NCBI GenBank assembly: GCA_024761205.1
Contig: JAMASS010000011.1
Location: 62,001-126,000 of the forward strand
Direction of reading: 5' to 3'
DNA from: Limisphaerales bacterium
Lineage (GTDB): Bacteria; Verrucomicrobiota; Verrucomicrobiia; Limisphaerales; AAA164-E04
DNA length: 64,000 nucleotides
In this document: piece after piece, positions 1 through 64,000 of the stretch
Layout: each line of letters opens with the position of its first letter
How positions within the stretch are numbered: the first letter of the stretch is position 1
Notes under the pieces: model-generated
Databases searched by the model: none
The model's input: only the letters and a program-made list of their open reading frames with translations
What the model was told of the DNA's origin: nothing
Made by a program: the position numbers and the translations under genes

Positions 1-1674
1 CCGGGTGAAACCATTAAACTCATCGCAACCTGAAGAACCGTTGGGAATCCACCGCCCCACAGCACGGGTCTACCCTGGTTGTCTTCTTCAATTGGATTCC
101 ACGCGCCAAGTAAATCATCGGCACTCTCTAACACAAAACCCCTAGCGTTCGCATCCCAGCTCAGGATCACGTCGCTTCCAGTGATCTCAATAGTCAATGA
201 CGGCATCACGGCGAGGCAAGGCGCCAAAACCTCGCTCCCCATCGATCCATAGGCATCCATAATCACCTTGGGAGCTTTGCTTCCCCTGATTCACCTGACG
301 ACCACCGCCATTGGGAGCAATCTTCGCAGTCGCTCCGTTAAAATCAGATGTTTCCGAAACGTGTCCTGTCGCTGTGGTGCCATAGTGGTAGTGATCCGAA
401 AACGACTCATTCTTGATCCGCAAAATCGGCACCTACGGTTTGCAGCAAGGTTCCCGGAATCGAAACACCAGAGCCCTTTGATTGGCAACCTCCAGGCACC
501 GGAATCCCGACTGCGGAAAGACCGCCAAGGGCAGCGATTTCATCCGCACTCATTGCGCCGTTGCGAAGCTGAATCGGCCCTGAGGTAGACCGTGCTCTGC
601 TCGTTGTCGCTCCCGTCCTGAAAAAGATCCATTCAGGTCCCAGCGAAAATCGCAAACCGAGAGCATTCCCACTAATGTCGGAGCGATGCAGGACTGACGC
701 ACCCGGAACTTGAAACCCGACGAAGTGAGATCGAACAAAAACTCTCGACCATCCAAATAGGCTAAGGTGATCAAATGCACGGAACCGGACGCCAACAAAC
801 CGAGCAGACCATAGAAAACGACGGTAACACCGCCCATCTCCACGACCTCGGCGTTCACCACCTAGCCATCAAACGAAAGCAAAACTTCCGGCACTGACGC
901 GCTCGATCCTTACTGCTGCATCACCTAACCAGGAATCAGACTGCGGACGAATGTTTCCGCCACCGCGGTCGTTTCAACCCCAAAATTGTCGATCCAACGA
1001 TGTCACGAGCAGAGGCGGCCGACTCTTCGGTGCCCGCACCAAAACCAAAGCGCCCGGCAACCAGCGTGTAACCGATGGCCGCCTCATCAAAGACTCTGAC
1101 CCCATCGTAAATCACGTCCAGAGCGCCGTTGGAATTCAAACTGACTTTAACATCCACGAGCCGATCCCCCGCTCGAATTCCATCAAACCACTGCGCCACA
1201 ACCTTCGCTCCGCCGAGGCACACAATGATCCCGGAGAGCCTCGCCAATCTCATTTCCCTCCGTAGCGCTCTGTAGACTGACCCGGACGGCAACCGCATCA
1301 AACGAAACAACCAAACCCAGCACCTCTCCACCCGCTTTGCGAAAAGGCACTTCCACCTTTGCGATCTCCAGATCAAAAACAAAGCTGAATCCCTGCGAAG
1401 GACATTCCGGCCCACCGCCGACTCGGGCTTGAAAACGCGCACGGAACGACGCCACCCACTGCCCACCATCAATGTCCCAAAATACATACGGACCAGGTAG
1501 CGAAAGAGGCGCAAAACCGGACTCCAGATCCTCCAAATCCGTCAACTTGAGAACCCCTTGATCCACCTTAGCATGCCCGAGAGCCAACTCCTGTTCGCTA
1601 AAAAAGTCGTCACTGATTGAGCTGGCCAAAAGTGCCAGAGGACTGACGGCCACAGCCATCAACACAATCTTCAT
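1..1674 (-). pseudogene. Secreted LamG-like protein, frameshifted, 3' end outside window
   Basis: The start at 1674 gives a short hydrophobic signal sequence (MKIVLMAVAVSPLALLASS) followed by a beta-rich region (ISDDFFSEQEL, then GPYVFWDIDGGQWVASFRAR). The reading then moves through several minus-strand frames without a long ORF: one carries AGDRLVDVKVSLNSNGALDV, another the LamG-type ending RNGAMSADEIAALGG. The last in-window stretch reads DVILSWDANARGFVLESADD, a module that commonly closes LamG exoproteins of Verrucomicrobiota. I infer an extracellular concanavalin-like binding protein that is now broken in at least three places. Its true C-terminus lies beyond base 1. The LamG call rests on motif style, and the ligand is unknown. 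Confidence 0.6.
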
Positions 1675-1764
1675 AGATAGAAACCACATCCGTCTTATCA
1701 CATCTAAACATCGCATGAACGCGACAAGCCTAACGACTTATAAGGTGGATGACAAAGTGAGCAC

Positions 1765-2006
1765 TTAGCCGCCCACTTCGATGTTCCCCAAAACGGGATC
1801 AACCAAATCATCACAGATGTTGCCAATGCCATCAGCGTCAATATCGAGCTCATCAGGATTAGCGGGCAGTTGTCTTCGGCATTTTCGATGCCACCTCCAT
1901 CAATGGCCGAGCCGCAAGCCTCTCCTAAGCCATCCCCATCGGATTGATCGGAATTGCTAAGTTCCGGACAGTTGTCCGCATCGTTTCCAACTCCATCTCC
2001 ATCCAC
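1765..2006 (-). pseudogene. Thrombospondin type 3 repeat fragment
   Basis: The minus strand reads MDGDGVGNDADNCPELSNSD, the calcium-binding D-x-D-x-D-G plus DNCP pattern of thrombospondin type 3 repeats. A second repeat breaks after EDNCP, and the frame one base over continues as NPDELDIDADGIGNICDDL and stops at 1765. This is therefore a frameshifted C-terminal piece of a surface protein whose upstream part is missing. It lies just upstream of the LamG pseudogene on the same strand and may belong to the same lost gene cluster. The family call is firm and the parent protein is unknown. Confidence 0.6.
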
Positions 2007-2073
2007 GCCCAGAGACCACGCAAGTCACCAATCCTCCCCCTCAAGAGCCATTTGCCCCAGGGTCTGGACATCC

Positions 2074-2132
2074 TTCTCCAGAAAAATCGCCTAAAACAGC
2101 AAATTCCAAAAACTAAATCAGAGCTTCTCTAG
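2074..2132. repeat. Dispersed 59-bp repeat, copy 1
   Basis: This stretch aligns without gaps to 50552-50610, with about 80 percent identity counted by hand; the core AACTAAATCAGAG is identical. Read on the minus strand, both copies contain the last codons and stop of a small ORF (ending LEKL here, LGKL in the other copy) followed by about 45 bases of similar downstream sequence. It may be the 3' end of a duplicated gene or a mobile-element edge. Confidence 0.5.
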
Positions 2133-2139
2133 TAAAATT

Positions 2140-2790
2140 CGAAAGTGATTCAGCATGTCTCTACCCAAGATTCCAGAAGGCTGGTCAATCAATAAGAATC
2201 ATCCACGAATACACTTACCGAGCAACAACATCGCGAGATCAGCCGCCACTGCGGACGATTGTGATCCATTAAATCCTTGGAGTTGCTATGATTTTCCAGT
2301 TGCGTGTTTTGTTCCCGTCTCCTTTAGAACCCCGGACGGGATCAAAATTCAAGTCAACGCCAGTATCCAAGAGCAGAGGTGCTGGGGCTCACGTTTGATC
2401 GATTCGTAAGACGTCACCCCAACCTAATTGTTAGCGACAGTCATTCGTCAGTCTTCCATGTCTCTCGGATGAGCGAGCTTGGGACTCTCAACGCGCGCTA
2501 CTTCTGGACTGCTATCTGGCACGACAATGATCACTCGTGTCCGATTCGGGAGACACAAGATCATCTTTCAACCGAATCTGGCCATCTTCCACAAAAGCTT
2601 CAAATGCCGAAGGTCCCAACATGAATGCAAGCCTAACGCAGCACCCGTTGAATCTCACTCAATCTCAAAAAATGCCATACTCTCTTGGCGTTGTTCTTGC
2701 TGAGGCGGAACTTGTGAGTTAGAAGCACGAAGCACAGTTGAGGCAGGATACGAGTGAAGGTTGTCAATCCTGTCTAAACTCTCTTTCTGT
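2140..2790. other. Stretch without an assignable gene
   Basis: Overlapping short ORFs occur on both strands, for example 2155-2409 on plus and one starting near 2621 on minus (MLGPSAFEAFVEDGQIRLKD). None has a recognisable domain, and all are quickly interrupted. The minus frame leads into the repeated 3' end at 2074-2132, so this is most likely the wreck of a small minus-strand gene. No function can be assigned. Confidence 0.3.
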
Positions 2791-2797
2791 GTCCAGC

Positions 2798-3427
2798 TCA
2801 CCACCAATCGCGCGATCCCGACTGGGTGGCAGTTGGCTTCTTGGTCAAAAATGGGGGGGGAATTGAAAGAATTCCACATGACTGTCGCTGAAGAGCATAT
2901 TCTCATGGCGTTGGTGATTCCACTTGTGCCAGACGCTTTTGAGATCATTGTGGTCTCGGTTTCCAGCCCAAGGCTAGTCGCCTTGGATGATTTTGACGGT
3001 GGCGCAAGCTGATTTCTGTCCCTTAGCAGCTCTTTTCACGTCTATGCCTGCGGGCTTGGCAAAAGCGTCTCCCTTGTCCGCAGGACACCCATGGACGTCC
3101 TTCGATGAATAAGTATTCAAGGGACGTTGATCCGCGTGAACATCTCCGCCGATGCCACGACCATAGGCGCCGCTGCTATGTTCGCCGCTATTTCCTTGCT
3201 TGCCGCCACCGAACGCCCCGCTGGTTTGGGTGGAATAGAAATCCTCGTTGTCGCCAACATACATCTGATGGAGGTTCGAGGCGTATTTGATCTGCTTGGT
3301 TTTGCATTTTGCCGTGCCGAGCGCGAGCAACAGCATGCCTGCCAAAAATAGCGATAATCGCAATGACAACGAGCAATTCGATGAGTGTAAAACCCTGCTT
3401 TGTGAATTTTGAATCGATTGTCATCAT
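2798..3427 (-). pseudogene. Type II secretion/pilin-like prepilin (H-X9-DG family), frameshifted
   Basis: The start at 3427 gives MMTIDSKFTKQ followed by GFTLIELLVVIAIIAI, the classical prepilin N-terminus: peptidase cleavage after the Gly, Phe at +1, Glu at +5 and a hydrophobic helix. The frame then shifts near 3345 and continues as LAGMLLLALGTAKCKTKQIK. A third segment carries NHQRHENMLFSDSHVEFFQF, matching the C-terminal H-X9-DG module of the short pseudopilins abundant in Planctomycetes and Verrucomicrobia. The final frame ends in an aromatic WW before the stop at 2798. At least two frameshifts make the product non-functional. The intact family members are membrane-anchored pseudopilins. 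Confidence 0.8.
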
Positions 3428-3639
3428 CTGGTATTTAATTATGGATTGTCTGCTCCTTGGAGACAGTGCGGACAATGTAATTGACGTATGGCAGTGTTCT
3501 CCTTCGCGACTCAGAATCATAGCCTGTGTGCATTGCACCGAGGTGTCTCGTGTCCTTGGTTGTGATGGCGGATTTGGCTGAGGTCGCGTTATCTGTCGAG
3601 GAGGCATTTCAAGGTATCCGGTGTGAGGATCGATGTTTC

Positions 3640-4195
3640 CGCTTCGGGATAGGCGTTAGTAAATGTCCGCGGGTGGTGAAGCGCGATCCTCTTCCTGAGG
3701 TAATGTCGGCCGGGTACATGCCGTAGACCAATCATGTGTGAAGGAGCCGGCGGGTTTTGATGGCTATCTTTCTGCTGCGAAGTTCGCCTAAAGAAATTGA
3801 GTGCAGATGGAATTCGAACTCTCGTCCTGTAAGCGGCTTTACGGTTTGATTGGCTAACTCGAATGAGAACGAATCGGTCGACACCACCCCTGCGTGTTCG
3901 GCAGGGTGTCCGTTGCTGGTTTGAGTGTCAGGCCGATGTCTCGAATCTGTTGGGCTTCGTCGATGACGACGAGTTTTGCGCTGCCGAAGAAGTGGTTGAG
4001 TTCTGTTGAGGTCTTCTATTCCAGTGCTTGGCGGATGTCGGGCTCATCGCAGTTCAGATAGGCGGAGGAACCGTCGAACCAGGCCATGAGCTTCCGAACT
4101 AGCGTCGTTTTTCCGACCTGTCGAGCACTGTAGATGATGAGAATCTGTCCCTCGAATTGGCTTCCAATACCGGAAGTAGCGTTCGCGCGGTCACA
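3640..4195 (-). pseudogene. AAA ATPase of the DUF4143 type, with nonsense codons and frameshift
   Basis: The minus strand reads FEGQILIIYSARQVGKTTLV (P-loop), then AYLNCDEPDIRQAL, an in-frame stop, and KLVVIDEAQQIRDIGLTLKP (Walker B plus sensor region). A neighbouring frame continues STDSFSFELANQTVKPLTGR and EFEFHLHSISLGEL, which match the region linking the ATPase core to the DUF4143 domain. A second stop follows before LVYGMYPADI. The order of segments is that of the AAA_14/DUF4143 family, whose cellular role is poorly defined. The C-terminal DUF4143 half is missing. There is no long ORF here, so the ORF track does not show this gene. Confidence 0.75.
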
Positions 4196-4216
4196 ACCGC
4201 GTAAATAAAAAAGTTA

Positions 4217-4237
4217 CGCAATTAGGATTTAGAGGCT
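4217..4237. repeat. Short dispersed repeat, copy 1
   Basis: CGCAATTAGGATTTAGAGGC matches 36570-36590 (CGCAACTAGGATTTAGAGGC) with one difference over 21 bases. Both copies lie at the edge of a decayed gene. It could be a leftover element end or a shared untranslated segment. Confidence 0.4.
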
Positions 4238-4261
4238 TAATGGGTTGGAATGAAATTGCTG

Positions 4262-4525
4262 TGGGGATGAATTTGATTAAGGGCATGGAAAAATTTTCCC
4301 GATCAACCGCGCTGCATTAACCACTTGGAGAGCATTCGCCCCCAATATCCGCTTTGCCAAAGCAAGCGCGTGGCCCGCAAGCGGGTGTTGTAACAGATTG
4401 AGCGGTGGAATTGCCGTGCCTGCCGCAACAGCTTCAACGTGCTTTCGGGGATCATCTTTCAAAAGACAAAAATCCCATTGCCAAAATGGTTCACCACCAT
4501 CGCCCTGGCTGCCCAAAATAATTAC
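4262..4525 (+). pseudogene. IS1595-type transposase, N-terminal fragment
   Basis: Plus-strand frames together read RWNCRACRNSFNVLSGIIFQ then KTKIPLPKWFTTIALAAQ. This matches the second half of the zinc ribbon (C-x-x-C) and the following helix of IS1595-family transposases; the full copies at 18 kb and 46 kb have the same arrangement (SFNVLAGTLFKKTRVPLQKW). The first cysteine pair is blurred by a frameshift. The catalytic DDE part is absent because the sequence switches directly into a MacB-like permease fragment. It is a dead remnant. Confidence 0.65.
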
Positions 4526-4539
4526 CTCATCGGTTGCTT

Positions 4540-4790
4540 GGTCGATGACATCAAAGAGCGGGTCCGCGACACCCATCTCAGCGAAGGGATGATTGCAGGG
4601 TTGAGTTTGCTGGTGAGAGGGATTGGGATCATGAACATTATACTCGCGAGCATCAATGAACGGATTTTGGAGATTGGGGACCTATAAGGCGATTGGGGCA
4701 ACTAGACCGTTAATCTTCATGCAGATACTCATGGAGGGGTTGGTCTCGGCTGTGCAGTGCCTTTTGGTGGGACTGACCGCATCCTTTGAG
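4540..4790 (+). pseudogene. MacB-type ABC permease (FtsX domain), C-terminal fragment
   Basis: The reading LLVRGIGIMNIILASINERI followed, after a stop, by KAIGATRPLIFMQILMEGLV corresponds to the conserved segment of MacB permeases around the third transmembrane helix and the following loop. The intact permease at 40.8 kb has [20 protein letters not shown] at the equivalent place. The piece is joined in the same orientation to an IS1595 transposase fragment just upstream, a chimera left by deletion. The ATPase and periplasmic parts are absent. Confidence 0.7.
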
Positions 4791-4904
4791 AAACGAAAGA
4801 ATCGAGAACAAACCCGGACAACGGAACGGCAACCCGAGCAAAACCCTGCGTCAAAACCTCGCTGCGCTTGGCTGAAGACTCTCGTTATTTCTTCAACGCC
4901 CCCG

Positions 4905-5590
4905 CTTCTCGAGACTTGAGAACCGCCTCGCAAATGTCCGGCAGGACAAGCAGCGGGGTGCCGTGGGCAATTTCCATCGCCAACCGACTTTTTGCATGAA
5001 ATCGGGATTGCTTGAGCCCAACGTCCATCGGGCGCCAAACCACCATACTCGCCATCCCCAAGCAACTGTTGTATTCATCAGTCATCAAATGGGCCTTGTC
5101 CACTCATTCACGCCCAACAGCACGGAGAAGCCTTCCCTTGAGCTTGTCCCCGGCCGCCAGCCGATCACCGGTGTTTTATCGAGGACACCCTCTCCCCGTT
5201 CGTTCGGCTGCCCCGGTGGTGGTGGCCTTTCCTTGGGCTTGCCGCCGAGATATCCACGGTCCCGGAACGCAACCGCTGATGATCCGTTTGGGGTGCATCG
5301 CTTGGTGCATCTGCATCGAGATACGCCCGGCGGCGTTTTTATTCACCTTCAAATCGGGCTAACTGCAAGCCCTTCTTGCCGCTCAAGATGAGCGAGACGG
5401 CCAAAAACCACTGATGCAACGGCGGATTGACTGTGATGAAAGCCCCTCCCCCACCGGGCTGCTCCCGAGGGGCGCACGCAATCCGCTTGCGTCGGAAACT
5501 GATTGAACCTGTCCGAACCGCCCACAACCTGAAACCACTCGAATAGAATGATTCCAAAACAGCCACCACCTTCTAGGAAATTCTGAGCCA
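4905..5590 (-). pseudogene. IS1595-type element remnant (second lineage), with an unidentified tail
   Basis: On the minus strand 5440-5590 is nearly identical to 48402-48510, and 5090-5275 to 48545-48765. Readable protein pieces are LHQWFLAVSLILSGKKGLQL (helix-turn-helix region of IS1595 transposases) and GGKPKERPPPPGQ followed by DKTPVIG. A small deletion has removed the DETY catalytic segment that is present in the 48.5-kb copy. After TDEYN the sequence leaves the transposase and reads into an unrelated ORF (MVVWRPMDVGLKQ, ending at about 4905) that I cannot identify. The element has no recognisable terminal repeats here. Confidence 0.6.
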
Positions 5591-5839
5591 TTTTTCTGCC
5601 CGCAATTTTGGTCGATCTTTCGATATTCCTCCTCGACCCGGCACCGTGAGACGGCTGTTTCTGAGAGGTATGTTACTTTCCAACTCATGAAGCCTTCTCG
5701 TCGACCTTGTGCGGGTTCTGTTTCGCGAAGCGGCCTCCTTTAGCTTTGAGCGCAAGCGAAGACTCGGGCGAAGTCGCTCGACGATAAAGCTGTCATTTCG
5801 CCATGATGGCGAGTTTCCGCCTTGTGTGGGTGGCGGTCC

Positions 5840-6390
5840 CAGTTCGCCGAATTTCAAGGTGCAGAATCTCGGATTCATGTCGGATATGGCAGCGAGTCTC
5901 GATGACCGTGTCCATTTGTTGCAAGGCATGGACTGACTACACCGGGAGTTGGAAGGCGATGAATTGATGAGTGCGATGGACCGGCCTAGTCAACGGGCGG
6001 TCACGATGTTGAAGAGACTCAAGGCTGGTCCGTGAGGCATTCGACCGCGCGCGAACCGACGCGCTCGTGCGGGATTGTTATGGCTGGAATGCCTACAGTT
6101 AGCACGGATGGCTGGCGCGTCGATTGGTCGAAGCCGTCTGTCCGTTTGTCACGATGGTGTGGGAGAATTCCTATCCGGAGAAACCGATTCTCAAGGCCTG
6201 CAATTGGGATTCGCACCCGGTGAATTGCGATATCTTTGAGGATGCGCGTTGGCGTTTTCCGGCCTATGATCAGGCGGTTACGGCGTTGATCGAAGATTTT
6301 TACGATCGTGGGATCGACCAGCGGGTTCTGTTTGGTTCGTGACGGGTAAGTTTGGCCGAACGCCTCGTATTGAGAAGTGGCTAAGGAACC
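5840..6390 (+). pseudogene. DUF1501 family protein, fragmented
   Basis: Successive plus-strand frames read FKVQNLGFMSDMAASLDDRV, then ELEGDELMSAMDRPSQRAV, then RLVEAVCPFVTMVWENSYPE, CNWDSHPVNCDIFEDARWRF and VTGKFGRTPRIEK. These match the central and C-terminal half of DUF1501 proteins, alkaline-phosphatase-fold secreted proteins common in Planctomycetes and Verrucomicrobia and usually paired with DUF1549/DUF1553 cytochrome-type partners. No partner is seen here. At least three frame changes and a stop interrupt it, and the N-terminus with its Tat signal is missing. The biochemical role of the family is not settled. Confidence 0.7.
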
Positions 6391-6692
6391 TCTGAACAAG
6401 TCTGCGCTCAAGGTCAACAGCACGAGATTTGCGGGAAGCAAGAATCGTGAGGCGACGAAGCAGACCTAAACCTGGCTTGGGGCGGAGACGCCCAACGACA
6501 CCAACAAGGAAGGTGTAAAGTAGCAAGTACAACAGCGGTGGCGGCACACTGTAAAAGGCCGATAGATCACGCTTTGACTACTCGCCGTTCGAAATACGGA
6601 CGCCAAAATCAAACAGAAAATTCTCAGGACAATGCTGCCGTTTGTGGTCAGGGGAGGGAGCACTACGCATCCTCTTGCTAGCCCGGAGAGCC

Positions 6693-6830
6693 TTAAACCT
6701 TGTTTACGTCCGATCGCCCGACTCGAAACACATAAAAAGCCACTGCAGCAAAGACCACAAGCGAAAGCACGCAGCTGATGCCTGCCGAAACAACCTCCAC
6801 ATCCAAGGGCAAATCAATCCCTATAAAGAT
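6693..6830 (-). pseudogene. C-terminal membrane anchor fragment of an unknown protein
   Basis: A minus-strand frame too short for the ORF track reads FIGIDLPLDVEVVSAGISCV then LSLVVFAAVAFYVFRVGR and stops at 6693. The single hydrophobic helix followed by a short basic tail looks like the end of a membrane-anchored exoprotein. Nothing recognisable lies upstream. I report it as a probable gene scrap only. Confidence 0.3.
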
Positions 6831-6834
6831 GAGT

Positions 6835-7373
6835 CACCGATCAACTCGGTAATAGACAAACGCCTTGAGGTGCTTCCATGCTCTGCACAAAGATCATATC
6901 CGCTTTCAAAAAGCTCAATCCTGCAGTATTGGATGAATGGTGAACTTCAATCGTGAGGCGGGCAGAGAGAAATTGGTTTGGCTGGCGAGCAAGGGCATAG
7001 AGAATAGGACACGGACTTCATGACGAAACAAAAACAATCATGTCAATCCTGATCATCTTATCTCAATTCTCAAATGCCCAAAGACGGTGGTCCACTGATG
7101 TTCCCGGCAATTGAAAAACCATTCCCCAATCCGAGATTCACAAAGCTAGTTGCGAATTTCCGTGTTTGGAGTATTCTAAACCTCACAGATTTACCACGCA
7201 CAAGTTTCCGCTGGGTGACGCCAAGTCCAAAAATCGGGTTTTTCGAGCCCAGGAATGGAGTTTATGGAGAGTTATTTTGCGCAACTTATTGGGTAGCAAC
7301 AAGTTGCGAGCGATTGCTTGCCACCCGATGTTACGAGTCTTAAACACGGAAACCGCACGTTGTTGTAATTTTT
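6835..7373. other. Intergenic stretch with no supported gene
   Basis: Short ORFs (7074-7343, 7166-7429) have no recognisable domain, unusual composition and no convincing ribosome-binding site. This is the upstream region of the hsp20-lon block and should hold its promoter. I could not pick one out with confidence; TTGCGA and TATTCT near 7150-7180 with about 16 bases between them are a weak candidate. Confidence 0.3.
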
Positions 7374-7802
7374 ATGGCGTTAAGCAAAGTTCCTCCAGGC
7401 GCCCGATTGGCGCGCTCAAACCCGTTTGACGGAGTCACGCGCTTTTCCGAGTCATCTTGGACTCCCAATACTGATGTCTTTCTCACGGAGAAAAGCTTGG
7501 TCATTCAGGTAGAAGTGGCCGGCATGCGCCGAGAAGATCTTTCGCTCAAGGCAGAGGGCAACCGGCTCCGTGTTCAAGGCAAACGGTCTCACGAAGACCG
7601 GCCCGCCCAATGCAAGTTCATCCTAGTGGAAATCGACTTTGGCACCTTCCAGTTCTATATTGACCTGCCCGCCGGCTACAATCTCCACAAGGCCAAAGCC
7701 CTCTACCAAAACGGCATCCTGAGCGTCGATGTCCCCATTGCCAGTCGGTCTAGTGCTGAGAAAATCGATGTCGCTACCGGCGGTGAAGATGCCGAAGCGT
7801 AG
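7374..7802 (+). CDS. Small heat-shock protein, Hsp20/alpha-crystallin family
   Basis: This 142-residue protein is typical in length for an ATP-independent holdase chaperone. The alpha-crystallin domain spans roughly residues 38-125: TPNTDVFLTEKSLVIQVEVA starts the beta sandwich, GMRREDLSLKAEGNRLRVQG is the conserved middle, and the family-typical A-x-x-x-N-G-I-L motif appears as ALYQNGILSVDVPI. The segment after KRSHEDRPAQ is slightly altered from the usual ERSYGxF form (FILVEIDFGTFQ) but keeps the core pattern. The C-terminal tail lacks a clear I-x-I motif, which in other members drives oligomer assembly. It lies 57 bases upstream of lon on the same strand, so chaperone and protease are probably co-regulated under stress. 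Confidence 0.85.
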   Translation: MALSKVPPGARLARSNPFDGVTRFSESSWTPNTDVFLTEKSLVIQVEVAGMRREDLSLKAEGNRLRVQGKRSHEDRPAQCKFILVEIDFGTFQFYIDLPAGYNLHKAKALYQNGILSVDVPIASRSSAEKIDVATGGEDAEA

Positions 7803-7859
7803 CTTTCAGCCATAACAGTTTGCGCTCCGAGCCTTGCTTGTAGGATACTTTCGCAGCAG

Positions 7860-10250
7860 ATGGCACCAGGCGGCAAGAGCGTTGTTGATATCCTTGAGGT
7901 TTCCGCGGGACCAAAGGAGCCCCAAACAGCCGCACAAGAAAGCATTCCCAAACAAATCCCCATCCTGGGCCTATCCGATATCGTCATTTTCCCGGGAATG
8001 ATCGCGCCCCTGCTGATCGAATCCGCTGAAGGAGGCCAGCTCATTAATGATGTTGTCGCCGGAAACCGCTACCTCGGCCTGGTTCTTCAGAAAAACGCTG
8101 AGGCTGAAAATCCGACTCCGGATGATCTCTGGGAACACGGCTGCCTTGCGCGCATTCAAAAGATGGTCAAGGGTCCTGAGGAATCTGTGCGGATCCTCAT
8201 CGAAGGTCTTGAGCGCTTTAAAATCAAACACTATGTCACGCTCGAACCTTATCTGATTGCCACCCTCAAAGTCCTCCCGGTAAAAGCCGAGGATTCTCCG
8301 GAAATCACCGCTCTCATCCGAACAGCAAGGAAACAGTTCGAACGCATTGCCGAGCTTTCCAGTTCCATTAACGAGGAGGCCAAGCTTGCCATCCTCAAAC
8401 ACGAAAATCCGGGCCTCATGACTGACCTCATGGTCGGCAACCTCAATGTTCAACTCGATGATCAGCAATCGCTGCTGGAAACCTGCTCGGTCAAGGAGCG
8501 GCTCAATCTGCTCCTGCCCCTCCTCAGCCGCGAATTTGAGGTGCTGAAGCTCGGTTCTAAAATCCAGAAAGACGTCTCTGCAGCCATGTCCAAAAGCCAG
8601 CGAGATTTCTTCCTCCGCGAACAAATCCGCGCCATCCAGAAAGAACTGGGTGAAACGGACCCAACCACGTCTGAGCTCAACAGCCTCCGCGAACAAATGA
8701 AAGCCAAGGGCCTGACCCCAGAAGCCAGAACCGTCTGCCTCAAGGAATTGGACCGTTTGCAACGCATCCCCTCGTCGACAGCCGAGTACACAGTCGCTCG
8801 AAGCTATGTCGAGTGGTTAATCGAGCTGCCGTGGAGTCAGTCCACACCCGACAAACTCGACCTCGACACGGCGGCGGAGCTCTTAGACGCCCAACACCAC
8901 GGTTTAACCAAGGTTAAGGAACGACTTCTGGAGTTTTTAGCTGTCATCAAACTCAAGAAACATTTGAAGGGGCCGATCCTTTGCCTCGTCGGCCCCCCGG
9001 GAGTCGGCAAGACCTCCCTAGGCATGAGCGTTGCCAGTGCCCTCGGGCGGAAATTCGCTCGAATCGCCCTAGGCGGCATGCGGGACGAGGCGGAAATCCG
9101 TGGCCATCGACGGACTTATGTCGGCGCCCTCCCCGGCCGCATCATCCAGTCGCTCCGGCGTCTGCAGAGCAATAATCCCGTAATCCTGCTGGACGAATTT
9201 GACAAGATGAGCGCCGATTTGCGTGGCGACCCCGCTTCAGCACTTTTGGAAGTCCTGGACCCGCAGCAAAACGCCAACTTCACGGATCACTATCTAGACG
9301 TCCCCTTCGACCTCTCCCGAGTTCTCTTCATCACCACCGCGAATTGGATTGATCCCGTTCATCCGGCGCTTCAAGACCGAGTAGAAGTGATTGAACTCCC
9401 TAGCTATACTCAAACCGAGAAGCTGCTCATCGCCAAACGTCACCTCATCCCCCACCAACTCAGCGAGCACGGTCTCAAAAAATCCCAAGTCAAATTCGGT
9501 AACCCGGTGATCAAGCGACTCATCAGCGGCTACACCCGCGAAGCCGGTGTTCGACAATTGGACCGTCAAATCGCCAGCGTTACCCGAAAAGCAGCCAAGC
9601 ATTTCGCCACTCGGAGTCGTGCTAAACCCATTACCATCTCCAATCAATGGTTGACAGACAAACTCGGTCCCGACCGCTACCACTACGAAACGGCAGAAAT
9701 CATCAACGACAGCGGCATCGCTGTCGGTCTGGCATGGACGCCTTCCGGAGGTGAGATTCTCTACATTGAAGCCACTCAACTCCCGGGCCGCGGTAACTTG
9801 ATCCTGACCGGTTCCTTAGGCGACGTCATGAAAGAAAGCGCTCAAGCCGCGCTGACATTCCTCCGCAGCCAAGCCGTTGCACTCAATCTCAAAATTGAAA
9901 ACGTAGACAAGCAAGACATCCACATCCATGTCCCGACAGGCGCGACCCCCAAGGATGGCCCGAGCGCCGGCGTCGCCATCGCCGCCGCCCTCGCCTCGCT
10001 CTTCACCCGGCGGCGGATTCGGTCCGACGTCGCCATGACCGGCGAAGTCAGCCTGCGAGGCCGAGTGCTCCCCGTGGGCGGCATTCGCGAGAAGGCCCTG
10101 GCAGCCTTCCGCTCGGGGTTCAAGACCCTCCTCATTCCCGACCGCAACCGAAACGATTGGCGAGAAGTGCCCGACGAGGTGAAAAAGCGGGTTAAAGTAC
10201 ATTTCGTCAAACAAGTCTCCGACATCATTCGTCTAAGCCTGTTGAAATGA
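7860..10250 (+). CDS. lon: ATP-dependent protease Lon
   Basis: At 796 residues this is full length for a LonA-type protease, a cytoplasmic AAA+ serine protease that degrades misfolded and regulatory proteins. The N-terminal substrate-recognition domain (about 30-230, PILGLSDIVIFPGM) is followed by a helical linker, then the ATPase with Walker A GPPGVGKTSLG near residue 377 and Walker B PVILLDEFDKM. The C-terminal protease domain has the catalytic Ser in PKDGPSAGVAIA (about residue 701) and the catalytic Lys in GIREKALAAFRSG (about 744). The start at 7860 gives about 30 residues before the conserved domain. It overlaps the next gene by ATGA, so the two are translationally coupled. No damage is seen. 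Confidence 0.97.
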   Translation: MAPGGKSVVDILEVSAGPKEPQTAAQESIPKQIPILGLSDIVIFPGMIAPLLIESAEGGQLINDVVAGNRYLGLVLQKNAEAENPTPDDLWEHGCLARIQKMVKGPEESVRILIEGLERFKIKHYVTLEPYLIATLKVLPVKAEDSPEITALIRTARKQFERIAELSSSINEEAKLAILKHENPGLMTDLMVGNLNVQLDDQQSLLETCSVKERLNLLLPLLSREFEVLKLGSKIQKDVSAAMSKSQRDFFLREQIRAIQKELGETDPTTSELNSLREQMKAKGLTPEARTVCLKELDRLQRIPSSTAEYTVARSYVEWLIELPWSQSTPDKLDLDTAAELLDAQHHGLTKVKERLLEFLAVIKLKKHLKGPILCLVGPPGVGKTSLGMSVASALGRKFARIALGGMRDEAEIRGHRRTYVGALPGRIIQSLRRLQSNNPVILLDEFDKMSADLRGDPASALLEVLDPQQNANFTDHYLDVPFDLSRVLFITTANWIDPVHPALQDRVEVIELPSYTQTEKLLIAKRHLIPHQLSEHGLKKSQVKFGNPVIKRLISGYTREAGVRQLDRQIASVTRKAAKHFATRSRAKPITISNQWLTDKLGPDRYHYETAEIINDSGIAVGLAWTPSGGEILYIEATQLPGRGNLILTGSLGDVMKESAQAALTFLRSQAVALNLKIENVDKQDIHIHVPTGATPKDGPSAGVAIAAALASLFTRRRIRSDVAMTGEVSLRGRVLPVGGIREKALAAFRSGFKTLLIPDRNRNDWREVPDEVKKRVKVHFVKQVSDIIRLSLLK

Positions 10251-10993
10251 CTCGTTTAACGGGAACCTTGGCCGCCCTTATCTTGCTGGGCGCCTTTCAT
10301 CACTCCGCCGCCCAAGAAACCCTCAGCTCGGGACAGCGGTTGGCTCGCGAAATGCGGCGCGCCCAACTGCTGAACTACGAGAAAATCAGCGGCTCACTCC
10401 GCACCAGAGGACGCCGAGGCAAGCGCTCCTCCCAAGACATCGTCCTCAGCACCCACACCCGCGAGGAGCAGTGGCGGAGCATTTTCAGCGTGACGGATCC
10501 CAACACCGGCAACCTCACCCGGCTGACAATCGTTCGCGGTCCCAAGCAACCCCCCCGTTATTTTTTGACCCAAAACCCGAAGGACGTGAACGATCCGGCC
10601 ACAGCGCTCGAAGTCGCGTCCGAGGAGGCGATGGTGCCATTGGCCGGAACCGATTTCTGGCTGGCGGACCTTGGACTGGAATTCTTCTACTGGCCCGAAC
10701 AAACCATCCTGACCAACGCCAGAATCAAAATGCGGAAGGGAATTTCCTGCTTCGTCCTCGAAAGCCGCCGGGAACCGGCAACCCACGCCGGTTACAGCCG
10801 CATCCGGTCGTGGATTTCGCGAAAACACGGCGGGCTGATTTACGCCGAAGCCTATGATTCCAACGGCAAACGCATCAAGACCTTCGAAGTCTCGGACGTG
10901 GAGAAAATCAACGGCGAATGGAAACTAAAAGAACTCCGCATTCGCGACGAAACGGCAAAGTCGACGACCCGCCTATCGTTTGACAACGAGTAG
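10247..10993 (+). CDS. LolA-like outer membrane lipoprotein-sorting protein
   Basis: This 248-residue protein has a signal peptide (LAALILLGAFHHSAAQ) and the long beta-sheet pattern of periplasmic lipoprotein-sorting proteins of the TP_0789/LolA-like group. Signature segments are GTDFWLADLGLEFFYWPEQ in the middle and ISRKHGGLIYAEAYDSNGKR near the end, where the family forms the strands that cup the lipid. The gene starts inside the lon stop (ATGA overlap). Members are thought to carry lipoproteins or lipids between membranes, sometimes with a partner exporter; no partner is adjacent here. The role in lipid handling is inferred from family membership. Confidence 0.8.
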   Translation: MTRLTGTLAALILLGAFHHSAAQETLSSGQRLAREMRRAQLLNYEKISGSLRTRGRRGKRSSQDIVLSTHTREEQWRSIFSVTDPNTGNLTRLTIVRGPKQPPRYFLTQNPKDVNDPATALEVASEEAMVPLAGTDFWLADLGLEFFYWPEQTILTNARIKMRKGISCFVLESRREPATHAGYSRIRSWISRKHGGLIYAEAYDSNGKRIKTFEVSDVEKINGEWKLKELRIRDETAKSTTRLSFDNE

Positions 10994-11039
10994 ACGGCAG
11001 TGGAGGGCGCGTCGCCCAAAGCAGTTCGGCGACACGTGC

Positions 11040-11589
11040 TCAGGCGGCAGTCACTGAACTGAAGGACCGGGACGGCGCTATTCTGGAAAGGCTTCCCCTA
11101 GCAACACCTTCAGGTCGGCTTCTATCTGCCGTTCCTGCGCCAATGAATGCCTCTATCTGCATCCGTATTTCTTCCTGTCGTTGCAACGCTTCGTTGAGGT
11201 TAGCTTCCGCCTGCCATCGTCCCACCGATTCCGATGATATGGCCCATGTCCATTACGGCCCTGATTTCAGGATCGTCGAACATGAATTTCATGAGTTCCT
11301 TCTCTTCCTCACTTAAACCCTCTTCCTCCGCTATCTGATCGAGTATTGTCTGCCATCGGTTCTCTATTTCGGTGTCGAGAAGCAAGCGGTCAGTTTCGTC
11401 CATGCCGTCGAGATAGGCGTCGGCCTTCATTTGCGCCCAAAGGATTCGATCTTCTTCGGGAAGTTCCGCCAGCATTTGTTCGCGTAACGTCCCCACAGCG
11501 GGCATGGCGCCGAGAGGGTCGAGGAAATCAAGGTTCGCGGCGGGTAAGTCGTTCGGCTCTTCGGGCGCTGGTTCGGGAAGGGCAGTCAT
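11040..11589 (-). CDS. Unrecognised acidic helical protein, frame probably shifted near 11210
   Basis: The main ORF (11200-11589, 129 residues) is Glu/Asp-rich and helical: REQMLAELPEEDRILWAQMK, then EEEGLSEEEKELMKFMFDD. It ends in GIGGTMAGGS. An overlapping ORF one frame over (11040-11225) continues the helical style with RWQAEANLNEALQRQEEIRM and is probably the true C-terminus after a frameshift. The frame is also open upstream of 11589 (REIRHQQVRKRQEAKRQAQA) as far as the stop of the neighbouring gene, without an ATG, so the start is uncertain. No known domain is evident. It is the last gene of the minus-strand cluster at 11-14.7 kb. Confidence 0.45.
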
Positions 11590-11682
11590 TTCCGCTTGGG
11601 CTTGCCGTTTGGCTTCTTGGCGTTTTCGTACCTGCTGGTGCCGGATTTCGCGTTTTTGAGACCGCGATTCCGCATCTCCAAG

Positions 11683-12745
11683 CTAGTGGGGTGGGTTATA
11701 GAGCAAAACAAATATGACACCACCAAATGCTGCTAAAGGAGCAATCCATTCTGCAATGAAGTTCAGTGCATAAAAGAGAAGGCTTTTCCTCTCCTTTTTC
11801 ATGGTTTGAGTGATTTTTTCCGTGCCGGTGAAAGGGTTTTCTAGCCTTGTCCTTGCTTGCGTGCGGTCTCTTCCTTCGAAGAGATCTACGACGATGCCCT
11901 CCCGCTGTTCTCGCTGCGTCCGCAATCTGTCAATGGCGTCGTCGATCCTGCTCACGGCCGCTGATTCTTCACAGCTTCGATCGCCTTCACAAAATCCGCC
12001 CCTTTCATCGTGATGGTCTTCGGCTTCGTTCAGTTCTCCGTTCAAAAAAACCCAGCAAATGGCTTGGTTTTTGATGACATCTATCGAGCACAACGGCCTT
12101 ACATATTTTTTGAGCGCCTTTTTTGCTTTATCCCTCCCTTTGTCGAGCAGCTTGTTTTTAGCCGTTTTGCTTAGCGCATTGAAATTGGATTGGCCGTAAG
12201 CGGCTACTTCAGAGTAATATGCATTTCTCCACCACGGCACCCATCGCACAGCCACTTCAGCGCCGACGCAAATTGCAACTTCAATGTGGATATTTCGGAT
12301 GCAGCCATCGTAGTCGTCCCAAGCGTCCCACTTGTCTTTCGACATTTGAGAGGCAGACCTTGATTCGCATAGCCAGTAACGGGTCCAAATACCATTCAGG
12401 CCGCTGAGATGCGTTTTCCAAGCGGGGCGTTGCCATTGCCCAATGAAACACTACGTGCCATCTGTCATCATACCAATATACTTCGCATACTTGACCGAGG
12501 TCTGAGGAGCCGAAACATTCAATTTCCAGAAGAAGCGGTTGGCATTCAGGGAGGCTGCGAGCAGCGGGCAGGCAGTGACGGTTCCAATGGTCATGGATTT
12601 CCCAAAGGCCAGCAAGATAGCCGAGGCCGTTTGTTTACCGAGACCAGCGGAAAAGGTTTTCCGTATCCGATGCGTCGGCGAAGCGCGCCGTGACGAGCAC
12701 CAGAGCAGCCCCGCCCGTTCAATCTTCCCGCTGTGCCTTGTGCTC
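11683..12745 (-). pseudogene. Unknown secreted/membrane protein, interrupted by TAG at 12451
   Basis: Two minus-strand ORFs in the same frame are separated only by a TAG codon at 12451-12453 (MMTDGT, stop, CFIGQWQRPAWKTH). The downstream part (11683-12345) has WDAWDDYDGCIRNIHIEVAI, a basic helical region and one C-terminal hydrophobic helix (AEWIAPLAAFGGVIFVLLYN). In a second frame the start of the region reads GGAALVLVTARFADAS, closely resembling GGGALALITARFAAAS at the start of the gene at 14.7 kb, so the two are paralogues at their N-termini. One frameshift and one nonsense codon therefore break this copy. Translation could restart at 12345 and yield a 220-residue membrane-anchored protein. 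No function is known. Confidence 0.5.
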
Positions 12746-12814
12746 GCCAACGACAAAAAAGCCCGCCCCGGAAACCACCGGAGCGGACGGGAAACGCGAA
12801 CCCATTCTAAAGCC

Positions 12815-13004
12815 CTACAGCTCAACACTCAGCCATTTGCGAAGCAACTCCTTCAAAAACTTGATGACTTCCTCCCGCTCGCTATAGAGATAGAAAGTCC
12901 CCCCCGCCGTAGAACACAATAAACAGATACCAAGCGTAAACTTGGCTGGCACCAGGCATCGTTTCACGGTAAGTCAACTTTATCTTCTCCCTCTTCTTCT
13001 TCAT
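12815..13004 (-). pseudogene. Small protein gene with frame break at a G8 tract
   Basis: The start at 13004 has a strong Shine-Dalgarno (GGAAAGGAGT, 5 bases upstream of ATG). The product begins MKKKREKIKLTYRETMPGAS and has an aromatic hydrophobic segment (QVYAWYLFIVFYGGG). At a run of eight G the frame is lost; changing the run by one base in the right direction restores TFYLYSEREEVIKFLKELLR and a stop at 12815, giving about 62 residues. The run may be a slippage site, a sequencing error or a fixed mutation. The gene is too short for the ORF track. It lies between the membrane coiled-coil gene and the broken secreted protein, all on the minus strand. Confidence 0.45.
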
Positions 13005-13057
13005 GGGTGACTCCTTTCCGGCACCACGGTTGACGGAAAAGACAAACGATGGCTGGA

Positions 13058-13705
13058 CTACCGGAATTTGGAAGCACTGAGCATCTGAAGGAGAATCGAT
13101 CGTTCCACTGATTTTCTCATCTCCTCCTTTGCATTATGCTCCTTCAGCACTTGATTCACCTGCCCTCGCATTTCAGCAGGCAATCCCTCCATTGACCATG
13201 CGAACATGGTTTCCAACCGTTCATTCGTTTTGCTCTCCAACTCAGCTAAACCGTCTTCATCCAGCGACGCGCGAAAATCTTCGATTGATTTCATCATCAC
13301 AGCGTGTTGTGATCGAATAGCTTCCGACAGTTGCGACTGCGTGTCTTCCGTCAAAAGTCCCTCATCCCCGCCGCAACAGGGAACTGAATCCCTTGCCGCT
13401 TCCCATTCCACCGACGCTTTCTCTGCCTCCACCAGCTTGTCAATCGCTCGGCGGTTTTTGGCAGTTGCCCCCCACATCAAGCCCCGCAAATGCTCAGTCT
13501 CCTCTCGCAATGACTTCAAATCTTCAGTCGCCTTGGCCAATTTCTGATTCAAGGAATTCGCCAGCCGCATCTCCATTGCAGCCACCTCTCTCTTAAGTCG
13601 CTTGTCATCCCGCTGCCCTTGCTTGAAGAAAACAAAGGCCGAAACGACGGAAAGAATCATCAATAGCGCCAATACGCCAACAATCAAATACTGAATCGCT
13701 TTCAT
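13058..13705 (-). CDS. Membrane-anchored coiled-coil protein, family not recognised
   Basis: I take the ATG at 13705 as the start because an AAAGGA ribosome-binding site precedes it and the product then begins with a clean membrane anchor (MKAIQYLIVGVLALLMILSV). The longer 13810 start would place this helix internally. The rest of about 215 residues is a long amphipathic coiled coil with the heptad-rich segments LKREVAAMEMRLANSLNQKL and LAKATEDLKSLREETEHLRG, broken by a short CCGG motif, then a second helical block ending MLSASKFR. It has no catalytic signature. The layout (one N-terminal helix, periplasmic or cytoplasmic coil) suggests a structural or scaffolding role, which is inference. 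The gene itself appears intact. Confidence 0.65.
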   Translation of the reverse strand: MKAIQYLIVGVLALLMILSVVSAFVFFKQGQRDDKRLKREVAAMEMRLANSLNQKLAKATEDLKSLREETEHLRGLMWGATAKNRRAIDKLVEAEKASVEWEAARDSVPCCGGDEGLLTEDTQSQLSEAIRSQHAVMMKSIEDFRASLDEDGLAELESKTNERLETMFAWSMEGLPAEMRGQVNQVLKEHNAKEEMRKSVERSILLQMLSASKFR

Positions 13706-13727
13706 TTTCTTTATCCTTTCTCTACTC

Positions 13728-14704
13728 TTAGTTGCAACCTGAGTATTGATAAATGCACCAATCCAACTGAGCGTCACCCTCAATCCACGCCCAGTGAATT
13801 CGGTAGGCAAGTCTGTTAATACATCCTTGACGATTACTGTTCAAAACAACGACGCAAGCACCCGTACAGGCCCAGTAACCTCCAAAACCATTACGCCAGT
13901 CAGTTCCACACTTAGTGGTGCACCAAAGATACGTGCTCCAAGCACTATTATCACAAATAATCGACTCACCAGTTGCGGCAGTGATTTCGGCAGCCACCGC
14001 AATTCTAACCTTATCGACACATTTTTCGAACGCTTCTTTAGGCCCACCATCTACGCAGCATTTCCATCCCTCACTATAAAAGTCAGTACTAGGTTGGTAA
14101 TACAGTTGAGGATGGTTCATAACCTGAATTGTGTAACTACCTTTATATAATACGATCCCGTCACAGTCTCGCACCGAGGTTCCATCGCAGGGTCAATATC
14201 CGGTTCGTCGTCATCGTCGGGCGTGTCGTCCGGATCATCCCCGTCGTTGGGGTCGTCATTGCCGTCGCCATCTTCGGGAGGGGCGGGATTGTGTCCGTCA
14301 ACGGTATCTCCGTAGAGCTCCTCAAGTTTATCGCACGGTCCCCAGACGTAAACGCAGACGCCATCGGAGTCCCAATCCAATCCTGAAGGTACGTTCGAGG
14401 GCCGTGTTCCGTCGTTTGGGTAGCCTGCGGGGACATCCAACTCGACTTCACATTCACCGCCTCCAACCGGGACAACATCCGCTGCGTTAACCGACCCGGG
14501 GGAAAACGCCACCGCGCCGACGATGATAGTCCTTCCCATGTGCGGCAGGATAGCCGCGACCCTTTGCCTCGTCCAGCGGAAAAGCGTTGTGAACGAATTG
14601 CGGAAAAGGTTTCCCGTTTCCGATGCGGCGGCGAATCGCGCCGTGATGAGAGCCAGAGCGCCCCCACCCATATAGCCCGCCAACAAAAAGTGCGTTTTAT
14701 TCAT
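13728..14704 (-). pseudogene. Secreted protein with Asp-rich linker and Cys-rich domain, frameshifted
   Basis: The ORF starting at 14704 begins MNKTHFLLAGYMGGGALALI and carries an export-like helix (MGRTIIVGAVAFSPGSVNAA), a small Cys-containing domain (GGGECEVELDVPAGYPNDGT) and a long acidic linker (EDGDGNDDPNDGDDPDDTPD). In the last 58 bases another frame opens (VRDCDGIVLYKGSYTIQV) and runs to 13728 as a Cys- and Trp-rich domain (WCTTKCGTDWRNGFGGYWAC, WIEGDAQLDWCIYQYSGCN). The second frame continues more like a folded domain than the end of the first, so I read this as one secreted protein of about 325 residues with a frameshift near 14160. Two overlapping genes are the alternative. The family is unknown. 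Confidence 0.5.
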
Positions 14705-14837
14705 TGCGTTATGCTTCTAACTGTTTTGGATGTATTGCCAACGGCTCGGCGGAAAATTGGCGTCACTCGACACACAACGCCGGGCCATTGACAACACTTC
14801 GCAACTTCAAGCGTAGAAGGTTCTGCCTATTTGCCTG

Positions 14838-14871
14838 AGCTTAGGGGAAGTTGGCCAACTTCCCCTAAGCT
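14838..14871. repeat. 34-bp perfect palindrome in a divergent intergenic region
   Basis: The left arm AGCTTAGGGGAAGTTGG is followed directly by its exact complement, with no loop. Just outside, GCCTG and CAGGC extend the symmetry after a short spacer. It sits between the divergent genes starting at 14704 (minus) and 15161 (plus), so it is not at the 3' end of either. A regulatory operator, a cruciform-forming site or a mobile-element relic are all possible. Confidence 0.7.
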
Positions 14872-15160
14872 TGAAATCAGGCTGTTTTATTGAGCAGTGG
14901 CCCGACATGCGAGACGTTGCAATAGTGTTGTCGGGAGGGAGACTGCCTGAGCAGCGTTGGCACCGTCAACAGCAAATCGCGATTTTCCCAATTTTTTTGC
15001 GTAGCCGGGCCGGGGCAGAGGGAAAATGGTCAAAAAGAGCTATTCATCGGTGTTGTATCGGTTCAGTATCGAATATGTTTCGCATCAGTTGCGGTCAAGA
15101 AAGACGCCGAGAAGTTCATACTGCCGCCCGAAGCGGTCTTTCCGTTGGGAACCCGTAGCC

Positions 15161-16441
15161 ATGACCATCCGCAACGCCGCCCTTGACCTCATCTTCGCGG
15201 GAATCATCCTGGCGTTTGTGGTTTGGCTGATCGTCCGAAGCGTCTTGCGCGCCGAAGAGCCCAAGAAACATATTCTGCGACTGGTCTGTAGCATGGGCCT
15301 CGTCATGCTCACGGTCGCTGCTTGCGCCTTTCTCTTTGCCAAATTGGGACGCTTCGCGGCCTTCGCCGTGCCCTTCACCGTTGCGGCGTCTGGGATCTTG
15401 TTGGGCGTCATGTGGGCGTCGCGTCTGGGCGAAATCCTTGCGGCGCCGCTCTCCGGGCTGTTTGATGGCGGCAACGCCAAGGCATTCCGGCAGCCTCTCT
15501 ACGCCATCGCTGAAGCACGGCAAAAACGAGGTCGATACCAAGAAGCCATCACGGAAGCGCAAAAGCAACTTGAAGAATTTCCCGGCGACATTACTGGAAC
15601 TCTCCTCTTGATCGATCTATTCGCGAAAGACCTCGACCAAATCGAAGACGCTAAAGCAACGCTGGAGGCGTATCTTCAAAACGGTCCACACCATTCAAAA
15701 AACATCTTTCGCGTCCTAGCGCACATGGCTGACATCTATATCGAGAAATATTCCGATCGGGAAAGCGCCAAGAATTGTCTTGAATGCATTCAATCTCTCT
15801 GCCCTGGAACGGATCAGGAAATGATCGCAGCCCAGCGATTGGCCCACATGGGCTCAAGGGAATTCCTGGCGGCAAAAAAGCAACCTACCAAAATCATCGT
15901 CAAAGAGTTCGATCATCGGCTCGGGCTCCAAGGCAAGGAACCAGATTTCCAAAGGAATGAAAAATCACCTGACGAGCTAGCGAAAGAATACATTCAGCAA
16001 CTCAACGAGCACCCACTGAATCTCGAAGCCCGAGAGAACCTAGCGTTACTATACGCCAACCACTATCACCGCCTCGACATGGCGATCGAACAATTGGAAA
16101 CTATGGTGAACCACCGAAACCAATCAACTCGACAGGTTGTCCGTTGGCTCAACCTTATGGCCGATCTCCATATCAAACTTGGAGGCAACATCCGGGACGC
16201 CAAAAAATGCCTACAGCGAATCTCTGATCGCTTCCCCACCTCCGCCCACGACACTTCACTAGGATTGAATAGGAGATTCCCCGACATGATCGAGGCAAAG
16301 TACCGCCGGAGCGCTAGATGCGTTGTTCTTCCAGATCGTAGACGTCAAACCACCGATACACCGGCCGATTCCGCGGCACGAACTGCGCAATATAGCCTTC
16401 CAAAAACTCCTGCGCCTCATCTGGAAGTTCAGAAACTTTGA
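15161..16441 (+). CDS. Membrane protein with TPR repeats
   Basis: I start at the ATG at 15161 because the conserved part begins there; the ORF track extends to 15026 through a low-complexity leader. Three hydrophobic helices (LIFAGIILAFVVWLIV, LVCSMGLVMLTVAACAFLFA, AAFAVPFTVAASGILLGVMW) are followed by a cytoplasmic or periplasmic solenoid from about residue 120: QPLYAIAEARQKRGRYQEAI, then RENLALLYANHYHRLDMAIE and LMADLHIKLGGNIRDAKKCL. The TPR part probably scaffolds a complex. The last 45 or so residues (after SLGLNRRFPDMIEAK) are basic, unlike TPR sequence, and overlap the convergent DUF5069 gene by 128 bases, so the stop was probably lost by frameshift and the native end lies near 16270. 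The role is unknown. Confidence 0.7.
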   Translation: MTIRNAALDLIFAGIILAFVVWLIVRSVLRAEEPKKHILRLVCSMGLVMLTVAACAFLFAKLGRFAAFAVPFTVAASGILLGVMWASRLGEILAAPLSGLFDGGNAKAFRQPLYAIAEARQKRGRYQEAITEAQKQLEEFPGDITGTLLLIDLFAKDLDQIEDAKATLEAYLQNGPHHSKNIFRVLAHMADIYIEKYSDRESAKNCLECIQSLCPGTDQEMIAAQRLAHMGSREFLAAKKQPTKIIVKEFDHRLGLQGKEPDFQRNEKSPDELAKEYIQQLNEHPLNLEARENLALLYANHYHRLDMAIEQLETMVNHRNQSTRQVVRWLNLMADLHIKLGGNIRDAKKCLQRISDRFPTSAHDTSLGLNRRFPDMIEAKYRRSARCVVLPDRRRQTTDTPADSAARTAQYSLPKTPAPHLEVQKL

Positions 16442-16778
16442 GCTCTCGAAGTCGATTGTTCCATTTGACGATCTCAATCCGAGGTCGCGACTTAGCATTC
16501 TGCTCAATCCATTCCGCCACCTCGGCATCGCTGGCTCCGGTCGCAACGAACTCCTCGAAACTGTCGGCACCAACTTCCGCGAAGGACAAGAAACGGCGAT
16601 CCAGCGGACAATCAAAATGGTAATCCGCATTAAGATTGAGAATCGCGGCACGACATTTATCGAGCATTCGGGCGGCAATCACATAACCCGCGAGCGTCTC
16701 CCGAGGACTGCGAGGAAACTCCTTGGAAAGATCCTTGGCTAATAGTGATAGTCTGAGCTTGTCTTCATCTGTGATCAT
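16314..16778 (-). CDS. DUF5069 domain-containing protein
   Basis: This 154-residue protein has the family's hallmarks: DLSKEFPRSPRETLAGYVIA at the start, MLDKCRAAILNLNADYHFDC (the LDKCRA motif), PLDRRFLSFAEVGADSFEEF, then DAEVAEWIEQNA. DUF5069 proteins are small, soluble and widespread in Verrucomicrobia and Planctomycetes, without an established function. The C-terminus (PRNRPVYRWFDVYDLEEQRI) is intact and ends in TAG. It is convergent with the TPR gene, whose reading frame overruns it. It is probably monocistronic; the next upstream ORF on the strand is doubtful. Confidence 0.8.
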   Translation of the reverse strand: MITDEDKLRLSLLAKDLSKEFPRSPRETLAGYVIAARMLDKCRAAILNLNADYHFDCPLDRRFLSFAEVGADSFEEFVATGASDAEVAEWIEQNAKSRPRIEIVKWNNRLRELKVSELPDEAQEFLEGYIAQFVPRNRPVYRWFDVYDLEEQRI

Positions 16779-16895
16779 CGCCGTAATATCATTCTACCTG
16801 CCGCAACTTTGCACAAGTCAAAGTCGCCACCAGTTTAGTGAATCATCGTAAAAAACCGTGGCAACCACCTGTTCAGTCTGGTCTCGTATCTGCCG

Positions 16896-17147
16896 CTACC
16901 GCCAGACATAAGCCTTGGTTTCTTGGATCTTCATTTCGAGAAACCCCGGCAGTGTTTGCTGCGGCATCCCACTCAGCCAAGCCAAACCCAGGGCTTCCGA
17001 AGTGGCCGCCCGAAACATTTGCTGCTCGAGCGGATCGACCGGAATCGCTCCCCATGCCTGTCGGGTCTTTTCAAAAAACCGCGACCGACTTTCAGTCGGC
17101 TGGCCGTAGGATTCAGGCTGTCGGGATCGATCTATATTTGTGGTCAT
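16896..17147 (-). CDS. Small hypothetical protein (doubtful)
   Basis: An 83-codon frame starts at the ATG at 17147 (MTTNIDRSRQPESYGQPTES) and ends LEMKIQETKAYVWR. The composition is protein-like (ATSEALGLAWLSGMPQQTLP), but there is no ribosome-binding site and no recognisable domain. It lies 55 bases from the edge of the IS1595-type element, so it could be the end of a gene cut by that insertion. The ORF track joins it artificially to sequence inside the element. Confidence 0.35.
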   Translation of the reverse strand: MTTNIDRSRQPESYGQPTESRSRFFEKTRQAWGAIPVDPLEQQMFRAATSEALGLAWLSGMPQQTLPGFLEMKIQETKAYVWR

Positions 17148-17234
17148 GCAGCGATTTAGTAATACCGACCAACTGATTGCTTTGTTTACCAAAAAAATTC
17201 TTCGCAATGATAAATTATGGGCATGGAGAGCCTT

Positions 17235-17531
17235 CGGTGGCGAGGGGAAGCTGCGTCTGTTTGGAGCCGCGGGCGCGTTCGGTAGTTCGAAGCGGCATCC
17301 CTCCAATATGTCCGGCATGTTCAGGAGGTGCAGGCCGGGTAGCGTTTGCCATTGGCTCTTATGTCTCCGGCCATCGCCATCTCGCGGCTGAAGGTGGCTT
17401 TCCGGCGCGGCTTCAGTTTGTGCATGAGGATCAGGCTGACCATGTCGGCGTCTTCACCTTCTAAGACACCGCGCAGTTGGCGCACGACGCTGATATTGAC
17501 ATTCTTGCCGCCCTTCACTTCCAGCATCATG
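17235..17531 (-). pseudogene. Mrr-like C-terminal fragment of a DNA methyltransferase/restriction protein (copy A)
   Basis: Directly after the truncated transposase the frame reads MMLEVKGGKNVNISVVRQLR then GVLEGEDADMVSLILMHKLK. This has the E-V-K-G-G core (the ExK of restriction-endonuclease-like folds) and the layout of the C-terminal domain attached to some site-specific DNA methyltransferases. One frame over the domain ends as expected with MPDILEGCRFELPNAP. The methyltransferase half is absent. The same junction exists in copy B, so the fusion arose before the element was duplicated. Family assignment rests on remembered motif order and needs a profile search. Confidence 0.6.
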
Positions 17532-18188
17532 GGGCAGAGAATGCCCTTGCCGGACAGGGACTCGGCAACGCGAGGCGACAATCCCTTCCGCCCCGTTCTA
17601 CAGCAGCAATGACCGGAGTTTTACGGATGCCTCGGCCTCGTAAAACTCTGGGGGGGTATTAGTAGCGGGACTCTTGGGGCTGCTCCCTTTGCGCGGTTTG
17701 CCACCCACGTAAGTTTCGTCGGTCTCGGCGATGCCTTGCAGGACGGGCGCTGCTTCCGCCGCCATGGAAGCCCGAATGCGCCGCTGCAAGCGCAGGGCGG
17801 CGGGCTGCATCACCCCGAGGTCGCGGGCCAATTGGTGGCGGGATAAGCTCTTCTTGGCGTTGATCGGGATGCCCATAGCCATGAACTATTTCTGGAGCGG
17901 GACCCTGGTTTTCTTGAAAAGGGTTCCCGCCAAGACGTTAAAACCGGACTGGCAGACATGGCAGGGCCAGCGTCCAATACGGAGGTTGTCGGCTTTGCGG
18001 GCCACCTTGCCACTGCCGCAATGGGGGCAGTGAGGTTCATCGCCCCAGTGCGCCTGCTCCAAGTGCGCAAGGCAGGCTTTTTGATCCGGAAAGCGTTGGA
18101 ATATGGTCAACAGATTCACAAGCGCGCCCTCATCCGCACGCCCGAGGTGAAGCATCACCCGCTGCCAGTCATGCCCATAACTTATCAT
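17532..18188 (-). pseudogene. IS1595-family transposase, nonsense codon and frameshift (copy A)
   Basis: Starts at the ATG at 18188 inside the terminal repeat. It reads a zinc ribbon (CPHCGSGKVARKADNLRIG with WPCHVC further on), then SFNVLAGTLFKKTRVPLQ. The next Trp codon is TAG (17886-17888) where copy B has TGG. The second part gives AKKSLSRHQLARDLGV (helix-turn-helix) and ETDETYVGGKPRKGSSPKSP, with the first catalytic Asp. A shift near 17650 is needed to reach RKTPVIAAVERGG and then RVAESLSGKGI, where transposase similarity stops. The remaining catalytic residues of the DDE domain are missing because a different protein follows. It is inactive. Confidence 0.8.
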
Positions 18189-18252
18189 TGCGGGTGTGAA
18201 TCTCTGTTCTCTCCGTTTTCTCTTATTCGGATAAACACAATAAATTGTTGCC

Positions 18253-18675
18253 ATGAATTGGAGTATTAAAGAGCAAGTGCCGACATTTGCTGTGCCTGAT
18301 TTAGAGTTGGGTGTCCAATTTTATTCTCGCCTTGGATTTGAGGTGGAATGGCGCTGGCCGAAGACGGGGACAACGTGTGTAGGATTGCGCCATGGTTTGT
18401 GTGCGTTGATGTTGTCTCTCTGTGAACCGGCGGAAAGAGGTGATATCTACTACGTGGTCGATGATGTACGGGCTTGCTACGAGCATTTGCAGACGACGCG
18501 ACCTTGGGGGATTGCCGAAGTGTTTTGTGGTTCAAGGAAACGCAAGGACTGTCCCCTGGCTCGATCACTCGTTTCACCGGTGGCGCCGAGCTTGAGGGAT
18601 CATGGGCATGTGGATTTTTCGATCGCGGATACCTGGGGACATCAAAGCACTTTTGGACGAGAGGTGATCGATTGA
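18253..18675 (+). CDS. VOC (glyoxalase/bleomycin resistance-like) family protein
   Basis: This 140-residue protein has the paired beta-alpha-beta-beta-beta layout of the VOC fold. The first module is VPTFAVPDLELGVQFYSRLG then FEVEWRWPKTGTTCVGLRHG. The second has YYVVDDVRACYEHLQTTRPW and ends HGHVDFSIADTWGHQSTFGR, where the family's second metal or substrate site lies. The stretch between (EVFCGSRKRKDCPLARSLVS) is unlike the family, so a compensated double frameshift is possible. Members act as metal-dependent lyases, dioxygenases or drug-binding proteins; the substrate cannot be told. It starts 60 bases outside the IS element, which may have separated it from its promoter. Confidence 0.6.
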   Translation: MNWSIKEQVPTFAVPDLELGVQFYSRLGFEVEWRWPKTGTTCVGLRHGLCALMLSLCEPAERGDIYYVVDDVRACYEHLQTTRPWGIAEVFCGSRKRKDCPLARSLVSPVAPSLRDHGHVDFSIADTWGHQSTFGREVID

Positions 18676-18691
18676 GGCGTTAGTCTTGGAG

Positions 18692-19487
18692 TCAATTTGT
18701 TAGCTTCGCGATGAAGAAATCGGCGATTGAAGGATAGCGGGTTTTGGCACCGGGACATTTGATCTCGGATTCGATGCCTAAGCCCTTCATGTGTTCCTGA
18801 AGTTTGATGCCGAACCTGACGTGGTGAATTTTCTATCCGCAGGCGAAGTTTGGATCGGGAGGGATCGGGCGCCATGTTATAGCTCATGAAGGATCGGCGG
18901 ATCGGCTGCTGCGATCAGGTCCAGAGCGAGATGTCCGTGATAGTCTTTTGAAGCGTTTCTGCGGTCAGGTCTCCGAGGTATTTGCCAAGGGGACGATGCG
19001 GTTTGGCGTAACCGGGAATCCATCGCTGTCACCAATCGAGATCATCGTGGTTTGTCCACCAGTAGTGGCGATTGCGGTCCATCGGATGGATTTGCAATCA
19101 ATCGAATCGGCGCTATCCGGTTTGGCCATATCGTTGTGGAAGGCAAGCCATATGTAGAGTTGGTCTCCGGCCGAGCCGCCGAATGCGCCGATTCTGGTTT
19201 TGTCGAAGTTCCAATCGTCAGCCTTTGAGCGGAGGAATTGGATTGTTCACCGGCAGGCTTCATGCGCCGCGGGAAGTTTTTTTGCTGGATTAAACGGTAA
19301 TGGAGCGCGGCACGGAAATCTTGGATTGGAGGAGCTGTTTCAGGGTCTGGGCATTGAGGCTGTTTTTGTTGCCGCCGCGAAAGCCGCCGCCATGAATGTA
19401 GATGACGAGAGGTGTCGGCTTGTCAGAATCGGCCAGCCAGGGAATCGAGAACGTTCCGGTCGTGTTGAGCATAACTAATGTTGGCAT
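18692..19487 (-). pseudogene. Alpha/beta hydrolase (esterase/lipase), frameshifted
   Basis: The beginning reads TPLVIYIHGGGFRGGNKNSL, the oxyanion-hole motif of the hormone-sensitive-lipase/acetyl-esterase group. Another frame supplies RIGAFGGSAGDQLYIWLAFH with the GxSxG-type nucleophile elbow, and a third reads IPGYAKPHRPLGKYLGDLTA. The end VRFGIKLQEHMKGLGIESEI, then the stop at 18692, corresponds to the segment before the catalytic His, but the usual His-Gly is now KTRYPS. Four or more frame changes make it dead. The intact protein was probably a secreted carbohydrate-esterase-like enzyme. Confidence 0.7.
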
Positions 19488-19678
19488 GAGTTGGCGGTGG
19501 TTTTGGCGCCCTGCGGTTTTGGCTGGTGAGGTCTGCGGATAGAAGGAGCAGGGTGGGCGAGTGACGGTATGGTATGCTGAGGGGATTTTTTTTGGGCGGC
19601 GAGTCCGGCGAAGGGAAGCGGTTCTTTGGGGTTGCAGTGGTAGCTTGCCGGATAGATGCTGTGTGGGGATATAATATC

Positions 19679-19822
19679 CTATCGCTTCTTACTGCATGCC
19701 TTTTTCATAGCCTTTTGGAAGGGTTTTTTAGAATCTATTTTACGGACTGCCTGTATTGCTTCACGGCGGCCGTCACTGAGCTGAGCCAAGTGGTCTTCGA
19801 CCGTGGCGGCGTTGATTCTCAT
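19679..19822 (-). pseudogene. DUF1801 family protein, N-terminal remnant
   Basis: A 47-codon frame reads MRINAATVEDHLAQLSDGRR then EAIQAVRKI, the opening of DUF1801 (YdhG-like) proteins, which normally run to about 110-140 residues. After RKI the product turns into a Lys-rich tail (DSKKPFQKAMKKACSKKR) and stops, so the C-terminal two thirds are gone. The function of the family is not established. It is too short for the ORF track. Confidence 0.55.
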
Positions 19823-19891
19823 GGCGGTAGCTTACTTGAGTATTGAACTGTGGGCGACTGTGCATGAGCATGTTTGGCCTAGGGTTTGGAC

Positions 19892-20917
19892 TTATTTCGT
19901 ATCATTGATTTGGGCAGTGATTTCGATGGCGAGGTCTAGGGCTTTCTTGGCGGATTCACCGGAGACTACGGGTGTTTGGCTGGCCTGAACACACTCCACG
20001 AAACTTTCGAGCTCAAGCTTGAGCGGCTGATCCTTTTTGATGGGAACGGGCTCCCGGACGATCCGGCGACCGGCAAACTCGCTGACAACGCTTAGGTCTT
20101 TCTTCTTCGACGCCCATAGCTTCCGCAAGAGGGAGGATTCTTCTTCACCATCGCGGGCAATGCGGTAGATGAATCCTTCTTGCTCCGGGTAGTCGAGGGA
20201 CACGTAGCTCGCCGGGTCGCCGGCGCTGAAGACGCGTATCTTGCGCAGGCGATTGGGGCTGATTCGGCTAGCGGTGAGATTGGCGATGCAACCGTTTTCG
20301 AATCGAAGCCGGGCGTTGGCGATATCCTCGGAGGAACTGAGTACGGAGACCCCGACACCTTCGACAGACGCCACTGGGGATTGAACGAAGGCGAGAACGA
20401 CATCTAGGTCGTGAATCATGATATCCAACACTACGCCGATGTCGGTGCTGCGAGCGGGAAATGGGGAGAGTCGATGGGCTTCGATGAAGCGGGGTTGGGT
20501 GACGGCTTTTTGGAGATATTGAAAGACGGGGTTGAAACGTTCGATGTGTCCGATTTGTAGAACTTTGCGTTGTTGGCGGCTGAGTGCGACTAGTTCGGTC
20601 GCTTGAGCGAGTGTTTCGGTCATCGGTTTTTCGACGAGGGCGTGTTTGCCCTGCTCGAGGAGGCGCTTCGTGATGTCGTAGTGGGTGACGGTTGGTGTGA
20701 CGACGCTCAGGGCGTCACTGATCGTGGTGAGTTCTTCGAGGGTCTGGGCGGCTGTCACCGAGTATTGCTTTGCCAGAGACTCGGCGGCGGCGTGGTTTTG
20801 GTCGTATATTCCGGAGAATTGAATTGTCCCTGCGGCCGCCATTTCGGCGTAGAGTCTCACGTGTTGACTGCCAAGGGCGCCGGCGCCCACGACGGCGATT
20901 TTAATTGGTTCGGCCAT
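19892..20917 (-). CDS. Gfo/Idh/MocA family NAD(P)-dependent oxidoreductase
   Basis: This 341-residue protein is full length for the family. The N-terminal Rossmann fold has IAVVGAGALGSQHVRLYAEM, the E-K-P motif appears in HALVEKPMTETLAQ, and the C-terminal domain carries GHIERFNPVFQYL and DIMIHDLDVVLAFVQ. The GHIERFNP form and the MIHDLD motif resemble the subgroup containing UDP-N-acetylglucosamine 3-dehydrogenase (GnnA) of lipid A synthesis; that link is inference, because no partner transaminase is adjacent. The gene is divergent from plsY-gpsA. The reading frame is intact. Confidence 0.85.
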   Translation of the reverse strand: MAEPIKIAVVGAGALGSQHVRLYAEMAAAGTIQFSGIYDQNHAAAESLAKQYSVTAAQTLEELTTISDALSVVTPTVTHYDITKRLLEQGKHALVEKPMTETLAQATELVALSRQQRKVLQIGHIERFNPVFQYLQKAVTQPRFIEAHRLSPFPARSTDIGVVLDIMIHDLDVVLAFVQSPVASVEGVGVSVLSSSEDIANARLRFENGCIANLTASRISPNRLRKIRVFSAGDPASYVSLDYPEQEGFIYRIARDGEEESSLLRKLWASKKKDLSVVSEFAGRRIVREPVPIKKDQPLKLELESFVECVQASQTPVVSGESAKKALDLAIEITAQINDTK

Positions 20918-21146
20918 GTGGGATGGGTATATTCGGCATTCACCATTTCGGCGATGTTATTTGTTTGGTGGATGTTGGGAGGTGCTGACTGTGGCGGGGA
21001 GGGGGATTTCGCCCTCCTTCACTGGCGCTATGGAGGGGGACGGCTCGACGGAGTCTGCTGCACCTTGGATTGCAGCTGTAGATGTGCGTCTGGACGGGTT
21101 TGATCTTGCGGGCTTGAATCGGCGTGCTTAGGTTTTCGCGGCTTTG

Positions 21147-21773
21147 ATGGATTCTGTGATCTCCATATTGGTCGGCTACTTTTTGGGCTCGATTCCCTTT
21201 GGTTTTTTAATGGGGAAGCTGAAGGGCATCGACTTACGTCAGGAGGGGAGTGGCAATATCGGAGCGACCAATGTGCTACGTATTCTTGGCAAACCGTCCG
21301 GTATCACGGTGCTGGTGTTCGACGTGTTGAAGGGGGCCATGGCTTGTTGGCTGGCCCCTATGGTTGTGGAGGTGATTTTGGGCACGGCTGCTTTTGATTT
21401 TCAGATTGTCGCAATTACAGCGGGTTTTTCGGCTGTGTTGGGACATAACTATACTTGTTGGTTGCGCTTTAAAGGAGGGAAGGGGATTGCTACTTCAGCG
21501 GGTGTGTTGCTCGTCCTGACTCCGGCCGGACTGGCAATTTCGGTGGCTACATTTCTGCTGTTGCTGGCGCTGACGCGGATCGTCTCAGTCGGCTCGTTGG
21601 GGGCTGCTGTGATTCTGCCGCTTGGGACATGGATCACGGGCGGACGGGGTGCGTTGTTGGGCATCGCGACGCTCATGGGTCTGTTGGCGGTTTACAAACA
21701 TCGGGTCAATATTCGGCGGCTCCTCGCCGGGACGGAACCGCAGATCAAACAAAAAAAGGAGGAGGAATCATGA
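21147..21773 (+). CDS. plsY: Acyl-phosphate:glycerol-3-phosphate acyltransferase PlsY
   Basis: PlsY is an inner-membrane enzyme that moves an acyl group from acyl-phosphate to glycerol-3-phosphate, the first step of phospholipid synthesis. All three conserved loops are visible: GSIPFGFLMGKLKGIDLRQE then GSGNIGATNVLRILG (motif 1), GHNYTCWLRFKGGKGIATS (motif 2) and YKHRVNIRRLLAGTE (motif 3). Five or so hydrophobic helices separate them. The ORF track starts at a TTG (21144); the adjacent ATG at 21147 is the likelier start. The stop overlaps the gpsA start (ATGA), and gpsA makes the enzyme's substrate, so the pair forms a functional operon. Confidence 0.95.
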   Translation: MDSVISILVGYFLGSIPFGFLMGKLKGIDLRQEGSGNIGATNVLRILGKPSGITVLVFDVLKGAMACWLAPMVVEVILGTAAFDFQIVAITAGFSAVLGHNYTCWLRFKGGKGIATSAGVLLVLTPAGLAISVATFLLLLALTRIVSVGSLGAAVILPLGTWITGGRGALLGIATLMGLLAVYKHRVNIRRLLAGTEPQIKQKKEEES

Positions 21774-22750
21774 GAGTCACTGTGTTGGGGGCGGGAGCGT
21801 GGGGGACTGCGTTGGCTAAACTTGCTGCTGAAAACGAGCATCAAGTAACTCTCTGGGCGCGGGATGCAACCTTGCTCGAATCGATTGTGGGGGATCGGGA
21901 GAACGAGCGGTACTTGGCGGGGGTGGCTTTGCCCAAGTCCCTGCAGGCAGACGCGGATTTGCAATCTGCGTGTTGCGATGCCGAGATTCTGGTGGTCGCA
22001 GTCCCGTCGAAAGGATTTCGTGATGTGTTGCGTCAGGTGGGCGATTTTGTGGGATCTGTGGTGACGGTGACGAAGGGGATCGAGTATGATTCTGGTCTCA
22101 CGATGAGTGGCCTCTTGGAGGCGGAACTCAAGGCTGCGGTTCCGGTCACTTTGTCGGGACCCACGATTGCGCGAGAAGTCGCTATGGGAATGCCCGCTGC
22201 AGGCGTTGCTGCAAGTAATGATACGAACGCTGTGTTCCAAGTTCAGCAGTTGTTTCATCGGCCGACGTTCCGTGTCTATTCTTCAACGGATGTGCTCGGT
22301 GTTGAGTTAGGTGGTGCGTTAAAGAACGTCATTGCAATTGCGGCGGGTGTTGGGGATGGATTGGGCTTTGGCGACAATAGTAAGGCCGCACTGCTGACTC
22401 GGGGCGTGGCAGAGATTCGGCGTCTCGGGGTGGCTGCCGGAGCCAAGGCCGAGACGTTTACGGGGCTTTCTGGGTTGGGAGATTTAACGGTGACGTGCTT
22501 TTCGCCGCTGAGTCGAAATCGGACTTTTGGCGAGCATCTGGGCCGGGGCGGTGATGCCGGTGAGATTCTGGCAGCTAGTCGCTCGGTGGTGGAGGGGGCC
22601 CCGACATCGCGGTCTGCCCATCAGCTGGCACGGCGTCTTGGTGTGAGGACACCGATCATCGACGAGGTTTATGCGATGCTCCATCAAGGAAAACTAGTGA
22701 AGGCGGCACTTCAGTCGCTTCTCAGCCGGGAGACGAAGTACGAGGACTGA
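21770..22750 (+). CDS. gpsA: NAD(P)-dependent glycerol-3-phosphate dehydrogenase
   Basis: Reduces dihydroxyacetone phosphate to sn-glycerol-3-phosphate, the acceptor used by PlsY. I start at the ATG at 21770, preceded by AGGAGG and overlapping the plsY stop; the track's 21629 start only adds a frame inside plsY. The 326 residues contain the nucleotide fold VTVLGAGAWGTALAKLA, SGPTIAREVAMGMPAAG, the catalytic Lys in GGALKNVIAIAAGVGDGLGF, and FTGLSGLGDLTVTCFSPLSR. Length and motif order are normal. It converges on thrH with only one base between the stops, and no terminator is visible there. Confidence 0.97.
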   Translation: MRVTVLGAGAWGTALAKLAAENEHQVTLWARDATLLESIVGDRENERYLAGVALPKSLQADADLQSACCDAEILVVAVPSKGFRDVLRQVGDFVGSVVTVTKGIEYDSGLTMSGLLEAELKAAVPVTLSGPTIAREVAMGMPAAGVAASNDTNAVFQVQQLFHRPTFRVYSSTDVLGVELGGALKNVIAIAAGVGDGLGFGDNSKAALLTRGVAEIRRLGVAAGAKAETFTGLSGLGDLTVTCFSPLSRNRTFGEHLGRGGDAGEILAASRSVVEGAPTSRSAHQLARRLGVRTPIIDEVYAMLHQGKLVKAALQSLLSRETKYED

Positions 22751-22751
22751 A

Positions 22752-23363
22752 CTACGTGAGCTCTTGCTTGATGCGCTCAAGCAGGTCCGGGTAATCATTA
22801 AAGGCTTGGTATTGGGGGAACTGTGCCGTGATGTTCTCTGGCGCGTGAAACAGCAGTCCCACGTCCGCTTCGCTCAGCATGGCGGTATCGTTGAACGAAT
22901 CACCGGCTGCGATGACTTTGTAGTTTAGTGATTTGAAGGCGATGACGGATTTCTGTTTTTGATTCGGCTGGCGGAGGCGGTAGTTGGTGATTCGATCGTT
23001 CTCGATTTCCAAGCGGTGGCAGAAGATCGTCGGCCAGTCCATTTGTCGCATGAGCGGTTTGGCGAAGTCTTCGAAGGTATCTGAGAGGATGATCACTTGG
23101 GTCAAGGAACGTAGTGCATCGAGAAAATCTTTGGCACCTTCGAGTGGGGATAGAGTGCCGATGACCTCTTGAATGGCGGAGAGAGTTAGGTCGTTTGCGT
23201 TCAGTATGTCTAGACGGCCCTGCATCAGCTCGTCGTAGTCCGGTATGTCCCGGGTGGTGAGTTGAAGCTTTTCGATGCCGGTTTTCTTGGCGAAGGCGAT
23301 CCATATCTCGGGGACGAGGACGCCTTCAAGGTCCAGGGTAATGATGGTTTGTTGTGCGCTCAT
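22752..23363 (-). CDS. thrH: Bifunctional phosphoserine phosphatase/homoserine phosphotransferase ThrH-like
   Basis: This 203-residue HAD-superfamily enzyme keeps the ThrH form of motif I (TLDLEGVLVPEIW, with Glu-Gly-Val instead of the usual DGT), motif II (VIILSDTFEDF) and motif IV (VIAAGDSFNDTAMLSEADVG). The segment IEKLQLTTRDIPDYDELMQG is typical of ThrH. In Pseudomonas this enzyme dephosphorylates phosphoserine and can pass the phosphate to homoserine, which bypasses ThrB. No threonine or serine genes adjoin it here, so its physiological role in this organism is inferred. It is intact and convergent with gpsA. Confidence 0.88.
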   Translation of the reverse strand: MSAQQTIITLDLEGVLVPEIWIAFAKKTGIEKLQLTTRDIPDYDELMQGRLDILNANDLTLSAIQEVIGTLSPLEGAKDFLDALRSLTQVIILSDTFEDFAKPLMRQMDWPTIFCHRLEIENDRITNYRLRQPNQKQKSVIAFKSLNYKVIAAGDSFNDTAMLSEADVGLLFHAPENITAQFPQYQAFNDYPDLLERIKQELT

Positions 23364-23575
23364 GGGTTAAAGGCCGGGCTGCTAGGTCGGGCAACTGTTT
23401 AGTGGTTGGAGTTTAGTCCGTGAAGGATTAAATGGTGGTGGCTTGCGAGCAAGGTGTCTGGGGATTCTGTGAGGTGAGGGTGAGATGTGTGTCAACAGTT
23501 TAGAAAATCCAAAGTGGCGAAAGATCGCCGCATTCCAAGACGTTGTCACGCAGTAAGTGACGTCTCAGATGGTCT

Positions 23576-24838
23576 TTAACGGAGTCTGTACGCGACGAGG
23601 ATTTTGGGGCTTCGGGCATAGATGATGCCGTTAGCGAGGGCGGGATAGGATCGCACGTCTGAGGGAAGAATCTGGGCGCGGTCGAGTTCTTGGTAGCGTT
23701 TCTCTGTGGCGTTGACCAACACTAGTTCACCGTTTTCCTGAAGGGCCAGGAGTTTATTGCCGCCGATTATCACGCTACCGTTCTGGATGCTGGGTTGACT
23801 CCATTGGACTTCGCCCGTTTTCCAGGAGACACAGTTAAGTGGCGCACCCCATTCCTGGCGACCATGGAACCCGTAGAGATACCCACGATGAAGAATGGGG
23901 GTGGAGTAGTGACAGGAAATGGCGTTGTCGTTGCTCCAGACCTTCTTGGGCTCCGTTTGGGTCAGGTCCAGAACGACAGCCCCGGTGCGGTAACTTGTCG
24001 TCAAGAGGACCTGATTGCCGTAGACGACGGGGCTGGCTGCGTTGACGGAGGCGTTGATGCGAGGGCGCCAAGGGTAGGCCGAGCGGATTTTCCCTGTTTC
24101 GACGGCGACCGCTTTAAGTCCCTCGCGATCGAAAAACAAGGCTTGCCGAATGTTGGCGATAGTCGCGGCAACGGGGGATGAATAGCTTGCCTCACCGTGG
24201 GAAGTTTTCCACCGGACCGCTCCGTTCAATCGATCAAAGGCGACGATGCCACCGTTTTTGGGGGACCCCACATTGATGATGACTAAGTCGCCCTCAACCA
24301 GAGGGGAACAGGCGATCCCGAAGAAACCTTTGGGCGCTTTGAACTCTTTTTTAGTATCGACGTTCCAAACGGGTTTCCCGGTATCGAGTTCGAGGCAATA
24401 AAGTTTGCCTTGGGCACCGTAGGTATAGAGATAGCCCTCGTAGGCTGTGGGGGTCGAGCGTGGTCCATTGTCGAAGCCGAAATCATCTCGATAGGTTGTG
24501 GCGTAATCAAACTGCCACTGCGCTTCGCCGGATAGCGGATCCAGGCTCAATATCTGCTCTTCATTGCCGGTGCGGTGGTGTAGGATGATGCGATCGTCGA
24601 GAGCGATCGGTCCGCCAAAGCCACTGCCGACGGAGCGTTGCCACAGTTTCTTGGGTCCGTTGCCGGGCCACGAGTCGGGAAGAGTTTCGGTAGGGAGGAC
24701 ACCGTTTTGGTGAGGTCCTAGAAACCGGGGCCACTCGCTCGAGTCTGCTCGAAATGGAGGCCAGAGCAAGATCCCCGAGGTGAGGAGGTGCGCGGCTGCC
24801 CGAATGGCATTGATGTCCCAGGTATTCATTGAGAACAT
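23576..24838 (-). CDS. Secreted PQQ-like beta-propeller protein
   Basis: About 420 residues starting at 24838 (alternative ATGs at 24829 and 24865). A short hydrophobic leader precedes SSEWPRFLGPHQNGVLPTET, the usual opening of outer-membrane or periplasmic PQQ-binding-like propeller proteins. Repeats follow: GPIALDDRIILHHRTGNEEQ, YEGYLYTYGAQGKLYCLELD, GGIVAFDRLNGAVRWKTSHG, YGNQVLLTTSYRTGAVVLDL and GNKLLALQENGELVLVNATE. Each gives one blade with the tryptophan-docking style. No catalytic calcium or PQQ ligands are evident, so it is more likely structural or binding than a dehydrogenase. It is intact and divergent from the next gene. Confidence 0.85.
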   Translation of the reverse strand: MFSMNTWDINAIRAAAHLLTSGILLWPPFRADSSEWPRFLGPHQNGVLPTETLPDSWPGNGPKKLWQRSVGSGFGGPIALDDRIILHHRTGNEEQILSLDPLSGEAQWQFDYATTYRDDFGFDNGPRSTPTAYEGYLYTYGAQGKLYCLELDTGKPVWNVDTKKEFKAPKGFFGIACSPLVEGDLVIINVGSPKNGGIVAFDRLNGAVRWKTSHGEASYSSPVAATIANIRQALFFDREGLKAVAVETGKIRSAYPWRPRINASVNAASPVVYGNQVLLTTSYRTGAVVLDLTQTEPKKVWSNDNAISCHYSTPILHRGYLYGFHGRQEWGAPLNCVSWKTGEVQWSQPSIQNGSVIIGGNKLLALQENGELVLVNATEKRYQELDRAQILPSDVRSYPALANGIIYARSPKILVAYRLR

Positions 24839-24928
24839 CCGATCACATCCGATGGAAGCTGACAATGACTCAGAGACCGGATCGCGACTTTTTTCCCGCT
24901 TTGGTGTTTTGATGGATGAGGGATAGCC

Positions 24929-26209
24929 ATGGCAAAAATTTTACTAGGACTCATAGCGGCAGGGTTTATTATATTTTTCGTCTTACGAATGATGCCTCGC
25001 TCGACACCTGAGGCCGATCCCGCCGAAGCTGAGGTTGAAAACCTTGCTTCCGGTAGTTCTGCTTCGGTCGAGGCGGCGACCGGAGACTCGCGCTTTCAAC
25101 AGCTGATGAGGAAAATGACCGGTGAAGAAGGCGCGGTTGGAAGGAGTGAGGAGGGATTGCGCCAGTTTGTGCAGCGCGTGGATCCCAATCAGTTGACCTT
25201 TCGTGAGTTGAGTGAGTTGTTCCAGGCGCTTGCGGATGATCCGGAGACGGGGTTGGCTCTGATGGATCGGGTCTTGGAAGATCCTGATCGGCGGTGGAAG
25301 CCAACGGAGAGAGAGAAACTTTTGCGTCGGGCAGGCGCATTGGCAGCGGCCGCGGATTTCGGGAGCCTAGCCAGCCGGTTGGATGCGCTAGAGACGTTCG
25401 CAGATCGATCCGGCTTCGTTCAGGGGGCGGCGGAGGTATTGGCGGACCAAGGGATTGAAGAGAGTTTGATGTGGGTGGAATCCCTGGGGGAGACGGCTTT
25501 ACAGGCCCCGGCCATGTATGGGGTGGGAAAGGCGTGGGTGCAGAAGGAAACCAGTTCGGCGATCCAATGGGCGGAGGGTCTGGAAGATCCGGAAAGCAAG
25601 CGGCACGGGCTTGGCGGTCTGGTCGCAGGATTCGCCTTGGAAGATCCGGAGCAGGCTTATGCCTATGCTCGTGGGGCGTCATCGGAGTTGAGTGATGGAT
25701 TGATCGTGGAGGTTGCGGATGCGATTTCATTGACGGATCCGAAACAGGCATCCGAATGGGTGGTAACGGCTGTGGGCGGTTCCAAGCAAAAAGCTGTGTT
25801 GGAGGAAAGCGTCGAGAGGTGGGCAGAGCAAGATTTTGACGAGGTGGAGAAGTGGTCCTGGCTAGTGGCGAATTCTGATTTGCGCGACACGGTGAGGATT
25901 TCACTGGCGGATTATTGGTCGCACGACGACCCGGAGAAGGCGACGAAATGGGCAGCGGATTTTCCGACGAAGGATGCGCGGGCGCGAGCGTTGGCGAAGA
26001 CGCTGACTCAATGGGCGCAATTCAATCCCCAGGAAGCGGCCAGCTGGTTTCAGAGGCGGCCGGTGGATCTTGAGCAGATTCGTTTGTTGAAACAAGCGTT
26101 GCGGACTCTTGGTGAGGAGGATTTGGCAGCGGCCGAGGCTTGGGTGAACGAAATGACTGAGCCGACGTTTAAGCAGATTGGGCAGCGGACGATTCAATCA
26201 TTGCCTTAA
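24929..26209 (+). CDS. Membrane-anchored helical-repeat protein, unknown function
   Basis: At 426 residues it has one N-terminal anchor (MAKILLGLIAAGFIIFFVLR) followed by an exported or cytoplasmic helical solenoid. The repeated unit has the form W-A-x(5)-D-P-E-x-A: IQWAEGLEDPESKRHGLGGL, FALEDPEQAYAYARGASSEL, ISLTDPKQASEWVVTAVGGS, DYWSHDDPEKATKWAADFPT and WAQFNPQEAASWFQRRPVD. Such repeats are frequent in uncharacterised Verrucomicrobia and Planctomycetes proteins; no activity is known. The gene is intact, divergent from the PQQ-type gene by 90 bases and convergent with the thioesterase. A scaffold or protein-interaction role is only a guess. Confidence 0.75.
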   Translation: MAKILLGLIAAGFIIFFVLRMMPRSTPEADPAEAEVENLASGSSASVEAATGDSRFQQLMRKMTGEEGAVGRSEEGLRQFVQRVDPNQLTFRELSELFQALADDPETGLALMDRVLEDPDRRWKPTEREKLLRRAGALAAAADFGSLASRLDALETFADRSGFVQGAAEVLADQGIEESLMWVESLGETALQAPAMYGVGKAWVQKETSSAIQWAEGLEDPESKRHGLGGLVAGFALEDPEQAYAYARGASSELSDGLIVEVADAISLTDPKQASEWVVTAVGGSKQKAVLEESVERWAEQDFDEVEKWSWLVANSDLRDTVRISLADYWSHDDPEKATKWAADFPTKDARARALAKTLTQWAQFNPQEAASWFQRRPVDLEQIRLLKQALRTLGEEDLAAAEAWVNEMTEPTFKQIGQRTIQSLP

Positions 26210-26241
26210 AGGGAGGGCTTACCGACCTTGGCACGAAAAGC

Positions 26242-26637
26242 TCAGCTCAGTTTCTTAGCTACGTTTGCTGCGAGTCGGTTTATTTGAATCACCCGGAGTT
26301 TGTGGGTGCCTTTGCAGATGAGTTCGGCATCGTCCCACGCCCGCAGTTCAAAGGAGAATTGAGATTTGTCGCTGAAGATGACCTTTGCTTGGCAGGTGAC
26401 GTTCGCACCGATCGGGCTGGCGGCCAGATGTTCCACCTCTACCTGAATGCCTACCGTACTCTCGGTCGGTTCGAGAAAAGGCAGCATGGCCTCACGAGCC
26501 GTATGTTCTAGGAACCAAATGAGCCAGGGGGTTGAAAGAATCTCGGGCATGCCATGGGTGGCGAAGTCGATGATATGCTGTTTGGTGACCGAGAATCGGA
26601 TCTCGGCAGTTTGGCCAATTCGGGGGCGAGATTTCAT
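26242..26637 (-). CDS. Hotdog-fold thioesterase, fluoroacetyl-CoA thioesterase (FlK)-like
   Basis: This 131-residue single hotdog domain has the FlK-type pattern: MPEILSTPWLIWFLEHTARE places the Thr and Glu of the active site, and TVGIQVEVEHLAASPIGANV holds the conserved His and the dimer strand. The end, FELRAWDDAELICKGTHKLR, is also typical. Related proteins hydrolyse small acyl-CoA esters; specificity cannot be read from sequence. It is intact and convergent with the repeat-protein gene, and its upstream neighbour on the strand is a decayed kinase whose 3' end lies 16 bases before this start, so it may once have been the last gene of that operon. Confidence 0.8.
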   Translation of the reverse strand: MKSRPRIGQTAEIRFSVTKQHIIDFATHGMPEILSTPWLIWFLEHTAREAMLPFLEPTESTVGIQVEVEHLAASPIGANVTCQAKVIFSDKSQFSFELRAWDDAELICKGTHKLRVIQINRLAANVAKKLS

Positions 26638-26652
26638 CTGTAAATCGGGGAA

Positions 26653-28247
26653 TTAGGTTGGGACATGTGGCTCGAGGCGGTTTTGAGTGCTTTCAGACCA
26701 AAGGGCTTTGGAAGAAAATCTGCAAATCCTGCCGCTCGGAGTTCTTTGATGGTTGATTGTTCGGCGTAGCCACAGGTGGCGATTACGGTGATGTTCGGGG
26801 CAAGATACTGTATCTGCTTGAGCGTTAGCAGCCCTCATTCCGTTTGCAACTGTGAGGTCAAGAGAGACTAGTTGAAAGGGTTTTCCGGCTTGAAGTGCGG
26901 TTTGGTAATGTCTGATCACCTCGGGCGTCATTGCTCGCCTTGGTGGCTTTGTGTCCGATGATGTTGGCCATGTATTTGACGGCTTTGCGGATGGCTGCTT
27001 CTCATCGTCCATAAACAAAAGTCACCGACCGCTTCTGGTGCAATAGCGGGCGTCGGATTGGCTTCGCTGAGTGTTGAAGATCCCCACTGAGCGGGTAGTC
27101 AGAGGGTAAATGTGCTGCCTTTCCCGCAGTTGAGTTGGCGGTAAAGCGTCCTCCATTGTTGCCGAATGATGGCGTGCGAGGTCGCTAGACCGAGGCCATA
27201 GCCTTGTTGTTTCGTGGTGAAGACTGGGGCAAAGACCTTGGTGAGTTCCTTTTGATCAATCCCTCCGCCCGTGTCCTCTATGGCGATGCTAATGTGAACT
27301 CCCTGATCGAGGTTGAGCGGCGCTGCGTGTTCCGTAATGGTCTCGTTCTTCGTCGTAATGGTTGCCGTGCCGCCGTCATTCATGGCTTGCCGTGCATTGG
27401 TGGCAGCATTTTGCAACACTTGTTGATCCTGATCGAGTGAGGTCCGCCAGAGGTGGGGCTCTTGCTGCTGTTTCAAGCTGGTTCCGTGACCATTGAGCGC
27501 GAGGTGAGCGGCTTTGCCGATCAGCTTTTCCACAGAGCTTGGTGTTTTCTCCGGTTTGCCGCTGGACGAAAAAGTAAGGAGTTTCTTCGTGAAGTTCTGA
27601 TCTTTGCGGGTGTCCTGAAGGAGTTTGTTCCTTGGCGTTCCTAGTTCGTTCTTGCGTGTGATAAAAGATAGGGGTCCGAGGATGGAACTCAGCATGTTGT
27701 TAAAATCGTGTGTAATCCCAACGGCCAATGTCCTCACCCTGCTCTAGTTTTTGCACCTTATTGAGTTCGGCGTTGTTGAGGCGTTGGTGCGTGATGTCGG
27801 GGAGAATGCAGAGTATGAGGTCGTTCGCGTTATCGTCCGGGTGCGAAATCAGACTTAGATTCATGTCAAGCGTTTTGTCTTTGATCTCGAGATTCTTTTG
27901 GTAGGGCTGAGCAGGCGCGGGTTGTAAGCGTGAACGGGTTTTCGGGGAGAGGACGCCACAAGAAACGGAGCAACTTTGGCAACCGAGGTTCCCGGGTTTT
28001 GCGGGATCGAAACTCTATTTCAGCAGCTATTTATTGAATTTTCCGTTGGTGAGAGTCATCCGCAGGTGCGAGTCGAGGATAAGATGCCGTCCATGATCGA
28101 GTCGATCGTGATCCGGTATTCGTTCCGAGATTGAATGAGCGCGTGGTTTGAATGTCACAGCTCCGCCACCATTTTCCACGAGGTACATGCGACCAGCACG
28201 ATGAAGATCAGACAGATAATCAGAAAAATTCGCCAGAACAGGCTCAT
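26653..28247 (-). pseudogene. Hybrid histidine kinase (PAS-HK-receiver), frameshifted
   Basis: The start at 28247 gives one membrane helix (MSLFWRIFLIICLIFIVLVA). PAS-like pieces follow (NEYRITIDSIMDGIL; KNLEIKDKTLDMNLSLISHP). The kinase part is one 212-residue ORF (27099-27737): the H-box ITHDFNNMLSSILGPLSFIT with the phospho-acceptor His, N-box NAATNARQAMNDGGTATITT, G1 box IEDTGGGIDQKEL and G2 box GYGLGLATSHAI. Beyond 27050 a receiver domain appears in fragments (FMDDEKQP; AGKPFQLVSLDLTVANGM with the phosphorylatable Asp). At least five frame breaks separate these parts. It is dead, and its ATG overlaps the stop of the FIST gene, showing a former sensor operon. Confidence 0.8.
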
Positions 28248-29205
28248 CTACTAGTTTTACCGGTTGCCAAAAACGAGGAACGAAGTGGAGAGTTGGCCGT
28301 GTCGATTGCCGAGCTCTGGAATGTGGTCCTGTTCGCCGTCGGACAGGCCGCGATAAATGGAGCGTTGTTATTGGCTCGTTTGACTATCGGAGCGATCTTT
28401 TTCAATTCGTCGGAAGATAGGGCATCAATCACTCCGCCGCAGAAGTAACCGATCTCAAAGAGAATCTCAGAATCCAGTCCTGCGTTGGTATTAGCGCGGG
28501 CGGGCAAGTGACTGATTCGATTGATTAGTGTATCCCAGGCGCTTTGGCTTAGGCAGGGCCGAGCTCTCCCCGCGACGTCGATACGGACGTCTAGTGTGTG
28601 ATGTTCGAAGTTGGGCGCCACGATCGTGTGGTGATAGCAGTTTTGGTTTTGCGGAGTGGTGAGTTGCTTGCAGGCGGATTCAGATCGCGAAGGCGGCGAG
28701 CTATGTCGGCATCTCCCTGTGCGCAGAGCGGAATGAGCTTGCCACTGAACTAGGCATCATAGACATCAATAGCCGAACGGTCATCGAGTTTGAAGATGCG
28801 GCGTCCCGCCGGCTTGGTAATCACGGCTGAAGCGGTCATTTCTGTATATTGAAGTCTGCTTTATGGACCCATCCAAGGGGAAGATCCGTGTACAAAACGG
28901 CCAAGGAGTTCCCATTGCCCGGAATCACGTGGTCGACACCATTGGTCCGGAGACCTCTCGAAATGAGGTGTCTTCCAGGATGGGAACGTTGGTTCCGATG
29001 ACGGACTCCAAACCCTCCAAGGCTGCTTCCTCGTTGTCGAATGCGGGCGTGACGAGAACTATCTGGGGCGCTTCGGATGGTTGTTTGCCTACTGTTTCAA
29101 TGGCGTGGAGCAAGGCTTGTTTGGCAGTGCTTGGCACTGAGGGAAAGTCATTGTAGCTGCTAGAGGCGGCCCTGATTGAATATCATCCGTTGAGGCGGTC
29201 ATCAT
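28244..29205 (-). pseudogene. FIST-domain sensor protein, frameshifted
   Basis: The N-terminal part reads STAKQALLHAIETVGKQPSE and IGTNVPILEDTSFREVSGPM, the FIST_N signature. Next come VITKPAGRRIFKLDDRSAID followed by a stop, and a FIST_C-like stretch GLDSEILFEIGYFCGGVIDA then KKIAPIVKRANNNAPFIAAC. FIST domains are thought to sense small molecules and occur beside or fused to signal-transduction proteins. Here the stop overlaps the start of the hybrid kinase (ATGA), an arrangement expected for a sensor-kinase pair. Several frameshifts and a nonsense codon break it; the second half survives as a 125-residue ORF. Confidence 0.7.
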
Positions 29206-29286
29206 GCTAAGACTGCGAGAGATGGTCCCTTCTTTTTGTCTTGGCCTTGTTGAGGCCGGAGTCGAGAAAGGATAGCAGGGAGCCGG

Positions 29287-29490
29287 TCAGTCTGGCCGCA
29301 GAAGCATGAGCTGCTGGCCGATGATCTGTCGCGTGTCTTTGAGAACGATACTGTGATCTTTCGCATGGCTATCGAGAATCACGACGAAATCAAGCCGGCG
29401 GGCTTCGCTTGCTGTCTCTAATGCCTGCGCGAGCGCCTCTTTGACTGCTATTTCCGGATCTAGGATGAACACGCGTCCCGGTATCAACAT
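29287..29490 (-). CDS. Unidentified 67-residue ORF upstream of the FIST gene
   Basis: The frame reads MLIPGRVFILDPEIAVKEAL, AQALETASEARRLDFVVILD, then ends IIGQQLMLLRPD. It is open for about 15 more codons upstream without ATG. The beta-alpha alternation suggests part of a compact domain, but I recognise no family. Being on the same strand and 82 bases ahead of the FIST pseudogene, it is probably another scrap of that sensory operon. Confidence 0.3.
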   Translation of the reverse strand: MLIPGRVFILDPEIAVKEALAQALETASEARRLDFVVILDSHAKDHSIVLKDTRQIIGQQLMLLRPD

Positions 29491-29685
29491 GAACGCCTTC
29501 GATTGCCCGATGCGCAGACCGTTCCTTTTGGGCGGGTGGGCTGATTTGGGTCATTAGCGGTTGCGTCGAGGGCTTCCATAAAGGGAAGAAGAGAACGGCA
29601 CACCGAGTGTGGTCAGACCGCTGCTCAGGGCCGGATAAGCGGATTTTATGCGAGGAACTGTCTTGTCTGTCTTAAGTGATGATGC

Positions 29686-30340
29686 TTGGGAGTTAATGTC
29701 TGCTTTAGTCTGAGAAGTCGCCGATCTTCGAAATCTGCTGGGACTCAGTTTGTGCAGGGCGCTGTGGATCGAATGACGGATTGCCTCGTTCGATCCAACG
29801 CTAACTGTGGCGGCACATTTCGGATGTCGAAACAGACGGATGATATTCTGAAGGAAGCTCATTGGGCGCTGGCGGACTTTCTCCATGTGTCTTCGCTGGA
29901 CGAAATCATTTTTAGGGCGAATATGACTTCGCTGACCTTTAGTGTGTCTCAGGCGCTGGGCTCCTGGCTGCGACCGGGGGATGAAATCGTGATCACTCGA
30001 TTGGATCATGACGCGAATATTCGGCCTTGGGTGGCGACTGGCGGAGGATTGCGAGGCTACGGTGCGATAGCCGGATTTTGATCCTTCTGATTGTCGTCTC
30101 TGCTTGGATCAGCTTGATGAGCTTTTGAATGAGCGGATCCATCTAGTCGCCGTTGGGTTGGCGTCGAATTTGGTGGGTACTGTCAATCCCGTAAGAGTCA
30201 TCGCCGAGAGGTCTCACCGTTTTGAGGCGAATGTTTTCGTGGATGCTCAAGCGTTGGGGCGGATTTTCTGGTTTGTAGTCTCTATAAGTTTTTTGGCCCA
30301 CACCAAGGAGTCCTTTTGCTCTTTTTGGGTGTCGATCGAT
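29686..30340 (+). pseudogene. Class V aminotransferase (cysteine desulfurase-like), N-terminal part
   Basis: The readable frame gives VDRMTDCLVRSNANCGGTFR, HWALADFLHVSSLDEIIFRA, NMTSLTFSVSQALGSWLRPG and DEIVITRLDHDANIRPWVAT. This is the standard N-terminal half of SufS/NifS-like PLP enzymes, including the D-H-x-A-N motif. Later frames give VGVEFGG and, near the expected cofactor lysine, SLYKFFGPHQGVLLLFLGV. After about 30340 the sequence changes into a nitrilase fragment. Several stops interrupt it. The substrate group (selenocysteine lyase-like or isopenicillin epimerase-like) cannot be told. Confidence 0.7.
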
Positions 30341-30793
30341 TTACGACGTCGGGGGAACCGCCTCTTTGCGGTTGAGATGGCAGGGGCGGTGCGCTTGGGG
30401 ATGAACATTCGCTACGATGCCACGTTTCCTGAGGCTGCCAGAGTCCTGTTGTTGGGCGGCGGCGGGTCTGATTGCGCTACCCACGAATTGGCCGCCTAGT
30501 TCGGAAGCTACAGCCAGGGGCGTGATCAATGCGCGCGCGTTGGAGAACATCTACTATGCCACCGTCAACGGGTGGGTGTTGAAAATGGTTTTGGATTCAT
30601 TGGTTGTAGTCGAATCTGTGGCCCCAACGGGCAGACGTTGGCGGATGCGGATCATCGGGACGAGACCATCCTTTATGCGGATATCGACTTAGCGGAAGCG
30701 CACAATAAACATGTCGTTCGAGTGGCTCGCCGTGAAATTCACCGGTTCCGTGATCGACGCCCTGACCTTTACGGACAGGCCACTCGTGATTAA
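30341..30793 (+). pseudogene. Carbon-nitrogen hydrolase (nitrilase superfamily), C-terminal part
   Basis: Plus-strand frames read LFAVEMAGAVRLGMNIRYDA, TFPEAARVLLLGG, LIALPTNWPPSSEATARGVI, NARALENIYYATVNG and GFIGCSRICGPNGQTLADAD. The stop is at about 30793. This order follows the nitrilase fold after the lysine region; the nucleophilic Cys that should precede CYDxxFPE is replaced (the motif reads RYDATFPE). The 5' half, with the catalytic Glu and Lys, is missing and replaced by the aminotransferase fragment. It is a deletion chimera with additional frameshifts. Confidence 0.7.
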
Positions 30794-30807
30794 GGAGTCA
30801 GTCGCTT

Positions 30808-31968
30808 CTACGGAGACGAATGAGTCGCGCTGATCCAGGCTGCCTTTGGCCAAGGATAGCTGCCGGGCTTGATACAGAGAAGGGTGTTGCTGCGAGTATC
30901 CTTTGGGTGGAGGCAGCCGACCCCAGTGAATGTTGTGGTTGCCGCTTCGAAACGAGTCCAGCCCATTCGCTTTAGGAGGGCGGAGGCGGTAGCACCGCCT
31001 TCGATGAATAATTGTGATGGCGTGGTTTGTTGAATGATCGCTACCGCGATATCGACCAACCGGGCAAGGAGATTTTCCGAATCCCCCCAACCATCGTGTT
31101 GCCGGACTGAGGCATCCGGTTGCCCAATCGCAATCATGGCCCGTTGCCTGATCCGTAGGGATTCAACAGCTTTTTGGATTCCGTCTTCGGTTGAGTCCAC
31201 TGGAAACACAGGGACGTCGTGTTTGGCAGCGAACGAGGCAAGGCCTTGTTGCCACGAAGCAAGGCTCCCGCAAATGAAAAGACGGCTGGTCGATGTCGAA
31301 AGGACTTGGCGTTCGATGCAGGTTTCGTGAGCTGGGTCTTTGACCCGATTAAGGAGCGACGAGAAGAACTCAGCAGCACCCGCGGGTAAGGTTTGGTCAT
31401 GAACTTCCGTCGCTCTGAAATCGAGATCTTCCCCTGTGAAGACGTCTGGTATCACTATTCCAGTCCTCGGGCTGGATTGATCGGCAGAGACATTCGTTCG
31501 AGGCAGGGAACCCTGATGACCCAGTGCTTTGATGACCTCTGCTTGTTGCTGCGGGTATTCCGGATCATGCGCAAAGACGGTTTGGTCCAGGGGAATGCCG
31601 TTGATTCGATAAATGCCATCGGTGATATAACGTTTTTTTTCGGGATTGGCAGGGATGAAGAGGATTCTTTCGTAACCGCCCGTTTGAGCAACAGTCTCAA
31701 GTTCCGCCACAATGTTTCCTCGCAACGCGGAATCGGTCTTCTTATAGGTCCACTTAGGGCCTAATGAGCGGGCTAATGTGTAGGCATTTCGAACGCGTTG
31801 TTTGGCCTCGGCGGGGGAACAGGAGCGAGATTGAGCATCCACCGCGAGGACTTCTGCTCGGCTGCTGGTATCGATTACCGTTTGGACCTCGGCGGTGTAT
31901 CCTTGCGCCGCAGCAATTCCAGCTAATTCAGCCGCACCGCTCAGGTCATCGGCAAGGATCAGGATCAT
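30808..31968 (-). CDS. Four-carbon acid sugar kinase (DUF1537 family)
   Basis: The 386 residues comprise the two domains of the family: N-terminal sugar-binding MILILADDLSGAAELAGIAA, KWTYKKTDSALRGNIVAELE and FIPANPEKKRYITDGIYRIN, and C-terminal nucleotide-binding LFIEGGATASALLKRMGWTR then TGVGCLHP. Characterised members (DtnK, DenK, OtnK, LtnK types) phosphorylate D-threonate, erythronate or related acids at C4. The gene follows a pdxA homologue by 24 bases on the same strand; this pairing is the known signature of the pathway in which PdxA2 oxidises the 4-phospho acid to dihydroxyacetone phosphate. I infer D-threonate or D-erythronate as substrate. The length is slightly short but the frame is intact. 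Confidence 0.88.
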   Translation of the reverse strand: MILILADDLSGAAELAGIAAAQGYTAEVQTVIDTSSRAEVLAVDAQSRSCSPAEAKQRVRNAYTLARSLGPKWTYKKTDSALRGNIVAELETVAQTGGYERILFIPANPEKKRYITDGIYRINGIPLDQTVFAHDPEYPQQQAEVIKALGHQGSLPRTNVSADQSSPRTGIVIPDVFTGEDLDFRATEVHDQTLPAGAAEFFSSLLNRVKDPAHETCIERQVLSTSTSRLFICGSLASWQQGLASFAAKHDVPVFPVDSTEDGIQKAVESLRIRQRAMIAIGQPDASVRQHDGWGDSENLLARLVDIAVAIIQQTTPSQLFIEGGATASALLKRMGWTRFEAATTTFTGVGCLHPKDTRSNTLLCIKPGSYPWPKAAWISATHSSP

Positions 31969-31992
31969 GATCGCAGTGAACCTAACAATTTG

Positions 31993-32994
31993 CTACGAGG
32001 ACTGACCGCTTAGCTTTACCGCGAGGCGGATTGCGCTGTAGAGGCTCGCCGGAGTGGCTTTTCCTTGCCAGGCAATGTCGAGCGCCGTTCCGTGGTCAAC
32101 GCTCGTCCGAATGATCGGCAATCCGAGCGTCGTGTTCACGGCCGAGTCGAAGGCCAAGGCTTTCACGGGTATGTGACCTTGGTCGTGATACATGCAAACA
32201 AAGACGTCTGTCGTCTTTCGTTTGCGAGGCAGGAATGCCGTGTCTGGTGGGAGCGGGCCTTCAATGTTCATACCTTGCCGGCGGGCGGTTTCAATTGCGG
32301 GGATAATGACTCGCTCTTCTTCGTTGTCCCCAAAGAGACCATGTTCACCCGCATGGGGATTGAGCCCGCAGACGACGATTTTGGGCTTCCTTCCTCTGAT
32401 GTATTTCAGGTTTTCCGCGGAGAGTTGGATCACTTCCAGGACGCGATCGGTAGTCAGAAGCTGTGGAACTTCTGCGTATCCAACGTGAACGGTGACAAAG
32501 GTGCAGGTGATCTCTTCTGAATACTGCATCATGCACCAGCGTTTCGATCCCGCGCGATAAGCGAAGATATCTGTGTGTCCGGGAAATCTGACGCCCGCCT
32601 GACTCAATGCTTCCTTGTTGATTGGCGCAGTGGTGACGGCGGCGACATGGCCGGCGAGGGTCGCGTCGATGGCGCGATTAATGTAGGCGTAGCTCGCTGC
32701 GCCAGTGTTGGCGCCTACTTGGCCAGGTTGGAAGGTTTCGTGATCGACGGCCGGTACATCAACAATCGTGGGTTCATTAAGGTCGGCCTCCAGATTAAGA
32801 TGATCGTATGCGATGGTGGGGGCGTGGAGCGGGAGCTCAAGTTGTTTGGCACAGCGATGAAGGATTTTGTGGTCCCCAAACACTGCCGGAACGCATCTTC
32901 CAGTGACTTCTAAATGACCTAATGCGTGAAGGCAAATCTCCGGACCGACGCCTGCCGGATCCCCCATGGTGATACCGATGATGGGTTTCTTCAT
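31993..32994 (-). CDS. pdxA: PdxA family dehydrogenase, probably PdxA2 of acid-sugar catabolism
   Basis: At 333 residues this is full length. Motifs: PIIGITMGDPAGVGPEICLH at the start, FPGHTDIFAYRAG (metal-binding His), VCGLNPHAGEHGLFGDNEEE, FVCMYHDQGHIPVKALAFDS (second metal His) and LPIIRTSVDHGTALDIAWQG. PdxA proper oxidises 4-phosphohydroxy-L-threonine for vitamin B6 synthesis, whereas PdxA2 oxidises 4-phospho-D-threonate or -erythronate. Because the gene forms an operon with a DUF1537 kinase and no pdxJ is near, the catabolic role is preferred. Sequence alone does not exclude a B6 role or dual function. Confidence 0.88.
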   Translation of the reverse strand: MKKPIIGITMGDPAGVGPEICLHALGHLEVTGRCVPAVFGDHKILHRCAKQLELPLHAPTIAYDHLNLEADLNEPTIVDVPAVDHETFQPGQVGANTGAASYAYINRAIDATLAGHVAAVTTAPINKEALSQAGVRFPGHTDIFAYRAGSKRWCMMQYSEEITCTFVTVHVGYAEVPQLLTTDRVLEVIQLSAENLKYIRGRKPKIVVCGLNPHAGEHGLFGDNEEERVIIPAIETARRQGMNIEGPLPPDTAFLPRKRKTTDVFVCMYHDQGHIPVKALAFDSAVNTTLGLPIIRTSVDHGTALDIAWQGKATPASLYSAIRLAVKLSGQSS

Positions 32995-33740
32995 TCGTTG
33001 CCCGAGAAAAATAGGACATTCGGGCTCGAATGCCGATGGATTTCGCGAATCCGACGGAGCTGCGAGAGCAGGTTTGTTTAGAGAAGCGGGGCTCGCCTGG
33101 ATTTCTCGCTAATAAAGGCTATCGCAATGGCAGAGAGGCTGGCTGAGGCATGGGGATTGCCTCCATGTCTGCCCCACTCCTTCCGTTGCTGTGCACTCCG
33201 CCGGCAAGCCGCCGCAGGAAGCCAGCAGGGGCAAGTGCTGCCCGGGGTGTTTTCTCTTGGTTCAGCCGGGCCTGCAATCCGGTGCCGCGGTTCTTGGTCT
33301 TAGCCGGCCGCTGGAGCCAGCGGCTTCCGAGAGACCGTCCGCCAAGGAACCCAACGGGCGCGGGCGGGTCGAGCATGCTTCGCCGGACATCACCTCCCCC
33401 CTCCTTCCAGAAGCTATCAAAAGCCGACTCATTGCGGCCTCCATTGGCGAGAAACCCGGGCTAGCGGCTGAGTTCAAGTGCGTGGCTGGTGCAGTGCCGG
33501 TAATTCCTTTTTGTTATCTCCTGAAATGAGGCAAGTAATCTTCAGTTAACGAGAATGCCTCAGGAATACTGACCGGAGCGACCCTATTAATGACGCTCGT
33601 CGTTGACTTGAGGCTAAAATCAGTAATGGTAAACATCTGTCAGCGGCGTTCCCGTCTCTGCAAGAATGAGGCTGATCGTCGTCACAGTACCGCCGAAGGA
33701 GTGGTATTGGCTGTTCTCTGCGGGAGGCCAACCGGCGCGT
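32995..33740. other. Intergenic stretch with no supported gene
   Basis: About 750 bases upstream of pdxA. ORFs on both strands at 33119-33530 are Pro/Arg/Gly-rich with no domain and look like chance frames in GC-rich sequence. From about 33560 downward the text is the degraded 3' end or trailer of the beta-helix pseudogene. No promoter, hairpin or RNA gene could be supported. Confidence 0.4.
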
Positions 33741-36500
33741 TGAATCAGTTCATTCCCTTTGAGTTGAGGACGGCGTTGCCGAGGAGCTTTCTCGCATCAA
33801 GCAGATGTGTGCGTTGTCGTGGCGATCAAAGATGTTGTTTGCGGCATAAGATGGTTTTCTCGGCTGTCGAGAGGTCTCCGTATTGCCAGTGTCGTCGCCG
33901 AAACGGATCATGTTCGTGGCGGTCGGGGCTCGATCAAAGTCGTTGATCAGCACATTACCGTAGAAGCAGGTGTTTTCGTCTCGTTCTATGACCGCAAAGC
34001 TGTCCTCAAGATCGACCAAATCAAGGAGTCGGAGTCCGCTTTCAATCCAAATTATAGCGAATGACTGTGCGAATACTGCGGTCCTTTGGCATGCTCCCAA
34101 TCATTCCAAGTGTTGGATTCTCAATGACGTTATATTGCAAGATGATGCCGTCTGCTTGGGTGTAGATGTTGTGCTCCAGGAAGTCTCCAATGGCACCGTT
34201 ACTGAATATGTAGTTACTTTTCAAAAGGAGGTCTCGTGAAACCTCTTTTTTTGGCCTTGAAGAGGATAAAGAATCCAGTGCCGTTGCCCGTGATTTCCTC
34301 GGCTTTGACAGTTAGATTCTCGGCGAGGTTGGCACGAATATCCGAGGACCGTTATCATAGGATTAAAGGTTTCCTCTGGCCTCGGTGAAATTGTGATACG
34401 GATGCCCACCGGTGACTTTAAGATTGAAAAGTTCGATGTGGCGAGGTTTGTAACCCCAAGGTTGACCGCTGCCGCGTTTAATATAGATCATGGCGAGATG
34501 CTCGTCGTTGAATGACTGGCAGTTCACCGTTGGGATCTCTGACGCTGCGAATACGTACGGGATGTGTGGCAGTCCCTTGAGATTCAATGCCGATTTTCTC
34601 ACGGTAAAATGCCTCGCGCCAGTCGATCATCACGGTGTCTTCGTCGCTCAGGGTAACGAGGGAGCATCGCCGAGGGATTCGTAGTTTCGACCTGGACCGA
34701 CGCGGTATAGGGCCGGCGTTGCCTTCGTGGAGGCAAGGGCAATCGGCAGGAACACCGTAGATCGAAGGGAACGGCAATGAGCTGCCCCGCGATCGCCCCT
34801 GTCGTCAACGGGGATTATTGGGGCGGACGGATCGGACGGGTTCCCGGTGACAAATGTCCAGTCACCGAAGGCCAGTGCCGCCGTCTTCCACGGAGCACCT
34901 GCAAGGTAGCAAATCCGTGGTTCAGTGTCACTTCATAGGACCGATCTCGTTGCAGGGCTCCAGCGGGCAGGGAGATTCGAAACTCATGTCGATGCTCCTG
35001 GGGATCACTGCTCTCAGGATCCAGAGTGAGCATGACTTGCCAGTGACGGTATCGGCCACTCTTAGAAACTTTGCGCGACGGTGTCCGCAAAATCTGTCCG
35101 TCTCAAAAAATGAAGAGTGAGTTTCGGCGTGTGAGCAGGGATTAATGCTCCGGATGGCGGGGTGATCAGATCGATACCACTGATGGAGACGGCTAAGGGT
35201 TTCGGGATATGACCGTCCGTGGTAAATATCCACTCGCTGCCAATGATCGGACCACCACAGTGTCTCGTTGATGCTGGCAAGGCGATTGGCGATCTCGATT
35301 ATGATAGTTTATGTGCGGTTCTAAGATGCCGAGCGGTATGATTGCTGAGTAATCGAACAGACCCTCTTGAATGGAATCAGGTCTCGGATCGATCGTGAAA
35401 ACCGTGGCATCGCTGTCGGCATTGATGATCGAAAGCGCTTTGCCTTTGGCATTCAATTAAGACGCGGAGGCGCTATAGTGGAGGGATTATCTCTATATCC
35501 AACGGAACATCGGTGGCACTCGGCACTGGCAAAACGTATGTGATTGGCACCCTTGTCAGAGATGCCCACTAGTTGAGCTGGGCCGATTGTAAAATGCCAC
35601 GTTTTTTGCTGACGCTTCCTGTTTACCAAGAGGCAGTATTGATGCGGACGAATCCCTCATTTAGTGGAACGCTATAAATACGATGAGGCTGCAGAAGTCC
35701 CTCGGGGAGTTCGACCGAAAGGCGATCGCTGGAAGCTTCGAAGTCGACTGGCTCAGGGCCAACATCATGAATGATGTCTCCCGTGTGTTGATCAATGACC
35801 GAAAGATATCGTCTGCTAAGCCGGTCAAAGCTCACTGGAGCAATAAGGTAAATCAACAGTGAGTCGTTGACAGCTACGTTAGTGCTTCCTGACGGTGAGC
35901 AGACGTAGCAATGCCGTCGACGGCGACGCTCTCAGCGGGAATATCTCAACATCTCCTGTCGTAAACTGCCAGATATAGAGATCGACTTCACTCGATCGCC
36001 ACATTGCTCCGTTTAGTTGGGTGAGACCGGTGTCTAATCAAATAGTGTAGTCCTTTTGTGGTCGCAGTGTATTTGACGGCAAGTCGACCTGATATTGAGT
36101 GTTGCCCTCTTGTGGATCTCCGGCCTCGAGATAAACCTCGAAGATAGTTAATCCAATGGCGTTTTCGACGATCCTTAACCGGGTGCCGTTTGTGCAATTA
36201 AAGCTGATCGGATGAGTGAACTGAATCACGACAGGCGCGGAAGGAGCGACGCGTCTTGCGTTTGGATTGGGCGGGACTCCCGCGATTCTGTCAACCGAGA
36301 GAGGTAGACTCCCCGATTCGGCTGCGGTGGTAGTCCAAGAACCAGACTCGACGGGACAAGTCCGTAAGGGGCGGCACGTTCATTCGTGAAAATACATAAT
36401 TGATGGCGGCTTCATATTCGGTTTCCAGAGCAATGGTTTCCTAGTGGGAGATCAACAACATAGGACAGTTGCCCTTCCTGAGAGTCTCCGGCCTTGGTGT
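33740..36500 (-). pseudogene. Large exoprotein with Ig-like repeats and right-handed beta-helix (pectate-lyase-like), heavily broken
   Basis: Reading 3'-ward on the minus strand, three or four Ig-like (SwmB/Big_5 style) modules appear in short ORFs: VIQFTHPISFNCTNGTRLRI, VELPEGLLQPHRIYSVPLNE and FRISLPAGALQRDRSYEVTL. Then comes YRVGPGRNYESLGDAP with LSDEDTVMIDWREAFYREKI, the opening of a family of beta-helix proteins. Helix coils follow: LKVTGGHPYHNFTEARGN, KSNYIFSNGAIGDFLEHNIY and DGIILQYNVIENPTLG, then VIERDENTCFYGNVLINDFD. The order is what an intact secreted polysaccharide-binding or -cleaving protein of about 850 residues would show. More than ten frame changes make this a clear pseudogene. 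Confidence 0.7.
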
Positions 36501-36569
36501 CCGCTTAGTAAACTGCGGTATCGGTGGAGCGACCCCACAAGGGATCGCACTGCCGGAGGTCTATTAATG

Positions 36570-36590
36570 CGCAACTAGGATTTAGAGGCT
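36570..36590. repeat. Short dispersed repeat, copy 2
   Basis: CGCAACTAGGATTTAGAGGC matches 4217-4237 with one difference. It lies between the beta-helix pseudogene and the small membrane-protein island. Confidence 0.4.
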
Positions 36591-36832
36591 CAAAAAAGTT
36601 TGACATGGCAGCCCGGCCCTTTCATTTTTCCCTCCGTCATTTTGCGAGTAGGGACTCGGATGTCGGGGTACCTGCTGAATACAACAGCCTGATTCTAGTT
36701 GCTGGGTCGCTCCCAGTGCTAGTGAATAGGCAGGACTCTTGCACAACCTGCTCGCTAGTGACATGACCCGGCTTGATCCGGGGACGTGTCACTGGCGGGA
36801 AAGAAGTATGGAGTCCGCCCAGAGAGAGATTG

Positions 36833-37454
36833 ATGAGAAAACCGATACCTTTGTTAATTACATCCATCATCGCGTTGCACGTTCAAGCCCAGCACCCAAA
36901 CAGCCCTTTGATCCCCGCACCAACCACCGAGGAGTATAATGCGTGGGTTAGGTCCGTCAAGCCGTCCGACAGCGCCTGGTACTACCAACGCGGGAAACTG
37001 CAAGAATATATCAACAAGCGCCATAAATTCCTGCTTGACCAAGGCTACATCTATGAAAACGGACGTTACTATCTGCCTGAGCCCGAGCCGGTTTTTAATT
37101 ATACGTCACCGCCGAAGCCAACCTTTGAGGAAATCTTTTGGCACTGGTGTCGCGATAATCGGAAGATAGTCAGCGGAGTCTTTCTGATGATTGCCCTTTG
37201 GATGGGCACCAAGGCGGTGGATTTTTTCCGCCAAGCATTCCGCTACGGCCCGAAGGCGGTAACAGCAACTAAGGGCCATTTGAAAAAATAAACAACGTTC
37301 CGAGCAAAACAAAAACCAAGAAACGCAAGGTAAGAATCAAGAAATAAAGCCGCAACCCAAACAGGAACCGAATAATCCACCGACGAAACAGACCGTGGCG
37401 AAGTCACTCTATAGGAAAGCTTTTCAGAAAGACAAAGTTGATGATGAAGATTAG
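36833..37454 (+). CDS. Secreted/membrane protein of unknown family, probably frameshifted in an A6 tract
   Basis: I start at the ATG at 36833: it gives a clean signal sequence (MRKPIPLLITSIIALHVQAQ), whereas the 36773 start does not. The exported part is Tyr/Pro-rich (DSAWYYQRGKLQEYINKRHK, GYIYENGRYYLPEPEPVFNY). A C-terminal helix follows (KIVSGVFLMIALWMGTKAVD). The annotated stop comes at 37291 straight after an A6 run. One base over, the frame stays open as QRSEQNKNQETQGKNQEIKP then TVAKSLYRKAFQKDKVDDED and stops at 37454. That tail is low-complexity, charged and plausible as a cytoplasmic end, so I infer a frameshift. The family is unknown. Confidence 0.5.
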
Positions 37455-37606
37455 CGGCATCCGGCAGAAAAGAATGCGGATGTAATTGAATTTTGTAGCG
37501 ATTTCCGTGTTCCTTTCTATCATCTCATTAATGCTAGATTGTTGGTTATGAAACAACTCGGACTCCCTCAGGCTATGCCGGGTGTCGTGATTCGATAAAG
37601 ATTTCA

Positions 37607-37923
37607 TCAAGTTTTTGGTACATTATCGAGATTAGGTACATCTCTTGCCGCCGTGACTCGCAATAAGGTGACCGCATACAATATATTAGATAAAATCGAT
37701 GCCAGAGAGGTCAATAGCTCCCAATGTTGCTCGCTAATCGGTTTGTCGAGAAGGTAAATCGTCAACATATAGCCGAATAAAGTGCCAATGGCGATAACAT
37801 GGCCGACAACGTGCGTCGGACTTCTTCACATATCCCTTGCATTATATTATATAAATGCTCCATTGTGTGATTCGCTTGCGACTCAATCCAGTACAATACC
37901 TTGGTTTCTTCTTCGATAGTCAT
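37607..37923 (-). pseudogene. Small two-helix membrane protein, frameshifted
   Basis: From the ATG at 37923 the product begins MTIEEETKVLYWIESQANHT and continues helical to ICEEVRR. One frame over it continues VVGHVIAIGTLFGYMLTIYL and HWELLTSLASILSNILYAVT, two membrane helices, ending DVPNLDNVPKT with the stop at 37607. In the ATG frame the reading stops at SAIC, so a single frameshift near 37810 breaks it. The reconstructed length is about 105 residues. I do not recognise the family. The stretch is richer in AT than the rest of the window, possibly acquired sequence. It is absent from the ORF track. Confidence 0.45.
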
Positions 37924-38022
37924 AAGCAATTTTCTTTTGGTTTCGTGTAATTATTTCCGGATACAGGACATGATTCACCCAAAGAACACCTACCGGAAAT
38001 CGATGATCATGAAAAACACGTT

Positions 38023-38394
38023 TCAATGATTCAACTTCCCCCGAAGGTGATTTAAGGTTTCACCCATCTTTTGGCGGTCCTCTCTCGATTGCTTTCTCTG
38101 CTTTGTTGAGTGCGCTTTTCCTGATTTTGTGTAATGGGTATTAAAAACGGAGTTCTTGAGAATGCTTAATGGCTGAGGAGCAGGATACTGAACGACATCC
38201 GCCTTCAAGAGTTTGGCAGTTATTTCACGCGCCACGTACAAAAGAAAGCCAATCGTAACAACGCAGGCCAATAGGATTTCCTCGTGCTGTTCGGCTGCTG
38301 GAAGTGCGTTGGGCCGACAGTAACCGAACAAGACACTAACTGCTACCAAAAGGAAGCGCAGTGTGTCTTTTGATTCTTGCTTCTGCCTGATCAA
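38023..38394 (-). CDS. Small membrane protein, unknown
   Basis: 123 residues with two hydrophobic helices (TLRFLLVAVSVLFGYC and EEILLACVVTIGFLLYVARE) followed by a basic, Ser/Lys-rich C-terminus (KSGKAHSTKQRKQSREDRQK). The layout matches small integral membrane proteins with a cytoplasmic tail. No motif ties it to a known family. Together with the two neighbours at 36.8 and 37.6 kb it forms a group of small membrane proteins; the first lies on the other strand. It is followed downstream by no recognisable terminator. Confidence 0.5.
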   Translation of the reverse strand: MIRQKQESKDTLRFLLVAVSVLFGYCRPNALPAAEQHEEILLACVVTIGFLLYVAREITAKLLKADVVQYPAPQPLSILKNSVFNTHYTKSGKAHSTKQRKQSREDRQKMGETLNHLRGKLNH

Positions 38395-38473
38395 GCATTT
38401 GATTTCAAAGCTGGCATTAAGCCGGGCCTGCCCTTCAATCTATTTGATCTTTGCCTCTTCCTCTGAATGATCT

Positions 38474-40534
38474 TTAGCGCACAATGTAGAACCGAGTCGC
38501 TCCGCTTGCATCCATGGTAAACGGCGAGGTCGCGCCATCCACCGGGGTGTACGGCCCGGCAACATCTGTGGCGGACTGCAAAGTCCCCGTGAAGTTGATC
38601 ACGACCTGCCCATTCTCCACGGCGATGCCACTGATGGCAATGTCACTCGACGTAATGCGGATATTGTCGAACGCAACAATCTCATTCCACCACGTGGTGA
38701 CCGACTCAATGCGGAGATTAATCGTATTCACGCCCGCCGGAATATCGTAGGTGATATCCTGCAAATCAAGTCCCAAGCGAGTGGGATTCGATGGGTTGGT
38801 GTTGACGTCATTAAAGAACTTGTCATTGCCACTTGGTGCCGTGAACCACATGAAAGGATCGTCGCTATCATCAATAAACACCTGGAAAAAATCACCCGTC
38901 TCGAAATCCAAGAAGGTGGCGCCAAGCGCAATGGTCAGTTTGACATTCTCCCTGCCGGAGATATCAATCGGATCCTTCCAAATGATCTTCTTGGGATTCC
39001 CAACACCGTCATCACCCGTGAACTTGTTGAGCGCGGAACCGGCAAAGAAATGGTTTCCTTCAAAATTGCCAAAGGGGCCACCGCCAAAGACAGCACCCCC
39101 GTCACCCGGGGCTTCCAACGCCATGCTGAAGGGAGTGCTCACCTCTTGGTTGGACACGTAAGTCTCCACGGTGATATCACCGCTGAGTTTTACATGCTGA
39201 CTATCGGCCGACAATAGGTCCCAGTCGTCCTCACTAACGTTGGGAGCGTTGCCCCCGGCTTCAACCGCCACCAAGATTTCGGCACCGAAATCGCCAGTGT
39301 CATTGAATGAAATCCATTCGAAATCAAACGTGCCCGCTGAGGTAAACTCCACATCGGTCGGCGCCGAATACTGAAACGCGCCCCGTCGATCCATAATGAT
39401 GATTGTGTCACCAGCGTCCAGACCATCGCCGTTCAAATCGATTCGCAAACGCGCCCCGTCATCCACACCCATCGCCAATGAGACGGTTCCTCGCGAGGCC
39501 TCGATCTTGCCCGTGGCACGAATAGCGAAGCCGCCATCCGGCGCTCCCGCAATCGGATGATCCCAATCAAAGAGCGGCAATTGGCTGGCCGGCAGGACCT
39601 CATTGACGATATCCGCTACGCTCGTAGCCGTTCGGGTCACGCTGGTATTGGGTGTACTGCCGTCAAACAGAGCATCCGCGGCTTCCAAATCACGCACGGA
39701 AGCAGATACTTCGCGAATGAACGCGGCGACAACGGTCGAACCACCGGGCAATTCAAATCCCAAGGATTGGAAGGTGTTTTCGTTGAGCACGAACGGAAAT
39801 GTGCCGGTTTGGCCACCGGCAGAAGGATGCTCGGGCGCCGTGATGGTAATCTCAGGCAAGGTTATTGTCAGCGGAGTACCAATACTACCGAGCAATTCAT
39901 CATCAAGGTCTCCGGAGTTATAGTGAAGTCCGGGGACCTCGTAGTTCACGAAGCGACTAAGGGACCCGCCAGAGTAAACATACATATCAATCCCTGATTC
40001 CGGCAAAGACGACCCGGTATCATCTTCCTCAACCGTGTGCCCCAGGGATACCAAGCGGCTGGCGAACGCTTGGTATCCCTCACCTCCCAGCCCGGAGTAC
40101 AGGATTTTCGCATTGGATTTCCCTCGCAGCAACCAAGCCACGACGGCATCAAAATGTGTCCAAAAATCATTGGTGATGTCATCCGGAGAGATCCCGGAAC
40201 CCCAAGCCATGACAATACGTCGCTCGGGAGTCGGCGCGGGAACGCCCACAAAAGACGGCCGTCCATCGGTAACTCGAGTCCAGTAAACCGGTCCGGCTTG
40301 ATTATCCGGCACACTGTTGTCCGCAAACTGGGCCACTTCAAAGGCACCAGCGCCTTCGGTCACGTAACGCGACTCTTCGCCATCATCTTCAAACGTTTCT
40401 TGCCAAATCACCTTTTGTGCTTGAACGCTGGCGACAAAACTAAGCGCCACCACGAGACAACCGTAAAACGCGGGTCTGAAGGATTTCACGAATCCAGACC
40501 CAAAGGCTGGGATCAAGCGATCTGTGAGTTTCAT
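38474..40534 (-). CDS. Large secreted exoprotein with ATxFYxxR C-terminal tail
   Basis: About 686 residues from the ATG at 40534, which begins a signal region ending FYGCLVVALSFVASVQAQ; the track's start at 40618 is 28 codons earlier. The middle has RIVMAWGSGISPDDITND and DVVEFTSAGTFDFEWISFND-like beta segments (seen as FDFEWISFNDTGDFGAEILV), the style of PA14 or similar jelly-roll adhesin modules, plus FLDFETGDFFQVFIDDSDDP and WWNEIVAFDNIRITSS. The last 55 residues (VVINFTGTLQSATDVAGPYT, then ATRFYIVR) repeat at the end of the 60744-63821 protein. This tail may be a sorting or surface-binding module. The gene is intact; its ligand is unknown. Confidence 0.65.
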   Translation of the reverse strand: MKLTDRLIPAFGSGFVKSFRPAFYGCLVVALSFVASVQAQKVIWQETFEDDGEESRYVTEGAGAFEVAQFADNSVPDNQAGPVYWTRVTDGRPSFVGVPAPTPERRIVMAWGSGISPDDITNDFWTHFDAVVAWLLRGKSNAKILYSGLGGEGYQAFASRLVSLGHTVEEDDTGSSLPESGIDMYVYSGGSLSRFVNYEVPGLHYNSGDLDDELLGSIGTPLTITLPEITITAPEHPSAGGQTGTFPFVLNENTFQSLGFELPGGSTVVAAFIREVSASVRDLEAADALFDGSTPNTSVTRTATSVADIVNEVLPASQLPLFDWDHPIAGAPDGGFAIRATGKIEASRGTVSLAMGVDDGARLRIDLNGDGLDAGDTIIIMDRRGAFQYSAPTDVEFTSAGTFDFEWISFNDTGDFGAEILVAVEAGGNAPNVSEDDWDLLSADSQHVKLSGDITVETYVSNQEVSTPFSMALEAPGDGGAVFGGGPFGNFEGNHFFAGSALNKFTGDDGVGNPKKIIWKDPIDISGRENVKLTIALGATFLDFETGDFFQVFIDDSDDPFMWFTAPSGNDKFFNDVNTNPSNPTRLGLDLQDITYDIPAGVNTINLRIESVTTWWNEIVAFDNIRITSSDIAISGIAVENGQVVINFTGTLQSATDVAGPYTPVDGATSPFTMDASGATRFYIVR

Positions 40535-40769
40535 GTGAATTACCATAACTACCAATCGGATTGCTATTATACCTTCAATTTCCCTTGCATCCGGGCGCAA
40601 GGCAAACTCAGGCTCCACCGCGACTTATACCACCTTTTCGGGAATACTGCCTAAACTCTGAACAAACTCGTAACCAAAGTCAATTGGAACAATCGCAATG
40701 TAAAACCAGCGGATACGATCAAACAAGGGGAACCCACCTCGGTGTCTTCGTGTCTCCGTGTGAGTCACC

Positions 40770-41990
40770 TCACTCGTATCGCAACGACTCAATCGGATCC
40801 AGATGCGCCGCCTTACGCGCAGGATAGAACCCGAAGAATATCCCAATCGCCGCACTGAAGAGAAAAGCACCCACGATCGCATCCGTCGGCGTCAGGGTCG
40901 GCCAGTCCATCTGGTTTGAGATGATCGTGGAAGTCTTCATACCAATAGCGATCCCTAAAATTCCACCCAACGCACTTAAAACCACCGCTTCGGTCAGGAA
41001 TTGGAAAAGAATATCCCTCGCCTTAGCACCCACCGACATCCGAATGCCAATCTCCCGAGTCCGCTCCGTGACGCTCACCAACATGATATTCATGATCCCA
41101 ATCCCTCCAACCACCAACGATACTCCCGCCACCGCCCCTAATAGGGCCGTCATGGTTTTCGAAGTGCCCGTGGCGAATTCATTGATCTCATCCTGAGTTC
41201 GGATCATGAAATCATCATCCATGCCCTCCGGTAGCCGATGTCGCTGTCGCAACAGCCGAGTCATCTCTTCCTGAATCATCGGCATCATCGCCGGACTTTC
41301 CGCCTGGATATTGATGCGTCGAACACGATTCCTGTCGCCCGTCAAGCGCTTCATCGCACTGGTGTACGGCACGATAATTCGGTCATCCTGATCCAAACCG
41401 ACCAATGAGGTTCCTTTGGCCTTCAAGGTGCCAATCACCGTAAACGGCACATTACGGATCCGAATGACCTCGCCGATGAGATCACCGCCTTCAAACAGCT
41501 CCGTGACCACTGTCGATCCCAACAACGCCACCTTGGCAGCGCTTTGCACGTGTTGAGTGGTAAACATGGAGCCGGACTCGACATCCCAACTCTTGATCTG
41601 CAAATACTCGGCACTCACTCCATAAACCGAGGAAAACCAATTCTGATTTCCAAAAATCACCTGCCCGCTAGCAGTCACCTCCGGACTCACGGCAACCACA
41701 CCCGGCACCTCATTCAAAATGGCATCTGCGTCCGATAACTTGATCCCGCCACCGCCACCGCCACCGCCTGACGACACGCCGCCTCGACGAAAATTCGGAA
41801 ACACCATAATGATATTTTGGCCCATGCCAGCGATCTGGGCCTCCAGTTCCGCTCGCGCACCATTGCCAATACTCACCATGGCAATCACCGCCCCCACACC
41901 GATGATGATTCCCAACATAGTGAGGATGGTCCGCAGCTTGTTTCGCGTTAGCGCATTGAGCGCAATTCGCAGGATGGCAAAGAATCTCAT
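40770..41990 (-). CDS. MacB-type ABC transporter permease
   Basis: 406 residues with the usual layout of stand-alone MacB/FtsX permeases: first helix and motif TRNKLRTILTMLGIIIGVGA, a large periplasmic domain, then three C-terminal helices with VVGGIGIMNIMLVSVTERTR, EIGIRMSVGAKARDILFQFL and an end HLDPIESLRYE. A run of eight Gly in the periplasmic part (after GGVSS) is unusual. With the ATPase and the adaptor it makes a tripartite exporter that may expel drugs, peptides or glycolipids across the envelope in mechanotransmission mode. Its ATG overlaps the ATPase stop (ATGA). It is the last gene of the operon. Confidence 0.92.
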   Translation of the reverse strand: MRFFAILRIALNALTRNKLRTILTMLGIIIGVGAVIAMVSIGNGARAELEAQIAGMGQNIIMVFPNFRRGGVSSGGGGGGGGIKLSDADAILNEVPGVVAVSPEVTASGQVIFGNQNWFSSVYGVSAEYLQIKSWDVESGSMFTTQHVQSAAKVALLGSTVVTELFEGGDLIGEVIRIRNVPFTVIGTLKAKGTSLVGLDQDDRIIVPYTSAMKRLTGDRNRVRRINIQAESPAMMPMIQEEMTRLLRQRHRLPEGMDDDFMIRTQDEINEFATGTSKTMTALLGAVAGVSLVVGGIGIMNIMLVSVTERTREIGIRMSVGAKARDILFQFLTEAVVLSALGGILGIAIGMKTSTIISNQMDWPTLTPTDAIVGAFLFSAAIGIFFGFYPARKAAHLDPIESLRYE

Positions 41991-42748
41991 GATGCTAAAT
42001 CAGCGGCTCGTTGTTCTCGCTGTAACCGTTCCATTTCCGCTTTGGCATTCAGCCGATTCTCGACCAGCCGATCGGAAATGATCTTCCCGTCACGCATCAC
42101 CACATTTCGTTTAGTGTACTGTGCGATGTCCAATTCATGGGTAACCATGGCGATGGTGATGCCCCGGTCATTCAAGGTCTGAAACGCATCCATGATCTCA
42201 ATGCTAGTCTGCGTATCCAGATTTCCGGTGGGTTCGTCTGCGAGCAGCAGAGCGGGTTTCATCACCAATGAGCGGGCGATCGCCACTCGTTGCTGCTGTC
42301 CCCCGGAAAGTTGATTCGGCAAATGATCGGCTCGGTCTGTCAGGCCGACGATTTCCAACGCATCATCCACCCGCTGGACTTGCTCTTTCCGACTTAAGGG
42401 GGGGTGGGCATATAACATCGGGAGTTCGATATTATCCCGAGCCGACGTCCGCGCCAACAAATTGAATCCCTGGAAAACGAATCCAATCTTCTCGTTGCGT
42501 ATCTCCGCCCGCTCTTCCGGCGACAACTGCGATACATCCATCCCATCAAGCAAATACAAACCACTGGTCGGCTGATCCAAGCAGCCCAAGATATTCATCA
42601 TCGTGGATTTACCCGAACCGCTCGCCCCCATGATTGCGACGAACGCGCCCGGCTGAATCGTTAGCGAGACCCCGCAAACTGCGCGAACTTTAACATCGCC
42701 GGTTTGGTAAACCTTGACGATATCTTGGAGATCAATAATCGCCGCCAT
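41987..42748 (-). CDS. MacB-type ABC transporter ATPase
   Basis: I start at the ATG at 42748 ([20 protein letters not shown]); the 42799 start would overlap the adaptor. The 253 residues hold Walker [16 protein letters not shown], the LolD/MacB-type segment [20 protein letters not shown], signature [15 protein letters not shown] and Walker [14 protein letters not shown] followed by the H-loop [12 protein letters not shown]. The enzyme drives the FtsX-type permease encoded downstream. A 10-base gap to the adaptor gene and an ATGA overlap with the permease show one transcript. The C-terminal extension [20 protein letters not shown] is helical. Confidence 0.93.
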
Positions 42749-42758
42749 AGCCCCCACC

Positions 42759-44270
42759 CTACCGACGGCCGCCGCGCCCTCGACCAAAGCTGGGGCCAAA
42801 CGGATTGGTGGACCTACCAGAAGTTTCGGCTCCTCCGGTCACGATCACCGAGGTCACTACCTCGTCTCCCTCCGAGAGCCCGGACAGCACCATCGTACTG
42901 GAGCCATCTGAAATTCCGGTTCGCACTTGCACTGCTTTCAACTTGGGCTGAGAACTTCCCTTATCGTCCCCCATCCTTTCATATTGTTCTTCAGTAAGTA
43001 TTTCTCCGGTTTCTTCATGCTTATAAACAGATCTTCTCCCTGCTTGAGATATTTCTTGATAAGAATCAGGATTATTTCCCCACAAATAGACGGTCTGAAT
43101 ACTGGGTCTGGAGACCGGTCGCTGCCGTCTTCCTCCACCGCCCTGGGCTTGAAACATTTCGCGCATCGCAGCCCGTTCGGATTCGTCCAGTTGGCCATCC
43201 TTATTCTTGTCAAACCGCTCCAACATTTGCTGGCGACGACTACCCCCGGGACCGTCACCGCCGCCCCTTCGCCCTGCTCTCCCCCCATCACCAGGGCCTG
43301 CTTGCGCCTCAGCGCCAGCCGTCTGTCCGATCACCTCGACGCCTTCTGGAACACGAACCCGAAATGCCGCATTCGGAACGGATAAGACGTCAGTCGCTTC
43401 GGCCAGGATAATCTCTACATTCGCCGTCATGCCAGGTTTCAGCCTGGAGCCGGAGTTCTCGACCGCAATCACTGTGGTATAACTAATCACGTTTTGATTC
43501 GTCACCGCTGCATTGCGTACTTGATGAACGATTCCCGTCATTTTCGTTGTCGGAAACGCATCCACGGTAAACTCCACGTCCTGCCCCTCGGCCACCCCCC
43601 CAATGTCCGCCTCAGACACGGAGGCATGGATATGCATTTCCGAAAGATCGTTGGCTATCCCGAACAGCTTCGGCGTGTTAAAGCTCGCGGCAACCGTCTG
43701 CCCCACCTCAACATTGCGGGAGATGACGATTCCATCAATGGGCGAGTAAATGGTCGTCCGGCTGAGATCAATGCTGGCACGATCCATTGAGGCTTCCCGA
43801 ATCAACTTTGTTGCTTGAGCGCGATGCAAGTCAGCCCTCACCGTGTCGTAATCCGACTGAGAGATTAGACTATCTTTGTGTAACTCTTCCGCACGATGAG
43901 CGTTGATCTCCGCAAGCTCCAATGCTGCCTTGGCACTGGCGAGCTCACCCTGCGCCTGTTTCAGTGAATTCTCGTAGGAGCGCGCATCAATTCGTGCCAA
44001 GGGCTGCTGATTGGTGACGATGGAATTAAAGTCCACATAGATATCCTCCAAGGTCCCAGAAATCTGGCTCCCCACCTCTACGTTGACAACTGGCTCCAAC
44101 TGCCCGCTCGCGGTGACTACCTGTTTGAGATCACCCCGCGCGACAGCAACAGTCCGAAATTCGATCTGCTTCTCTTCGCTACCCTTATGACGTTTGAACA
44201 CGAACCATCCGACTCCGAGAACAATAAGTACGAAAAGCCACTTTTTCCAAGGGCTGGATTTCTTGGACAT
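42759..44270 (-). CDS. MacA/HlyD-type periplasmic adaptor with EF-hand-like insert
   Basis: 503 residues, longer than a typical 370-400-residue MacA. An N-terminal anchor (WLFVLIVLGVGWFVFKRH) precedes the lipoyl half VTASGQLEPVVNVEVGSQIS, a helical hairpin (SLKQAQGELASAKAALELAE; DTVRADLHRAQATKLIREAS), the second lipoyl half IYSPIDGIVISRNVEVGQTV and a beta-barrel DVEFTVDAFPTTKMTGIVHQ. Between barrel and membrane-proximal domain, residues about 320-385, lies a Gly/Arg-rich insert with FDKNKDGQLDESERAAM, an EF-hand loop with D-x-N-x-D-G spacing. The usual C-terminal domain then resumes (VQVRTGISDGSSTMVLSGLS). The adaptor links permease to an outer-membrane channel not encoded here. Calcium dependence is inference. 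Confidence 0.9.
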   Translation of the reverse strand: MSKKSSPWKKWLFVLIVLGVGWFVFKRHKGSEEKQIEFRTVAVARGDLKQVVTASGQLEPVVNVEVGSQISGTLEDIYVDFNSIVTNQQPLARIDARSYENSLKQAQGELASAKAALELAEINAHRAEELHKDSLISQSDYDTVRADLHRAQATKLIREASMDRASIDLSRTTIYSPIDGIVISRNVEVGQTVAASFNTPKLFGIANDLSEMHIHASVSEADIGGVAEGQDVEFTVDAFPTTKMTGIVHQVRNAAVTNQNVISYTTVIAVENSGSRLKPGMTANVEIILAEATDVLSVPNAAFRVRVPEGVEVIGQTAGAEAQAGPGDGGRAGRRGGGDGPGGSRRQQMLERFDKNKDGQLDESERAAMREMFQAQGGGGRRQRPVSRPSIQTVYLWGNNPDSYQEISQAGRRSVYKHEETGEILTEEQYERMGDDKGSSQPKLKAVQVRTGISDGSSTMVLSGLSEGDEVVTSVIVTGGAETSGRSTNPFGPSFGRGRGGRR

Positions 44271-44289
44271 AAAGGATCAACAAGTTCCG

Positions 44290-44700
44290 CAACCGGTTTA
44301 GAGATAAGCAATTCTTAATAGAGACGCACCCACATTTCAGCCGGTTACAAGCCGCCATCAATATCTAAATTATCCATTGATGCAGCCCCGGCACTCGGCC
44401 TAAGCGCTGCTTATGAGAATCACCATCGAAAACGCGCAGGACCGGGAGCGACTCAAACTCGCGTGCTACTAGGCGCATTCCGCGGATTGGAAATTCGATC
44501 GACATCTACGAATTCCTGCCGGTCAACGAACGGCACAAAAAGCGTCACGCCAAGGTTATCGAGTTTTGGTGAGAATCCAACAAAGCGAAAGTCATGCGCC
44601 CACGCCTCATCGTGAATTACGAACCGCTGCCAAAGAGCGCGGACCCTAGAGGCGGTTGACAAGGCCCGGGAGTCCATCCCTACGCCACCACACCCGGTCA
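44290..44700. other. Stretch without an assignable gene
   Basis: A plus-strand frame MRITIENAQDRERLKLAC is quickly stopped at about 44470 and further short frames follow on both strands. RIGNSIDIYEFLPVNERHKK is the best piece, without a recognisable family. It is probably degraded coding sequence between the divergent adaptor gene and the aroB operon tail. Confidence 0.3.
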
Positions 44701-45224
44701 TCCCTGATCATTTCTTGACTTTAGGCCGTCGGATCCGAGGCGAGTCAAAGAGCTCGAGCTGTGCGCCTTTCACCAACTAGTAGTTCTTCAGAATCCTTAG
44801 CGTTTGAAGCAACTCCAGTGTCTGATAATTCCGGTTCACACGAACGGAATCAATGAGATATCTAAGATCAGGACACCATTGATTCCGAATTCCCGAAGCT
44901 TCTTGATACTCTCTTCTCGTGATGCCCGCGCTTCTTGGGAGGCCCGATACCGTCAAGAGGCAAAGCACCGGCGCTTTAATTCCAAACGCTTTCCTAACAA
45001 CCGCGTCATCGACCTCGTGCACAAACCATTCGATCTCCGCCGAGCTTGCCACGACACCCGAAATAAAGATCTCGGTGTGCCACGGTTTCACGACCACCAC
45101 GGCGCAATTCACTTTACGAACACCCCGTCCACGAAGCACAAACGCTTCATTTCGACTGTTTTGCCCGCAGAGAATTATACAATAAAAAACGCAATGATAA
45201 ATTATGGACTTGGAAGAGCCTTCG

Positions 45225-45520
45225 GTGGGGAGGGGGAGCTGCGTCTGTTTGGAGCCGCGGGCGCGTTCGGTAGTTCGAAGCGGCATCCCTCCAATATGTC
45301 TGGCATGTTCAGGAGGTGCAGGCCGGGTAGCGTTTGCCATTGGCTCTTATGTCTCCAGCCATCGCCATCTCGCGGCTGAAGGTGGCTTTCCGGCGCGGCT
45401 TCAGTTTGTGCATGAGGATCAGGCCGACCATGTCGGCGTCTTCATGTTCCAAGACACCGCGCAGTTGGCGCACGACGCTGATATTGACATTCTCGCCGCC
45501 CTTCACTTCCAGCATCATGG
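45225..45520 (-). pseudogene. Mrr-like C-terminal fragment of a DNA methyltransferase/restriction protein (copy B)
   Basis: The frame continues from the transposase without a stop: ILRSMMLEVKGGENVNISVV, RQLRGVLEHEDADMVGLILM, HKLKPRRKATFSREMAMAGD, IRANGKRYPACTS. It differs from copy A at only a few residues. The E-V-K-G-G core and the ordering match the nuclease-like domain at the end of some DNA methyltransferases. The C-terminal 20 or so residues lie one frame over. Confidence 0.6.
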
Positions 45521-46165
45521 AGCGGAGAATACCCTTGCCGGACAGGGACTCGGCAATGCGGGCAACAACCCCTTCCGCCCCGTTCTACAGCGCCAATAAC
45601 CGGAGTTTTACGGATGCCTCGGCCTCGTAAAACTCTGGGGGGGTATTAGTAGCGGGACTCTTGGGGCTGCTCCCTTTGCGCGGTTTGCCGCCCACGTAAG
45701 TTTCGTCGGTCTCGGCGATGCCTTGCAAGACGGGCGCTGCTTCCCCCGCCATGGAAGCCGCTGCAAGCGCAGGGCGGCGGGCTGCGCCACCCCGAGGTCG
45801 CGGGCCAATTGGTGGCGGGATAAGCTCTTCTTGGCGTTGATCGGGATGCCCATAGCCATGAACCATTTCTGGAGCGGGACCCTGGTTTTTTTAAAAAGGG
45901 TTCCCGCCAAGACGTTAAAACTAGACTTGCAGACATGGCAGGGCCAGCGTCCAATACGGAGGTTGGCGGTTTTGCGGGCCATCTTGCCACTGCCGCAATG
46001 GGGGCAGTGAGGTTCATCACTCCACCCCACCTGCTCCCAATGCGCAAGGCAGGCTTCCTGATCCGGAAAGCGTTGGAATATGGTCAACAGATTCACAAGC
46101 GCACCCTCATCCGCACGCCCGAGGTGAAGCATCACCCGCTGCCAGTCATGCCCATAATTTATCAT
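45521..46165 (-). pseudogene. IS1595-family transposase, frameshifted (copy B)
   Basis: It starts at ATG 46165 inside the terminal repeat. The zinc ribbon CPHCGSGKMARKTANLRIG with CHVC is intact, and SFNVLAGTLFKKTRVPLQKW keeps the Trp that is TAG in copy A. Helix-turn-helix segment KKSLSRHQLARDLGVAQPAA follows. A ten-base deletion near 45755 throws the frame before the DETYVGGKPRKG segment, which is read one frame over. RKTPVIGAVERGG-like and ARIAESLSGKGIL segments end the transposase part. The rest of the catalytic domain is replaced by the Mrr-like fragment. Neither copy encodes an active enzyme, so movement must have depended on another source. Confidence 0.8.
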
Positions 46166-46301
46166 TGCGATAAAAATCGACCTCCTGAGACGGCGCCGCC
46201 TGCGAGATCACAAACTTTCGCTGCTACCGCACAAAGAAGCCATGCAGCTCGAAAAACTCACGCACAATGGACTCACTGACTACCAGCATCTCCTTGCCTC
46301 G

Positions 46302-47393
46302 TTACTCGCCCAGCGCTGCCAGGACCGATCGAATCATCTGGTCGTCGACCGATTGACCCGTCCGCACCTGACCAATCTGCTTCGCAAGCACAAACTGCAC
46401 CTTGCCCCCACTCACCTTCTTATCCAGTCGCATCGCCTCGAACAACTTGCGCTCTTGCTGCCCGCTCAAGGAAACAGTAACTGGCAAACCTATCGAGCCG
46501 AACAGACCTCGAATCCGCTCTACCGCCACGGGATCCAGTCCCAACTGCCGGGCCGACAACATCGCAGCCGCCACCTGCCCAATAGATATAGCCTCGCCAT
46601 GCAAATATTCCCCATAGCGCGTGATCGACTCCAAGGCATGCCCGATGGTATGCCCAAAATTCAGAATAGCCCGCAAGCCCCTTTCTTTCTCATCCTGCGC
46701 CACCACATCCGCCTTGATCTGACAACTCCGCGCAATGATCCGCGCCAGCAGCCTCCTGTCTTGCTGCATGATTTTCGGATGCTCCCTTTCAATCAGAGAA
46801 AACAACCGGGCGTCATAGATGATGCCATACTTAATTACCTCGGCCATTCCCGCCCGAAACTCTCGAGGGGGCAATGATTTCAACACATCAAGATCGCACA
46901 AGACTAAGCGCGGCTGATAAAAAGCACCGACGAGATTCTTTCCGGCCTTTAAATTGACACCGACCTTACCGCCGACCGAGCTATCGACCTGCGCTAACAG
47001 AGTCGTCGGAACCTGAACAAAATCGATGCCGCGCAAATAACTCATCGCCAAAAACCCGGCGAGATCGCCCACCACCCCTCCGCCCAAGGCAACAACGAAC
47101 GACCCTCTCTCCAGCCGAAGCTTCGCCAAGTGATCGTAACCCGCCTGCACCTGCTTCAAACTCTTCGAAGACTCACCAGCAGGCACCGAATGGAGAGCGG
47201 CATCAAAGCCGGCGCCCTTGAGAGCGCGGAGCGCCCGTTTACCGTACCTGGGGCCGACAACACTATCCGTCACCACCACACAACGCGACCCTAGCCTGAG
47301 TTGCCGGCACCGCTGCCCCAGCTGGGAGAAAAGCTTGCCTCCCACCAAAATATCATAACTTCTCGAATCCAGAGGCACCCGAATCTTTCGCAT
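46302..47393 (-). CDS. aroB: 3-dehydroquinate synthase
   Basis: AroB converts 3-deoxy-D-arabino-heptulosonate 7-phosphate to 3-dehydroquinate, second step of the shikimate pathway, using NAD and zinc or cobalt. At 363 residues it is full length: NAD site VVALGGGVVGDLAGFLAMSY, PTTLLAQVDSSVGGKVGVNL, the Zn ligand Glu in EFRAGMAEVIKYGIIYDARL, the His ligands in ILNFGHTIGHALESI and YGEYLHGEAISIGQ, and the end LDKKVSGGKVQFVLAKQIG. It is intact. It was once followed, 12 bases on, by a second gene of the operon that is now destroyed by an IS. No other shikimate gene is in the window. Confidence 0.97.
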   Translation of the reverse strand: MRKIRVPLDSRSYDILVGGKLFSQLGQRCRQLRLGSRCVVVTDSVVGPRYGKRALRALKGAGFDAALHSVPAGESSKSLKQVQAGYDHLAKLRLERGSFVVALGGGVVGDLAGFLAMSYLRGIDFVQVPTTLLAQVDSSVGGKVGVNLKAGKNLVGAFYQPRLVLCDLDVLKSLPPREFRAGMAEVIKYGIIYDARLFSLIEREHPKIMQQDRRLLARIIARSCQIKADVVAQDEKERGLRAILNFGHTIGHALESITRYGEYLHGEAISIGQVAAAMLSARQLGLDPVAVERIRGLFGSIGLPVTVSLSGQQERKLFEAMRLDKKVSGGKVQFVLAKQIGQVRTGQSVDDQMIRSVLAALGE

Positions 47394-47399
47394 TGGCGC

Positions 47400-48400
47400 C
47401 AGGATAGACCAGCCAAAAACGGGATGTCAAAAAACGCATCCCTGACTCCACCATACACGCGATGGCACCATTTTCTAAAGATGGGGCGCGGAGTCCCTTG
47501 AGCCCAGGCATCCGGTTGTCCTCTATTTGCGGACCTGACGAGAGATTCCGTCCTCCTTCGCATTGGAAGCGGACAGGGCTGGAAATAGCACCGGCGAAGC
47601 CTGCAGGGAAGAACCCTGGCGGGAGTTGGAGGAAGAGAATGGGTGGATTGATTCACAAATCACCTCAGCCCAACGCCCTTGCTTCGCCAAGTATGATGCC
47701 ATCAGTCAAAAGGCGGATGATCGCCGAAGTCTTGCAACGGCTCCCAGCAATGATCCCACTGCTTGGTCGGTTATGCTTGACGCCGCCTTCACGACAGAGA
47801 GGAAAAGGAGTTATTGACGGCCTTGGGCCCGTGGAGAGGCGGATGATCCTTCCAGCGTCCAGATGCTCTTGCGAATCATCTCCAAGAAACCAAGGCGGAG
47901 GACCATGCCTGAACTGGATGAAGGCGCGCCGGAGAACTCGCGCATGGTTGGCGGATCATATGCTTGGATTGATGAAACCGCTGAGACCCTTCATATCCCG
48001 CTTGACCTCGACGACAACAAGTAGTTAGCGTCCCGATTGGATTGCCATCACAACCTAGATACGCACGCGGAGCTCCTTTCGAAAGCCGACGAATTATTAA
48101 AGGATAACGAGTTATCCATCGGGCATGGGGCTTGTTCCTGAGGAGCGATTGAATCTGACGGCTTTGCAGTGCACCGCTGATAAAGGCATTGGGCGTCTTG
48201 TTTGAATGGCTCGAAGATTAAAGTGCGACAAGGACGTCTGCCGCACCTCTGAAACACCCCCGGCAATGCGGGGCATCTGATTGGGCAAAGCCTTACACAC
48301 GATATCCCGGGGAAACAGTCGTGCCTCGTTGCCCATCACCCGCAAGCGGCCGAACGATTCCCTCACACTAAACAGCAAGTAGGCAAAATTTCGATACGAA
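47400..48400. other. Degraded stretch, no assignable gene
   Basis: Plus-strand frames read WRELEEENGWIDSQITSAQR, TAWSVMLDAAFTTERKRSY and MVGGSYAWIDETAETLHIPL, suggesting one or two former genes; GGSYAWIDETAETLHIPLDL with a stop at 48023 reads like a real C-terminus. I cannot name a family. Minus-strand ORF 48112-48378 has no domain. The stretch ends where similarity to the second-lineage IS1595 remnant begins. Confidence 0.35.
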
Positions 48401-48401
48401 A

Positions 48402-48900
48402 TTTCCTAGAAGGTGTTGGCTGTTTTGGAATCATTCTATTCGAGTGGTTTCAAGCTGTGAGCGGCATGGGCAGATTCAATTAGTTCCCGACGCAAGCGGA
48501 TTGCGTGCGCCCCTCGGGAGCAGCCCGGTTGCGCTCGGGGACAGTGGAGATGGATGAGACCTATTTCGGCGGCAAGCCCAAGGAGAGGCAACCACCACCG
48601 GGGCGGCTGAACGAACGGGGAGAGGGTGCCACTGATAAAACACCGGTGATCGGCGCCGTCGAGCGTGGCGGCCGAGGACAAGCTCAAGGGAAGGCTTCTC
48701 CGTGCTGTTGGGTGTGAATGAGTGGACAAGGCCCATTTGATGACTGATGAATACAAGGTGGTAAAGCGGCCATCCGTGATGGGAAGTTACACCAACGGCA
48801 TCGTTTGTGAACGCCTTGCGCTGGCGTGCGGAAGGAATTGTGAGAGAAGAATCTGAGTTCAATCAAGCGACCGGCGCAGGCACAAACATCACCCCTGCTT
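48402..48900 (+). pseudogene. IS1595-type element remnant (second lineage), copy 2
   Basis: The part 48402-48510 and the part 48545-48765 match the minus-strand remnant at 4.9-5.6 kb, with about 180 bases of that copy (helix-turn-helix region) deleted between them. The reading VEMDETYFGGKPKERQPPPG then DKTPVIGAVERGGRG retains the first catalytic Asp. After a frame change comes NEWVDKAHLMTDEYKVV, the second catalytic region, then a short C-terminal stretch (SYTNGIVCERLALACG). No ends or target duplication could be placed. It is dead. Confidence 0.65.
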
Positions 48901-49360
48901 CACACCGGAGACGTGGAGCATCTCAAGCTCAAGGAAGGGTTTATCGGCGTCATTGCCCGGATGAGAGCCGCTGGCTAACTGAGAACAGTTTCCGCCACCC
49001 TCTTGGGCGACCCTATTCTAAACCAACGGAAACACCCCGTCCGTCTTTCCTTGACCTTGAAGATTGTCCCCGTCCGCTGACGCTTATGAACAACCAAAAT
49101 AGCCAACACCTTAAAATCCCGTTATGAATTGATTGCTGATCCGATCCTCCCGCAATGCCCCGCGATTTAAGGCGATTTCCCAAGAAGGTCACCCTAAAGA
49201 GTCGAACTTCAATCCCAATTACTTGTTTCGCAGCACTTTTGTAACCCCAATCCAGCAACTGACCTGAGAAATCTCTGCGCGAGATTTAAAAATTCTCGTT
49301 TCGCAACGGTCTCAATAAGCTAGACGAGGTGATGCAGCGTGAATTCACAATTTAAGTAAC
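48901..49360. other. Intergenic stretch upstream of lpxB
   Basis: Only chance-looking ORFs (49013-49258 minus; end of 48807-49127 plus). The first half may be the trailing part of the IS remnant. The last 100 bases should contain the lpxB promoter; no convincing hexamers or ribosome-binding site were found before the ATG at 49361. Confidence 0.35.
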
Positions 49361-50536
49361 ATGCACCGAGTCGACATCATGATTCTTGCCGGAGAACCAA
49401 GCAGCGATGCTTTGGCGGCGGACTTGGTGGCGGAAATCAAACGCGCCCTCAAAGACCACCTCACCCCCCGCTTTTTCGGAATTGGCGGTCTCAAACTTCA
49501 GGACGAAGGCGTTGAATTGCTCGAAGACATGACGCAACTGACAGTGTTCGGTTTCTTTGAAGCTCTGAAACAATATCGTCACTTTAAGAAGATATTCGAC
49601 CGAGCCCTTGAAGAAGCCAAACGCCGACTCCCCCAATTAATCATCCTGGTCGATTTCGGCGGGTTTAATCTTCGATTTGCGAAAGCGATCCGCGCATACT
49701 GTAGCGAACACCGGAACACGTTCTCCAATTGGACACCGCAGATTGTTTACTACGTTCCCCCTCAAGTCTGGGCGTCACGCGAACGCCGAGCTGCAACCAT
49801 CGCATCGACGGTGGATCTCGTCGTGAGCATCTTCCCATTTGAAAGAGACTGGTATCGCGATCGCTACCCGAATCTTCCCGTTAAATATGTGGGAGACCCC
49901 ATGGCGACTCGTTTCAATAATTCCTTAGAACCTCCGAAACAGGAAGCACTGGAAGAGCAAGCTGAGCCGCCAATGGTTACGCTTCTCCCCGGCAGCCGAC
50001 CACAAGAAATTGAGCGTCATCTTCCGCTCATGCTGGAAGCGGTCGAACTAATGAATCGCCATCGCCAATTTGAGGCAACGATCGCAGCGCCCAGCGTAGC
50101 CATCATCAAGCCATTTCAAAGACTGCTCCCGCCAAACGTGAACTGGCAAATAGGCGGTGTCGCCAAAGCCCTGGAACAGTCAGCGCTTGCGATCGCCTCA
50201 TCTGGCACCGTCACACGTGAGTGCGCCTACCTTCGTGTGCCCACCGTCGTCGTTTACCAGCTCTCCTGGCTGACCTACCAAATCGTCAAGCGGATCATCA
50301 AAGTCCGCTACATCGCCATGCCCAACATCCTTGCCAATGAAATGGTCTTTCCGGAACTCATCCAGAATGCCGCCACTCCCACAGCCATCGCTCAAGAAGC
50401 CCTCCAACTAATGCTTCCTGAGCACCGAGAGAAGGTAATGTCCGCACTTGAACGAGTGACACTCTCACTCGGGCCGCCAGGGGCTTCCCAAAGGGCAGCC
50501 AAACACATCATCGCTAAGGGAACTCTAATTATATAA
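49361..50536 (+). CDS. lpxB: Lipid-A-disaccharide synthase
   Basis: LpxB (GT19) joins UDP-diacylglucosamine and lipid X into the lipid A disaccharide at the inner face of the inner membrane. The 391 residues show IMILAGEPSSDALAADLVAE, FFGIGGLKLQDEGVELL, YYVPPQVWASRERRAATIAS, SIFPFERDWYRDRYPNLPVK, VTLLPGSRPQEIERHLPLML and ASSGTVTRECAYLRVPTVVV. Two usually fixed motifs differ: VD-x-PDFN reads VDFGGFN and FVGHP reads YVGDP. Either this lineage has a variant or a catalytic residue has been lost. It stands alone, with no other lpx gene near. It implies an outer membrane with lipid A unless the gene is relictual. Confidence 0.88.
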   Translation: MHRVDIMILAGEPSSDALAADLVAEIKRALKDHLTPRFFGIGGLKLQDEGVELLEDMTQLTVFGFFEALKQYRHFKKIFDRALEEAKRRLPQLIILVDFGGFNLRFAKAIRAYCSEHRNTFSNWTPQIVYYVPPQVWASRERRAATIASTVDLVVSIFPFERDWYRDRYPNLPVKYVGDPMATRFNNSLEPPKQEALEEQAEPPMVTLLPGSRPQEIERHLPLMLEAVELMNRHRQFEATIAAPSVAIIKPFQRLLPPNVNWQIGGVAKALEQSALAIASSGTVTRECAYLRVPTVVVYQLSWLTYQIVKRIIKVRYIAMPNILANEMVFPELIQNAATPTAIAQEALQLMLPEHREKVMSALERVTLSLGPPGASQRAAKHIIAKGTLII

Positions 50537-50556
50537 CCGGAAACTCGGTTTTTCTC
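50535..50556 (+). terminator. Possible weak intrinsic terminator after lpxB
   Basis: AACCGGAAACTCGGTTTTTC can fold as a 5-bp stem (AACCG/CGGTT) with a 6-base loop followed by T-rich sequence, immediately after the lpxB stop. The stem is short, so this is tentative. Confidence 0.3.
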
Positions 50557-50610
50557 TGGAAAAATCACCGAAAACAACAAAGTTCAGGAACTAAATCAGA
50601 GTTTCCCTAA
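50552..50610. repeat. Dispersed 59-bp repeat, copy 2
   Basis: Ungapped match to 2074-2132 at about 80 percent. It contains the last codons and stop (minus strand) of the broken lipoprotein gene at 50596-50997 and the following 45 bases. The conservation beyond the stop codon is the unusual feature. Confidence 0.5.
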
Positions 50611-50997
50611 GTAGCAATCAAATTGTGCTTTCGAAAGCATCCCCTTCTTCTTCACTGCCTGAAACTTCTCAATTCTCTCCTCTACAATTTCTGAAATCTT
50701 TCGCTGAGCGTCTTGAAGACCGAACGAATCGCCCTGCTTTCACCAAAATTCTGGTTTCGTCATGGCCATGATCTCGGACTGCTGCTTCTCAACACTCACT
50801 AAGAATGCTTCCCCTTCCGAGGTGTCCGAAGCGACAAACCCATTTTCCCTTCCGCATCCGCCAGCAACAATGACTAGCGTTACGCAAAGAAACAAAGAAC
50901 CTCTGAACAAGTATCCAGCGTTCAGGATCAAGGCGCAGCTTTGCAGGCATCCTACCGCTACCCCAAAATCTGGCATGCAGCACCCGGGCGCCTGCAA
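50596..50997 (-). pseudogene. Small lipoprotein, interrupted by an in-frame TGA
   Basis: A signal-like helix ending in a lipobox (LFLCVTLVIVAGGC) is followed by GRENGFVASDTSEGEAFLVS and KQQSEIMAMTKPEFW. A TGA at 50740-50742 then stops the ORF. Without it the same frame runs on as KQGDSFGLQDAQRKISEIVE, ERIEKFQAVKKKGMLSKAQF and ends LGKL at 50596, a well-formed helical C-terminus. The start is uncertain: the helix could begin at a TTG near 50920 or further up. The product would be an outer- or inner-membrane lipoprotein of about 100 residues. Its family is unknown; a related 3' end lies at 2.1 kb. Confidence 0.5.
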
Positions 50998-50999
50998 GC

Positions 51000-51954
51000 C
51001 CCGCTCGATGCGGCTCGTCAGGCAACTCCTCCGTTGCCCGCCTCGTCAATGGCCACCCCCTCGCCACCGCACGCTTCAAGCCACGCAAATATACTCTGTG
51101 CTTGTTCAGAGATTCCCTAGCTTGTTGCCACCGAACCTCTATAAAAATGCCAGGCGCATCATCTGGCACGAACCCTCACACGTTTCTTCATCGGAAACAA
51201 CCTCTTCGAGTGCTGCCTCCATCTGGAAAACCATCTCAGCCATTTCGTCTTCAGCATCTGACTCCAACTCAATTAGCTTCTCCGCGCTAAAGCGAAACAC
51301 GGCACATGATCCAAGCTTTCATAACACACTCCAACAGCCTACCCTGCTCTCTCCAGGATGCAGGTCTGCGAAAATGGTCTTGAAGCAACCTCATAGGCCA
51401 AGGCGAATTCCACAATCAATGAACCTCCTCAATTCTCCGCCCGCGAACTATTAGCGGCTAAATCAAATCCGACACCGACCGGCACAGCTCCACCTAAAGT
51501 TAATCCCACCAAAACAGGAGCCATATCAAGAGCAAAGCCTCCATTTCAGCCAGTTTCCGCGGCACCTCCTCTCGGCTCAACCCCTCCCTTTGCACACTAG
51601 CAAGAGATGTATCGCCTGTCCCTATCCCTGCGCGATCAATCCACATTGCAACCAATAGACTATAAGCTCAGCAACCGAAGCACTGATGAAGAGAAAATAT
51701 CGGGGTGCACTCACCACATTCGATTGGTGACAATTGAAACAAACACCGTCAAAAAACCCCAAGAAAACCAAGAGACACTAAGACACCTAACTAGTCGGAA
51801 TAGCAACCAGTTCGAAATCCGCTTCTCCCTGTTGCTCTCCTTGGCAAGTAACCTCTTGATTCCCGCCTAAAAACTCTTTCGTGGCTGCTTGTGTGATGGC
51901 GATTTCATCTTTGCTGTGCTCGCTGCTTACACTGCTAAAAATCCTCATTCGCCT
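51000..51954. other. Degraded region with scraps of small acidic/membrane proteins
   Basis: On the minus strand one frame at about 51145-51290 reads FRFSAEKLIELESDAEDEMA, EMVFQMEAALEEVVSDEETC, a helical acidic segment. At 51435-51530 another gives MAPVLVGLTLGGAVPVGVGF with a stop, followed by GAGGAGG and a possible TTG start. These look like pieces of the same kind of small exported proteins seen at 11-14 kb. Plus-strand ORF 51607-51870 has no support. No function can be given. Confidence 0.35.
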
Positions 51955-52471
51955 CTATGTCCTCTTGCGTTTTTCTTTCTCTAGCTTTTTCAATATCGCA
52001 CTCAAGCTGGCCCAAACAGTTTTCCTAGCTGCCTCCTTGAATTCCAAATCCGCACTGGCAATATCTTCTTGATAGCCCCTCAATCCAGTTGAGCGTCAAA
52101 AGCCAATCCGTTGTGACGAGAGATTCACAAAGAAACCAGCACCTCAAAGCCAAACGCTCGCTCGGTCCGGGATCGGGAAGCAGCAATGCAGCCGTCATTG
52201 CTGCCGTCAACTGGACTTCACACGAGTAGATCGCAGCACCAAACGCAAGAATTGCGGCTGCCTGCTGTGCTGCCTTCCACTGCTTTGCGGAAAACACAGC
52301 TGCGTTATAGGCCTGTCGTGATCCCGGAAGACACTGATCAAAGCCATCCTTAGCGTTGGCCTTAGACATCTGCCACCGGCGTTGAGTAAGATTAAGATCC
52401 TGGTAATTCCATTCCACGCACTCCTGACACTGCTGAGCACTTATTCCACCCAATGCTGAAAACCTCAGCAA
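51955..52471 (-). pseudogene. Cys-containing helical secreted protein, C-terminal frameshift
   Basis: A hydrophobic leader (RLLSSALLLRFSALGGISAQ) precedes CQECVEWNYQDLNLTQRRWQ, FDQCLPGSRQAYNAAVFSAK, AAQQAAAILAFGAAIYSCEV and RCWFLCESLVTTDWLLTLNW. Each Cys opens an amphipathic helix of about 25 residues. After NWIEG the annotated frame ends with CQCGFGIQGGS; one frame over it runs on as YQEDIASADLEFKEAARKTV and WASLSAILKKLEKEKRKR to a stop at 51955, continuing the same helical pattern. The start is a TTG at 52471 or further upstream. The Cys/helix style and the WIEG element recall the 13.7-14.7 kb protein. Unknown family. Confidence 0.45.
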
Positions 52472-52489
52472 CAGAGCACTAGAAAGTAG

Positions 52490-52857
52490 ACGTACATCCG
52501 AAATATATCTTAACTATTTCATAATCGGCTCGTTACCCGCTTCACAAAACAACTCACCCCCCTTCAGTACCTCATGATGCCTCCAAAGAAAGAAGGCAGC
52601 TCAAACAAATCAACACTTTTAACAGAAGAAATACTGCTATTTATAGTTGTGAGCACAACAACAGATATGAGGCACCCAACACGTCAACCGAAGTATGGAA
52701 TACTACTAAAGAGCGAACGAAAGTATCCGTGTTCCGTTGCGAATCTGTAGCGTAACCATCTCAGCGCAAAAGGCGCTGGAGTAGCCATGCAAGTGAACCG
52801 GCTAAGACAGCCGACGCTGTAGAATAGTGAGTTGTTCTCCCGCCAATTCTTCGCTAC
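52490..52857. other. Intergenic stretch with no supported gene
   Basis: About 370 AT-richer bases between the Cys-rich gene and the 1215-residue protein. No ORF, hairpin or RNA gene was recognised. Confidence 0.4.
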
Positions 52858-55800
52858 TTATCTAGGCTGAGACACGCTAACCACATCATCGGTTGAATTG
52901 ATCGGCACCTCTTGAACTTGCCCATCAGGCCACCGAATCCATGCATCTGTAGCTCCAGTTATTGGAAACACCAGAACTCGAGAGTTCTGCGACCAATAGC
53001 CCTCCCCGGCTGTGATCTCGCGAAGCGGCCCATATTTACTACCGTATCGTATTCTCACCGCAGCACCGACGGCATTCGGATTCTCATCACCACCAGCCAA
53101 GAACACGCGGATTCCCGATTCGCTTTGGAGGTTACGAAAAAGCTTGACCTCTCCCCCATTCTGCGCCACAGCAAGATCGACGCGACCGTCTTGATCAAAA
53201 TCCGCCGCTGCCGCCCCCCGTTGTTCGCCAAAAATCTCGATCCCACTGGCACTCGCACTAACCGATTGAAATCTTCCATCACCAAGTCCCCGAAGCCAGA
53301 GCCCTCGCCCAGCGTCGATTCGTGAATCAAAGGGCTGCACAGGAAAGAAATTCTGCGCCAAAAAGATATCCTCGTGACGATCGTTATCGAAGTCCGCAAC
53401 GACAACGCCGAACGCCGGGGCAAACTGGGCTTCCGCTGGCAGAGGCAGGGGTTCAAACCGATCGCCTTGATTCATGAACACGGTGCTCTCAAACCAATTG
53501 GCCTGAAGCGACTTTGCGGCCGGAAATCTTGAACCCAGAATCGTCGGTAGATCAGCTTGGTTGTAGGCCGTCAGAGTTTCGAATGATTGCGGCACGAAGG
53601 ATAGCTCGTCGGCAAGATCGGCAAATCGTCGCACTGGAAACAGTTTGTCGTGTCGGTTCTCCCGGTACGCTTCAATCAGGTCTGTCTGAGAGTCACCATC
53701 AAAGTCGCCGTAATAAAGGAAACGCTCAGCCAATGAACGCTCCGACCCGCTGACACTTCGGCGTGCCGCCAGTGAATGATTCCGCCCCCAGTTCGAAGCT
53801 GCGATATCCATGCGACCATCACTGTCAAAATCTCCAGTCGCTACCCCATTCCACCATCCGAGGCATTCGCTCAGTCCCAACGAGTCAGTGCGATCCATGA
53901 GTCGTCCCGACTCGTTGACGAACACCCTTACCGCCCCCCATTCACATGCGACCACCAGATCCAACTGGCCATCACCAGTGAGATCGCTGAAACAAGCGCC
54001 ACGGACCAACCCAACCTCACCCAACCCGGGATGGTTATGGGTGCTTAGCTGAAAACCGTCGCCTTCTGCCGACCACAATTGTGACAGTCCCACCTCGGGA
54101 TAGCGCCCCGCACGAGTATGAGCCCCCAAGAAGACATCAAGGTCACCATCGCCATCCACATCGCCGATGGCAACGGGTCCGGTCACAGCCGCAACGCCGA
54201 GTTTCCGACGGATTGCTTCGGTTGAATTCAAATCAATCTCCAAAATACTCCCACCGCTCTGCGAACCGTCTTCAAAGTTGGACGAACCCACGATCAAACG
54301 CCGCTTCTCACTCGCTCGCATACCAACGATCCCTGTCTGATCTCGGCGAGCCGGCATGAGTTCTGACACCGTCTCGTCCCTGACAAATTGACCGTTCCGG
54401 TTCAAATAGACAGCCAGGCGGCCCCCCCGCCCTGTCCCTACAATCAAGTCCTCTCGCCCATCATCATTCACATCAAACCAGCTTACGCCCGGCCCCATTT
54501 GGCTGTATTTCTTTGGCAACAAAAGTTCCCGTTCGAAATCGTCGTAGTTTGCGTCAGCATGCCGGTGTCCAACGCGATTGCTCACATCTTCAAACCAAGG
54601 AGGAACCACCGGCTCTTCAATAATCGGCAAACTCCCCTCAGACGGCTCGGCAATCTCATAGACCCTATTGGGCTGAACATCGGTAACTCGACTATACCGC
54701 CCGCTCGACCAGCGAACGGACAAGTCAAGACGTCCGAACTTTGGCGGTGCCGCAAAGACTCGCGCCAAATCATCGGAGGACAGATATCGCCCGCCACTGA
54801 TCATTTCTTGACTTTGATTGATCGCTGCAGACTCCAAGGTGACGCGCGCTCCCACCCCATAGCGATTTGCTCCTCGCCCCTTCAAACGCACCAAGACTCT
54901 CGGCACATTGGAGTTGTTTCGATAAACCCCCAACGGCGCATTTAGGTTGTTCACAACGACATCCAAATCACCGTCATTGTCCAGATCACCCAGAGCCATG
55001 CCATGAGCGACCCCCTGCTGATTGAAATTCCAATCGTCACTTCGGAGATTGAAGCGAAGATTGCTGAGATTCCGAAACGCCAATTTCGGCTGCCTCATCT
55101 TAGGGAACATGAGCAATTTGCTCGGAATCAAGCGCCGGGGCCAAGGTCCTTTCTCGCGAATTCTATATTCGGCATCCATATCTTGAGTATCAAACATATG
55201 CCCAGTCGAACACAGCAGATCCTCATACCCGTCCAGATCGACATCCAGAAACACGGCAGACCACGTCCACTCGGTCGCAGACAACCCCGCAAACTCAGCA
55301 ATCTCAGCATACCGCTCCCCTCCCAAATTAAGGTGCAGGGTGTTCCGATCATACTGCGGTCGATTCTGATATTCCCCGACTTGAGCCCGGTACGGATCCA
55401 TCGCCGCCAGCTGCATCATCCTTCGCTCATGGTGTAAACTCAGCATATCGGCCACAAAAAGATCATCAAGCCCGTCACGATTGAGATCGGCAAAGTCCAC
55501 CGCCATTGAAAACGTGGAAGTATGCCGCAGCGATAGGTTCGACAGGAGTTGAAAATCACCCCCGCCCTGATTCATCCACACACGATCCTCCGAGTGAAAG
55601 TCATTGCAGACGTACAAATCAGGAAGCCCGTCCTGATTGATGTCACGAAACATCGCCGCTAAGCCCCAATCAAACGGCGCCCGAGCCAAGACCTTCCCAG
55701 ACGCATCCTTGAATCGACCGTCCGTCCAAGAAAGCACCCGGAAACGCCCCTGCCCGTCATTGAGATAAAACCGGTCCGCTTCCCCGTGCTCCAGTACTCT

Positions 55801-56505
55801 TCCCTCCTCCGTGATCTCAAGGCGATCCCGCTCCTCAGGTAAAATCATTCGCTGATCACCAATTCGCAACAGTGCAAATCCGGTTGTCCGAATCGTCGTC
55901 GTTCGGTAATTAGCCACGTAGAGATCCAAGTCCCCATCACCATCCACATCGGCCAGAGTCGAGGTCGTGGCGCCCCACCGATCGGACAGCCCCGAATTGC
56001 TCGCCTTAGTGAATACTCCCTGACCGTCGTTGACAAATAATTGGGTGCCGGTTCCCACCCCATTGACCAAAAGGTCGAGATCCGCATCGCCGTCAACATC
56101 CGCCAGCGTCGCTCCGGTGGAATACTGCGCCCGGCATTCAATCGCTGAATTTCTGGAACTATTGCGGAAACGCCAACCCCCGAGATTCTTGAACAGAGCA
56201 TTGGCACCCGAGAGTCGACACACGTAGATGTCGCACAGCCCATCACCGTCCACATCCCCAAGCGCCACGCCAGACCCGTTGAGACGGATCTGATTGGCCG
56301 CCGCCTCTCTATCCGTGAGGCGATTCGCAAAACGAATCCCCGTTTGACGCGGATTCAACAACGTGAACCCAGCCTTTCCTTTAGCCGGAACCGTTAACGC
56401 CGCAAACCGAAACCCACCTCCCTCTTGCCCTTGCAGCGACTGCCCCCAAACCGCTGCAAGAGAAGTCATCAACACGACACAAAAAACAGCTGCCAAAGTT
56501 TTCAC
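52858..56505 (-). CDS. CRTAC1-like FG-GAP/VCBS protein with two ASPIC/UnbV domains
   Basis: 1215 residues with a signal peptide (MKTLAAVFCVVLMTSLAAVW). Repeats of the form D-x-D-G-D-x-D-L-x-V run throughout: GVALGDVDGDGLCDIYVCRL, STLADVDGDGDLDLYVANYR, MALGDLDNDGDLDVVVNNLN and PVAIGDVDGDGDLDVFLGAH. These build two calcium-binding integrin-like beta-propellers. An ASPIC/UnbV domain follows each: about residues 545-625 (RYGVGARVTLESAAINQSQE) and at the very end (NAVGAAVRIRYGSKYG; AWIRWPDGQVQEVPI). The protein thus looks like two CRTAC1-type units fused in tandem. It is extracellular or periplasmic; ligand unknown. Intact, and followed on the strand by a second CRTAC1-like gene upstream. Confidence 0.88.
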   Translation of the reverse strand: MKTLAAVFCVVLMTSLAAVWGQSLQGQEGGGFRFAALTVPAKGKAGFTLLNPRQTGIRFANRLTDREAAANQIRLNGSGVALGDVDGDGLCDIYVCRLSGANALFKNLGGWRFRNSSRNSAIECRAQYSTGATLADVDGDADLDLLVNGVGTGTQLFVNDGQGVFTKASNSGLSDRWGATTSTLADVDGDGDLDLYVANYRTTTIRTTGFALLRIGDQRMILPEERDRLEITEEGRVLEHGEADRFYLNDGQGRFRVLSWTDGRFKDASGKVLARAPFDWGLAAMFRDINQDGLPDLYVCNDFHSEDRVWMNQGGGDFQLLSNLSLRHTSTFSMAVDFADLNRDGLDDLFVADMLSLHHERRMMQLAAMDPYRAQVGEYQNRPQYDRNTLHLNLGGERYAEIAEFAGLSATEWTWSAVFLDVDLDGYEDLLCSTGHMFDTQDMDAEYRIREKGPWPRRLIPSKLLMFPKMRQPKLAFRNLSNLRFNLRSDDWNFNQQGVAHGMALGDLDNDGDLDVVVNNLNAPLGVYRNNSNVPRVLVRLKGRGANRYGVGARVTLESAAINQSQEMISGGRYLSSDDLARVFAAPPKFGRLDLSVRWSSGRYSRVTDVQPNRVYEIAEPSEGSLPIIEEPVVPPWFEDVSNRVGHRHADANYDDFERELLLPKKYSQMGPGVSWFDVNDDGREDLIVGTGRGGRLAVYLNRNGQFVRDETVSELMPARRDQTGIVGMRASEKRRLIVGSSNFEDGSQSGGSILEIDLNSTEAIRRKLGVAAVTGPVAIGDVDGDGDLDVFLGAHTRAGRYPEVGLSQLWSAEGDGFQLSTHNHPGLGEVGLVRGACFSDLTGDGQLDLVVACEWGAVRVFVNESGRLMDRTDSLGLSECLGWWNGVATGDFDSDGRMDIAASNWGRNHSLAARRSVSGSERSLAERFLYYGDFDGDSQTDLIEAYRENRHDKLFPVRRFADLADELSFVPQSFETLTAYNQADLPTILGSRFPAAKSLQANWFESTVFMNQGDRFEPLPLPAEAQFAPAFGVVVADFDNDRHEDIFLAQNFFPVQPFDSRIDAGRGLWLRGLGDGRFQSVSASASGIEIFGEQRGAAAADFDQDGRVDLAVAQNGGEVKLFRNLQSESGIRVFLAGGDENPNAVGAAVRIRYGSKYGPLREITAGEGYWSQNSRVLVFPITGATDAWIRWPDGQVQEVPINSTDDVVSVSQPR

Positions 56506-56559
56506 GGAGTCAAATCCGGTATTCCGAAGAGAGCGCCGCCCAGCCAGTCAACGCGCCGC

Positions 56560-58824
56560 CTAATGCCGTGAGTGCTCATGGCCACTATCTTCTTTTGCGA
56601 AAGTCGCCGGTTGGATCAGCAGCTTCTTGATCTCGGACTCTCCCTCCATGATCAGGTAAGCGGTATTCACCGAAAGCCCTTTAAACTCCTGTGCAACTCC
56701 CGAGGCTGGCCACTGCACCTTCAAATCCACCCTCTCAACCCCGGGCCCCAGACCAATTTCCTGCCGCAGTGGTGACGCCCCAAAAGACCCGCCTGAAGAC
56801 ACGGTCCGATGAATGGTCAACATCCCCTCACTCGAATGGGCAAAAACGATAATCCGAGCGCCGATGGCGGCTCGATTCGACTTCACGCCCACCAACTTGA
56901 GCTTAATCCACGAGTGCTGATTGCCGGGATTTTCGAACAGCGCATTGAAGTAACGATCTCCCTCATACGCCCCCCCCATACTCACAAAAATATCTTGATC
57001 GCCATCGTGATCCAAATCGCCGAAGGCGATCCCATGCCCTTTCTGAATGTAGCCGAAACCGCCGGCCGTGGTCACATCTTGGAATTTCTTGCCGCGATCA
57101 TTTCGCAACATGCGGTTCGGCACAATCATATCCAGCTGCGGGGTTCCTGTTCCGATGTAGAAATCAAGAAATCCGTCATTATCAAGATCGCCATAATTCC
57201 CGGACATCCCCAACAGCAATCGAAACAAACCTTTCTTCCGTGTTACATCCTCAAACGTCCCGTCGCCTGCATTCCGATACAATCGCGGTCGCGCCGCGCC
57301 ATGCCGCAGTCCGAGATAGTCGGCCGCCACGCTCCCCACATCCTTGACGCCATAGCCGCAAGCGAAGATATCCAACCAGCCATCGTTGTCGAAATCAAAG
57401 AACCACGTAGGAAAACTATGTTCCGGCCCCTGCACCTTAAGCTCCTTGGCTACATCAGTGAATCGCCATCTCCCGCCTTCACTCGCAGGACCATCGTTCC
57501 GATACAAGAAGTTGGCCTGCCCTCGGCAAGAGATGTAGATATCCATCCGTCCATCATTATTGAAATCCCCACTCCCAACAGCTTTGATCAGTCCGACGCC
57601 TGTCAACCCAACTTCCTGAGCGATCTCCTCAAAAGTGCCATCGCCTTGATTTCGAAATAGCTCACAAGGGTTCTTGGCATTCGGAGTGGTCTCATTGCCG
57701 ATAAAGAGATCAATCCAGCCATCGCCGTCAAAATCCAACCAAGTCGCAGCCTGAGTCGGATGAAATGATAGCACCCCAGCAGCTTCGGTCACATCGTCAA
57801 AGGTGGCATCCCCGCGATTCCGCAGCAGTGAATTCGGATGCTTCCCCTCCGCTTCAAACCACCCTCCTCGCAGCACGAAGATGTCAATGTCGCCGTCATT
57901 GTCATAGTCGGCTTGGATGAGATTCAACCCACCCAACTCACCTTCCAGCCCGGCTTGTTTCGCTGTCTCGCTGAACGTTCCGTCTCCATTATTAATATAA
58001 AGCCGCAACTCTTCGTCCAAACCCATTCCCGAGATCATCAAATCGAGATCGTGATCATTATCCAAATCATCCATGACCACACTCCCAGCGAGACTATTCC
58101 AAGCGAGAGCCAAGCCGCCCGCAATATCATGAAAGCGTGGCAGCGGATGCTCGGATTCAAAAACTCGCGGTGAAATCACATACTTTTGCGGCATGTCATG
58201 TGGATGTTTCCCTAACGTCATATAGGCCAGATTGAGCAACCACCCCGCCCGTAAGTCGCCCGGGTTCCGTTCCAAGTAATCTTCCAACAATTGTGCGGCC
58301 TTGGCCGAGCCCTCAGGCTTCTTGTGAAACCCACTCGCTTGAATGGGAACCAAACAAGAATCCGTAGTGTGCCGCTCAAGACAGTTCTCCTGTTCGCCCA
58401 AACGCAGATAAGCCAGAATAGCGTTGAAAGCGATGACCTCCGCTTTGTCTGAAGGCAAGTTGACACGCCTTTCCCTGATCAGTTGATTCAATGTCTCAAA
58501 CTGCTTAATCGCCGCTGCACTGTCTCCTGCATGCAGCAATCCGTGGCCATACTTGAATCGCAGAGAAATGAGCCGATTGATTGGAATCTGCCGCTGCTTT
58601 AGGAGCTCGTCCAATTGCCGGCCGAACAGAGCCGCTCTAGCTCGGTTCAAGAATGGATTCTTGAGGGGATCTGCAGTGCGTTGAATCTCGGCCAACCGCT
58701 CGGCCATTTTGATGGTCCCAGCACTTCGGGGATCCGCCGCCAACGCCCCAGAATGCGGAAGCAATAAGCCACAACTAGCTGACAAACTCAACAAAACAAG
58801 CGAACGAAACACGTAACAGATCAT
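56560..58824 (-). CDS. CRTAC1-like protein with N-terminal TPR and C-terminal ASPIC/UnbV domain
   Basis: 754 residues with a signal peptide (LVLLSLSASCGLLLPHSGAL). Residues about 40-210 form TPR-like helices (AAIKQFETLNQLIRERRVNL, AKAAQLLEDYLERNPGDLRA). Then a seven-fold FG-GAP propeller: VVMDDLDNDHDLDLMISGMG, LIQADYDNDGDIDIFVLRGG, TWLDFDGDGWIDLFIGNETT, AVGSGDFNNDGRMDIYISCR and IAFGDLDHDGDQDIFVSMGG. The end has NRAAIGARIIVFAHSSEGML and VDLKVQWPASGVAQEFKGLS, the ASPIC/UnbV module. The gap to the next gene on the strand is 54 bases, so the two are probably co-transcribed. The role (adhesion or substrate display) is inferred from domain type only. Confidence 0.88.
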   Translation of the reverse strand: MICYVFRSLVLLSLSASCGLLLPHSGALAADPRSAGTIKMAERLAEIQRTADPLKNPFLNRARAALFGRQLDELLKQRQIPINRLISLRFKYGHGLLHAGDSAAAIKQFETLNQLIRERRVNLPSDKAEVIAFNAILAYLRLGEQENCLERHTTDSCLVPIQASGFHKKPEGSAKAAQLLEDYLERNPGDLRAGWLLNLAYMTLGKHPHDMPQKYVISPRVFESEHPLPRFHDIAGGLALAWNSLAGSVVMDDLDNDHDLDLMISGMGLDEELRLYINNGDGTFSETAKQAGLEGELGGLNLIQADYDNDGDIDIFVLRGGWFEAEGKHPNSLLRNRGDATFDDVTEAAGVLSFHPTQAATWLDFDGDGWIDLFIGNETTPNAKNPCELFRNQGDGTFEEIAQEVGLTGVGLIKAVGSGDFNNDGRMDIYISCRGQANFLYRNDGPASEGGRWRFTDVAKELKVQGPEHSFPTWFFDFDNDGWLDIFACGYGVKDVGSVAADYLGLRHGAARPRLYRNAGDGTFEDVTRKKGLFRLLLGMSGNYGDLDNDGFLDFYIGTGTPQLDMIVPNRMLRNDRGKKFQDVTTAGGFGYIQKGHGIAFGDLDHDGDQDIFVSMGGAYEGDRYFNALFENPGNQHSWIKLKLVGVKSNRAAIGARIIVFAHSSEGMLTIHRTVSSGGSFGASPLRQEIGLGPGVERVDLKVQWPASGVAQEFKGLSVNTAYLIMEGESEIKKLLIQPATFAKEDSGHEHSRH

Positions 58825-59093
58825 AAATACAACTCGATTGCGGACAATCCAAAAACAAATCCCTCATCAAAAGGAACCGCAAAACCATAACGGATCGTTC
58901 ACCCCTAATGACAAATTGAACCGCGAAATACACAGAAGACGCAAAAGCGGATTGAATAGTCTCCTATTCCACATACTCCGAGCATTCCGCAGTGATCCCT
59001 CCTACTCTCACTACAAGTGCGGTCGGGCACCCGCTCACGATTAATCTGATTTCCACGATTGCCGCCCGAAATCCTCAATGCTAAGCTCAACAA
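58825..59093. other. Divergent intergenic region
   Basis: 270 bases between the start of the minus-strand CRTAC1-like gene and the plus-strand cytochrome-type gene. It should hold both promoters, but no confident hexamers or operators were found; short ORFs here are chance frames. Confidence 0.35.
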
Positions 59094-60651
59094 GTGTTGC
59101 CACTCGCCCCACGCGCTAGACTTCTATATCCGCATCTGAGGTTTCGAAGATTGAGAATCTTCTCGCTGCTAATTACGCTCCCATTATCCTTCCAAAGCAT
59201 CGAACAGTCCCAAGGGGCAGACGAGCCTCCTTCGAACCTGTCTCCACGCCAACTCGCCCAGCGATATTGCGCCGCCTGCCATCTTTTCCCGGAACCCCAT
59301 ATCTTAGATAAATCAACGTGGCAAAACGGTACCATGCCATTTTTGAAGAAGCGGATCGGCATCTCGCAACTCGATCCAAATCAACCTGATCACCAAACCG
59401 TTTTGCGCGAGTGGAACGCCATCTGGAATTACTACTTCGATACCGCTCCAGAAAAGCTGCCATCCGCCAAGACCACAATCTCACAAGATCTTTCCGGTTT
59501 CACAATCATCGACCCTCAATATCGCCCCGGGAAAGCCTTCATCACTCTCACCCAGATCGATTCCCAGCGACGGCAACTCTACGTGGGTAACGCCCAAATC
59601 CGAACCCTTGATGTACTCGATCCATCCGGCAAACCTCTCTCCAGCCTGCGCGTGGCCAGCCCCCCCGTGAGTCTCTCGGAACAGCCGGATGGCTGGTACT
59701 GCACGTTGATCGGCCTCGTCCCCCCTCATAACCAGCGGATCGGAAGCCTCATCAAACTGGCGCAGAACGGAACTGCCTTCTCCTTAGTCCGGGAGATTCT
59801 TTCGGATCTCCCCCGTCCGACCGATTGTAGCTTCGGTGACTTAAATGGCGATGGACGAGAAGATCTCGTCGTCTCGGGTTTTGGCAACATCCTCGGCGAA
59901 CTGACATGGCACGAAAACCTTGGAAACGGACGTTACCGGAAACACGTAATCTACCACCGACCAGGAGCGCTCAAAACCTTCACTCACGATTTTGATCAAG
60001 ACGGACGCCTCGACATTGTGGCGTTGATGGCCCAATCGCAGGAAGGCGTGTTCGTGCTGCTCAACGACGGCAACCACCAATTTAAGGAATATCCCGCAGT
60101 AAGAGCTCACCCCGCATGGGGATACGCCGGATTCGAGCTCGTTGACTTCGACCGAGACGGCTTGATGGATTTTCTCACAGCCAATGGCGACAACGGAGAA
60201 TATCCCTCCTGTCTCAAACCTTATCACGGCATTCGGCTCTATCGCAATTTTGGCGATCATGGCTTTCGTCAGCAATTTTTTATTCCCTTAAATGGCGCCT
60301 TCAAAGCCGTCCCGGCAGATTTCGATCTCGACGGCGATTTGGATATCGCAGCGATTTCCTACTTTCCGGACTACAACAAGGCGCCGGAAGAAAGTTTCGT
60401 CCTGCTTTGGAACGACGGCGCCTACCGTTTTCGCGCCCAAACGTTTCCTCAAAGCTACCGCGGCCGATGGTTGACCATGGACGCGGGCGATCTCGACGGC
60501 GACGGCGAATCCCGATATCATCCTCGGCGCCGCCAATCGAACACCTTACGCGGTCAATTCATCGATTGAGACATCCTGGAAAAAAGGCGGTCCTTCGATT
60601 CTGATCCTCAGAAACGAACATGAGCTGGAAACTAAGTCAGGCAGCGATTGA
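59094..60651 (+). CDS. FG-GAP/VCBS protein with c-type haem motif, 3' frameshift
   Basis: An export helix (LRIFSLLITLPLSFQSIEQS) precedes SPRQLAQRYCAACHLFPEPH, a C-x-x-C-H haem-attachment motif near residue 57. FG-GAP repeats follow: CSFGDLNGDGREDLVVSGFG, FTHDFDQDGRLDIVALMAQS, ELVDFDRDGLMDFLTANGDN and PADFDLDGDLDIAAISYFPD. The start is GTG 59094 or a TTG near 59149. The annotated ORF ends at 60569 after LDGDGESRYHPRR. One frame over, the expected repeat appears (NPDIILGAANRTPYAVNSSI) and runs to a stop at 60651, so one base too many lies near 60508. The family is often secreted and paired with CRTAC1-like proteins, as here. Electron-transfer ability is inferred from the haem motif. Confidence 0.75.
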
Positions 60652-60685
60652 TTGCCCCCTCCGGTTTTGCAAGTCTCCCCACCTA

Positions 60686-60717
60686 GAAAAAGAGGCCGGA
60701 CTCCTTTGTCCGGCCTC
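60686..60717 (-). terminator. Intrinsic terminator of the 1025-residue exoprotein gene
   Basis: Read on the minus strand: GAGGCCGGAC, a 6-base loop (AAAGGA), then GTCCGGCCTC, followed by TTTTTC. The 10-bp stem is perfect and GC-rich. It lies 27 bases after the stop of the minus-strand gene and may also stop the convergent haem-protein transcript. Confidence 0.9.
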
Positions 60718-60743
60718 CATGAATGAATCAGATTTTCCGTTGA

Positions 60744-63700
60744 CTAGCGTGCGAGGTAAAACTTCGTCGCGCCTTCCGCTACTGTCGAGAACGACGGTTC
60801 AGTCGCCCCCGCAACCGGAGTATAAGTGCCCTCAACCGTATCGGAACTCATAAGCGTGCCCGAAAACTCAATGGTGATAGTACCATCGGAGATCGAGACC
60901 CCCTGAATACCCCCGTCTCCCCCTCCACCGCCGTCAGGCGCAACGAAGTCACCGACATTACGGAATTGGGCAACAACTGCGTGTTGGAGTCCGGTAGCCG
61001 TTTCGCTGTTATTCAGCTCGGGCGCATAGAACGGCCCCACAAACAGGCTAGGCTTCAAGTCAACAAACTCACGAGTCGTTCGCGCCTCCCAGTTCACACC
61101 GTCGGACCCCGTGAAGGTCATGATGGTGTTACCCTCCCGTTTGATCCGCACCCAAACGTTGGGATAGTCCAGAGGGCCGCCCCCATCATTGGCACCGCGA
61201 GTCTGATCACCGCCTGCGAGTGTGAGTGTATCGTCGTTGCGATAGTTATTTTCGTAAGAGTTGTTGGACGCTTCATTCCTCCATTGAACCGCAGGGTTCG
61301 CATGAACCGTCTGATAGCGGGCAAACCGAACATCCTCCGGAATACAGACTTCAGGCTCGGCGTCGGGATCGTCCGGGTCCACAATGATCGCTGAAGGACA
61401 ATCCGCGAATTCGGCAGGCACGGGTCCCTTGCCGATGTCCAATCCTTCGCGCATCTGCAATCCGGTTCGAGCCCACTGGCTGGACGGGTCCTGATACTCG
61501 ATCTGAGCCACCTTGTCGAAGGCGCCTTCGATCTCCTGATAGACAAACGTCGCTTCATCGTAGTCCCCCCAATAGTCCACGCCACTGGAGACAATATCGA
61601 ATCCGTCTTCAGTCACGCGCACCGCATCATCAGCCCACGTGCCCGGTTTGCTATAGACCTGTTGACTACCGATGACGGCCCAGGCGTAAGAGTCATCCGC
61701 CGTGAAGGTTGCCTGCGCCCCTGTGTCAGGGATTGCATTGCCCATGACGTCAGAGACACCCTTGACCGTCACGGTATATTCCTCGCCTGCTTGCAAGCCC
61801 GAAACCGTCAATCTGGCCGAATGGTAATCAATGATCGCAACAGCGGTGATATCCGGTGAGAAGTTATCCAACGGCCGTGTCACCACATCCACCGAATCAA
61901 TCGTCCCGGCACTAATGCTGTAGTTAGCGGCATCACCCACCGTGCTGCCGTCAACGGGTTCAGAGAAGCTGATGCCGACCTCGAATTTCCCATCACCGCC
62001 GGACATCGCACCGGCGGTGATTTGCGGCGGCTTGTTATCATCGAGAACAGTCAAGGTCACTTCTTCAGTGGTGACCGACATACCGGGAACACTCAGAGTG
62101 GCCTTGTATTTGCCGGCATGGGACTTCTGCAGCAGAGGTTTGTAGTGGAGATTGGCAGAATTGGCTCCGGGAACCGGATCACCGTCCTTAAACCATTGAA
62201 TCGCCGGCCCAGACACATACGGAGAGGCGAAATCAAATCCGACCGAGAGCATAAAGGGTTCGTTCTCCGAGATTTCACCGGCCACGGGCTGACTAGTGAT
62301 GGCAACCCTGCTCCCGACGGTATCAAACTCGGAAACAATGGCCGGACCCCCGATCGGTCCGAGGTCAGCAGCCGGGGTATCGTCATTGACGTTCCGCCAG
62401 GCGACCTGCACCCAGTCACCGCCGCCGCCTTCCTTCCAAGTGACGGTCACGCCGTAGGTGCCGGGAGTCAGGCTAATCGGCGAGATCGTCGTTTCGGTGT
62501 CGGCGACATCGGGCTCCTGAAACGGAGCACAGCAATCTTCTTCCCAAGCAATCACGAGATCGTTGTCGCTACCGGGAACCGGGAAGGCAGGACCGTTCGT
62601 GTTCAGGTAGAGCTCGCTGGCATCATCACTGCGAATGAAGAAATCATACTGCCCGGCAGTTTCCACCACCAGTTTGAATTGGATGAGTCCGAGGTAGTTG
62701 TCGCCCCCTCCTCCCTCGATATCCGGGGAGAGTTGCGCACCGGATTGGGGAATGCTCTGAGATGGGTTGTCCGGAAAATCCGGGTGATTGTAAGCGTCCT
62801 CCAGATCACTAAACGAGGCGCCCCCGCCCGTGTTGTAAATCCTGGCAATGACGAATCCCTCCGCCTCACCGAGAGCCGCAGTTGTGACCGTCAATTCTCC
62901 GGTCGGATCGGAAGAGTTACAGAAATCATCGAGGGAAATAATTTGAAACTTATATTCAGTTTCCGGGTTCAAGTTCATCGCCTGGTAGCTCGTATCCGAG
63001 GTTTGAGCCACCAAGTTGCCGTTTTGCCACACTTCATAAGCCGTGGCTCCGGCCGCCATATCCCAGGCGATCAAGGCCCGCAAGGCGCCTTCTTCGACCG
63101 CCCTGAGATTCCCTGCTGCCATCGGCGGATCCGTCGGAACCGTCACACCAGGGGCTTCGACAATCTCAATACCATTGATTGGCGCCCGAAAGTTCACAGG
63201 CGTCGCCTCGAGTCGGAAGGAATCACCGGCGATATTCTCATAAATCAGGACATCTCCGTTTTCCCCCACCTCGAATTCGCCATCAAACGCAGCGGCATCC
63301 AAGTGAAACTGAATGTGGCAATTCACCTTGTAGTCACCAGACCGGCCGGTCACACCACCCTTGGTGTAGACATAAACCGTGTAGACATCGTAGGGCACAT
63401 TGTCCACCTGAACGAAGATGGTGTCCGAAGCATTCGTATCAAGATAACCGGCCATCAAATTACGGCTGCCACTTGCCGGGGCGGTGTTGTTCTCCTCACC
63501 TCTACCGGTGCTGGACCATGTGTTGTTGGAGGCCCAAGTCACAGTGGCGTCGGTCTCGACCGAATTACCATTTTCATCCGCAACCACAGGTTCGGCATCT
63601 CCCGCTTCTCCCTCGGTGTTGTTCCAAACCACCGTTTCCAAAAAACCTGCAGGACCTTCAACCACGGACGTTGGGTCCTCAGCCCCGCTGGGCTCATTGG

Positions 63701-63821
63701 AGCCAAAATTAATGGCGATACTCTTTCCATCCGGTGAGGCGGTCGCGACTTGCAGCGAAAGCACTGCAAACACTCCCCCCGCCAACGCGGATATCCGATA
63801 CTTTTTTCGTGTTGTACTCAT
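60744..63821 (-). CDS. Large multi-domain exoprotein (PA14-like, fibronectin III/Ig-like) with ATxFYxxR tail
   Basis: 1025 residues starting MSTTRKKYRISALAGGVFAV with a signal peptide ending near VATAS. Modules in order: a beta domain opening KSIAINFGSNEPSGAEDPTS; a fibronectin III module (LIAWDMAAGATAYEVWQNGN); a PA14-like domain (QYDFFIRSDDASELYLNTNG); an Ig module (PAIQWFKDGDPVPGANSANL); a Big_5/SwmB module (PQITAGAMSGGDGKFEVGIS); and a beta-sandwich with VWVRIKREGNTIMTFTGSDG. The final 55 residues (ITIEFSGTLMSSDTVEGTYT, ATKFYLAR) match the end of the 38.5-kb exoprotein. It is surface-attached or secreted and probably carbohydrate-binding. The gene is intact, with its own terminator. The 571-residue ORF opposite it is a shadow. 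Confidence 0.82.
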   Translation of the reverse strand: MSTTRKKYRISALAGGVFAVLSLQVATASPDGKSIAINFGSNEPSGAEDPTSVVEGPAGFLETVVWNNTEGEAGDAEPVVADENGNSVETDATVTWASNNTWSSTGRGEENNTAPASGSRNLMAGYLDTNASDTIFVQVDNVPYDVYTVYVYTKGGVTGRSGDYKVNCHIQFHLDAAAFDGEFEVGENGDVLIYENIAGDSFRLEATPVNFRAPINGIEIVEAPGVTVPTDPPMAAGNLRAVEEGALRALIAWDMAAGATAYEVWQNGNLVAQTSDTSYQAMNLNPETEYKFQIISLDDFCNSSDPTGELTVTTAALGEAEGFVIARIYNTGGGASFSDLEDAYNHPDFPDNPSQSIPQSGAQLSPDIEGGGGDNYLGLIQFKLVVETAGQYDFFIRSDDASELYLNTNGPAFPVPGSDNDLVIAWEEDCCAPFQEPDVADTETTISPISLTPGTYGVTVTWKEGGGGDWVQVAWRNVNDDTPAADLGPIGGPAIVSEFDTVGSRVAITSQPVAGEISENEPFMLSVGFDFASPYVSGPAIQWFKDGDPVPGANSANLHYKPLLQKSHAGKYKATLSVPGMSVTTEEVTLTVLDDNKPPQITAGAMSGGDGKFEVGISFSEPVDGSTVGDAANYSISAGTIDSVDVVTRPLDNFSPDITAVAIIDYHSARLTVSGLQAGEEYTVTVKGVSDVMGNAIPDTGAQATFTADDSYAWAVIGSQQVYSKPGTWADDAVRVTEDGFDIVSSGVDYWGDYDEATFVYQEIEGAFDKVAQIEYQDPSSQWARTGLQMREGLDIGKGPVPAEFADCPSAIIVDPDDPDAEPEVCIPEDVRFARYQTVHANPAVQWRNEASNNSYENNYRNDDTLTLAGGDQTRGANDGGGPLDYPNVWVRIKREGNTIMTFTGSDGVNWEARTTREFVDLKPSLFVGPFYAPELNNSETATGLQHAVVAQFRNVGDFVAPDGGGGGDGGIQGVSISDGTITIEFSGTLMSSDTVEGTYTPVAGATEPSFSTVAEGATKFYLAR

Positions 63822-63880
63822 TTTACTTTACATGTTTGTTACGTTGGCACTGACAATCAGCATTTCTTTACCCATTCAAG

Positions 63881-63892
63881 GCACAATTGTGC
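63881..63892. promoter_or_regulatory. 12-bp palindrome upstream of the large exoprotein gene
   Basis: GCACAATTGTGC is a perfect dyad about 60 bases before the ATG at 63821, a position suitable for an operator. No partner site or promoter hexamers could be fixed, so this is tentative. Confidence 0.3.
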
Positions 63893-64000
63893 TGATTTCT
63901 GAACACTCTCAGACTCGCATCGCTCCGTCAAAATAATTCGGTGGGAAACCCCGCCGAAACAGCCCTCGCACTAATGCCTGGAGCGGTTGAAAAGGGAGTG

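What the first reader, a model, noticed from the sequence alone, without database searches (positions are those of the whole stretch)
11040..14704. Cluster of unrecognised exported proteins on one strand
Five adjacent minus-strand genes encode an Asp-rich plus Cys-rich secreted protein, a membrane-anchored coiled coil, a small aromatic protein, a protein with a C-terminal anchor and an acidic helical protein. None matches a family I know, two share N-terminal sequence, and similar pieces recur at 51-52.5 kb. This is the best candidate in the window for an undescribed envelope-associated system.
Basis: inference. Interest (0 to 1): 0.6.

Follow-up and report, generated by a model that had tools for sequence, protein, structure and literature searches.

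The report
RNA-led secreted/membrane gene pairs, decaying
The five odd genes are the worn remains of two copies of a two-gene unit (a secreted protein plus a membrane-anchored partner), and such units sit behind the same previously undescribed folded RNA leader at an estimated 60 places in this Verrucomicrobiota genome, which looks like a large, fast-changing arsenal of secreted proteins.

Summary
The block 10994-15157 (-) lies between lolA and a TPR gene that are adjacent in two same-genus genomes. It is not five genes. It is two copies of a two-gene unit: S, a secreted, variable, often Cys-rich protein, then M, a membrane-anchored helical protein. Copy 1 has S split by a frameshift and M intact; copy 2 has both broken. 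The claimed recurrence at 51-52.5 kb is not supported.

S-M units with unrelated S and M sequences recur across this genome and, for one M class, in related Verrucomicrobiota genomes. No protein matches Pfam, PHROGs, NCBIfam, PADLOC or PDB. In this genome they follow a ~145-nt structured RNA leader absent from Rfam. In 21 instances, 37 of 48 pairs show compensatory change (200 cells; shuffles 62). A model built without the window found a copy at 14934-14787, 83 nt before S1. In 800 kb of further sequence it found ten more, most followed by a signal-peptide ORF, several by M.

Most likely function, inferred: polymorphic-toxin-like secreted effector plus membrane immunity partner under common RNA control.

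The parts
14787..14934 (-). Structured leader RNA (three-way junction, ~145 nt), copy 1, 83 nt upstream of the S1 start codon; its apical hairpin is the perfect palindrome 14838-14871
   Evidence: Found by model R1 built without it: 37.4 bits, E 2.2e-6; R2 87.6 bits; R3 98.7 bits; the palindrome occurs once in the genome
14117..14704 (-). S1, N-terminal part: signal peptide and near-constant Asp-rich domain
   Evidence: ORF; 85% DNA identity over 317 bp to the paralogue on C14; third-position substitution bias
13728..14174 (-). S1, variable Cys-rich C-terminal part, in another frame (frameshift; continuous in paralogues on C24 and C45)
   Evidence: (E 1.8e-8 to C14); alignment score z 17 to the C14 paralogue
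13058..13705 (-). M1, intact: N-terminal TM, long coiled coil, flexible linker with PCCGGDE motif, C-terminal helical bundle
   Evidence: 7 family members in own genome; alignment A7; AlphaFold2 pLDDT 72, helices 2-95 and 120-214
12815..13004 (-). Small TM ORF, split by a frame change at a run of G
12761..12788 (-). Terminator-like hairpin with T run, end of unit 1
   Evidence: terminator-like sites in the region: 7 found, 5.4 expected
14600..14669 (-). 70-bp repeat, copy in S1 signal-peptide region
   Evidence: two copies only in the genome
12647..12716 (-). 70-bp repeat, copy at the start of unit 2
12451..12828 (-). Unit 2: remnant of an S signal peptide (..AFGKSMTIGTVTACPLLAASLNA), out of frame with the body
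   Evidence: compare SLPAFGKAIALGTVAF on C45 and LPALGKTLTTGILAIALLL
11800..12345 (-). Unit 2: Cys-containing S body, running in frame into M
   Evidence: not alignable to S1
11200..11799 (-). Unit 2: M gene (TM plus acidic helical domain) interrupted by one in-frame TAG at 11683-11685
36634..36765 (+). Second leader RNA in the window
   Evidence: R1 29.8 bits, E 2.3e-4; R3 70.6 bits
36773..37291 (+). ORF with signal peptide and C-terminal TM directly after the second leader RNA

Best explanation
Shown: the cluster is two decayed copies of a lineage-specific two-gene unit (secreted S, membrane-anchored M) present between lolA and a TPR gene that adjoin each other in sister genomes. Copy 1 stands behind a structured leader RNA that marks many such operons in this genome, with S and M sequences that differ from unit to unit. 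Inferred: the leader controls expression of S-M operons as a set. S is exported by Sec and acts outside the producer as a toxin-like effector. M is anchored in the producer's membrane and protects it from its own S. Units are copied, recombined and inactivated, S faster than M. In the window, unit 1 now has a broken S with an intact M, as expected of a kept immunity gene.
For: Constant 5' part, variable 3' part: C14, C24 and C45 share about 790-890 bp at 92-95% up to an abrupt break inside S. S and M change together: M class 2 follows S2, S3 and other S types in several genomes, and M class 1 and class 2 are unrelated. Integrity is lopsided: S broken with M intact at 6 loci (C3, C14, C24, C45a, C17, C78), both intact at 6 (C47, C26, C67, C45b, C2, C27), S intact with M broken at none (sign test about 0.03, counted by eye). 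G001 keeps M2-type genes without an S2 relative, some in tandem. Behind the same leader, loci C34 and C11 carry a secreted protein identical at 89% over 288 residues with different C-termini, followed by different tandem arrays of small genes, a polymorphic-toxin layout. RNA: 37 of 48 pairs with compensatory change, 200 cells against 62 in shuffles and at most 60 when slid. Prediction on unseen sequence; 14 of 23 instances have a signal-peptide-like ORF within 300 nt against 15% of random places (P 1e-6). Empty site.
Against: No S protein has a recognised toxin domain and no M a recognised immunity domain. The one S2 structure prediction failed (pLDDT 31) and M1 has no fold match. S might be retained on the surface by M rather than act on others. 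The leader was found only in this one genome, so S-M units elsewhere do without it. Regulation by the leader is inferred from structure and position alone. Assembly errors could add frameshifts, although neighbouring core genes are open.
Confidence: 0.5

Rival explanations
1. Surface-display variation: S is a surface-exposed protein held by its partner M, and the many units supply changing surfaces against phages, predators or competitors (antigenic-variation-like). The leader would select or balance which units are expressed.
For: S is exported and M membrane-anchored with long coiled coils; both diversify together; many units in one genome; Asp-rich low-complexity linker in S1 resembles a stalk.
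Against: Orphan M2 genes without an S2 relative and S-first decay are not expected if M only serves to hold S; the C11/C34 arrays look like toxin-immunity cassettes.
Confidence: 0.27
2. Cargo or debris of a mobile element: the unit is a passenger of an element whose conserved upstream gene ('MAKFLGIPNSGAQGGQVFSRNRFGQYTR', 262 aa) is multi-copy here and in two genomes of another family; S and M have no function for the cell.
For: The upstream gene is intact once and fragmentary at several S-M loci and reaches 18 or more copies each in G076 and G105; many copies are broken; the block is absent from its site in two same-genus genomes.
Against: No integrase, terminal repeats or target duplication were seen (not searched for systematically); no phage-collection or viral-contig relative; M frames stay open and constant S parts show third-position bias; in G076/G105 the loci read do not carry S-M; newly found units mostly lack that gene.
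Confidence: 0.15
3. The conserved leader is a structured DNA element (a recombination or transposition site) rather than an RNA regulator, and the unit order reflects cassette insertion behind it.
For: Compensatory changes do not tell RNA from single-stranded DNA; a variable apical hairpin above conserved internal-loop letters is also seen in recombination sites.
Against: Always on the sense strand of S at a narrow distance (83-89 nt in the four measured), as a 5' leader would be; no second site at the 3' end of units was found; outer helix changes freely while loop letters are kept, as in cis-regulatory RNAs.
Confidence: 0.08

Closest known systems
Polymorphic toxin systems with lineage-specific constant N-termini (MafA/MafB/MafI of Neisseria, Microscilla-N, Amoebophilus APD1/APD2; PMC3482391 section 37)
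   Same: Many secreted proteins in one lineage with a conserved N-terminal part and very variable C-termini, neighbouring partner genes, orphan and tandem partners, recombination at a constant/variable boundary
   Different: What is constant across units here is a structured RNA leader and a signal peptide; the Asp-rich constant domain occurs in five copies only. M lies downstream and is membrane-anchored. No known toxin or immunity domain. Maf genes sit in genomic islands; these units are scattered over many contigs.
Structured cis-regulatory leader RNAs (riboswitches and orphan riboswitch candidates in Rfam)
   Same: Conserved loop letters in a covarying junction at fixed distance before start codons of many operons
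   Different: Matches no Rfam 15 family; found in one genome only; precedes secreted-protein genes of unknown function; ligand or factor unknown
Secreted bacteriocin with membrane immunity protein
   Same: Small secreted protein gene followed by a membrane protein gene, S lost more readily than M
   Different: Sec-type signal peptides; S bodies of 130-400 aa; M with large helical soluble domains; no activity shown

Membership tests
Polymorphic toxin system | Constant N-terminal/trafficking part with C-termini that vary by recombination | tested here: met
   About 790-890 bp at 92-95% identity ending abruptly inside S; C11/C34 89% identical N-part, different C-termini
Polymorphic toxin system | Recognisable toxin domain at the C-terminus | tested here: not met
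   No Pfam/NCBIfam/PADLOC/PDB match for the S proteins searched; the caspase/CHAT-like motif at C11 is read by eye only
Polymorphic toxin system | Immunity gene next to the toxin gene | tested here: inconclusive
   M follows S at the loci read and outlives it but no immunity family matches (best Imm5, E 0.07 for one of 13 members)
Polymorphic toxin system | Orphan C-terminal cassettes and tandem immunity genes | tested here: inconclusive
   Present in layout at C34, C11 and C24, not at the window locus
Polymorphic toxin system | Toxicity and specific protection | not testable with these tools
   needs a bench test
Known Rfam RNA family | Covariance-model match | tested here: not met
   No match in 8 leader loci at E up to 1 (one lncRNA hit far below its threshold) nor at gathering thresholds in two more loci
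Cis-regulatory RNA (as a kind) | Covarying structure conserved upstream of start codons | tested here: met
   spacing 83-89 nt in the four measured
Cis-regulatory RNA (as a kind) | Changes expression in response to a ligand or factor | not testable with these tools
   needs in-line probing and reporter assays
Phage or prophage module | Relatives in phages or viral contigs | tested here: not met
   PHROGs weak only; viral contigs none for M1 and M2; upstream gene family absent from the phage collection

The most novel reading that the evidence does not exclude
A so far unknown class of structured leader RNA controls, as one regulon, an estimated sixty rapidly diversifying operons in a single Verrucomicrobiota genome, each with its own secreted protein and its own membrane partner, forming a new kind of secreted-effector or surface repertoire that no protein or RNA library covers.
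Probability: 0.4. Interest if true: 0.85.

Novelty: new variant of a known kind. Interest (0 to 1): 0.7.

Why it matters
If right, one bacterium devotes an estimated 60 operons, all behind one folded RNA, to secreted proteins that no database recognises, each with a membrane partner. That gives a handle on interbacterial conflict or surface variation in Verrucomicrobiota, where little is known, and a candidate regulatory RNA class whose signal can be tested directly. The leader RNA works as a search tag: it finds S-M operons that protein searches miss.

Tried and rejected
Five-gene operon: rejected, two broken units. Programmed frameshift between ORFs 14704-14117 and 14174-13728: both the window and C14 copies show the same frame offset, but the shift lies at different points and C24/C45 copies are continuous, so decay (or assembly error) is more likely. 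Recurrence at 51-52.5 kb: not significant. 70-bp repeat as a mobile REP element: only two copies genome-wide. 34-bp palindrome as a transposon end: occurs once and is the apical hairpin of the leader. Known protein or RNA families: none. Class-1 M outside this genome: none in 319 genomes of the order or in genome contigs. M1 and M2 as one family: no. S2 and S3 as one family: not shown. S2 structure: unusable. M1 fold search: no match. Leader in relatives: none in 319 genomes with strict filters, none in 593 kb of relatives' loci with the best model.

Full report
Setting. The window is G000:C3:62001-126000 of a 4.94 Mb, 92-contig genome. Its nearest named relatives are MAGs labelled Verrucomicrobia and uncultured Verrucomicrobiae. 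The block of interest lies on the minus strand between lolA (10247-10993, +, Pfam LolA_like) and a TPR gene (15026-16441, +). In two same-genus genomes (G002, G003) lolA and the TPR gene are neighbours about 115-190 bp apart, so some 4.1 kb has been gained here, or lost there.

What the five 'genes' are. ORF 14704-14117 carries the signal peptide and an Asp-rich domain, ORF 14174-13728 a Cys-rich domain in another frame. On contig C14 the same pair is again in different frames, but on C24 and C45 the Asp-rich and Cys-rich parts are one continuous frame. They are therefore two halves of one secreted protein, S1. The points of frame change differ between the window and C14, which speaks for decay or assembly error rather than a programmed shift. 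ORF 13705-13058 is an intact membrane-anchored coiled-coil protein, M1. AlphaFold2 gives one long helix (2-95), a floppy stretch around PCCGGDE and a helical bundle (120-214), mean pLDDT 72. A small TM ORF (13004-12815) and a terminator-like hairpin (12788-12761) follow. A second unit then begins: a signal-peptide remnant sharing 70 bp at 86% with S1, a Cys-containing body (12345 onward) that runs in frame into the TM start of a second M gene, and, after one in-frame TAG (11683-11685), the acidic helical rest of that M (11589-11200). The claimed likeness at 51-52.5 kb fails a shuffle test.

The unit is a family. Searching the genome with M1 gave seven members, none in 319 other genomes of the order. 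At the intact loci M is preceded by an S gene with a similar signal peptide but a very different mature part. Searching with the DNA upstream of S on C14 gave many more loci, among them C26, C27, C2, C34 and C67, whose S and M proteins are unrelated to those of the window. A second M class (A6/A10) has relatives in G001, G004, G007, G008, G009 and G075; at G004, G007 and G075 it directly follows a secreted-protein gene, so the S-M order exists outside this genome. G001 has M2-type genes but no S2 relative. The two M classes are not related by profile comparison. No member has a meaningful match in Pfam, PHROGs, NCBIfam, PADLOC or the PDB, and no relative was found in viral contigs.

Constant front, variable back. 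C14, C24 and C45 are 92-95% identical over about 790-890 bp that end abruptly inside S. In that constant part substitutions fall mainly on third codon positions. S is broken while M is open at six loci, both are intact at six, and the reverse was never seen (counted by eye). Two loci with the same leader, C34 and C11, encode a secreted protein whose N-part is 89% identical over 288 residues and whose C-part differs, each followed by its own tandem array of small genes, the arrangement that characterises polymorphic toxin loci (PMC3482391).

A structured leader RNA. The leader upstream of S is conserved at 76-95% and folds into a closed three-way junction. On the first eight copies 13 of 78 pairs show compensatory change (shuffles 6.6; slid structures 3-5). 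A covariance model (R1) built from those eight then found copies not used to build it: window 14934-14787, immediately before S1 (37.4 bits, E 2.2e-6); window 36634-36765; a second copy on C2 standing 88 nt before a new S gene; C67 and C78. The window copy has an unrelated perfect palindrome as its apical hairpin while keeping the loop letters. With 13 copies, 29 of 48 pairs covary (81 cells against 25.5 shuffled); with 21 copies, 37 of 48 pairs (200 cells against 62.1; at most 60 when slid), including all 13 pairs of the closing helix. These alignments are fitted to the model, which favours the structure, but the slid and shuffled controls on the same alignments stay far below. Rfam 15 has no matching family.

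The leader predicts S-M operons. In 800 kb of further sequence of this genome, taken without regard to content, models R2/R3 found ten instances, which extrapolates to about 60 per genome. Several are followed by a new S with a signal peptide and by a new M: one by a class-2 M (L195), others by unrelated TM proteins (L173, L190). Over 23 instances, 14 have a signal-peptide-like ORF within 300 nt against 15% of random positions (Mann-Whitney P 1e-6); several of the rest show eroded signal peptides. The leader was not found in 319 other genomes of the order with strict filters nor in 593 kb from relatives, including their S-M loci and 400 kb of G001, with the best model.

Function. Shown: exported S by signal peptides, anchored M, shared covarying leader, diversification, asymmetric decay, gain or loss at the window site. 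Inferred: S is a toxin-like effector, M its immunity partner, and the leader sets their expression. The main rival is surface display with M as holder. A decayed mobile element is less likely, though a conserved upstream gene of unknown function, multi-copy here and in two genomes of another family, deserves its own study. For the kind of system, the Maf toxins and the lineage-specific constant N-terminal effectors of PMC3482391 are the nearest; membership is not claimed because no toxin domain was recognised.

Limits. The genome is a draft, so some frameshifts may be assembly errors. The estimate of about 60 leaders is an extrapolation from 0.8 Mb. The S/M integrity count was by eye and after the fact.

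Noticed in passing
L046:8217-9005 (-); L083, L086, L088-L091: Protein family 'MAKFLGIPNSGAQGGQVFSRNRFGQYTR..' (about 220-260 aa) without any library match; intact once next to an S unit here, fragmentary at others, and in 18 or more copies each in G076 and G105, once near a DUF1376-like protein (by eye).
   Followed up: partly
L046 (C34) 1-6200, L047 (C11), L021 (C24) 9500-13800: Long mosaic arrays behind the same leader: secreted protein with swapped C-terminus, tandem 'YAFYDPPSRRMKAA' genes and tandem ~100-aa TM genes; C11 C-terminus reads like a caspase/CHAT-type peptidase (HG...GC).
   Followed up: partly
window 36634-37291 (+): Second leader RNA in the window followed by an ORF with signal peptide and C-terminal TM.
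   Followed up: partly
window 17227-18079 and 45215-46056; also C5 (L049) 1658-2078: An ~850-bp direct repeat, 94-97% identical, matched in part on C5; a nearby ORF looks like the tail of a DNA methyltransferase (by eye).
   Followed up: no
window 5069-5582 and 48400-48756: Inverted repeat of about 310 bp in three pieces, 90-98% complementary, 43 kb apart.
   Followed up: no
window 2074-2131 and 50552-50609, also C2: A 58-97 bp dispersed repeat (81-84% identity), one copy just after an lpxB-like gene.
   Followed up: no
window 52858-63821: Large proteins next to the 52-kb region with FG-GAP/ASPIC-like repeats (by eye); periodic 38-bp DNA repeats reflect the Asp-rich motifs.
   Followed up: no
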